Positions 1 to 33,392 of a DNA stretch of 33,392 bases are shown here, in pieces. This DNA comes from Bacteroidia bacterium (GTDB lineage Bacteria; Bacteroidota; Bacteroidia; Chitinophagales; Saprospiraceae): positions 1-33,392 of the forward strand of contig JAUIEA010000028.1 in NCBI GenBank assembly GCA_030429045.1, written 5' to 3'. The position numbers and the translations under genes are program-made. The notes below the pieces were generated by a model. It worked only from the letters and a program-made list of their open reading frames with translations, had not been told where the DNA came from and searched no databases. Each line of letters begins with the position of its first letter. Positions within the stretch are counted from its first letter, which is position 1.

Positions 1-49
1 CTTTGAGCGCTTTGATAATCTGCGCCTCTGTAAAATTGCTCCGCTTCAT
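1..49 (-). CDS. IS3-family transposase OrfA, N-terminal fragment
   Basis: An ATG at 49 (minus strand) opens a reading frame MKRSNFTEAQIIKALK that runs off the window. This is the stereotyped start of IS3-family OrfA proteins, the first turn of their helix-turn-helix DNA-binding domain, which normally carries on into a leucine zipper and a frameshift to the DDE-bearing OrfB. Sixteen codons are too few to name the subgroup. It is too short to be called by length-limited gene finders. Whether the element is intact depends on sequence outside the window. Confidence 0.7.
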   Translation of the reverse strand, partial: MKRSNFTEAQIIKALK

Positions 50-99
50 AAGTACAAAGTTTACAATTTTGAACTGTCTTAAAAAAGCGGAAGTCTACA
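1..99 (-). mobile_element. End of an IS3-family insertion sequence (cut by window edge)
   Basis: The segment reads, on the minus strand, from an end-like TGTAGACTTCCGC sequence at about 99 into the start of a transposase OrfA gene at 49. A TGTA/TGA-type tip 50 nt upstream of OrfA is the layout expected for the left end of an IS3-family element. Only this end is present, so the opposite inverted repeat and the target duplication cannot be checked. The outer border at 99 is an inference from the tip sequence. Confidence 0.65.
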
Positions 100-335
100 G
101 AACGAAATTTGCCTAATTCAGAAGATCTTCTTTCTTTCGAAGAAAACTACCGAAATCACTGGATGGGGTGGCGGTTCTGGTTGCTTCCATAACTCAACAA
201 AGAATGAAGAAGGCCGAACGCACAACACCAGACATCATGCCATGCCCCCTAGCGGTCGCACAGCAGATGTCATTACTCTTATTTCTAAGAGTCAATCAGG
301 TATATTTAACATGAAAATTACTGAAATTTGGACTC
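100..335. other. Intergenic stretch with one small inverted repeat
   Basis: No gene is supported here on either strand. The one structured item is a perfect 7-bp inverted repeat, ACTCTTA at 275-281 and TAAGAGT at 286-292, around a TTTC loop. It lacks a T-tract, so it is not a standard terminator. A TATATTTA at 301-308 is one base from the Bacteroidota -7 box TAnnTTTG and sits 27 nt before the ATG at 336. It could be the promoter of that gene, but no clear -33 box is seen. Confidence 0.3.
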
Positions 336-1061
336 ATGTATAAAGATCTCTCAAAAGTGTTTTGGCTCATATGTCTATTTCTGTTCGCGAACAGCATTGT
401 CCCAAATATAGCTACTGCTCAGACGACATATGGTATTCGTAGTGGTTTAAATCTATCTACCTTTCGACTTAGTATCGATGATAGTGACTCCGTTAATCCA
501 TTTCAGTTTGATTACGTTATGGGTATGGCATTGGGAGGGCATGTACGTTTCGGGATAGGAAAGTCTTTCTTCCTGCAGCCTGAATTACAATACGCAAGAC
601 TTGGAGGCAGTTGGCTTGAGGATGAAAGTTCTACAGAACAACTGACACTTACTTTCAGACATCACTGTCTTCAGGTTCTGATGTTGGCTCGCATGCATAT
701 TCCATATAAGCAATTCATTTTCCACATTCATGTTGGGCCCCATGTAAGATATAGTATAGGGAGCGCTTCATTTGAGACAGTTTTAGAATATGAAGATGAA
801 TATGAAAAGTATACAACGAAAAGCAAGGAGAAGGTTTCCTGGGATGATGTTGGAGAGAGTTTTCGTCGTTTTGAGCCAGGAGTTACCGCTGGTCTAGGGT
901 TTGATTTCCCATTGGGTCCAGGAAGAATAGGTGCAGACTTTCGTTTTCAAAGAGGTTTTTCAAGTTGGATTAATCCCGAACCTGGTTTGGTCTATTTTAG
1001 CAATATGAATTTCCAGCTTGGTTGTAGTTATTCAATGGTTATAGCTGACAGGAGGTCTTAG
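336..1061 (+). CDS. PorT-like outer-membrane beta-barrel protein
   Basis: A 241-residue protein with a clear Sec signal peptide: a positively charged start, a hydrophobic stretch at about 8-22, and a probable cleavage after the ATAQ at 26-29. The mature part opens with GIRSGLNLS, the first strand pattern of Bacteroidota PorT/OmpW-like small barrels. It continues as alternating aromatic and polar strands (GKSFFLQPELQYARLG, FIFHIHVGPHVRYSIG) and ends in a strand-like segment with aromatic residues. A charged Glu/Lys/Tyr-rich insertion at about 149-170 would be an extracellular loop. Such proteins sit in the outer membrane; the specific substrate or role is unknown. It stands alone between an IS end and a gene remnant, with codon use that is AT-rich. 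Confidence 0.8.
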   Translation: MYKDLSKVFWLICLFLFANSIVPNIATAQTTYGIRSGLNLSTFRLSIDDSDSVNPFQFDYVMGMALGGHVRFGIGKSFFLQPELQYARLGGSWLEDESSTEQLTLTFRHHCLQVLMLARMHIPYKQFIFHIHVGPHVRYSIGSASFETVLEYEDEYEKYTTKSKEKVSWDDVGESFRRFEPGVTAGLGFDFPLGPGRIGADFRFQRGFSSWINPEPGLVYFSNMNFQLGCSYSMVIADRRS

Positions 1062-1233
1062 TTTAACAGGACCCGTTTTTATCCAACGCCATTGCCACCA
1101 TTCCGATTCTTGAATCAGGAGTTGGTACAGATCGTAATAAACATGGTTGATGTAGGCCAAACCATGAGGACTTTACTACGATAAAACTTGTTTATAATAC
1201 AGAATGCCAGTTTAGACCTGGTCCCCGATCGCC

Positions 1234-1359
1234 CAGACCCAGGACCCCGATCTTGGCGCCATAGAAAAAGGACAGGTAGATGTCCTTCAGAACCTGTTTG
1301 CTGGGTGGGAAGGTCTTGCTGACCTTCTCCATGGTAAAAATGATCTTCTCGCCGGCCAT
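1234..1359 (-). pseudogene. ettA: 5' remnant of ettA (ABC-F energy-dependent translational throttle protein)
   Basis: From an ATG at 1359 the minus strand encodes 42 residues, beginning MAGEKIIFTMEKVSKTFPP and ending in the strand YGAKIGVLGL. This matches the start of EttA, an ABC-F ATPase of about 560 residues that binds the ribosomal E site and gates the first peptide bond according to energy state. Similarity stops exactly where the Walker A loop NGSGKST should follow; the frame then reads GDRGPGLN and soon ends. Nothing else of the two ABC domains is present, so the product cannot bind ATP. There are no frameshifts or stops within the 42 codons and the promoter is kept, so the break looks recent. 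The intact gene presumably lies elsewhere in the genome. Confidence 0.75.
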
Positions 1360-1380
1360 ATTGTCTTGTTTTGGCGGGTG

Positions 1381-1413
1381 CAAAGGTAGCTGAAAGCTTT
1401 TGAAAAACAGCAA
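1381..1413 (-). promoter_or_regulatory. Bacteroidota-type promoter of the ettA remnant
   Basis: On the minus strand TACCTTTG (1381-1388) matches the -7 consensus TAnnTTTG exactly. A TTG at 1411-1413 lies 22 nt upstream, close to the usual spacing of the -33 box. The box is 21 nt before the ATG at 1359, which gives a short leader typical of the phylum. Confidence 0.5.
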
Positions 1414-1749
1414 CGAACTTTAGAAATAGATCGTGTATCTTTCCTTGGATCTACTATCGGGAAGGAAGGAACTTTGTTCAACGTAGATATTTGGTGCAAA
1501 TGAATCCTTTGCAGTTGAAGTCTAAGGTCCCTTTTATGCGACCCTGATTTCCAGAGTTAGGATTCTAACAGGTCTTTATGTAAAGAAGTTGAAAGAGATT
1601 TTGGTACCCTCGGAAGGGGTCATTTAGGGAGGCTTTAACCCAATTTCAAACAGGCGCCTGGGTCTGCCAGATATATTTTAGTTAAAGTTATCTTTCGGGT
1701 TAGGTTATTGTCCAGGATTGAGATAATTTGCGAGACAAACCTAAGGGGT

Positions 1750-2490
1750 ATGAATCAACCTTTTACTGTTCTTCTACTTTATAGGAAGTTCAATGCTTGT
1801 CGAACGAAACAAGTGAGTCTACTCATATTGATGTTGCTCATCGCCGGTCTTTCATCTTCGTGCAAAAAGAAGTGTGCAATTGATGATAATGTCGAATGCC
1901 CTCAAGATGCATATCTTACTCTAGATGAAAAGAAATGCCAGTGCGTTTGTTTTAACGGCGGGTATACAGAGTATATCAGTGCCATAGATGGATTTAAAAT
2001 TTGTGTTCCACCTTATACTCAGGGGCTGGGTGAATATGAAGCATATATTTTGGATTATGCCCCTTCTTCAATTGATATCTGCCCTGTACGCCGTATTTTC
2101 TTTGTCAATTTAACATTTGATTTGATTATGAATAATAATAGTGATGCTTTATTAGATTATCCTTTTCAAGGTTTGATGGAATATTACGGAATTCCAAATC
2201 CAAATAATGCTGGTTACATAAGTGGAGGGGAGGCTTTTTACATGAAGAAAAATAAGCGCGACACCCTGTACTTTGATAAATTGATAGATTTTTGGCCCTT
2301 CAATTATTATTGGCCTTGCGGAAATGGAACAAAAGGGATAACCCCTAAATTTTCAGGTTTTGCAGTACGAAATGATACTTCATTGAATTGGGTCGTCAAT
2401 GTATATCATTTTGGAAAGGATAACTTTGATATCGTCAATGGTGTGGATCCCGATACGACTGTTCATTTCTTTATGTCAAGAGTATTCTGA
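1750..2490 (+). CDS. Cys-rich lipoprotein, first of a tandem paralogous pair
   Basis: I do not recognise a named family. The 246-residue product has a hydrophobic signal followed by the lipobox AGLSSSC, then KKK and a cluster of paired cysteines (CAIDDNVEC, then KCQCVC), ending in an all-beta-looking domain. It is probably anchored to a membrane on the periplasmic side or exported to the surface. The open frame extends to a TTG at 1708, but the ATG at 1750 is preceded by AAGGGG and is preferred; a GTG at 1813 would give the shortest, most classical signal peptide. It aligns along its length with the next gene: both have the Cys pattern, an IDG-x-x-IC segment, a YWP motif and a D-TTV ending followed by M-R-x-F. 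AT-rich like its partner. Confidence 0.65.
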   Translation: MNQPFTVLLLYRKFNACRTKQVSLLILMLLIAGLSSSCKKKCAIDDNVECPQDAYLTLDEKKCQCVCFNGGYTEYISAIDGFKICVPPYTQGLGEYEAYILDYAPSSIDICPVRRIFFVNLTFDLIMNNNSDALLDYPFQGLMEYYGIPNPNNAGYISGGEAFYMKKNKRDTLYFDKLIDFWPFNYYWPCGNGTKGITPKFSGFAVRNDTSLNWVVNVYHFGKDNFDIVNGVDPDTTVHFFMSRVF

Positions 2491-2518
2491 TTCTTAGATC
2501 CTCTCTACAAGCAAATTC

Positions 2519-3196
2519 ATGCATAGACGTAATTTATTTTTATTCTGTTTAGTGGCATTATTTGGCCAGTCGTGCCAGCATGATTGTCCTCTGGACAGGC
2601 ATGAGTGTGGGCCTTTTATTTTACCTGGATATGTCATTGATGAAATCAATTGCAAATGCAACTGTCCAGAAAGTGCGGATATTCAATATAGGAGTGAAAT
2701 TGATGGACAGATGATATGTGTCAAATCTTCTTCCTACCCGAAAGAAGAATTTTATGTACATGATTTTATCAATGAGGTAGATGGCTCGTACTTTCCAAGA
2801 GCACTTTTTAGAGTTGGGGTTTTGTTTGATACCATTGTGAGTACCACATTCAAAAATAAGTATCCTTATCAGGGCCGTTTATTTATTTATGGTGGCTCTT
2901 TCGATCGTGAGAATGGAGGTTCAACTCTTTGGACGAAAGGTTTTCAATACGCATTTTATTTAAGGGATCAGAATCGTGATCAATTGTTTTTTGACAACTT
3001 GTATTTGAGTGGCTATGGATACTGGCCAAGCCATGATAATAAACACCCTCGCTTATTCAGAGGCTCGGCAATCAGGACTGAAAATGCTCTTGATTGGACG
3101 TTGGATATATACAATACGAATGATGAGGAATTGATCATGAATGGCATCGCAATCGCAGATACGACTGTGAATATTCACATGAAACGATTGTTCTAG
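2519..3196 (+). CDS. Cys-rich lipoprotein, second of a tandem paralogous pair
   Basis: A 225-residue protein with a lipoprotein signal peptide (MHRRN, then FLFCLVALFGQSC, acylated Cys at about 19). The mature start carries the same paired Cys arrangement as its upstream neighbour (DCPLDRHEC, then CKCNC), then EIDGQMICV, FFDNL, YWPS, and a terminal DTTVNIHMKRLF. The shared layout shows tandem duplication followed by clear divergence. The gap to the first copy is 28 nt, so they are probably co-transcribed. The function is unknown. The gene converges on the nucleoside phosphorylase gene with only 14 nt between stop codons, and no hairpin terminator is visible there. Confidence 0.7.
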   Translation: MHRRNLFLFCLVALFGQSCQHDCPLDRHECGPFILPGYVIDEINCKCNCPESADIQYRSEIDGQMICVKSSSYPKEEFYVHDFINEVDGSYFPRALFRVGVLFDTIVSTTFKNKYPYQGRLFIYGGSFDRENGGSTLWTKGFQYAFYLRDQNRDQLFFDNLYLSGYGYWPSHDNKHPRLFRGSAIRTENALDWTLDIYNTNDEELIMNGIAIADTTVNIHMKRLF

Positions 3197-3210
3197 ATAT
3201 CCAAAAGAAA

Positions 3211-4047
3211 CTACTGATTTAGCATCCCAATAGCCTTGATCCAGGATCTCAATAACCGAAACAACCTCTCCTTCGCCCCCTCCACACTGGCCACCACATC
3301 CGCATGGCTAGTCTCCAGGATGCGTTCCGGAGGATAGCAGACATTGGTGACAACCGATACCGCACCCACCGTCAAACCCATATGTCGGGCTGCAATGACC
3401 TCGGGGACTGTAGACATACCGATGAGGTCACCCCCGATGCGATGGCAGAAGGCATACTCCGCCGGGGTTTCCAGGTTGGGACCACTGAGGCCGACATAAA
3501 CCCCTTCATGGAGGGGTATGCCCTCCCGTTGAGCACAGGCTTTGGCGAGATCCCGCCAGGCGGGTTCGTATGCATGGAGCATATCCGGGAAGCGGGTACC
3601 AAACCGGTCATCATTGGGGCCGGTCAGCGGGTTTTTGCCCATCAGGTTGATATGGTCCCGGATGAGAGACAGGTCACCAGCCTGATGATCCGGGTGGATT
3701 CCTCCGGCCGCATTTGTGAGGATCACCCCCTCCACGCCCCAGCGACCCAGGGTGCGGATCGGATGGACGATATCATCCATCGGCAGGCCTTCATAGGTGT
3801 GAAACCGGCCGGCCAGGCAGGCCACGGGGATTCCGTGGATGGTGCCGATCAGCAATTGCCCCTGGTGGCTGAGGACGGTCGGCACATGGAAATGAGGGAT
3901 ATCGACAAACGGAATGGAAACAGCATCGTCCAGTAATGCAGAGGCATCTCCGCCTCCTGTGCCCAGGACCATCCCCAGTCGGGGTTTCAGATTGGTCTTT
4001 TGCTGCAGCCACAAAGCCGCTTCTTCGGCATGTTCAAAGGCACCCAT
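3211..4047 (-). CDS. punA: Purine nucleoside phosphorylase (trimeric PNP-I family)
   Basis: The 278-residue enzyme should split inosine or guanosine, using phosphate, into base and ribose-1-phosphate in cytoplasmic purine salvage. The family landmarks are in order: phosphate loop LGTGGG (28-33), RFHTYEG (81-87), TNAAGG (111-116), GPNLETPAEY (189-198), GMSTVPEV (210-217), VTN (233-235) and a His at 248. By comparison with human PNP, Asn235 corresponds to the base-binding Asn243 and His248 to His257, which supports specificity for 6-oxopurines. The length is normal. The phosphate loop is unusual: most relatives have G-S/T-G-L-G, here the Leu is Gly. The gene is GC-richer than the lipoproteins beside it. 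It is transcribed divergently from the small lipoprotein at 4175. The symbol is by family; xapA-type specificity is not excluded. Confidence 0.93.
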   Translation of the reverse strand: MGAFEHAEEAALWLQQKTNLKPRLGMVLGTGGGDASALLDDAVSIPFVDIPHFHVPTVLSHQGQLLIGTIHGIPVACLAGRFHTYEGLPMDDIVHPIRTLGRWGVEGVILTNAAGGIHPDHQAGDLSLIRDHINLMGKNPLTGPNDDRFGTRFPDMLHAYEPAWRDLAKACAQREGIPLHEGVYVGLSGPNLETPAEYAFCHRIGGDLIGMSTVPEVIAARHMGLTVGAVSVVTNVCYPPERILETSHADVVASVEGAKERLFRLLRSWIKAIGMLNQ

Positions 4048-4089
4048 GGGAAATTATGTTTCACCGGGCAAGGTAGGATTTTACTGTTT

Positions 4090-4098
4090 CCCCCCCCC
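4090..4098. repeat. C9 homopolymer in a divergent promoter region
   Basis: Nine consecutive C residues (G9 on the minus strand) lie in the 127-nt gap between the divergent phosphorylase and lipoprotein genes, 43 nt from one start codon and 77 nt from the other. Tracts of this kind are prone to slippage and could change promoter spacing; that effect is inferred only from position. Confidence 0.7.
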
Positions 4099-4174
4099 AC
4101 ATTCTTTTCCTATATTCCGTTTATATGTGCAAGAGCCGGTATTTTCCGGTTGAACCTGTTCCATATCTCGAGTC

Positions 4175-4600
4175 ATGAAAGCGACCTCCTTCCTTCTTCT
4201 GTTGTTTGTATCCCTGGGCTTGATGACATCTTGTGCCCACAAGGATGATCAGATCCTCCAAAAGGACCAGTTGACCTTGCCCCATGGGGAATGGGTCAAC
4301 CACGAGGGAGCGGGGTGGCTCCTGGCAGATAGTATTGAGGATGGTCGTTGTCCGACAGACTATGTCTGTGTCTGGGAAGGTGTCGCCCTTGGCCAGATCA
4401 CCATTGATATTGCGGGGCAAATGCATCAGGTACCGTTCCAGGTCAAGGGGCTGTGTGAGGCCAATCCGAACCCCTGTGGGAATACCCTGGATACCCTTGG
4501 ATATCATATTCAGTTTGTTCAACTAGATCCATATCCACTCACATTCAATCCGATTCCCCTGCAGGACTATATTCTGAAGCTGGAAGTCGAAAAGCTGTAG
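4175..4600 (+). CDS. Small lipoprotein with a DGRCP-x-CVWEG motif
   Basis: A 141-residue protein with a textbook lipoprotein signal: MKATS, a Leu-rich core, and LMTSC with the acylated Cys at 20. The mature region contains EDGRCPTDYVCVWEGVA at about 55-71, the signature of a widespread but uncharacterised small secreted family in which DSRCP-x(3-5)-C-x-W-x-G opens a compact beta domain. Two more cysteines follow (about 94 and 100) and may pair. The function is not known; the protein is expected in the periplasm or on the outer membrane. It is divergent from the phosphorylase, and the downstream nadA is 110 nt away with a hairpin between, so it is probably its own transcription unit. Confidence 0.75.
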   Translation: MKATSFLLLLFVSLGLMTSCAHKDDQILQKDQLTLPHGEWVNHEGAGWLLADSIEDGRCPTDYVCVWEGVALGQITIDIAGQMHQVPFQVKGLCEANPNPCGNTLDTLGYHIQFVQLDPYPLTFNPIPLQDYILKLEVEKL

Positions 4601-4663
4601 GTCGGAGATTTGTCGGGCAATTCGGCGGTCACTTTGCAGGGAATCCCGATCTTTGACCCTGCT

Positions 4664-4689
4664 GACCGGAACCCTATCACCTTCCGGTC
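4664..4689 (+). other. Perfect 8-bp hairpin just upstream of nadA
   Basis: GACCGGAA (4664-4671) and TTCCGGTC (4682-4689) form a perfect inverted repeat around a 10-nt loop, and an extra CCGGAA sits 2 nt before the nadA start at 4711. No T-tract follows, so it is not a classical terminator. It could be an operator for a dimeric repressor of NAD synthesis or an mRNA leader structure; neither is shown by the sequence. Confidence 0.35.
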
Positions 4690-4710
4690 TGTTGCATTCA
4701 AAACCGGAAC

Positions 4711-5718
4711 ATGACCACTTCTCCCGAACAAATCAATAAAGATCTCTTTCAACATGGTTTTCTGCCGATCGAACCGGATCCAACCCTGGATCTGTTCGAG
4801 GAGATCGAGAAGCTGAAGAAGGAGAAGAATGCCATCATCCTGGCCCATTATTACCAGGATTCGGATATCCAGGATATTGCCGACTATATCGGAGACAGTC
4901 TCGGGTTGTCCCAGAAGGCAGCCAGCACTGACGCCGATATCATCGTATTTGCCGGCGTGCACTTCATGGCAGAGACCGCCAAGATGCTCTCGCCGCAGAA
5001 GAAGGTGCTTCTTCCGGATCTGAAAGCCGGTTGTTCGCTGGCAGACTCCTGTCCACCGCCCCTGTTCCGAAAATTCAAGGAAAAGTACCCCGATCATGTG
5101 GTCGTGAGCTATATCAACTGCACGGCGGAGATGAAGACCCTGACCGACATCTGCTGCACGTCCACCAATGCGGTTCATATCATCGAGAGCATCCCGAAGG
5201 ATAAGCAGATCATATTCACGCCCGATAAAAACCTGGGGGCCTATCTGGTGAAGAAGACCGGTCGGGACATGGTGATCTGGGACGGGGCCTGTATGGTCCA
5301 CGAGATCTTTTCCAATGAGAAGATCACCAAACTGATGGTCCGTCATCCCGAGGCCCAGCTGATCGCCCATCCCGAATGCGAGGCACATATCCTCGAAAAG
5401 GCCCACTTTATCGGATCAACGACCGGACTGCTGAACTACACGATCAACGATCCGGGCCAGGAATTCATCGTGGCCACAGAGGCGGGGATCATCCACCAGA
5501 TGCAGTTGCGCTCACCTGAAAAGACCTTCATTCCTGCCCCGCCGGAGAACACCTGTGCCTGCAATGACTGCCCGCATATGAAGCGGAATACCCTGGAGAA
5601 ACTGTACGTCTGCATGAAGTACGAGTTGCCGGAGATCCACCTTCCGGATTGGATCATTGAGGAGGGGCGACAAAGCATCGATCGAATGCTGGAGATCTCG
5701 GCAAAGGCGGGATTATAG
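4711..5718 (+). CDS. nadA: Quinolinate synthase NadA
   Basis: The enzyme condenses iminoaspartate (from NadB) with dihydroxyacetone phosphate to make quinolinate in de novo NAD synthesis, and uses an oxygen-sensitive [4Fe-4S] cluster. The 335-residue protein has the three-fold repeated fold with its usual motifs: ILAHYYQ (43-49), IGDSLGLS (60-67), [10 protein letters not shown] (82-91), [11 protein letters not shown] (106-116), NCTAEMK (136-142), TPDKNLG (170-176), WDGACMVHE (190-198), HPEC (220-223) and CACNDCP at 282-288. Cys108, Cys194 and Cys287 are the expected cluster ligands. Length and motifs are complete, so it should be active. No nadB or nadC gene is adjacent, so NAD synthesis genes are scattered here. 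The region is GC-rich relative to the next gene. Confidence 0.97.
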
Positions 5719-5782
5719 GGAGTAAGTTTGATGGGGATTATATACTTTGTGCCCCAATGCCATTCCTCTTCAGCGTAATAAT

Positions 5783-8700
5783 GTGATAAAAAAATATATA
5801 CTTCGACATCCAATTCAATCATTTGGCTTCGCAATCTTATTTTGTGCTACAGTCATATTGGTTTCTGATTATGTTAGGCTGATTGCTTTTAGGCAGTTAG
5901 CATATGAGTCGCAGCCAGCGAAAATCGTCCCAATGCCAGTCAAGTTGGCTGGGGATCGATTACGAGAAGGGAGGAATATTTCATTCTACAATAGTGACTT
6001 AGGTAATATTCCTGATAATTCTATCACTTTCATATTTCAAGACTCTGAAGGAAGGATTTGGGCCGGAAGCAGTATAGGTCTTCTCAAACATACCTCTAAA
6101 GGGTTTGAATCTGCACCAATAGAAAGATCAAATTCAACGAATAAATTCAATACAGATGTAATTGGGTATGACGTTTCGTCGCCCGGTTATATATATTTAT
6201 ATTATAAGGATATTGGCCTCTGTCAATATGATGTAAAGGCCCATTCTATGGAGATACTTGTGCCTGTAATCATCAATTATAAAGGCCAGCCTAAAGTTCC
6301 GATTCTCCGAAAAGATGAATTAATTTACTTTTCCCACTCACTCCCAGGCGAGTTATATATATATAATTTAGTAACAAGGGAGAATCACCTGACTACTGAG
6401 AGGATTTGTGGGGACTTTGTTCAAGGCGTAAAAGGGGGTGACGTTGGACTTTATTGCAGTGATTTAAATTCTCTTTGTTTAAAGTATATTGAATTGACTG
6501 GTGATACGATTGAGCACTTTTCAGAATATTCAGTGCAACCTAGTTATCATGATGTTGTAGAATTGGCTGGGGATACAGTTATGATCTTTAACCGCAACGG
6601 CATTACCGCATTATTGCATGATCGAGCAAATGATACTTTGAAAGTTGTCAACTGTGCAACAGCACCTGATGGAAGTACCATTTTCGAAGGGACTATCACA
6701 TCTGTAATGTTCGATTCCTTATCCAGGGAACTATATTTTTCTACTTGGGGCGGGATTGCTATTCAAAGTATTGACAGCTGGGATGTAGATATAGTGACAT
6801 CAAAGCCTACTCGCCAAAACCAAATACAAATCAAATATGCACCTGTTCGTGTAATATTGAAAGACAACAGTGGAGATTTGTGGCTTGGGTATTACGAAAA
6901 TGGAATTAGTCGAATAGAGAACCTGAATGTAACCTTTGGGAATTATTTAGGTCACGATGGAAATTTAGATCAGGAAATAAAGGATGTTCTTAAAATAAGA
7001 CGGGGGGTAAATGGTGAGTTGTTTTATTTAACAAAAGGAGGAATTGTTATCCAGGATGCGGGATATGGAGGGTATCAAATCCTGCGTGATAACGTAACGC
7101 CTGGTCGATCATGCAATAAAGATTGGTATCGTGATATTATACCATTGACTACACCGAACACATATTTAGTTGTCACTTGGGGTAATTACCCTTTGATTCT
7201 AAGTTTAAATGGAGACGAGTGGGCATTGAGCTCATTGAAGCCAGAAGTCGAAGTCTTCCCTTGCTTTTCTTTTTCCACTACAATTGATACACTTCTTGGG
7301 TACCGGATTTCATCCAATTGGGGCCAAGGAGATGCATTAATTGCTACAGATTCAACAGGAAAGCATCTGTATCGTTATGTTCGAAGAAAGGATGGATCTA
7401 TATTGACGCCTTCAAATTTATGCCGTGATGTTCATGTGGAAAGAGATAATATTTATTTGTCAATAACAGATAAAGGGTTGGTTAAGTTGGCGTTATCGCC
7501 AACCAGAGGTCATCGAGTAAATGGGGATACATTATTTTTAGATTTAATTGATCAGCAATTTGATACGACCTGCGTAGCTGCTAAAGTTTTAGCCCATTCC
7601 GAAGTATATTCAATTGTACATCGGATGCCAGACGAAGTAATTGCCCTTTCAAATAGAGGTGTCTTTAGTGTTCAGAATGACAACTCTGTTATGTATCATG
7701 ATATGCCTGATTTAGGGAAAATTGTTCCGAAGTGTGGAGTGCAAACGACAGACGGCCATTTATGGCTAGGTACTCCAATTGGGCTATTTGAGTACGATTC
7801 TAATTTGGAAAAATTAATTCATTTGTATAATCGGAATACAGGATTAATTTCACAAAATATTCAAGATGTATTTTTAAATGACGATGATCGGTTATTATTA
7901 GGAACTAAATTAGGGGTATCCTATTTAATCGATGATCCGATCAAGTTGTCTCAACCCTCAATAATTATTGATGAATTATTCTTTGATAGTGTGCAAGTTT
8001 TACCAGTAAATAATATATATATAAGCACTCCTGGAAGAAAAAGTGTTACGATTAATTATTCTAGTACTGATTATCAGGAATTGCCCCATAATAAAGTTAG
8101 GTATAGTATATGTAATGGAAATGATCGTTGGTTGGAAGTGTCACCTAGTAGGGAAATAGTGATGCCCCTTGCTCCGGGGATGTATGAGTTAAAAATACAA
8201 GAGTGTGACAGTTATGGGCAGTGGACTTCGCCGGTTACTTACATTTATTTGCAAATACCTTGTAAATGGTATTGGAGTGTATGGTTGTGGGTTTTATTAA
8301 TTGGTGGAATGGTTATGGTGTTTTTGCGAATTTGGCTTGACCATATTGAGACCGTTAAGGACAAGCAAAAGCTTAAAGATACTATTCAGTATTTGCGGCT
8401 TGAGACGATTCAGGCACAAATGAACCCGCATTTTGTATTTAATATGTTGGGCACTATTCAATATTTTATACTAAAAAATGATCGACTCTCTGCAAATAGA
8501 TATTTGGTAAAACTTTCTAATCTTATTCGAAATTTCCTTGATTCTTCTATAAATAGTTCCATAGGTGAAAACGGCTATATCCGAAATGAAATTACTTTAA
8601 GGAAGGAGATTGAATTGATTACTGACTATATGGAGTTTGAGCGGATTCAGATGAATGAGAACTTTGAGTTTGTTTTGAAAATTGATGACGAGGTGAATAT

Positions 8701-9025
8701 TGACAATGTGACCTTGCCTCCCATGTTATTGCAGCCATTTTTGGAGAATTCGGTAAAGCATGGTATTGCTTATCTGGATCAGGGCGGAATTATATTACTA
8801 AAAATATGGCAAGAAGATACTGGGTTGCATGTAAAGATCATTGATAATGGAGTTGGGCGGATTGAATCCCGTAAGAGGCAGATGGATTCACTTAGATCCT
8901 ATAAATCGCATGGTACTGATCTGGTGAAGAAGCGGATCGAATTATTGAATGGGATTGGGTATGGCATAGGCCTGACAGTTACTGATTTAGACGAAGGTTA
9001 TGAGGTTTATTTGATTATTCATTAA
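5783..9025 (+). CDS. LytS-type sensor histidine kinase with propeller and Y_Y_Y sensor
   Basis: A membrane sensor of about 1080 residues. An N-terminal membrane anchor (about 9-29) is followed by a long periplasmic region with propeller repeats of the two-component regulator type (for example SEGRIWAGSSIGLL and DGHLWLGTPIGLF). A Y_Y_Y-type domain at about 745-815 ends in YGQWTSP, then comes a transmembrane helix (about 829-850). The His_kinase domain carries QAQMNPHFVFN with phosphoacceptor His883, and the ATPase domain has LQPFLENSVKHG and IIDNGVGR. It should phosphorylate the response regulator encoded 11 nt downstream. The frame opens at a TTG (5747), but that codon overlaps a promoter-like TATACTTTG, so the GTG at 5783 is preferred. 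The gene is markedly more AT-rich than nadA. The ligand is unknown. Confidence 0.92.
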   Translation: MIKKYILRHPIQSFGFAILFCATVILVSDYVRLIAFRQLAYESQPAKIVPMPVKLAGDRLREGRNISFYNSDLGNIPDNSITFIFQDSEGRIWAGSSIGLLKHTSKGFESAPIERSNSTNKFNTDVIGYDVSSPGYIYLYYKDIGLCQYDVKAHSMEILVPVIINYKGQPKVPILRKDELIYFSHSLPGELYIYNLVTRENHLTTERICGDFVQGVKGGDVGLYCSDLNSLCLKYIELTGDTIEHFSEYSVQPSYHDVVELAGDTVMIFNRNGITALLHDRANDTLKVVNCATAPDGSTIFEGTITSVMFDSLSRELYFSTWGGIAIQSIDSWDVDIVTSKPTRQNQIQIKYAPVRVILKDNSGDLWLGYYENGISRIENLNVTFGNYLGHDGNLDQEIKDVLKIRRGVNGELFYLTKGGIVIQDAGYGGYQILRDNVTPGRSCNKDWYRDIIPLTTPNTYLVVTWGNYPLILSLNGDEWALSSLKPEVEVFPCFSFSTTIDTLLGYRISSNWGQGDALIATDSTGKHLYRYVRRKDGSILTPSNLCRDVHVERDNIYLSITDKGLVKLALSPTRGHRVNGDTLFLDLIDQQFDTTCVAAKVLAHSEVYSIVHRMPDEVIALSNRGVFSVQNDNSVMYHDMPDLGKIVPKCGVQTTDGHLWLGTPIGLFEYDSNLEKLIHLYNRNTGLISQNIQDVFLNDDDRLLLGTKLGVSYLIDDPIKLSQPSIIIDELFFDSVQVLPVNNIYISTPGRKSVTINYSSTDYQELPHNKVRYSICNGNDRWLEVSPSREIVMPLAPGMYELKIQECDSYGQWTSPVTYIYLQIPCKWYWSVWLWVLLIGGMVMVFLRIWLDHIETVKDKQKLKDTIQYLRLETIQAQMNPHFVFNMLGTIQYFILKNDRLSANRYLVKLSNLIRNFLDSSINSSIGENGYIRNEITLRKEIELITDYMEFERIQMNENFEFVLKIDDEVNIDNVTLPPMLLQPFLENSVKHGIAYLDQGGIILLKIWQEDTGLHVKIIDNGVGRIESRKRQMDSLRSYKSHGTDLVKKRIELLNGIGYGIGLTVTDLDEGYEVYLIIH

Positions 9026-9036
9026 TGATATAGCTG

Positions 9037-9807
9037 ATGTTAAAGGTTGTAATAGTGGATGACACCAGGCCGAACCAGGAGATCGTTAAGGGGTATTTTG
9101 GTATGATGTTTCCTGATACAATTGACATATGTGGGGTGGCCATAGATGTCCAGCCCGCTATTGAATTGATCTCGGATTGCAATCCGGATTTGATAATTCT
9201 TGATATTCAATTGAAGACGGGAACAGGTTTCGATCTGCTTGATGGTCTTTTAGAAAGGAGTATCTCCATTCCTGAAGTAATTTTCATAACGGCATATGGA
9301 AAATATGAATATGCAACAAGGGCATTTGAGTATTCTGCAATTGACTTTTTGACGAAACCAATCGATCCTGACAAGTTTCAAATTTCTATTCAACGGGCTA
9401 TCTCAAAGATTGGATCTATGGGAAAGAGCGAGCCTCAAATTAAGATGTTATTGGATCATGTCAGGGGGGGAGGGGTCAAGCATACCAAGGTGGCTTTTCA
9501 TCGAATCAAGGGTATGATTGAATTCATTGAAGTGGATACGATCCTGTATTGTGAAGCGGATGGTTCTCTGACCAAAGTCTACCTTGAAGGTGGTGAAGTT
9601 GTGACGGTGATGCGCCATTTGGGGCACTATTCCAACATTCTCATCCAAGATTTCAGTTTCTATCCGATCAGCAATAAGACGCTTGTCAATATGGACTATG
9701 TCAAGAGTTATAATCACAGTGAGCTGGCGCTCACGCTCACTGGTGGGCAGGTGATCTATGCTTCCAGGCGGGGTGGTTCAGATTTCAGGAAGCTCCTGAA
9801 TGGTTAG
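9037..9807 (+). CDS. LytTR-family response regulator
   Basis: The 256-residue cytoplasmic regulator has a receiver domain (about 1-125) with the acidic pair Asp8-Asp9, phosphoacceptor Asp56 in LIILDIQL, Thr85 in FITAYG and Lys107 in LTKP. After a short linker a LytTR DNA-binding domain (about 150-255) contains FIEVDTILYCEADGSLTKV and FYPISNKTLVNMDYVKSY, the usual beta-rich fold that binds paired direct repeats. It lies 11 nt after the LytS-type kinase, which is the standard Bacteroidota pairing. An intrinsic terminator follows 10 nt after its stop. It could control the large operon downstream, since it ends about 140 nt before that operon's first gene, but no LytTR-site repeats were identified there. 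Confidence 0.93.
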   Translation: MLKVVIVDDTRPNQEIVKGYFGMMFPDTIDICGVAIDVQPAIELISDCNPDLIILDIQLKTGTGFDLLDGLLERSISIPEVIFITAYGKYEYATRAFEYSAIDFLTKPIDPDKFQISIQRAISKIGSMGKSEPQIKMLLDHVRGGGVKHTKVAFHRIKGMIEFIEVDTILYCEADGSLTKVYLEGGEVVTVMRHLGHYSNILIQDFSFYPISNKTLVNMDYVKSYNHSELALTLTGGQVIYASRRGGSDFRKLLNG

Positions 9808-9817
9808 TGCCAGACCT

Positions 9818-9843
9818 TAGGGGAGGTCCGATCCCCTATTTTT
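9818..9843 (+). terminator. Intrinsic terminator after the two-component pair
   Basis: TAGGGGA (9818-9824) and TCCCCTA (9832-9838) form a 7-bp GC-rich stem around a 7-nt loop, followed at once by TTTTT (9839-9843). It lies 10 nt after the response regulator stop and separates the two-component genes from the kinase-phosphatase operon. Confidence 0.85.
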
Positions 9844-9880
9844 GACCAGCTATTCCTTAAACCTACCACTTATTCTAAAC

Positions 9881-9914
9881 TTGCTAGCGGAGAATTCTAC
9901 AGATGATAGATTTG
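9881..9914 (+). promoter_or_regulatory. Candidate promoter of the kinase-phosphatase operon
   Basis: TAGATTTG (9907-9914) matches the Bacteroidota -7 consensus TAnnTTTG and lies 30 nt before the ATG at 9945. A TTG at 9881-9883 could be the -33 element, but the gap of 23 nt is longer than usual. Its placement right after the terminator and before the first gene of a long collinear run supports it. Confidence 0.45.
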
Positions 9915-9944
9915 AATCATCATTCAATCATAATCATCTGGGAA

Positions 9945-10613
9945 ATGAAGTGTACGGTCTGTGGTTTTGAGGAGAATCTGGCTCATGCTGCTGTATGTAA
10001 ACAGTGTGGAGCTGCTTTTCAGGGCGCGAGTGCCATTGAAGACAATAAGAAGACAACGCTGAGTCTTGGGCAGGATCCGCATGCGGTTACCAAATACACA
10101 GTGCTCGGCAAGCAATCAGGCGCATTGGAGCAGCCATCAAATTCAGAGGGCCGGCATTGTGCACATTGTGGTTATCAGATGAGGAAGGGCCTGGATCTGT
10201 GTCCCAATTGTGGATTTGAGCATACATCATCAGTTGGTAATGCTGTTGTTCCAGAACAGAAGAGCACGACGAGAGTTGGTCCTAAGACTAAGCGAATAGA
10301 AGAATTTACTGGCGAGTCTGGAGGTCCGAGAATTAGTTTGATTCCAATAAATAGTAAGAAGGCTTCAAGTCTGGAAACCTATGGTCAAGAGTTGGTACTT
10401 GATCGGGGCAAGGTGGATGAGACGGATGACACTATCTCAACATCGCCCCATCTTCGTATTTACTTTGATGAAGAAATGAAGGAGTGGAGGCTGGAAAATG
10501 CCGCCACGAACAAGGCGGTTTTTATTCAGGTAGAGGGAACCGTTTCAATTCGACCCGGGGCTGTGATACAAGTCGGTCAGAATAAACTATTTCAGTTCAA
10601 GATCGAGGAATAA
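9945..10613 (+). CDS. Double zinc-ribbon protein with C-terminal FHA-like domain
   Basis: A 222-residue protein with two four-Cys zinc ribbons, Cys3/6/18/21 and Cys72/75/86/89, separated by a flexible linker. The C-terminal domain (about 130-220) follows the FHA strand order: an LVLDRG strand, then IS-x-x-PH, a WRLENAATNKAVF region and an RPGAVIQVGQNKLFQF ending. The canonical Arg-Ser pair of phosphothreonine binders is degenerate, so it may bind a non-phosphorylated or atypical ligand. The frame is open from 9903, but the ATG at 9945 places the first ribbon Cys at residue 3, as in most zinc-ribbon proteins. No membrane segment is seen, so it is cytoplasmic. It is the first gene of the operon and abuts the kinase-FHA gene. 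Likely an adaptor for the kinases. Confidence 0.75.
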   Translation: MKCTVCGFEENLAHAAVCKQCGAAFQGASAIEDNKKTTLSLGQDPHAVTKYTVLGKQSGALEQPSNSEGRHCAHCGYQMRKGLDLCPNCGFEHTSSVGNAVVPEQKSTTRVGPKTKRIEEFTGESGGPRISLIPINSKKASSLETYGQELVLDRGKVDETDDTISTSPHLRIYFDEEMKEWRLENAATNKAVFIQVEGTVSIRPGAVIQVGQNKLFQFKIEE

Positions 10614-10628
10614 TTGAATGATCAAGCT

Positions 10629-11963
10629 ATGTTAGGCGTGAAGACCAGCGGTGTGTTCTACGAGAATGAAAGGATAAGTCTTCCTGAAAAACTTAATTTC
10701 AGGCAGGGTGACTTATTGCATCTTCATACTGGCCGCTATGCAGTTTCCCGGACCCTTGGGCAAGGTGGATTTGGCACGGTCTATCAATTGCTTGATGATC
10801 GGGGTGAATCTTTTGCTTTCAAGGTTCTCGATCTATGGCGGATGAAGCCCAATGAGTTTGATCAGATATCAGCACGGTTTGAGCAGGGCTTCAAGGCGGG
10901 CCAGGTAGAATCAAAATATCTCGTAAAAAATTATTCTCAAGGTAAGATTGCAGGGAACCCGTATATATTGATGGAGTTTTGCAGGAATGGTAGCCTTGGA
11001 TCTCGACAGCGTGAGTTTTTCAAGTTTGAACGATTCGAAGATGTGGCTTTGGCTATTTTGCACGCACTTCATGACCTGCATTTAAGTGGTATCATACACC
11101 GGGATATCAAACCTGATAATGTTTTATTTGATGACCATGACACTCCTAAATTGACAGACTTTGATATTTCTGGAAATATCAATCAGCGGATGACATCTGC
11201 AAATTGGCGGGGAGCAGTCAAGGAAATCTGGGGTACAGCGGTATATGCCCCCCCCGAGCAATTGAACCACAAGGATGCATATGCTTTGACCCGGCCATCT
11301 ATGGATATGTTTGCATTTGGGGTAACCTGTTATGAAACATTGACAGGTGGAAAGTATCCATATGGGAACTTTGAAGAATTTGAGAAGAATCCACTTGAGT
11401 TTTACAAGAAAGTGAAACAGGGTAAGTTTGAGCCTGTTACAGCATATCGATCGGATCTTCCGAGAGTTTGGGTAGATGCTATCCATGCCTGCCTGGTGGC
11501 TGATCCGGAGAAGCGAGTTCAATCTCCCAAAGAGATACTGGCTCTATTCGGATACCGTAAACCCGAATTGAATTATAATGAGTTTGTTCAGCATAATGAA
11601 TGGGTCTTAAAAGTGATGAATGGTGAAGAAGTCGGTCGTGAGTACAATCTGACTCGGTTGTCTAAGAGCGCAAATCGGCAAGTTCTTCGTATTGGGTGGG
11701 ACGCAAAGGGAGAGTCCGTCAATGACGTTCGACTCAAGGAGACTTTTACCAAATATATCTCTGAGAGTCATGCGACTTTGGAATGGGATCGAACTGAATG
11801 GGTTATACGAGATGGACAATGGTCACGATCAAAAGGGTGGCAGTCATCGTTGAATGGCACATTGGTCAATCAGGAGAGGATAGACAGTCTCACCGGCCGA
11901 AAGCTTCAGCATGCTGACATCTTAATGATAGGTGAGACTACTTTGAAAGTTCTTCATATTTGA
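10629..11963 (+). CDS. Ser/Thr protein kinase with C-terminal FHA domain
   Basis: A 444-residue cytoplasmic protein. The Hanks-type kinase domain (about 36-305) has Gly loop GQGGFG (44-49), Lys65 in FAFKVL, catalytic HRDIKPDN with Asp159 and Asn164, and the activation-segment end YAPPE. The metal-binding DFG is DFD (177-179), with Asp for Gly; the other catalytic residues are kept, so activity is likely. A FHA domain fills the C-terminus (about 325-444): LRIGWD, ISESHATLEW (His381), SLNGTLVN, HADILMIG. FHA domains bind phosphothreonine, so it could dock on autophosphorylated kinase or partner proteins. The frame starts with a TTG that directly abuts the previous stop; the ATG at 10629 is preferred. 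The stop is 5 nt before the next kinase start. Confidence 0.92.
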   Translation: MLGVKTSGVFYENERISLPEKLNFRQGDLLHLHTGRYAVSRTLGQGGFGTVYQLLDDRGESFAFKVLDLWRMKPNEFDQISARFEQGFKAGQVESKYLVKNYSQGKIAGNPYILMEFCRNGSLGSRQREFFKFERFEDVALAILHALHDLHLSGIIHRDIKPDNVLFDDHDTPKLTDFDISGNINQRMTSANWRGAVKEIWGTAVYAPPEQLNHKDAYALTRPSMDMFAFGVTCYETLTGGKYPYGNFEEFEKNPLEFYKKVKQGKFEPVTAYRSDLPRVWVDAIHACLVADPEKRVQSPKEILALFGYRKPELNYNEFVQHNEWVLKVMNGEEVGREYNLTRLSKSANRQVLRIGWDAKGESVNDVRLKETFTKYISESHATLEWDRTEWVIRDGQWSRSKGWQSSLNGTLVNQERIDSLTGRKLQHADILMIGETTLKVLHI

Positions 11964-11968
11964 AGCCG

Positions 11969-13636
11969 ATGTCTGTGTATCAACAAAAGGATAGATTTGA
12001 TGAGTACCTGATGGAAGAATACATCGGCACAGGATCATCAGCTGAAGTCTGGAAAGTAAGTGATCCAGATGGACATACGTTGGCGTTGAAGATTTTTGCG
12101 CCAGGTTCAGGACTTGATGATTATGGTCGATTGGTCTTTCGAGAGGAGTTTGAGAAGTCCTTTAGTCTGGAGCATCCGAATATTCTCCAGTCTATCCGGT
12201 ATGGCGACTATGACGATAAGCCATTTATTATCATGCCCTACAGTGAGCAGGGTTCGCTGATGAAAGTCCTGAGGGATCGGATGTTCCAACGGAAGCGTGA
12301 TGAACTTTCGTTTGAAACGTTGTTCACGGAAAGGGAGCTGGCCCTGATCATTCGTCAAGTGGCCGAAGCTTTGATCTACCTCAAGGAGAATGGCATCATC
12401 CATCGGGATATCAAACCGGATAATATTTTACTCGGGCAGCAGGATGGGCAGGTCCTTTACCTGTTAACAGATTTTGGAATCAGTACAAAGATTCGCAGAA
12501 CTATTCAGAAGCAGACGCGACAGAAGATCAATACGGATTCTGGGATGACTCCTGCGTATGCGCCTCCTGAAGTTTATCGCGGAGAGGTGTTTTCAAAAAG
12601 TGATATTTTTTCACTCGGGGTTTCCGTCTTTGAACTGGCGACGGGAGAGACACCAGCAGGGGCAAGTGGTATTGGTATCGGACTGGCCATGTTGAACGGG
12701 GCCGATGTGCCTTCTTTGAGTGGTGACTATTCCGTTCGATTTCAGGAGTTGGTTGCGTCCTGTATGCAGTTGGATGAGCAGAAGCGTTGCTCTGCAGAGG
12801 ATCTGCTTTTTTGGTCATCGCATTATTTGGATCAGGGATGGTGGCCCGTTATTCAATCTCCATCAGAGGTCCAATCTTTGGATCTCCATCAAGCTACTGC
12901 TGTTTCTGATGACCCACAGAATGTGGCCGGGGTTGAGGATCAATATGATAGTGAATACCTTGCTTTTGTAAAGAAGTATGGACAGCAGCAAGTTGACAGT
13001 TCAACTCACGAGTCAACACAGGTTCCTTCTCCTGAAGCAAGTGAACAGAAGGCAAGTAATGCGAGTGATCCTGTGGTTAATTCCCCGCGAAATCCCAGGA
13101 ACACATGGTCATTCTATGGCAGAAACTACTCTGTTAGAGCATCCATGATCTCTTTGGTCATTGTGCTGGCATTAGGTTATTTGGGCGCTGTTTTTCTCAT
13201 TCAACGGTCTGCTAATAATGCCTGGATCAATGGTCATGTCTCTATAGCATCCGAACGGTATTCGTGGGTTTGTACAATGACCGGGATGGACAGATTTTGT
13301 GAAAGAGCAGGAACCATGAAGGCATTGGATGAGTCGTTCATCTTCGGAGGGACGTTCATCTATAATCGAGCTGTTGTTCGGGATAAGTCGACAGGTAAAA
13401 AGGGATTTATTGATAAGTCAGGGCAAGTGGTAATTCCCGCTCGGTTTGACGATGTGGGTGGTTTCAATAAATTTGGCCTTGCGGCTGCAGCTTTAGAAGC
13501 TGGAAAGTATGGCATGATCGATCTGAACGGCGATTTTGTGATCGAGGCGAAGTACAGTGGATTGGATGTCAAGGAGGAATTTGTAGTAGGTGATCAAAAA
13601 GACACAATTTATTTTCAAACGCTGAATACGAAGTAA
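11969..13636 (+). CDS. Membrane Ser/Thr kinase with periplasmic WG repeats
   Basis: A 555-residue protein. A complete Hanks-type kinase domain (about 10-285) has Gly loop GTGSSA (20-25), Lys41 in LALKIF, HRDIKPDN (Asp147, Asn152), a normal DFG (168-170) and YAPPE. An acidic, Ser-rich linker follows, then one transmembrane helix (about 393-411). The C-terminus holds two WG-type beta repeats (about 467-532): KGFIDKSGQVVIPARFDDV and YGMIDLNGDFVIEAKYSGL. With the kinase in the cytoplasm, the repeats lie in the periplasm and are likely the sensor or docking part, as extracellular domains are in PknB-type kinases. A TTG at 11960 would overlap the previous stop; ATG 11969 is preferred. The next gene starts 10 nt later. 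Confidence 0.92.
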   Translation: MSVYQQKDRFDEYLMEEYIGTGSSAEVWKVSDPDGHTLALKIFAPGSGLDDYGRLVFREEFEKSFSLEHPNILQSIRYGDYDDKPFIIMPYSEQGSLMKVLRDRMFQRKRDELSFETLFTERELALIIRQVAEALIYLKENGIIHRDIKPDNILLGQQDGQVLYLLTDFGISTKIRRTIQKQTRQKINTDSGMTPAYAPPEVYRGEVFSKSDIFSLGVSVFELATGETPAGASGIGIGLAMLNGADVPSLSGDYSVRFQELVASCMQLDEQKRCSAEDLLFWSSHYLDQGWWPVIQSPSEVQSLDLHQATAVSDDPQNVAGVEDQYDSEYLAFVKKYGQQQVDSSTHESTQVPSPEASEQKASNASDPVVNSPRNPRNTWSFYGRNYSVRASMISLVIVLALGYLGAVFLIQRSANNAWINGHVSIASERYSWVCTMTGMDRFCERAGTMKALDESFIFGGTFIYNRAVVRDKSTGKKGFIDKSGQVVIPARFDDVGGFNKFGLAAAALEAGKYGMIDLNGDFVIEAKYSGLDVKEEFVVGDQKDTIYFQTLNTK

Positions 13637-13646
13637 ATACAGGATT

Positions 13647-15176
13647 ATGACACGAGATACAGTACAACTGTCTGGCGGAAACAGTCTCAAGCAGACGATG
13701 GTCCAGGGATTTCGGGCAATGAGTGGTAAGGATGTACCCAATTTTACCATATTGTTTCTGGATCCTACCCGAAATAAACTGAAGGGGGATTTTATGAATG
13801 TGGTTGTCCCTTATGTGGAGATCGGGAGAAGCTCAAAGTGTGCTATTCGTTACGGAGAGGATTATCCCACCGTAAGCCGGGTGCATGCAGCTTTGCAATC
13901 CATTAATGGGCAGGTGGTGATCAAGCATTTGGGTACCAACCCCACATTGGTGAATGGGCAGCCCGTCCAGGATTCAATGGTCTTGAATAATGGGGATGAG
14001 GTTCAGTTGTCTTATGAGGGTCCACGGATTCGTATCAATACCTCAGCTGTGAAGACTTCCACCATGAAGTTTACACAGCGTATGGCGTTGTATACCAGTC
14101 AGGCGTTAGTACCTTACAAGAAGGCTCTTGCCATTCTAGGATCGCTATTGATCCTGGCCGTGGCTGGCTTCGGCTATGCCAATTGGCAGCAAAAGCAGAC
14201 TATTGATCTGCAAGGCATGACCATTGAGGAGCAGCAATCTCGGATTGCTGATCTCGATTCCAAACAGAATATGAATGATCAAAAGGCTAATCAACTGAGA
14301 GGACAGTTGGCCTCCAACCGGCAATACACAGCACAGCAAAGGGCTGAAATGGAAGCTGAATTGAGACGATTGGAAGAAGATAACCGGATGATTGCTTCCG
14401 AGTTGCAGATGTTGGCGTCAAATGCTGAAGCAGAGAAGAATAAAATAAGTGGCGCAGATTTCCTAAAAGCGAATGAGCAGGATATTTATTTCATTTATGC
14501 TACAGAGATGACAACGATTCCGGCAGGTGGTGGAGCGCCGATTATTAGGACAGAAGGATTATGGGCAGGCACTGGATTTATTACCAGCGAAGGAGATTTT
14601 GTGACTGCTAGGCATGTGATTATGCCATGGAGATACAATGACGACGAATTGCTAATCTATAACCAACATGAAACTGCAGGTGCAAAGATCGAGGTGAAAT
14701 TCCGGGCAATCTCTCCTTCTGGTGATAAATTTGAATTTACGTCCAATGAGATGAAAAGCTCTGATGCAAAGGATGAAAAATTTGACTACGAAGGGCATCC
14801 AGTAAAAGTTTCAATGAACAGTGAGACGGATTGGGCCTATATGCATATCAATGATCGTCATGGTTCATTTGTTGCTGATCGTAAGTTGTCTTCGCAATTG
14901 AATCCAGGTGATATTGTCCATGTAGCCGGTTATCAGTATGCCTATTATACCCAGGATGTGGAAAAAGGAATATCTCCAAATTATTCTTCAACTCAGGTTG
15001 CTCAGTCCGGGCTTCGTCAGGGAGTGATTCAAACCTCCAATCGGGGATTTGGCCAGGGTTCCAGCGGCGCACCGGCGATCGTTGAAGTCGATGGTGAATT
15101 CAAATTGGTTGGTATTGCTGTTGCCGGTGTCGGATCCGAGCAGGGTTTAATTGTGCCGATCGGAAATCTTCGTTAA
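13647..15176 (+). CDS. FHA-transmembrane-coiled coil-trypsin-like protease fusion
   Basis: A 509-residue single-span membrane protein. The N-terminal FHA domain (about 50-132) has VEIGRSSKC, VSRVHAAL (His80), a TNPTLVNG segment and NNGDEVQLSY, so the phosphopeptide-binding residues are kept. A hydrophobic helix (about 159-178) is followed by a heptad-like coiled coil (about 182-265) rich in Gln, Glu, Arg and Leu. The C-terminal domain looks like an S1-type serine protease: AGTGFITSEGDFVTARHV with His323, TDWAYMHI with Asp395, and GQGSSGAPAIV with Ser473 as nucleophile. By topology the FHA domain reads phosphorylation in the cytoplasm while the protease faces the periplasm. No PDZ domain is present, unlike DegP. 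It lies 10 nt after the membrane kinase gene and is probably its partner. Confidence 0.88.
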   Translation: MTRDTVQLSGGNSLKQTMVQGFRAMSGKDVPNFTILFLDPTRNKLKGDFMNVVVPYVEIGRSSKCAIRYGEDYPTVSRVHAALQSINGQVVIKHLGTNPTLVNGQPVQDSMVLNNGDEVQLSYEGPRIRINTSAVKTSTMKFTQRMALYTSQALVPYKKALAILGSLLILAVAGFGYANWQQKQTIDLQGMTIEEQQSRIADLDSKQNMNDQKANQLRGQLASNRQYTAQQRAEMEAELRRLEEDNRMIASELQMLASNAEAEKNKISGADFLKANEQDIYFIYATEMTTIPAGGGAPIIRTEGLWAGTGFITSEGDFVTARHVIMPWRYNDDELLIYNQHETAGAKIEVKFRAISPSGDKFEFTSNEMKSSDAKDEKFDYEGHPVKVSMNSETDWAYMHINDRHGSFVADRKLSSQLNPGDIVHVAGYQYAYYTQDVEKGISPNYSSTQVAQSGLRQGVIQTSNRGFGQGSSGAPAIVEVDGEFKLVGIAVAGVGSEQGLIVPIGNLR

Positions 15177-15186
15177 TCCATTTAAA

Positions 15187-16266
15187 ATGACTGTCATGCG
15201 AACAATTAACATAACGTTCTTTCTTGCTTTTCTTCTAATGACCATCCGTGTCGAAACGCTTGATGCCCAGCAAGGGAAATTGCCTCCGTTGCCAGGTACT
15301 GAAAAAAGTAAAGCAAAACCAGAAGGTAATCTGCGGCCTTCGGATACCACAGAAGGTGTTACGGAGGTCCAGGAGAATAGTGAATATCTGATCGGCATGG
15401 CCGCCGCTATGAAAAATATGGTGCTCAGTGCCATTAAAGATGCACTCTTCGTCGTAAAGCAGGATTATTATATTGAAGATGGAAATGGTAATAAAACAGT
15501 TTCTCCGGGCAAAGACTATTTTGGCCGGAAGTATGGGATTGCTGTCGCTGCCAACGGTCGATTGTGGACAATGAGTAGTCAGATCTCGCCCTGGTTAGCT
15601 GATGAGGGATTCAGTAATGTCTCCGGTGTAAAGACTCCTGTTCGTTCTACGACAGGTGTTCGCCGGCTGGATGATTTCCGAAGTTTCAAGAATCAGACCA
15701 TGGTGGCTCATGTGGAGAATAACCTCTATGTGGGTTACTATGACTACCCTGAACCCATACGGTATGCCTCGATCAGCAAGAATCTCCAACGTACGGAAGG
15801 ACGATTGATCCTATTCTATGTAAATAATGGAGAAGATCCGGAGACTGCAGAGGTGCAGGCAAAAGTGTTTAATATTGATCCGGACTGGAACACAAAAGGC
15901 ATGATCAGAAATCCGTTGCCAGACTATAGCGATAAGCTCTTTCTGGGTGGGGTTTATGTCGTCGAAGAAAGTCCCCAGGATGTCACTCCGCAAAAGGCAA
16001 GCGAGCAGCCCAGAAGCGGAAGAAACGGTCGGGGAAAGAGTAAGCCAACCGAATCTGCGAAAGCAGAAGGGCCGGCATTGGGAACAATTCAGTTCAAAGT
16101 GGTCGGACTTTATCAGCGGCAGGGCAATGACAAGTATATTGTTACGCTGCCGACGGAGATCGAAATGAAGGCAGAAGGGGAAGAGGCTCAAGAGAGTAAA
16201 TCATCTCGTTCAGGCCGTTCAGGTCGTTCAGGTCGGTCAGGCCGTTCGAGTCGATCAAGAAGGTAG
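15187..16266 (+). CDS. Secreted protein with Arg-Ser-Gly-repeat tail
   Basis: I do not recognise a family. The 359-residue product has a signal peptide (MTVMRTINITFFLAFLLM, probable cleavage after LDAQ at about 28). A mixed alpha/beta domain follows (about 60-270), with YGIAVAANGRLWTMSS, NNLYVGYYDYP and a VFNIDP strand. A spacer rich in Arg, Gly and Lys precedes a last beta segment, and the protein ends in an Arg-Ser-Gly repeat of about 20 residues that would be very basic. Such tails suit binding to peptidoglycan, lipopolysaccharide or nucleic acid, but this is inference. The frame is open from 15151; ATG 15187, 10 nt after the previous stop, gives a normal signal peptide. A second ATG at 15196 is equally possible. 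Confidence 0.72.
   Translation: MTVMRTINITFFLAFLLMTIRVETLDAQQGKLPPLPGTEKSKAKPEGNLRPSDTTEGVTEVQENSEYLIGMAAAMKNMVLSAIKDALFVVKQDYYIEDGNGNKTVSPGKDYFGRKYGIAVAANGRLWTMSSQISPWLADEGFSNVSGVKTPVRSTTGVRRLDDFRSFKNQTMVAHVENNLYVGYYDYPEPIRYASISKNLQRTEGRLILFYVNNGEDPETAEVQAKVFNIDPDWNTKGMIRNPLPDYSDKLFLGGVYVVEESPQDVTPQKASEQPRSGRNGRGKSKPTESAKAEGPALGTIQFKVVGLYQRQGNDKYIVTLPTEIEMKAEGEEAQESKSSRSGRSGRSGRSGRSSRSRR
16207..16260 (+). repeat. 9-nt tandem repeat encoding Arg-Ser-Gly
   Basis: Six 9-nt units based on CGTTCAGGT lie in frame at the 3' end of the secreted-protein gene; the first four encode Arg-Ser-Gly and the last two have drifted. In-frame repeats of this size can change number by slippage without breaking the frame, varying the length of the basic tail. 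Confidence 0.85.
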
Positions 16267-16306
16267 ATTACCTTTCATCTTCTGCGTACGATAAAACTAA
16301 CACGCC

Positions 16307-18082
16307 TTGCTGGAACTGCAAATCATAGGAAGAACCCATGTGGGTCAACAACGGACACTCAACGAGGACACCCTGGCCTTTGGGTTGGATAACGAGTGGT
16401 CCCAGTGGGCAACTGTTGAAACGTTACCTGATGAAACCGTCCAGCTAGACCGGGCCGCGATGATCCTCGCTGATGGCATGGGTGGAGCGGAAGCAGGAGA
16501 GATCGCGTCTGCACTGGCCTGTTCGTCTATGCAGGAGTACTTTTCAAGTGCCTTGTCATCCGTTCAGAAAGACGATGATGATATCATTATTCGTCTGCGA
16601 CAGGGATTGCTATTGGCACATGATAGCATTGTTGCGGATACGATGCTTCATCCGGCACGAAGAGGAATGGGTACCACGATTATTGCCGGTCTGATTGATT
16701 GGGGTAAACTCTATGTGATGTGGTCGGGTGACAGTCGGGTGTATCGTTACTTCCCGACAGACCAGGATTCAAGTGGAAAGGAGCATCCTGATCATCTACA
16801 AATGATCAGCCGCGATCACAGTATGGTTTGGGACATGGTCCTGCAGGGTGAGTTGACAGCAGAGGAAGCACGTGTGCATACCTACAGCAATGTCATCACC
16901 CAAAGTCTTGGCGATGTCCAGAACAAGCCATCTCCTGATTATCGCGTGACCCCGCTCTATAAGGGAGATGTCTTGTTGTTTTGTACTGACGGGCTGAATG
17001 GGATGCTGAGCGATCAGGAAATCCAGGATCTTTTTCGAACCCATCAGGACTTGGTTCAACTTGCCGATGCACTCATTGAAGCAGCCAACCTGGCCGGGGG
17101 GACGGATAATATCACCCTGATCCTGGTTCGCGTAACCAATGGACCTGGCCGACCACATTTGGAGGATATCCACATTCAGGATAAAGTGGTCACCGAAGGA
17201 GGGGCTTCCCTGATGCAGAAAATGAAGCAACCTGTCGATGGGCCCTCCGTATCACCTCCGGACCATTTAAATCAGGTCTCGCAGCTGGACCATCCGGGTC
17301 GGAGAAGAAGAACCCGTATATGGCCATTCGTCCTGCTCTTTTGCCTGTTACCCTTGTTTTTGATCGGGTTGTGGTGGTACTTGAAAGTTCCGGAAAACAA
17401 CCTGTCCATTCAGGAGCGCATCCAGTTTCTTCAGGCAGAGGACATCTCATCTTTTCTGAGTAGCAAAGAAAAATATAAATTTGATAGCCTGGTTCGCGAA
17501 TACGAGTTGGGTCAGATCAGTGAGGATAAGATGCGCGGCGCCATTGAATATTATGAACAACAGGCTGGTGTATTGAACCCAACGGGCACGTTTGGAACAG
17601 TACCGGAGGGAGAGCGGACGGAAGAAACGGAGGTGAAGCGAGAAGTGGTGGCATCCGATAGATCCATGCCTTTTTGGAATAAGCATTTTCATAGGCTTCA
17701 GAAGGATGTCCGTGTATTGATGACAGGCATTCGAAGTGATCCAGGGCTTGGACAGAAAGAAAAGGAAGAATTTCTTACTGCCTTGATTATCCTGGAGAAG
17801 GAGATTCTGGCCTCATTTGATGAAACAGGGGTGGTCAAGTTTAAAGACGTCGAGGCCAGGGAGAAGCGTGATGAATTGCTGAAAAAGTACAAACAAGTCA
17901 GTGAGAACTATCGAAAATGGAAAGAGGAGAAAGCAGTTCCTGGCCAGGAAACAATCAGTCCGAAACAACCCGTATCCGCTCGTCAAGGTGAAAGAGAGTC
18001 AGTTTCAGACACGGTAAAGCAGCATAAGCAGATGTCTTCTCCACCGATTGATTCAGTGAAACAAAGCAAAGAGAATGAATAA
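16307..18082 (+). CDS. Membrane-anchored PP2C-type protein phosphatase
   Basis: A 591-residue protein. Residues 1-277 form a PP2C (PPM) Ser/Thr phosphatase with its metal-site motifs: NEDTLAF (19-25), ADGMGG (55-60, Asp56), GTT (122-124), GDSR (141-144), CTDGL (226-230) and GGTDN (264-268). It should remove the phosphates placed by the two kinases and so reset the FHA-bound state. A basic stretch RRRRTR precedes a transmembrane helix (about 338-358). The remaining 230 residues are highly charged and helical and would be periplasmic; they show no known domain. There is no ATG near the domain start, so the TTG at 16307 (or the CTG after it) must be used, since the next in-frame starts cut into the fold. 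The last 8 nt overlap the next gene. Confidence 0.92.
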   Translation: MLELQIIGRTHVGQQRTLNEDTLAFGLDNEWSQWATVETLPDETVQLDRAAMILADGMGGAEAGEIASALACSSMQEYFSSALSSVQKDDDDIIIRLRQGLLLAHDSIVADTMLHPARRGMGTTIIAGLIDWGKLYVMWSGDSRVYRYFPTDQDSSGKEHPDHLQMISRDHSMVWDMVLQGELTAEEARVHTYSNVITQSLGDVQNKPSPDYRVTPLYKGDVLLFCTDGLNGMLSDQEIQDLFRTHQDLVQLADALIEAANLAGGTDNITLILVRVTNGPGRPHLEDIHIQDKVVTEGGASLMQKMKQPVDGPSVSPPDHLNQVSQLDHPGRRRRTRIWPFVLLFCLLPLFLIGLWWYLKVPENNLSIQERIQFLQAEDISSFLSSKEKYKFDSLVREYELGQISEDKMRGAIEYYEQQAGVLNPTGTFGTVPEGERTEETEVKREVVASDRSMPFWNKHFHRLQKDVRVLMTGIRSDPGLGQKEKEEFLTALIILEKEILASFDETGVVKFKDVEAREKRDELLKKYKQVSENYRKWKEEKAVPGQETISPKQPVSARQGERESVSDTVKQHKQMSSPPIDSVKQSKENE

Positions 18083-19445
18083 TCTACCAAACCATACGTG
18101 CCGATCAGGAGGGCCTACCCTATTTACTCAGATCACACTGGCCATTTCATTGATGCTCCTTCTCAATGGTTGCTTCGGGTGTGGTGGTGACGATCAGGAA
18201 CTGGGAATCGCGGTGAACGGGCGGAGTGATCTGCCGGCTGAGGGTGAAGGTATCTATGGGGTGCAGGTCCGGACCGATTGTGCCATGGATTACTGTGTAC
18301 CCGTTGGCGAGACGGTTCAATTAAAAGCATTGGGATGTGGCCATTGTGCCGGTGCGAAATGGACCATTACGCAACCGGATGGAACGAATTTCAAAACGGG
18401 CAGAGGAGATACCATGTCCTTCTATACCACGGTGCCAGGCACGTGGCTGGCTGTATTGGAATGGGAAGATCAGAATCCGGTGAAACACTTTATCATTGCC
18501 AGACCTAAGGAGGAGGTAGAATTGGCAGCTGCAGACCCTCCCGTCAGTGAACTGCCGGAAGTTACCCGGCGGGAGGTGCGAACCGGGACGTCTCTATCTG
18601 AATCAAAACCGGCAGAAAAGCAGGGAATTCTTGATCCGGTGAGTCCATCGGCATCTGTGCCAGTTTCAAAAAATGCCAGATCGGAGCCGGAACGCAAGGA
18701 CCTTCCTGACCTGGATATTAAGGGGGTGGCACTAGAACTGGATGGCCGTCAGGCATTTCTGAACGGATTGGCGGATGGCCAATATCTGGTTAAGTATCGT
18801 CTGGATGGGAAAGACTACCAGAGGGATATTGAAGTGAAACAGGGCGCTGCAATGTGGCCGTTAATATTGGTGAGTACCAGGCGCCAGCAGGTAGAATTGT
18901 ATGCTGTCCAGCGCAAGGTTGATCAAATGGAGCGGTCCACCCTGGTTCGAGCCACTTTCGGTGCCGATGCGCCAGCCGTTGCGTCAACACCCTCCGTGCC
19001 CAAGGAAGAATCGAAACCCGCTCCAGTGAAGCAGGCTGCTGCGATGAAGGGAAAATCTGAACGGATTGGGCCCAAACAACCTGCTGGTATGCCTACTTGT
19101 GCGAGTTGGGTAACCAAAGCTGAACTGACGCTCACCGCCTCTGGACCTTGTGAATTACGTGACGCCTGGCTATGGACAGATCAGGATGGTACAGTAAAGA
19201 TGCACGTAAAAACAAAGGATGGCTCCATTAGTAAGCGATTGCCTGCCGGCTACAATCAGGTCACATTGACCAATCTTGATATTGTCTTAGCCCAGGGTGA
19301 GACGGCAACGCTGGTTCTGGAAAGTGTAGGATGTCGGATGGCAAACCTGACAACCTGTTCACCTGCAATCAATCAGTCCAGCATTCTGAAAATTGGGAAT
19401 CTGAGTGGTGTGAGTGTGTTATCGGATATGTTGATCCGGTATTAG
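18075..19445 (+). CDS. Lipoprotein with Cys-rich beta domain and Pro-rich linker
   Basis: No named family is recognised. The 456-residue protein has a long N-region, a hydrophobic segment and the lipobox LLLNGC (acylated Cys at about 33), soon followed by FGCGGD. The first mature domain (about 45-150) looks Ig/PKD-like, with VPVGETVQLKALGCGHCAGAKWTITQPDG and an ordered strand pattern ending in HFIIARP. A Pro, Ser and Lys-rich linker follows, then a short beta domain (about 215-290), another linker, and a last Cys-containing beta region. It starts with ATG inside the phosphatase gene (8-nt overlap), implying translational coupling. By position it could be the outer-membrane lipoprotein partner of the system, as TagQ is in Pseudomonas, though no sequence similarity is claimed. 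Confidence 0.72.
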   Translation: MNNLPNHTCRSGGPTLFTQITLAISLMLLLNGCFGCGGDDQELGIAVNGRSDLPAEGEGIYGVQVRTDCAMDYCVPVGETVQLKALGCGHCAGAKWTITQPDGTNFKTGRGDTMSFYTTVPGTWLAVLEWEDQNPVKHFIIARPKEEVELAAADPPVSELPEVTRREVRTGTSLSESKPAEKQGILDPVSPSASVPVSKNARSEPERKDLPDLDIKGVALELDGRQAFLNGLADGQYLVKYRLDGKDYQRDIEVKQGAAMWPLILVSTRRQQVELYAVQRKVDQMERSTLVRATFGADAPAVASTPSVPKEESKPAPVKQAAAMKGKSERIGPKQPAGMPTCASWVTKAELTLTASGPCELRDAWLWTDQDGTVKMHVKTKDGSISKRLPAGYNQVTLTNLDIVLAQGETATLVLESVGCRMANLTTCSPAINQSSILKIGNLSGVSVLSDMLIRY

Positions 19446-19566
19446 TAGTAGTTGTTCGTTAAGATGGATTTTAGTTAAGAATGGAATTTTCACTTTGAGA
19501 TTGAAATAAGAACTCCTTGATATGCAGTCATGTATGTGCCAAATGAGAATATTAAAGTTATTCAAT

Positions 19567-22500
19567 ATGAGCAGATGGTTTGTGATATTGTTTTTTTTAA
19601 TATCCTACATAAGTGAAGTAGGTGCTCAGTTATCTGCAATGGAATTTACGCCGAATAGTGCAGCTTGTAATTTGACTTCTTCAATTGGGATAAGCGTTGC
19701 CCCTTGTGCTTATGATGGTACAGCATCATTAGTCATTATTGCTACCCCAGAGGTGCAAATAGTCGGAGCAAATCCAATTTCTATAGCTAATGGGGAAGGC
19801 ACCTTTGAGATCCATATTGATCAGGGTTTTTCCGGAACTTTCGAAATCGGTTTTCAAGTAGAAACTGTAACCAATGACAACGGATGCAATACCTATCCGG
19901 GTGATTCGTGGGCAGAAGAATTTGCGGCGTCTTGTGTGTGCCCAGACATTGACCCGATCGGGGATGTGATAGCCTGCGAAAGTTATGTTTTACCGATAAT
20001 TACAGGAACCGGTTTAACAGGTAATCAAGCTTACTACGATGAACCGAATGGAGGAGGGAATATGTTTGATGAAGGTGCAACAATTACAACTTCTGGCACT
20101 TATTATGCCTATGATGGTGAGTCGGGATGCGAGGATGAGGAAACATTCATGATTACAATTAGCTTACCAGTTTCCCCGACATTCAGTTTTGCCACGACCT
20201 ATTGCCAGGGCGATACGCCAGATGATTTGCCAACGACCTCGGACGAGGGGATCACAGGGACATGGGATCCGAGTAGTATTTCGACTTCAAATGCAGGTAC
20301 GGAAACGTATACTTTTACACCGAGTGGCGGCGAATGTGCAAATGAAGTAATGGTAGATGTAGAGGTCAATGCCCCGACAGATCCGACATTCAGTTTTGCC
20401 ACGACCTATTGTCAAGGCGATACGCCAGATGATTTGCCAACGACCTCAGATAACGGGATTGCAGGAACGTGGGATCCGAGTAGTATTTCAACTTCAAATG
20501 CAGGTACGGAAACGTACACCTTTACACCGAGTGGCGGCGAATGTGCAAATGAAGTAATGGTAGATGTAGTGGTCAATGCCCCGACAGAACCGACATTCAG
20601 TTTTGTCACGACCTATTGCCAGGGCGATACGCCAGATGATTTGCCAATGACCTCGGACAATGGGATCACAGGAACGTGGGATCCGAGTAGTATTTCGACC
20701 GCAACAGCAGGTGTGATTACATACATGTTTACTCCTGGTGTTGGCCAGTGTGCAGCACCGGTTACGATTGACGTAACAGTGAACCCCAATCCTGTCCTTA
20801 ACTCATTTGCCATCCAGCCATCAGCTTGCGGCCAGATGAACGGTGCTATTGATATCTCTGTGAGCAATTGTCCCGGCTCATGTATCTATAATTGGGTCGG
20901 GGTTGGGCCAAATAATTTTTCAAGTTCGGAAGAAGATATTTCCGGACTTGCACAAGGTACTTATGCACTCACTATCACCAATGGTGATGCTTGTATCTTC
21001 GATACGCTTTTGACCGTTCCCTCTCAGGATGGACCTCAGATTTCTGCAATTACCGGATTGATGGATGGTGGCCAGTATTGTCAAGACACCATGGTGGAAC
21101 TTGGCGTAAACGTTACAGGGGGAAGCATGCCTTATTCCTTCCTCTGGGATGATGGTAGTCAAAATTCTACCCGGAAGTTAGTGCTTCCGACACCCGTACA
21201 GGGAAGCGAAAACAAGAGCTACGCGGTGACTGTCTCAGATGCAACCAACTGTTCTGATGAAAAAACAATTTCCGTTGATGTATTCCACAAGGTGGCCGTA
21301 AATGCCGGGGATGATGTGTCCGCTTGTGTTGGAAAGATGGTCATTCTGACCGGTGATATTGGTTATGGGAGCGATCCGAATTGGTCGATCCTCTCTGGAC
21401 AAGGTAATCTGGATCCCACTGATCCACTGAATGCAATATACAGCCCGGGCAACCAGGAGGTAGGCGAAGTCTTGATTCGGTTGTCTTCCGGGCCAAACGG
21501 GGCGTGCCCTGGTTCTTCTGATTCCCTGATCATTGCCTATAGCATTCCAGCAAAGCCTATGTCGAGCAATACTTCGTTCGCTATTTGTGCCGGGGATACG
21601 CTCATTTTATCTGTCGATCAACCACCTTCGGGATTCAAGGTCATTTGGAGAGATACAAGTCAGGCAATTGTAGGAAATGCCAAGGATCTGAGCATTGGTG
21701 TTCCTGGGGACTATACGGCACATTACTATGATGCAACATTGGACTGTGAGGGCCCCGGCTTGATATTTACAGTCACTCAGAAAACCGGTCTTCCGGCCGC
21801 AGATATTACCATCGAATTGCCGGCCAACATCTGTTCTGGCGATGTGGAACTTGGGGTCGCTTTCCCGTCTGGAAGCGGGAATGTGGAGGTGGAGTGGTCT
21901 GTTGATATGATGGAACAAATGGGTAATCCTGTCCAGTTTAACCTGTCTGCGGGCAAGAAAATGGGCTTTGTGACGGTTACGGACGAGTCGGGATGTCCAA
22001 CAAAAAAAGATGTTCTCTTCAGTGTCCTCCAGACTCCGTTGGAGTCTGACTACGCTGTTGACCCTGACAGGGAATTGTTCTGCTTTGAGGAAACCGCAAC
22101 TATAATAGCAAAGAAATCAGATTACACGTATCAATTGACGAACCCGACAGGAAATACCTCGATCACGGATAATGGTAATGGATCCTGGATTTGGGATCCA
22201 GAAGGATATGTCGGTCAAGCCATTGTGGAACTGGAGGTGAGGAATGAGGCCAATGATATGGTTTGTTCGTCGAACTTTACTCCAACCATCACCTGGCGCA
22301 AGGAACTCAATCCTGATTTTAATATTGCTGGAACAGCTCAAGTCGGAAAACAAGTTACAGTCTCTTTAAAGACACCCCTGGATCTAGCTTCTGAATATGC
22401 AATTTTATATGTCATCCGGCCATCATCAAACATTGATACCATTCCATTTAATTCGGATACTGTACAATATGTCTTTTTGGAGTCGAAACTGAATATGTTG

Positions 22501-24249
22501 CAGGTGGTGAGAGGATTTATCATTGATCCAATGTGTGAGGTTGACACAAAGAAATCATATACCATTTCCGGTGCGAATGACTTGGTTGCCGGTATTCAGG
22601 TTGGGATATTTCAGAACGACGTGGAACTTTGTTTTTCTCCAAATGAAACGATCTGTTTCTCAGCTGCCAATTCTACTATTGGAACGGATTTTGGCAAGTA
22701 CGGAACAAACGCTAATATTATTGATTCAATCTATTGGTTGGTAACTAAGAATGGTAGTGAGATCTATAATTGGAAGGGGAAATCTGGAGAAGCGCAAGCA
22801 AGTATACATCTATTAGATACTAGTCATTGTATAGCTTTAGAAATTGGCATGTACACGATTAATCTTGAGCTTCAACAGAAACAGTTTGATGATTCAATTG
22901 AAAAATCAAAAGCTACGTTCAGCTTTTCAGTCATTGCCCCAATAACGGAAGTGAATTTTAAGGCTAAAGAGATTTCAAGCCAGCAAGAGCAGGTTACCAG
23001 TGGTCCTACTGATTTGCTTTATCTGTGTCCAGGACAAACCTATATGATCAACCCGGATTTTACGGGCATTTATTCCGATACCACGTCGAATAACTCTTTT
23101 GTATTTGGAGGCAATACGAGTTCGGCTCCACTGCAATATACAGCCGATAAGCCGGGTACTTCTGTGGACCTGTTCTTCACGGGAAAGACTGCCGGTGGAT
23201 GTTTGATTTCGGATGCACTGCGGTTGATCATTCGTCCGCAACTGGATGTCTTTGCTGCGGACACCCTGCGGGTTTGCAATGGAGATACCCTGGATGTCGA
23301 CATCGATTCAGGTTACACATCGACTATCTGGTCCTGGGATGATGGCAGTATGGAGGCAAAGGATTCGACATCGATCCATCTGTTGCTCAGTGAATCAACT
23401 ACATTGTCCATCCAGGCGGACAGCCTGGGGTGCTCTTACAGCGACTCGCTGCACATGCAAGTGGTCAAGGTAGAGGGTGACGTTGAGGCCTGGCCAGAGC
23501 CTGGTTGTCCGAATGGCCTGTATCGGGTCGTACCCGGGGCAGGTACGGTGATCGACTATCTGTCCCCGTTACCGGGTCTGGACACCTTGAACTCATACTT
23601 CTTCCGGGTACCTCTGGAATTGCTCAATGATACAGTGATCATTGGTTTGCGAAGCAGGGAGCTCGCGGGTTGCCAGTCAGAAATCAGGGATGTGTATCCA
23701 TCAGATACCAATAGTTCTGCTTTGGGTGAATTATTTGCGGATTTGTGTACGCAAACACTTCTGGTGCCAGGAGACCAATGTTCAGGTGGCGAAGGGACGT
23801 GGTACCAGATCGATAAACTGTCAGGAGCCGCTAATGAGGTCCTGGGTGCGAAGGAGAATTACCTGAACCAGGTCAGTGATGACTCCCTCGGGCAATATAC
23901 CTATGTCTTTGTGTGTAGTGACTCCTGTGCGCAGGTCGCCACTACACGGAGTGAAGGCCCTCATTCGCCACCATGTGCTCCGGGCGAGATCTCCTGGTCC
24001 TTTCAATTGATGCCTAACCCTGCCAATACGTTCTGTACTCTTCAGCTGGTGTCGGATGCCCCGGGGAATTATGACCTTGTCCTGTATGATATTGCCGGCA
24101 GGATGATGGGGAATACATCCCTGAACCTTCCGGAAGGATCCAATGAAGTTCCGATCGATGCATCTCGTTGGTCATCGGGCATGTACATCGTCGTGCTGTC
24201 GGATGAACAGGGTCATCGGCAAATGGCCAAACTCATCATCAGTCGGTAA
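19567..24249 (+). CDS. Large T9SS-exported repeat protein
   Basis: A secreted protein of about 1560 residues. ATG 19567 gives an ideal signal peptide (MSRWFVILFFLISYISEVGAQ); in-frame ATGs at 19522, 19534 and 19543 would lengthen it. After an adhesin-like region with CPDIDPIGDVIAC and ITTSGTYYAYDG come three near-identical 69-residue repeats (about 204-410), then many Ig/PKD-like beta modules rich in Asp, Thr, Asn and paired Cys. The last 80 residues form a type A T9SS sorting domain, with LMPNPANTFCTLQL, YDIAGRMMG, DASRWSSGMYIVVL and a basic KLIISR ending. T9SS cargo is cut at this domain and attached to the surface or released. It sits inside the kinase operon, 76 nt (up to ATG 19522) after the lipoprotein gene, and the next gene starts at the base after its stop. 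Confidence 0.9.
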   Translation: MSRWFVILFFLISYISEVGAQLSAMEFTPNSAACNLTSSIGISVAPCAYDGTASLVIIATPEVQIVGANPISIANGEGTFEIHIDQGFSGTFEIGFQVETVTNDNGCNTYPGDSWAEEFAASCVCPDIDPIGDVIACESYVLPIITGTGLTGNQAYYDEPNGGGNMFDEGATITTSGTYYAYDGESGCEDEETFMITISLPVSPTFSFATTYCQGDTPDDLPTTSDEGITGTWDPSSISTSNAGTETYTFTPSGGECANEVMVDVEVNAPTDPTFSFATTYCQGDTPDDLPTTSDNGIAGTWDPSSISTSNAGTETYTFTPSGGECANEVMVDVVVNAPTEPTFSFVTTYCQGDTPDDLPMTSDNGITGTWDPSSISTATAGVITYMFTPGVGQCAAPVTIDVTVNPNPVLNSFAIQPSACGQMNGAIDISVSNCPGSCIYNWVGVGPNNFSSSEEDISGLAQGTYALTITNGDACIFDTLLTVPSQDGPQISAITGLMDGGQYCQDTMVELGVNVTGGSMPYSFLWDDGSQNSTRKLVLPTPVQGSENKSYAVTVSDATNCSDEKTISVDVFHKVAVNAGDDVSACVGKMVILTGDIGYGSDPNWSILSGQGNLDPTDPLNAIYSPGNQEVGEVLIRLSSGPNGACPGSSDSLIIAYSIPAKPMSSNTSFAICAGDTLILSVDQPPSGFKVIWRDTSQAIVGNAKDLSIGVPGDYTAHYYDATLDCEGPGLIFTVTQKTGLPAADITIELPANICSGDVELGVAFPSGSGNVEVEWSVDMMEQMGNPVQFNLSAGKKMGFVTVTDESGCPTKKDVLFSVLQTPLESDYAVDPDRELFCFEETATIIAKKSDYTYQLTNPTGNTSITDNGNGSWIWDPEGYVGQAIVELEVRNEANDMVCSSNFTPTITWRKELNPDFNIAGTAQVGKQVTVSLKTPLDLASEYAILYVIRPSSNIDTIPFNSDTVQYVFLESKLNMLQVVRGFIIDPMCEVDTKKSYTISGANDLVAGIQVGIFQNDVELCFSPNETICFSAANSTIGTDFGKYGTNANIIDSIYWLVTKNGSEIYNWKGKSGEAQASIHLLDTSHCIALEIGMYTINLELQQKQFDDSIEKSKATFSFSVIAPITEVNFKAKEISSQQEQVTSGPTDLLYLCPGQTYMINPDFTGIYSDTTSNNSFVFGGNTSSAPLQYTADKPGTSVDLFFTGKTAGGCLISDALRLIIRPQLDVFAADTLRVCNGDTLDVDIDSGYTSTIWSWDDGSMEAKDSTSIHLLLSESTTLSIQADSLGCSYSDSLHMQVVKVEGDVEAWPEPGCPNGLYRVVPGAGTVIDYLSPLPGLDTLNSYFFRVPLELLNDTVIIGLRSRELAGCQSEIRDVYPSDTNSSALGELFADLCTQTLLVPGDQCSGGEGTWYQIDKLSGAANEVLGAKENYLNQVSDDSLGQYTYVFVCSDSCAQVATTRSEGPHSPPCAPGEISWSFQLMPNPANTFCTLQLVSDAPGNYDLVLYDIAGRMMGNTSLNLPEGSNEVPIDASRWSSGMYIVVLSDEQGHRQMAKLIISR
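20176..20796 (+). repeat. Three 207-nt tandem repeats in the T9SS-cargo gene
   Basis: Units begin at 20176, 20383 and 20590, each opening with CCGACATTCAGTTTTG. The first two are almost identical at the DNA level across the full 207 nt. The third matches for about the first half and then diverges from about 20700. Each unit encodes one 69-residue module with TYCQGDTPDDLP and GTWDPSSIS motifs. Near identity at silent sites points to recent duplication or gene conversion. Confidence 0.93.
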
Positions 24250-24876
24250 ATGATGGTCATGTCTGCCTATATGTGGTTGTGGCCATGTGCCCTGGTCAGC
24301 TTGCTCGGCAAAAACGGGATGACCCAGCAGACCGATCATCTTCGTTCGGAAGGGAATGTGATCCGCAAGGAAGATCAGAAAGTACGTGATCTTGTCCTGG
24401 AGACCCTGTGGGATTATGAGAAATATTGCCTGGGTCTTGGCGAATGCCCGGATGGCCGTGCGGCTGGATGTCGGGCTTGTCGGGAGCTATTTTCTTCCTG
24501 GGCAACGGTCTATGACGATCTGCATGAGGAAAGTGAGGGGCAAATGGACAGTGGCGTCTTTTATGACTTTCAGCAACTGACCTATCCTGAGGGTATTCGC
24601 GCATCGTTTGAGGAGGAGTGGATGGCTGATCTCCTCTTGCCCGGACGGGAAGGAATGCGAATCAGTCCGCCATCGGATGATCTGTCTGAATGGTATACCG
24701 TAGGTCTGACTGTAACGAAACTGTTGTGGACACGGATCGACCCCTCTGGTCGGGTCGAGCCATTAAAGCAACCGCGGAATGTGCCCTTGCGATTTGAATT
24801 GCGTGTAAATCCCAAGATAGAAATGGGACGCATCTCCAATATTTATTTCAATCGAAAAGAATCGGGTAAATCATGA
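24250..24876 (+). CDS. Hypothetical protein, truncated-looking partner of the next gene
   Basis: A 208-residue protein with a weak hydrophobic start (MMVMSAYMWLWPCALVSLLG) that could be a signal peptide. No family is recognised. It has a CRAC-type Cys cluster (about residue 73-76) and, from about 78 to the end, the same block order as the N-terminal half of the following gene: VYDDL, then a GL-x-V-TK segment, a charged loop, and PLRFELRVNP followed by GRISNIY. That suggests a shared NTF2-like or similar alpha+beta domain. It starts with the base after the stop of the T9SS-cargo gene and overlaps the next gene by 4 nt, so translation is coupled on both sides. It is probably periplasmic, though the signal is not strong. 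Confidence 0.65.
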   Translation: MMVMSAYMWLWPCALVSLLGKNGMTQQTDHLRSEGNVIRKEDQKVRDLVLETLWDYEKYCLGLGECPDGRAAGCRACRELFSSWATVYDDLHEESEGQMDSGVFYDFQQLTYPEGIRASFEEEWMADLLLPGREGMRISPPSDDLSEWYTVGLTVTKLLWTRIDPSGRVEPLKQPRNVPLRFELRVNPKIEMGRISNIYFNRKESGKS

Positions 24877-26324
24877 AAACGTACAATGATCTCTTGACCT
24901 TCAGGTGGCTGCTCTTTCTGGTTCTTTCGATATTCTGGGGTGCTGAAGGATTGGCTCAATCGCAATTTCCTCCTGTGCGAAGTGATTCGATTGTTTGGGG
25001 TGAAGGGCTGGTGTCCTCCGATGATCGGGACGCCATTGTCAAGGCCATTCGGATTGGTATGGACCGCTATTGGAATTTGAGTGATTTTATCCATCCTGAT
25101 CGCGGGACGTTCGATGAAGAAAAGGGCCGGGAATTTTTACAACTCTTTCAGGGCAGTGATAAGGTCTATAATGACCTGGCAGGTTTGGAAGGTGAGCAGG
25201 TTTCCCCGGCGCATTACCGCGATAAAGTGGGACTGAATATGGCCAATACGGGAGTTCAATTTCGCATTGGTGATCCCTATATTGAGGATATCCAAAAGGT
25301 GGATGGTTATATTGTTGCCAAGGTATTATTCACAAAGACGATGTTGAACGGACTGGATGATCGGAATCGTATCATCATGTATCCATTGAAAAAAGCACCA
25401 AGGCTACCCCTTTCTGTTGAAATGAAACTTTCACCTGATGGAGCGGGGGGTTATCAATCATCCATCTATGCTATCCGAAGTAATCATGTCCGCGTCAGGA
25501 AAGAGACAACGGGAAGGTACCTTGATCTTTCCGCCGGGGGTATATCCGGATTGTCATTGAATACCACTCTGGCACGGCCCTGGGAGGGGTTGACTGCCCC
25601 TGACGGAAGCTATGTTGCCGGGCACTTCGAGGTCCAGAAGGCTGGCCATTTCAGAAATTCTGATCGCCTGTACTGGATCGTGGGACTTGGTATTCGAAGA
25701 GGCATATTGACCACCTCCCTACCGGAAGGGCTTACCGATGAAACGGAATATGATTCACGGATCATCAATGGCGTATCCTACGGGGTAACGAATTGGGAGA
25801 TCACCCAGCTCCATCCGGGGAGTGAGGTGGTGATGGAGCACTGGACCGGATATGTGCCGGTCGGTGTGCGGTATCAACTCCGTCCAGGACTTCAAACTGA
25901 ATGGTTGCTGGATGCGCAAATCCTGGCAGGTTACAGCATCATTAGTCAGGATATGCAGGGAACTATTCAGCGGAGTCGATTATTTGGCCCCCTCCATGAG
26001 CCGATCTGCGCTCCTGTGCGTGCCCTGAAGAAAGGCGATGAGCGAACGACCTGGTCCCAGCCTTTTGTCAATTTTCGCTTCTCTCCAGGATATTATCATG
26101 CTATTGATAATTGGGGTAGCAGTACGCGTACGGTCGGTTGGTTTGTTCGGGCAGATATAGAGCTGAGCCTTTTACCTCTGTTCAGTCGAGAGGGAGATGA
26201 GCAGTGGGCTATCCTGGATGACAATGGCATTTTGGACCTGAACACTGAAGCAGGTGTCCTGTACCAAGCAGTAAGTCCTCTATCTGCAGGGATACGAATT
26301 GGAGTTTATTGGAAAATGTATTAA
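24873..26324 (+). CDS. Secreted protein: shared alpha+beta domain plus barrel-like C-terminus
   Basis: A 483-residue protein with a signal peptide (hydrophobic 11-25, cleavage near GLAQ). Residues 45-210 contain VYNDL, a GVQFRIGDP strand, VLFTKTMLNGLDDRNR and PLSVEMKLSPDG, the same order as in the preceding gene. The C-terminal half (about 220-483) has amphipathic strands with aromatic girdles (YWIVGLGIRRG, GVRYQLRPGLQTEWLLDAQILAGYS, SAGIRIGVYWKMY) and ends in Tyr, as outer-membrane barrels do. This suggests a periplasmic domain fused to a small outer-membrane barrel. The function is unknown. It overlaps the upstream gene by 4 nt and lies 18 nt before the TssR-like gene, so the three probably act together. 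Confidence 0.72.
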   Translation: MKTYNDLLTFRWLLFLVLSIFWGAEGLAQSQFPPVRSDSIVWGEGLVSSDDRDAIVKAIRIGMDRYWNLSDFIHPDRGTFDEEKGREFLQLFQGSDKVYNDLAGLEGEQVSPAHYRDKVGLNMANTGVQFRIGDPYIEDIQKVDGYIVAKVLFTKTMLNGLDDRNRIIMYPLKKAPRLPLSVEMKLSPDGAGGYQSSIYAIRSNHVRVRKETTGRYLDLSAGGISGLSLNTTLARPWEGLTAPDGSYVAGHFEVQKAGHFRNSDRLYWIVGLGIRRGILTTSLPEGLTDETEYDSRIINGVSYGVTNWEITQLHPGSEVVMEHWTGYVPVGVRYQLRPGLQTEWLLDAQILAGYSIISQDMQGTIQRSRLFGPLHEPICAPVRALKKGDERTTWSQPFVNFRFSPGYYHAIDNWGSSTRTVGWFVRADIELSLLPLFSREGDEQWAILDDNGILDLNTEAGVLYQAVSPLSAGIRIGVYWKMY

Positions 26325-26342
26325 TCATTTAGATTGATTGTT

Positions 26343-28958
26343 ATGAAACGTGTCCATATCCTGATCTGGTTTCTTCTCTTTTTATTCACTCATGAGATTT
26401 ATTCTCAGGAATACAGAAGAATTTTACCAAGGCCCTCTCAGTTTGAGAATCCGATGGACTATTACAATGAGGATATGTCCATGAGCCCGGAAATGATTCG
26501 CTTTATTGAAAATGACAGTAGAACCAGTACAGATAAATGGGTGGTTTTGTCGGACCGAAAGAACAATATTCTATATGACAAGCCAGATGGCATTCCCAAG
26601 GTGATAAAAATGGATTTTTTAGACAAGGCCTTTGTCGTTGAGAAAAAAGGTAACTGGCTCCATTTGATCAAGGGTGAATATACAGTCATTAGAAATGGGA
26701 CAAATATCCACAAAGAGAAGGTGGAGGAATTGGGTTGGATCCAACGGGATAAATTGATTCTTTGGGATAAGGCCTTAAAGGATCCAGAGACAAAAATCCA
26801 TAGAAAAGTGGTGTTGATCAATAAGGATTATGAAGGTGCCAGGGAGGTCGTTCGATCCGGTGTTGGTGACACCATTCCGACCTATGCATCACCAAATGGA
26901 CGTTACCCCAAGGAAGGGCAATTGATCTACAGTTTTTACTATGTCGTCAAGAAAGAGAATGATCATTTTCTGGTTGCCCGGGACTATGAAGGTTTGACAG
27001 GCTTCAGTAACAGCATTATTGGTTGGGTCTCTAAGTTCAGGGCGTCCGAATGGGATACTCGCCTTGCCTTGGAGCCCAATATTTATGAAGATGCATTAAC
27101 AGGACGAGTCCAGTTTCCGGACTTTCAGGCAGCCCATTATCTGGATTTCGTGCAAGCGCGGGCCCATCGATTGACTGGGAAACGTCAGGAGCGAGGCTTG
27201 ATGGTTGTGCATGATCCTGCAGCCAGTCAACATGTTTCTGAATGGCCAACTCACATCATTAGAAAAAAGAACAGTGACACACAGGTTGAGGAGAAGCTTC
27301 GTATGAAACGGTTTCCAGGCGGTGTATTGCGGTCTCCAGTGTTGGATTATGATAGAAATTCAGGTGATTACTATCAGACAGCCGTAGTGGACGAGATCCG
27401 TATTCGGGATGTGCTGGATCTCAGGCAGATTGGTCAGATGGATGAATCCAGTTTTGCCCAACAGGCCAAGGTTGCTGAGAAGTATATGAAGGATGCAAAG
27501 ACCTGGAATGTGGTTTTCCTGATTGAAGGCACTTATGATATGCTCCCGTATCGTGATGAAGTATTGAGTGTTGTGGATAATATGGGGCAATACCTTGATG
27601 CCCTGGGTGATGGGAAGCTAATCCTGCGGACAGGAGCGGTGGTCTATCGGGATGTCGCGGATGAGGCAGAAGGCAGGTTGATCGAAGTGTTGCCCAAAGG
27701 AACGGTTCAGCAAACCAGAAATGCCCTGGCCAACATCCGATTTTCCAATACCGATCCGGCCGATGATCGGGTAGCTGCCTTGGAATATGGTTTGGAACAG
27801 GTCTTGTATGCCGGTGTTTTCTCCGAAGATCAGGTCAATGTGATTGTGCATCTGGGACAGGGTGGTGATCTTCATCAAGATAGAGGGAGAAAATCAAGCA
27901 GTAAAGGACACAAGGCCTTGCTCACCGCAGATCGCCGTGAAGCTCTTTACAAAGGTTTCGGCCAATATCAGGTGCATACATTGAGTATGCAGATCAGGAA
28001 TACTGGGGGCCTGGCTGGGGAACGTTTTCTCACCGCCATGCAGAATATGATCTTAACCACAGCTCAGGATGGGATCATTCAGGCAAGGAGTTTTGCCAAG
28101 GAAAAAATGAATTTTACTCTGTCAGCCAATCCACATATGATCGATCCGATGGAATCTGGCTATTCTGAAGGTCGTGCCTGTCGATTGCGTCTGGAGGATG
28201 CGGCTACGGTTGGGGTGGTTTTCAGCCCAGGTCCTGATCAACAGGTTCGGTCATCCCAGATTCGGGATGAAATTGATTTTTTCCTCAACCAAACCCTGGA
28301 ATATGATCAGGCTTCTCGACGGGCTGTAGATGACGTCATGGGAGGGGGGCGCGCCTTACAAGATGTCCCACATCAGTTTCAACAAGTTGTAGTGGACCAG
28401 GTGCGAAAAAATTTGCTAGGAGTTATGTCCGAGTCAGAACTGAAATTGTTACAACATTTCAAGTTCAGGCTGATGCTGAAAAGTTATGTGCCTATTGATA
28501 TCAAAGGAATGAAATACCCTTTGTTTAGCTATGTGGTCTTATTGAATGAGGACGAGTTGGAAAAGACAATTGATCGATTGACCAACCTGGCGACCGTATT
28601 TACGAAGCCTGACTTAAGGGAAGCACTGTATAACGCCTTATATCAACAGTGTGATGAAGTGTATTATGGTAACCTGAATACCAGGGAGGCCAAGAATTTA
28701 ACCTATAATGAAATTGGATTACTCCTATCAGGTATTGAGAAAGGGATGGGAATTAAGTTGCCTATACCGGAGACCTGGAAACTTGGCGATATCCTGAATG
28801 ATAAAAAGGTTGATGAAGGGGAAATAATGGCGTTTGCCGAAAGAATGGTGTCCAACCTGTCGATCTTGCGAGATCAGATCAAGAATGCCGATTATCCCTA
28901 TTCGTTTACACGCGGTGATCATACCTATTATTGGGTGCCCATCGAATTTACACTTTAG
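26343..28958 (+). CDS. TssR-like periplasmic VWA protein
   Basis: An 871-residue exported protein (signal peptide cleaved near EIYSQ). Two SH3-like beta regions come first (about 62-142, with VVEKKGNWLHL and LGWIQRDKLILW; about 157-232, ending GWVSKF), followed by WDTRLALEPN. A von Willebrand A-like domain spans about 385-590, starting WNVVFLIEGTYDML. Its metal site is degenerate: Glu395-x-Thr397-x-Asp399 in place of DxSxS. A helical C-terminal region follows. The layout and phrases recall TssR, the peptidoglycan- and outer-membrane-facing part of the Bacteroidota T6SS membrane complex; this is from memory of the family and not from a search. The TTG at 26334 is possible, but ATG 26343 gives a better signal peptide. 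The ABC ATPase gene follows by 3 nt, tying the two functions. Confidence 0.7.
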   Translation: MKRVHILIWFLLFLFTHEIYSQEYRRILPRPSQFENPMDYYNEDMSMSPEMIRFIENDSRTSTDKWVVLSDRKNNILYDKPDGIPKVIKMDFLDKAFVVEKKGNWLHLIKGEYTVIRNGTNIHKEKVEELGWIQRDKLILWDKALKDPETKIHRKVVLINKDYEGAREVVRSGVGDTIPTYASPNGRYPKEGQLIYSFYYVVKKENDHFLVARDYEGLTGFSNSIIGWVSKFRASEWDTRLALEPNIYEDALTGRVQFPDFQAAHYLDFVQARAHRLTGKRQERGLMVVHDPAASQHVSEWPTHIIRKKNSDTQVEEKLRMKRFPGGVLRSPVLDYDRNSGDYYQTAVVDEIRIRDVLDLRQIGQMDESSFAQQAKVAEKYMKDAKTWNVVFLIEGTYDMLPYRDEVLSVVDNMGQYLDALGDGKLILRTGAVVYRDVADEAEGRLIEVLPKGTVQQTRNALANIRFSNTDPADDRVAALEYGLEQVLYAGVFSEDQVNVIVHLGQGGDLHQDRGRKSSSKGHKALLTADRREALYKGFGQYQVHTLSMQIRNTGGLAGERFLTAMQNMILTTAQDGIIQARSFAKEKMNFTLSANPHMIDPMESGYSEGRACRLRLEDAATVGVVFSPGPDQQVRSSQIRDEIDFFLNQTLEYDQASRRAVDDVMGGGRALQDVPHQFQQVVVDQVRKNLLGVMSESELKLLQHFKFRLMLKSYVPIDIKGMKYPLFSYVVLLNEDELEKTIDRLTNLATVFTKPDLREALYNALYQQCDEVYYGNLNTREAKNLTYNEIGLLLSGIEKGMGIKLPIPETWKLGDILNDKKVDEGEIMAFAERMVSNLSILRDQIKNADYPYSFTRGDHTYYWVPIEFTL

Positions 28959-28961
28959 CGC

Positions 28962-29819
28962 ATGAGTGAAGTTGCCGCAAACCCTGTTCTGAGCGTCCGT
29001 GATCTGCAATGTGCCTATATCCATGACCATCCTGTTTTATCCATACCTGAGTTGGATATCTACCGGGGAGAGTTGGTCTTTCTCCTGGGCCGTTCGGGGA
29101 TAGGCAAGAGTACTTTTCTGGAAGTGGCCGGTGCGATGAACCTTCCTGGTGGTGGGATCACCGGGTCGATCTCCTATTTTTCGGAGGGCGAGGCCGTCGA
29201 TGTGATCGATCTGTGGTCCAGGGATCAGGATGTCATCAGTTCATTCCGCAGACAGCATCTCAGCTTCGTCTTCCAGGAGACCAATTTGATGGAGAACTTC
29301 AGTTCCGGAGAAAATATGCTTCTTCCCGGCCTGATCCAGGGAGGAGATGAGGGGGTGATCCATGAACGTGTTCGGGCCTTTATGGACCAACTGGGTTTGG
29401 AGCAAAAGCTTTTTGACCAGCATCCCAATCGCCTCAGTGGCGGGCAACGTCAACGGATGGCATTTATCCGGGCCTTGAGTGGTCATTTCGAAGTGCTTTT
29501 CGGCGATGAGCCCACTGGGAACCTGGATCCTGCAAGTGCTGAATCATTGATGGAATTATTGAGAAGTCACTTGCAATCCTCCGGTAAAAGTGGCGTTCTG
29601 GTTTCCCATGACTTTAATCTGGCCTCCCGATTTGCCAGCCGAATAGCCGTGATCACTCATGATCCCGATCGATTTGGGACGGGGTTACTTGACAGGGAGA
29701 ATATTTTCTGGATCAGGGATGGCCATTGGGTGAACAGGGACAGGGAGTGGTCGCATGAAGAGCTGTCAGTCAGGTTGTCGAATTTGATCCGGAATCAGGA
29801 AAGATTGGTGAAGGCATGA
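28962..29819 (+). CDS. ABC transporter ATPase, LolD/MacB/TagT type
   Basis: A 285-residue cytoplasmic ATPase with all nucleotide-site elements: Walker A GRSGIGKST (43-51), Q-loop Gln105 in FVFQETNLM, signature LSGGQRQR (158-165), Walker B VLFGDEP (178-184) with catalytic Glu183, and switch His216 in LVSHD. The QETNLM wording after the Q-loop and the DEPTGNLD sequence are typical of the LolD/MacB/FtsE group, which works with FtsX-like permeases in mechanotransmission and not in classical import. A 60-residue C-terminal extension past the core is unusual for LolD. It overlaps the permease gene by 4 nt (ATGA) and is 3 nt after the TssR-like gene. In Pseudomonas T6SS control the equivalent pair is TagT/TagS; that analogy is inferred from context. 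Confidence 0.93.
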   Translation: MSEVAANPVLSVRDLQCAYIHDHPVLSIPELDIYRGELVFLLGRSGIGKSTFLEVAGAMNLPGGGITGSISYFSEGEAVDVIDLWSRDQDVISSFRRQHLSFVFQETNLMENFSSGENMLLPGLIQGGDEGVIHERVRAFMDQLGLEQKLFDQHPNRLSGGQRQRMAFIRALSGHFEVLFGDEPTGNLDPASAESLMELLRSHLQSSGKSGVLVSHDFNLASRFASRIAVITHDPDRFGTGLLDRENIFWIRDGHWVNRDREWSHEELSVRLSNLIRNQERLVKA

Positions 29820-31345
29820 AACGAGCATCTTCGGGAGCATATCGGTCTCTGTTTATCAAGCGAGAATTCAGGGCGCTTTTGGGTCCGGGCTATGGCTATT
29901 TTGTTCGTTTGGTCGCTTTGATGATGGCCATGTTGCTGGCCCTGGGGATTTCCCTGGGCGGGTTGGAACAGTTGCGTATTCGGATGGATGACCCGTTTAC
30001 CAATACTCTGGAAGTCGCTATCCCTTTAGGTAGCGGCGATCTGGCCCAGGAGGCATATGATAGTTTGATGGTGCCGGATGTGCGGGAGGCGCTGTATATT
30101 GAAGGGGGCGAATTTTCCCAGGTTACACTGGATTGGTTGCTGGATATGAAGCTGGGCGAGGCGCGTTGGTTTCGTAATCGTTCCCTTGCTGTAGACAGTC
30201 GACTCACCCATCAGTTACTGACGGATCCGGATCTGCTATATCGGGATGTAGGCCCGGAGGGTTTGCCTGAGCGACCGTCTGATCAATGCGGTTTGATCGT
30301 TACAGAGGAGACAGTGCGCCAATTGGGTTTGGATCCCCATACCCTGGAAGCACTGCCTTTTCGATTGGAAGGAAATGAAGACAGTTCGTCGTTTACATTG
30401 TTTCTGCCGGTATTCGCTATCGTCAAACAATTACCCGGAGGATGTGATTTGGCCATGCCTGATCCTATGGCGGTGATGCGAAATGAGCCTTATGAGCGAT
30501 TTGTGCGTCCTTTTGATCGGAATAATCAGGTCTCGCTCCTTGTTCCTGATCTGGATGAAGATGAAATTCGAGCACGCATTGAATCATCTCCATATGCTGG
30601 TGAGATTTACCATGTGGTGTCCAGTTCGGCCAAATTGGATGATCATTACACCTATACCCAGGTCACTCTCAGTCTCCGGGAGGATGTCGGTGTGGAGAAA
30701 AGGCAGGTCTGGAGGAAAAGGCTGGAAGAACTGGCTGGTTCTGCCGATCGTCGTGTTTTGTTGACCTATCCCTGGTATTGCGACAATGAGGGGGAGAACA
30801 GAAACATGGAGATCAAAAAATATCGCTTGAATCTTTTCTTCTCCCAGCTGGATAATGTGCGAGAGTTTGAATTGAAGCTAAATGAAGTGGCAGATGGCTT
30901 GAGCATCGATATGTCACGGATCGAATCCAGTCGGAATTTTTCTCTGGTAGCCCGCTTAACGGCGATCCTAAGTGCAGGTCTTTTCCTGTTTTGTTTATTG
31001 GGTATGGTGTTTTATATGAATCATATGGTCCAGAATCATTTGTATCGAAACCGGCAGGGTCTTGGGACATTGGCGGCCTTTGGTCTATCCCGAAGGGATC
31101 TCAATGGGATGTACAGTCAGATAATTATCCTCTATACTGTATTTGCGACCGGATTTGGATTCCTGCTGGTCTTGATGGTAAAAGGAATTCTCGAGTTGCT
31201 CGGTACTGCCAGTTATTTGGTTATTCTTCATCCTTATCTTTTCGTGGCGATCCTGCTGGGATGGGGCGTGGTTATCTTGAGTACCCGGAGAAGTATTCAC
31301 CAGTATTTACAAAAGACCCCTGGAGATCTCATCTTTAATCGATAG
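29816..31345 (+). CDS. FtsX/MacB-like ABC permease
   Basis: A 509-residue inner-membrane protein with type VII ABC topology. One transmembrane helix lies near the N-terminus (about 32-49), a periplasmic domain of about 330 residues follows, and three helices are clustered at the C-terminus (about 382-402, 436-455, 467-488). The loop NRQGLGTLAAFGLSRRDL between the second and third helices is the coupling-helix region typical of FtsX-like permeases (compare R-x-x-E-x-G-x-L-x-A-x-G). The periplasmic domain does not look like the MacB or LolE core and may contact the TssR-like protein or the lipoproteins. Partner of the ATPase whose gene it overlaps by 4 nt. The next gene is 5 nt downstream. Confidence 0.88.
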   Translation: MKRASSGAYRSLFIKREFRALLGPGYGYFVRLVALMMAMLLALGISLGGLEQLRIRMDDPFTNTLEVAIPLGSGDLAQEAYDSLMVPDVREALYIEGGEFSQVTLDWLLDMKLGEARWFRNRSLAVDSRLTHQLLTDPDLLYRDVGPEGLPERPSDQCGLIVTEETVRQLGLDPHTLEALPFRLEGNEDSSSFTLFLPVFAIVKQLPGGCDLAMPDPMAVMRNEPYERFVRPFDRNNQVSLLVPDLDEDEIRARIESSPYAGEIYHVVSSSAKLDDHYTYTQVTLSLREDVGVEKRQVWRKRLEELAGSADRRVLLTYPWYCDNEGENRNMEIKKYRLNLFFSQLDNVREFELKLNEVADGLSIDMSRIESSRNFSLVARLTAILSAGLFLFCLLGMVFYMNHMVQNHLYRNRQGLGTLAAFGLSRRDLNGMYSQIIILYTVFATGFGFLLVLMVKGILELLGTASYLVILHPYLFVAILLGWGVVILSTRRSIHQYLQKTPGDLIFNR

Positions 31346-31350
31346 TTTCT

Positions 31351-31821
31351 ATGAAGACAAATTGGACGTTTGGTCTGATCAGTTTGTTGCTAATCGTGGC
31401 CTATTCTTGGTACTCATGTCGATCAGGTGACTCTGAAATCGACACGGAGGCATTCGTCGATTCAATGGCAAATGATGTCCTGGTTGAGGTTTCGGATACC
31501 GCCATGATGAATCCCGATCTGGGCCAGGCGGTTAGTCAGGAGACAAGAACAATGATGGTGAAGGAAAAGGCCGAGCTAAAGGAAAAGATCAGGAAGAAGG
31601 TGGAGGAAAGCAAGATGAAGGATCAATCATGCGAAGAGATCCTGGTTGACTACACGCGGATCATGGAGGATTGTGTCATCAGGAATCGATGTAGTGCGCT
31701 TGAAAACTGGGATTTTCGGGATATCCGGTTCAAGCAATGCCGGGAAAAGGTGTTGCAGCGACAATTTGACCTGCTAGAGATCAGGATGGATTCTTTGGAA
31801 AGCCGCATGGAAAAGAACTAG
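31351..31821 (+). CDS. Small helical lipoprotein
   Basis: A 156-residue protein with a hydrophobic signal (FGLISLLLIVAYSW) and a likely acylation site at YSC (Cys23), although the lipobox is not ideal. The mature protein is highly charged and helical, with a Lys/Glu-rich stretch (about 68-92) and cysteines at about 98, 111, 117 and 130 that may form disulfides. The C-terminus (RQFDLLEIRMDSLESRMEKN) looks like a short coiled coil. No family is recognised. It is the last gene of the collinear run, 5 nt after the permease gene, and is probably an accessory lipoprotein of the ABC/TssR-like assembly. Confidence 0.68.
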   Translation: MKTNWTFGLISLLLIVAYSWYSCRSGDSEIDTEAFVDSMANDVLVEVSDTAMMNPDLGQAVSQETRTMMVKEKAELKEKIRKKVEESKMKDQSCEEILVDYTRIMEDCVIRNRCSALENWDFRDIRFKQCREKVLQRQFDLLEIRMDSLESRMEKN

Positions 31822-32199
31822 ATCCAATTGGGTATAGGGTTTAAGAGCGGATCGATCCAGGGGCATCTTCGATGACCGCTTGGGAATATCAATTTTCTGG
31901 TTGTTCGGTGGTGAGAAGAGGTGAGTAGAATGCACACTTCCATCGGGTAGGGCTAGCCAACAGGTTCATGTGCTGGTTGGCATCGGGGAGACAAGTATCC
32001 GGGACCCTGCATCGCGGGTCAAATGAATGAGGCAATGGGAGGAGCAGGGCAATCTGCTAACCCCTTGTTCGAATGGCCTTTTAGGCGCTGATTCTGGCAA
32101 ATTGATGCCACCTATTCAGCATTTTGACCACTTGTTCTTCTGCTACGCCAGGTGACGGGCTAGTTTTGGTAAATTCGGCGTATCAAATATCCAAGCACA
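31822..32199. other. Gene-free stretch with three small hairpins
   Basis: No gene is supported. Three inverted repeats lie in a row. AGCGGATCGA (31846-31855) pairs with TCGAT and CCGCT (31869-31880) across a GA bulge. GCCAACAG (31956-31963) pairs with CTGGTTGGC (31973-31981) with one bulged G. GACCC (32003-32007) pairs with GGGTC (32016-32020). None is followed by a T-tract. The first may help end the operon transcript. A structured RNA is possible but weakly supported. Confidence 0.3.
32161..32168 (+). promoter_or_regulatory. Candidate -7 box for the outer-membrane barrel gene
   Basis: TAGTTTTG matches the Bacteroidota -7 consensus TAnnTTTG and lies 31 nt before the ATG at 32200, nearly the same distance as the candidate box in front of the kinase operon. 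No convincing -33 TTTG is found at the right spacing. Confidence 0.4.
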
Positions 32200-32985
32200 A
32201 TGAAAGCGAAATTGTTGATGACTGCCAGTTTAGTCGTTTGTTTTTCTTCCATTATCCTGGGGCAGGACTCCTACCGACCCTATCCAGGGGAATTGGGTGT
32301 GGCTCTTCGGGCCAGAGGGATAGGTCCGATCAGGGATAACCAGTTCGACGGTGTCTTTGATCTCGGGTTGTTTGACCAGCCTACTTTGCAAGTTCGGTAT
32401 ATGAAGTCTGATCTCTGGACATTTAGATTTGATCTTGCCATTGACGGTTTAAGTGCCAAGGAGACTACACGAGATGAAGAAGAACTCTCAGGAGGTGGTG
32501 TGCGAGTGGAGGAAACCGAAATCACTTCTTCCCGATTTGATTTTATCTTTGCACCTGGAATTGAATATCATTTTACCGGTACAGATCGTCTGGATCCCTA
32601 CTTCGGCATGCAGGTGCCATTCAAATTGATTGGGAAGTTAACTGAAACCAATTCTGAGAAGATTGATGCAGGAAGTGATTTTAAATCATCTTCAATGGTA
32701 ACAACAGTTACACCAGGAGGTGTTGGATTTGGTATTGATATTTTTACTGGATTTAATTATTTTGTTACCAATCGGTTAGCGTTAGGTTTGGAATACAACC
32801 TTGGCGTTTTGTCAGAAAGGGTTGGCGGAACATATACGACCAAAGTGACGACAGAGGTGACCAGTGGAGGGAATACTACAATGAATGAATTTGAAGATTC
32901 ATTTGAAGCGACGGCTACCCAAACCGTTTCGACGAATAGAGGCGTTTTAAGTTTTAATATTGTTTATTTCTTCGGTGATTTTTAA
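32200..32985 (+). CDS. Outer-membrane beta-barrel protein
   Basis: A 261-residue protein with a signal peptide (MKAKLLMTASLVVCFSSIILGQ). The mature part consists of alternating strands with aromatic ends: VALRARGIG, LQVRYMKSDLWTFRFDLAI, FDFIFAPGIEYHF, DPYFGMQVPFKLIG, and a C-terminal FNIVYFFGDF that ends in Phe, the signal used by the BAM complex. Loops rich in Thr, Ser and Glu, for example around the EETRDEEEL-like and VTTEVTSGGNTT segments, would be surface exposed. It belongs to the broad OmpA/OmpW-like barrel type of Bacteroidota; the role is unknown. It has its own candidate promoter, is separated from the kinase operon by 378 nt, and is followed after 8 nt by another barrel-type gene. 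Confidence 0.82.
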   Translation: MKAKLLMTASLVVCFSSIILGQDSYRPYPGELGVALRARGIGPIRDNQFDGVFDLGLFDQPTLQVRYMKSDLWTFRFDLAIDGLSAKETTRDEEELSGGGVRVEETEITSSRFDFIFAPGIEYHFTGTDRLDPYFGMQVPFKLIGKLTETNSEKIDAGSDFKSSSMVTTVTPGGVGFGIDIFTGFNYFVTNRLALGLEYNLGVLSERVGGTYTTKVTTEVTSGGNTTMNEFEDSFEATATQTVSTNRGVLSFNIVYFFGDF

Positions 32986-32993
32986 ATTCTGAA

Positions 32994-33392
32994 ATGATGA
33001 AGATTCTACTCATCACCGGAGTGATAATAGCCATTTCCTGTTTTGGTCATGGAATTATTTTGGCCCAGGATTCTTTTACTGATCGGGGTATCTTCTTTCT
33101 TCGTGGTTCTGGTTCATTTAACGTCTCATTGCAAGAAGGTACACCTTTAAACCTCAGTTTGGGGGGTGGTTATTTCCCTTTTCATGATATTCTGATTGGA
33201 GTGGATATGGAATATGTTAGAGTTGATGACTTTGACGATTTTAGTGCAGTGCCCTTTGCCCGATACTATTGGAGACAGCTACTTTTTCTCGAAGGCGGTT
33301 ATTACTCTTTCAAACAGGGGGATGACTATTTCTCCTATTTGGAAGGAGGAATTGGTTATATCTTTCTGTTGAATGACTATGTCACCATTGAG
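32994..33392 (+). CDS. Outer-membrane barrel-type protein, 3' end outside window
   Basis: A frame of 133 codons runs from ATG 32994 (or the next ATG, 32997) to the window edge without a stop. It opens with a signal peptide (MMKILLITGVIIAISCFGHG, cleavage after IILAQ). The strand-like segments GIFFLRGSGSFNVSL, LNLSLGGGYFPF, ILIGVDMEYVRV, VPFARYYW and LEGGIGYIFLL have the alternation and Gly-aromatic pattern of small outer-membrane barrels. It lies 8 nt after the previous barrel gene and is probably co-transcribed with it. The C-terminus, and so the family, cannot be judged here. Confidence 0.75.
   Translation, partial: MMKILLITGVIIAISCFGHGIILAQDSFTDRGIFFLRGSGSFNVSLQEGTPLNLSLGGGYFPFHDILIGVDMEYVRVDDFDDFSAVPFARYYWRQLLFLEGGYYSFKQGDDYFSYLEGGIGYIFLLNDYVTIE

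Follow-up and report, generated by a model that had tools for sequence, protein, structure and literature searches.

Sequence analysis confirms that the gene at 13647-15176 of the window (the whole stretch of Bacteroidia DNA analysed here, 33,392 nucleotides in length) encodes a protein in which an FHA domain is followed by a single main hydrophobic span and then by long helices and a trypsin-like domain. With moderate confidence, we regard this gene as part of a phospho-signalling cassette conserved in Bacteroidota, in which a periplasmic protease under phospho-control would act as the membrane effector. The envelope targets of bacterial Ser/Thr kinases are often unknown. In the present case, one molecule combines a phosphothreonine reader with a protease predicted to be periplasmic, and its gene is clustered with those for kinases and a PP2C phosphatase across several Bacteroidota families, and thus transmembrane phospho-control of proteolysis becomes directly testable. 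The cassette also supplies a candidate partner (the secreted protein family A2) and suggests a well-defined set of point mutants. The domains, residues, predicted topology, conservation, and linkage on which this reading draws are established by sequence comparison; the features are collected in Table 1.

Table 1. Features of the cassette and of the FHA-trypsin protein, in window positions
Feature	Position	Strand	Basis or remark
Zinc-ribbon protein; C-terminal half FHA-like by eye	9903..10613	+	Pfam DZR 23.6 bits, below cut-off 27.3
Ser/Thr kinase with C-terminal FHA	10614..11963	+	Pfam 4.2e-38, FHA 5.9e-12
Ser/Thr kinase with TM span and WG repeats (predicted periplasmic)	11960..13636	+	Pfam 6.4e-39, WG 1.5e-11
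FHA-TM-helical segment-trypsin protein, 509 aa	13647..15176	+	ORF, ATG start, Pfam, relatives
FHA domain, residues 58-121	13818..14009	+	Pfam PF00498, GarA profile match
T143, conserved Thr in the stretch from FHA to membrane; candidate phosphoacceptor	14073..14075	+	Alignment columns
Transmembrane span, residues 160-178, N-in predicted	14124..14180	+	Hydropathy and charge
Long helical, possibly coiled-coil segment, residues ~190-264	14214..14438	+	Single-sequence AF2
Trypsin-like protease domain, residues ~270-509	14454..15173	+	Pfam, PDB profile matches
H323, catalytic His candidate, TARH motif in window	14613..14615	+	26/26 identical
D395, catalytic Asp candidate, DWA motif	14829..14831	+	26/26 identical
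S473, catalytic Ser candidate, G-x-S-G motif	15063..15065	+	26/26 identical
Secreted partner, family A2	15196..16266	+	ORF; signal-peptide-like N-terminus, basic C-terminal tail
PP2C phosphatase, TM span, long C-terminal tail	16307..18082	+	Pfam PP2C_2 2.7e-11
Co-directional downstream genes, envelope-type	18075..31821	+	Gaps <=76 bp

Domains, residues, and predicted topology of the FHA-trypsin protein

A preliminary description of this DNA had proposed a gene for an FHA domain joined through a membrane span and coiled coil to a trypsin-like protease. Both the gene model, with its exact ends and start codon, and the order of FHA domain, span, and protease in a single polypeptide (Pfam and hydropathy) are borne out, and frame 1 of the reverse strand over the same interval has many stops. 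In Pfam, FHA (PF00498) scores 60.8 bits (1.8e-16; curated cut-off 20.7), Trypsin (PF00089) 33.9 bits over residues 366-500 (3.6e-8; cut-off 20.6), and Trypsin_2 (PF13365) 34.4 bits over residues 308-490 (4.5e-8; cut-off 27.6). The protein was also said to have no PDZ domain; indeed, no PDZ model was matched at E <=0.01 (Pfam), and the protease domain forms the end of the protein. Among PDB chains, the nearest match of the FHA domain is GarA (profile A1, 3.2e-9), and profile A3 matched trypsin, chymotrypsin, and HtrA/DegP chains (best 7.9e-7). Whole-gene dN/dS is 0.02-0.05 in four gene pairs, with rough values in two of the four because dS is saturated there.

Conservation was followed in two alignments, A1 (17 rows) and A4 (15 rows, six of them common with A1), which together hold 26 distinct proteins, i.e., the window protein and 25 relatives, some of which are tandem copies or near-identical pairs. 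The cut protease of genome G187 was left out of A1 and G139 was left out of A4; the FHA protein of G139 carries FHA and vWA matches and no trypsin match in a Pfam scan. The catalytic triad candidates named in the preliminary description (H323, D395, and S473) are correctly numbered and invariant, and the FHA binding residues, likewise expected to be present, are identical in all 26 proteins at G60, R61, S77, and H80. R78 is kept in 17 of 17 rows of A1 and 14 of 15 rows of A4 (the remaining one has K), and N103, found within VNG in the window protein, is kept in 16 of 17 and 14 of 15 rows, respectively, with R at this position in G303. A passage of a 2005 survey names GR, SxxH, and NG as the phosphothreonine-binding motifs of FHA domains (PMC1262709); all three are present in the window FHA domain. 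In PDB profile alignments, the TAxH segment at H323 aligns with plasminogen activator 1a5i, S473 falls on GDSGGP in the solved chains shown, and D395 matches the DWALIKL segment in trypsins 1os8 and 1sgt, whereas in the 1a5i alignment D395 is out of register and its column falls on another segment, DWTECEL. The His and Ser segments of 1a5i and the DWALIKL segment of 1os8 and 1sgt are those that hold the catalytic residues.

The best 19-residue hydrophobic window falls between the FHA and protease domains in 26 of 26 proteins. In the window protein, its mean hydropathy is 2.14, compared with 1.61 for the next best, and second-best windows score 0.79-1.76 in the proteins for which they were computed. 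Within 15 residues of the span, K/R are more numerous on the N-terminal side in 22 proteins, tied in four, and less numerous in none. Because these charges lie mostly on the FHA side, the FHA domain is predicted to be cytoplasmic and the protease periplasmic; the earlier proposal that the two domains lie on opposite sides of the membrane thus stands as a prediction from hydropathy and K/R charge across the 26 proteins. The single-sequence AF2 model of the FHA-protease, which has a mean pLDDT of 42 and a pTM of 0.27, places helices at residues 155-188, 193-223, and 229-264, with block pLDDT values of 77-91 for residues 191-260; apart from these helices, the model is too poor to be used.

The threonine between the FHA domain and the membrane might itself be phosphorylated. 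The T143 column holds 16 T and one S in the 17 rows of A1 and 11 T and one S in the 15 rows of A4, and it is not conserved in the double-FHA proteins. It bears on a rival explanation, in which the FHA domain acts as a tether or scaffold whose only task is to bring the protease to kinase complexes, while periplasmic proteins are cut constitutively. Docking is a frequent function of FHA domains, and the same domains and gene linkage would fit such a role; however, the conservation in A1 of the segment from FHA to membrane, together with T143, hints indirectly at more than docking. We consider that a docking function alone is possible, albeit rather unlikely.

Gene neighbourhood and recurrence of the cassette

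The FHA-trypsin gene lies in a run of 14 genes (9903-31821) that have the same direction and gaps of <=76 bp. The two kinases and the phosphatase that had been reported nearby are indeed there: the kinase genes are located directly upstream and the PP2C gene two genes downstream, all with intact motifs, and the gene for the secreted protein sits between FHA-protease and PP2C. The kinase-FHA protein has HRD and DFD motifs and a best hydropathy of only 1.29, the kinase with WG repeats has HRD and DFG motifs and a span at residues 396-414, and PP2C has DGMGG, GDSR, and DN motifs and a span at residues 338-356. A strong hydrophobic span is found in 7 of 9 second-kinase proteins and in 13 of 14 PP2C proteins. 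No FHA match was found in the zinc-ribbon protein with Pfam. The downstream genes encode, in order, a 456-aa protein, a T9SS-sorted protein of 1575 aa, proteins of 208 and 483 aa, a TssR-like protein of 874 aa, an ABC ATPase, an FtsX permease, and a 156-aa protein.

Several observations concern the wider window. The preliminary description made no mention of the secreted partner gene, the zinc-ribbon gene, or the 14-gene co-directional run. The 1575-aa protein (19522-24249) is repetitive, carries a T9SS sorting domain (Por_Secre_tail), and matches SprB weakly. The TssR-like protein (26334-28958) matches the TssR N-terminal barrel (6.4e-17) and the TssR vWA model (18.3 bits, below cut-off), and its gene is directly followed by those for the ABC ATPase and FtsX permease (28962-31345). 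Upstream, a Reg_prop/Y_Y_Y-type sensor with a His_kinase domain and a LytTR response regulator (5747-9807) end 95 bp before the cassette, and two neighbouring cysteine-rich proteins, probably secreted and alike by eye, are encoded at 1708-3196.

Searches with the window protein gave matches in 8 of the 100 nearest genomes and in 19 of 396 genomes of the order (15 strong and four weak). Among 395 Bacteroidota genomes, profile A1 matched 35, at full length only in G000, G672, and G630, and profile A4 matched 287 at 1e-6, although in most of the matches listed just one of the two domains was covered. FHA and protease occur in one frame in at least 14 of the 395 sampled genomes, from six families (profile A4), which is the outcome of the search for the same fusion elsewhere that the preliminary description advised. 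This count is a lower bound, obtained from three candidates scored per genome, and one-domain A4 matches (e.g., G739, G754, G560, and G452) lie outside it. The two domains are matched in a single stretch in nine genomes (G672, G630, G000, G597, G168, G157, G103, G579, and G531) and in separate stretches in five (G624, G604, G710, G765, and G699); both are present according to Pfam in all five proteins scanned besides that of the window (G604, G624, G710, G157, and G168).

Neighbourhoods were examined in 28 genomes picked by the FHA-trypsin protein alone, namely the 15 with strong order-level matches and 13 further Bacteroidota genomes (G672, G630, G604, G624, G710, G597, G157, G168, G103, G579, G531, G765, and G699), and kinase and PP2C genes were called by profile or phmmer match to the families of the window. 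The cluster contains a kinase gene in 28 of 28 neighbourhoods and PP2C in 27, and these genes are separated from the protease by no more than about four genes, to one side or the other; the sole neighbourhood without PP2C is that of G017, whose protease gene is truncated at the end of the contig. In 13 order-level loci, including the window, the kinase-FHA gene was found 12 times and the zinc-ribbon and secreted partner genes 11 times each, and the locus without a kinase-FHA gene (G064) lies at a contig edge. Tandem FHA-protease copies, two or three in number, occur in G080, G093, G129, and G147. The three tandem copies of G080 (L034:13152-17870) are of the FHA-TM-trypsin type, with the triad in all. 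In some cassettes, a MotA/TolQ/ExbB-type channel gene was seen (L049:7724-9630 and L081:12320-13135), and in L049 a vWA/coiled-coil protein adjoins the FHA-protease. It should be noted that the 2005 survey already describes one genome in which FHA genes cluster with genes for kinases and phosphatases (PMC1262709), so that the linkage theme is not new and linkage alone does not show gating.

Clusters of this composition might also represent a toxin or phage-defence module built, like KKP, from kinases and a phosphatase, in which the protease would be an additional effector. In the portion of the KKP report considered here, two kinases and PP2C likewise form one cluster (PMC11341870); moreover, the kinase profiles show a relationship to defence kinases, and the protease region has a match to RT-Protease_XI (37.5 bits). 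On the other hand, the PADLOC kinase matches seem to reflect similarity common to kinases in general, the scores for NCBIfam defence equivalogs fall far short of the cut-offs, neither kinase has a cold-shock domain match at E <=0.01 (Pfam), and no match to the FHA-protease was found in the plasmid collection. We judge a module of this kind to be very improbable. The label of a defence system was rejected, as specific matches are lacking and the RT-Protease_XI match is read as shared protease similarity.

The secreted partner and a possible mechanism

The A2 gene of the window has in-frame ATGs at 15187, 15196, and 15238. The family was found in 12 of the 396 genomes of the order, each of which also bears the protease, and it adjoins the protease in every one; against the 15 strong protease matches, the hypergeometric value for this co-occurrence is ~2e-20, a figure that treats the A2 and protease order samples as the same set and ignores phylogeny. 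No A2 gene was found in the stretches fetched for G672 and G630, and none is among the matches listed for G282 and G187; therefore, A2 cannot be a universal substrate. The A2 alignment comprises 11 rows, and a 228-aa neighbour in G282, unlike A2 in sequence and with no A2 match listed, was left out. A MotA/ExbB-like gene was noticed in the fetched stretch of G672 and also in G084, and gene sizes suggest such a gene in G630 and G064 as well.

None of the 11 members of A2 has a trypsin match or a convincing match of any kind in Pfam, a PDB profile search with A2 gave no convincing match and no trypsin, and the single-sequence fold of the A2 neighbour has a mean pLDDT of 36. By eye, TARHVIMPW of the protease resembles TMSSQISPW of A2. 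The comparison of profiles A1 and A2 gave an HHalign probability of 0.3%; with the protease domain only, the local score was 17.6, compared with a column-shuffle null of mean 12.6, sd 2.5, and maximum 19.1 (5 of 100 shuffles reached or exceeded it), and global mode gave no match. The A4 protease profile scored 19.1 against A2 (null mean 12.4, sd 2.2, maximum 20.9; 1 of 100 shuffles as high or higher), with an HHalign probability of 0.6%. For the positive control, A1 against four distant FHA-trypsins, the HHalign probability was 98%. Thus, the second shuffle test suggests kinship between A2 and the protease, which neither the first shuffle test nor the HHalign probabilities support, and the idea that A2 is related to the protease domain, i.e., a possible degenerate protease, is judged less likely than not.

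We infer that the FHA domain binds phosphopeptides, that such binding affects proteolysis, and that A2 has a role in the process. In the proposed sequence of events, the kinases would phosphorylate threonine on partner proteins or on the conserved T143, and the FHA domain would bind the phosphothreonine. Binding might alter clustering, or the register of the long helices across the membrane, and in this way switch the protease, after which the membrane PP2C would reset the state. Where present, A2 would be the likeliest periplasmic substrate, inhibitor, or cofactor. A more elaborate version, an inside-out pathway in which cytoplasmic kinases and a phosphatase switch the trypsin-like protease via one polypeptide and the secreted, degenerate protease relative A2 serves as a dedicated partner, would amount to a protease/pseudoprotease pair under phosphothreonine control; we regard it as unlikely in this full form.

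Signals might also travel in the opposite direction, with the protease domain, perhaps together with A2, acting as a receptor for a periplasmic event and responding to it by a rearrangement of the FHA domain, whereby kinases are recruited or controlled. The predicted periplasmic WG repeats of one kinase and the PP2C tail beyond its span make periplasmic sensing plausible, and A2 looks secreted and is tightly linked. However, the identity of the triad in 26 of 26 proteins suggests cleavage and not sensing alone, and an outside-in receptor appears improbable compared with the phospho-controlled protease favoured here.

Comparison with known systems

The fusion as such is not new, since a table in a 2008 survey includes one FHA-FHA-Tryp protein, NP_811686.1 of Bacteroides thetaiotaomicron, which is labelled there as general metabolism/signalling (PMC2605481). 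Like the window protein, it is a Bacteroidota protein with an N-terminal FHA fused to a trypsin domain; it differs in having two FHA domains instead of one, and the survey passages that deal with it do not mention kinase or phosphatase neighbours (PMC2605481). The relatives in G604, G624, and G710 also have two FHA domains, along with one main hydrophobic span and trypsin, and are encoded near kinases and PP2C, but unlike the window protein they are without the long segment from span to protease. In open-access titles and abstracts, a scope that most subscription papers fall outside, no functional study of an FHA-trypsin protein or of the cassette was found.

With the HtrA/Deg proteases, of which membrane-anchored forms exist, the window protein shares a trypsin-like domain, and HtrA/DegP chains are among its PDB profile matches. 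It differs in that no PDZ domain follows the protease and an FHA domain is located across the span instead. GarA/OdhI and FhaB-type proteins with PknB/PknG-class kinases are similar in that GarA is the nearest match of the FHA domain and kinases and PP2C are encoded nearby (the window PP2C is Stp1-like, with 183.7 bits, below the NCBIfam equivalog cut-off of 230). GarA/OdhI are soluble metabolic regulators, whereas the FHA domain of the window protein is linked across the membrane to a protease.

The PpkA/PppA/Fha threonine-phosphorylation module of type VI secretion systems (T6SS) resembles the cassette in bringing kinase, PP2C, and FHA together, and a TssR-like gene lies in the same run in the window. 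PpkA and Fha are named in the T6SS context in the abstract of PMC3953482. TssR matches above cut-off occur in 16 of 248 order genomes, and among the order-level loci a TssR relative is near the cassette only in G303 and G282. With the one sheath model tried for a T6SS-iii system, TssC (PF17541), a match was found in one of 13 cassette genomes (G050, which is not the genome of the window) and was absent in the other 12, including all three with a TssR match. The window protein scores 26 bits with TagH/VI_FHA (TIGR03354), compared with an NCBIfam cut-off of 120.25. On the TssC and TIGR03354 results, T6SS membership was rejected.

The KKP system has a similar core, i.e., two Ser/Thr kinases and PP2C in one cluster. 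Its PfkA carries a cold-shock domain, unlike the window kinases, which have no such match, and the part of the KKP report considered here describes no FHA-protease (PMC11341870). In the window, the protease and A2 genes sit between the kinases and PP2C.
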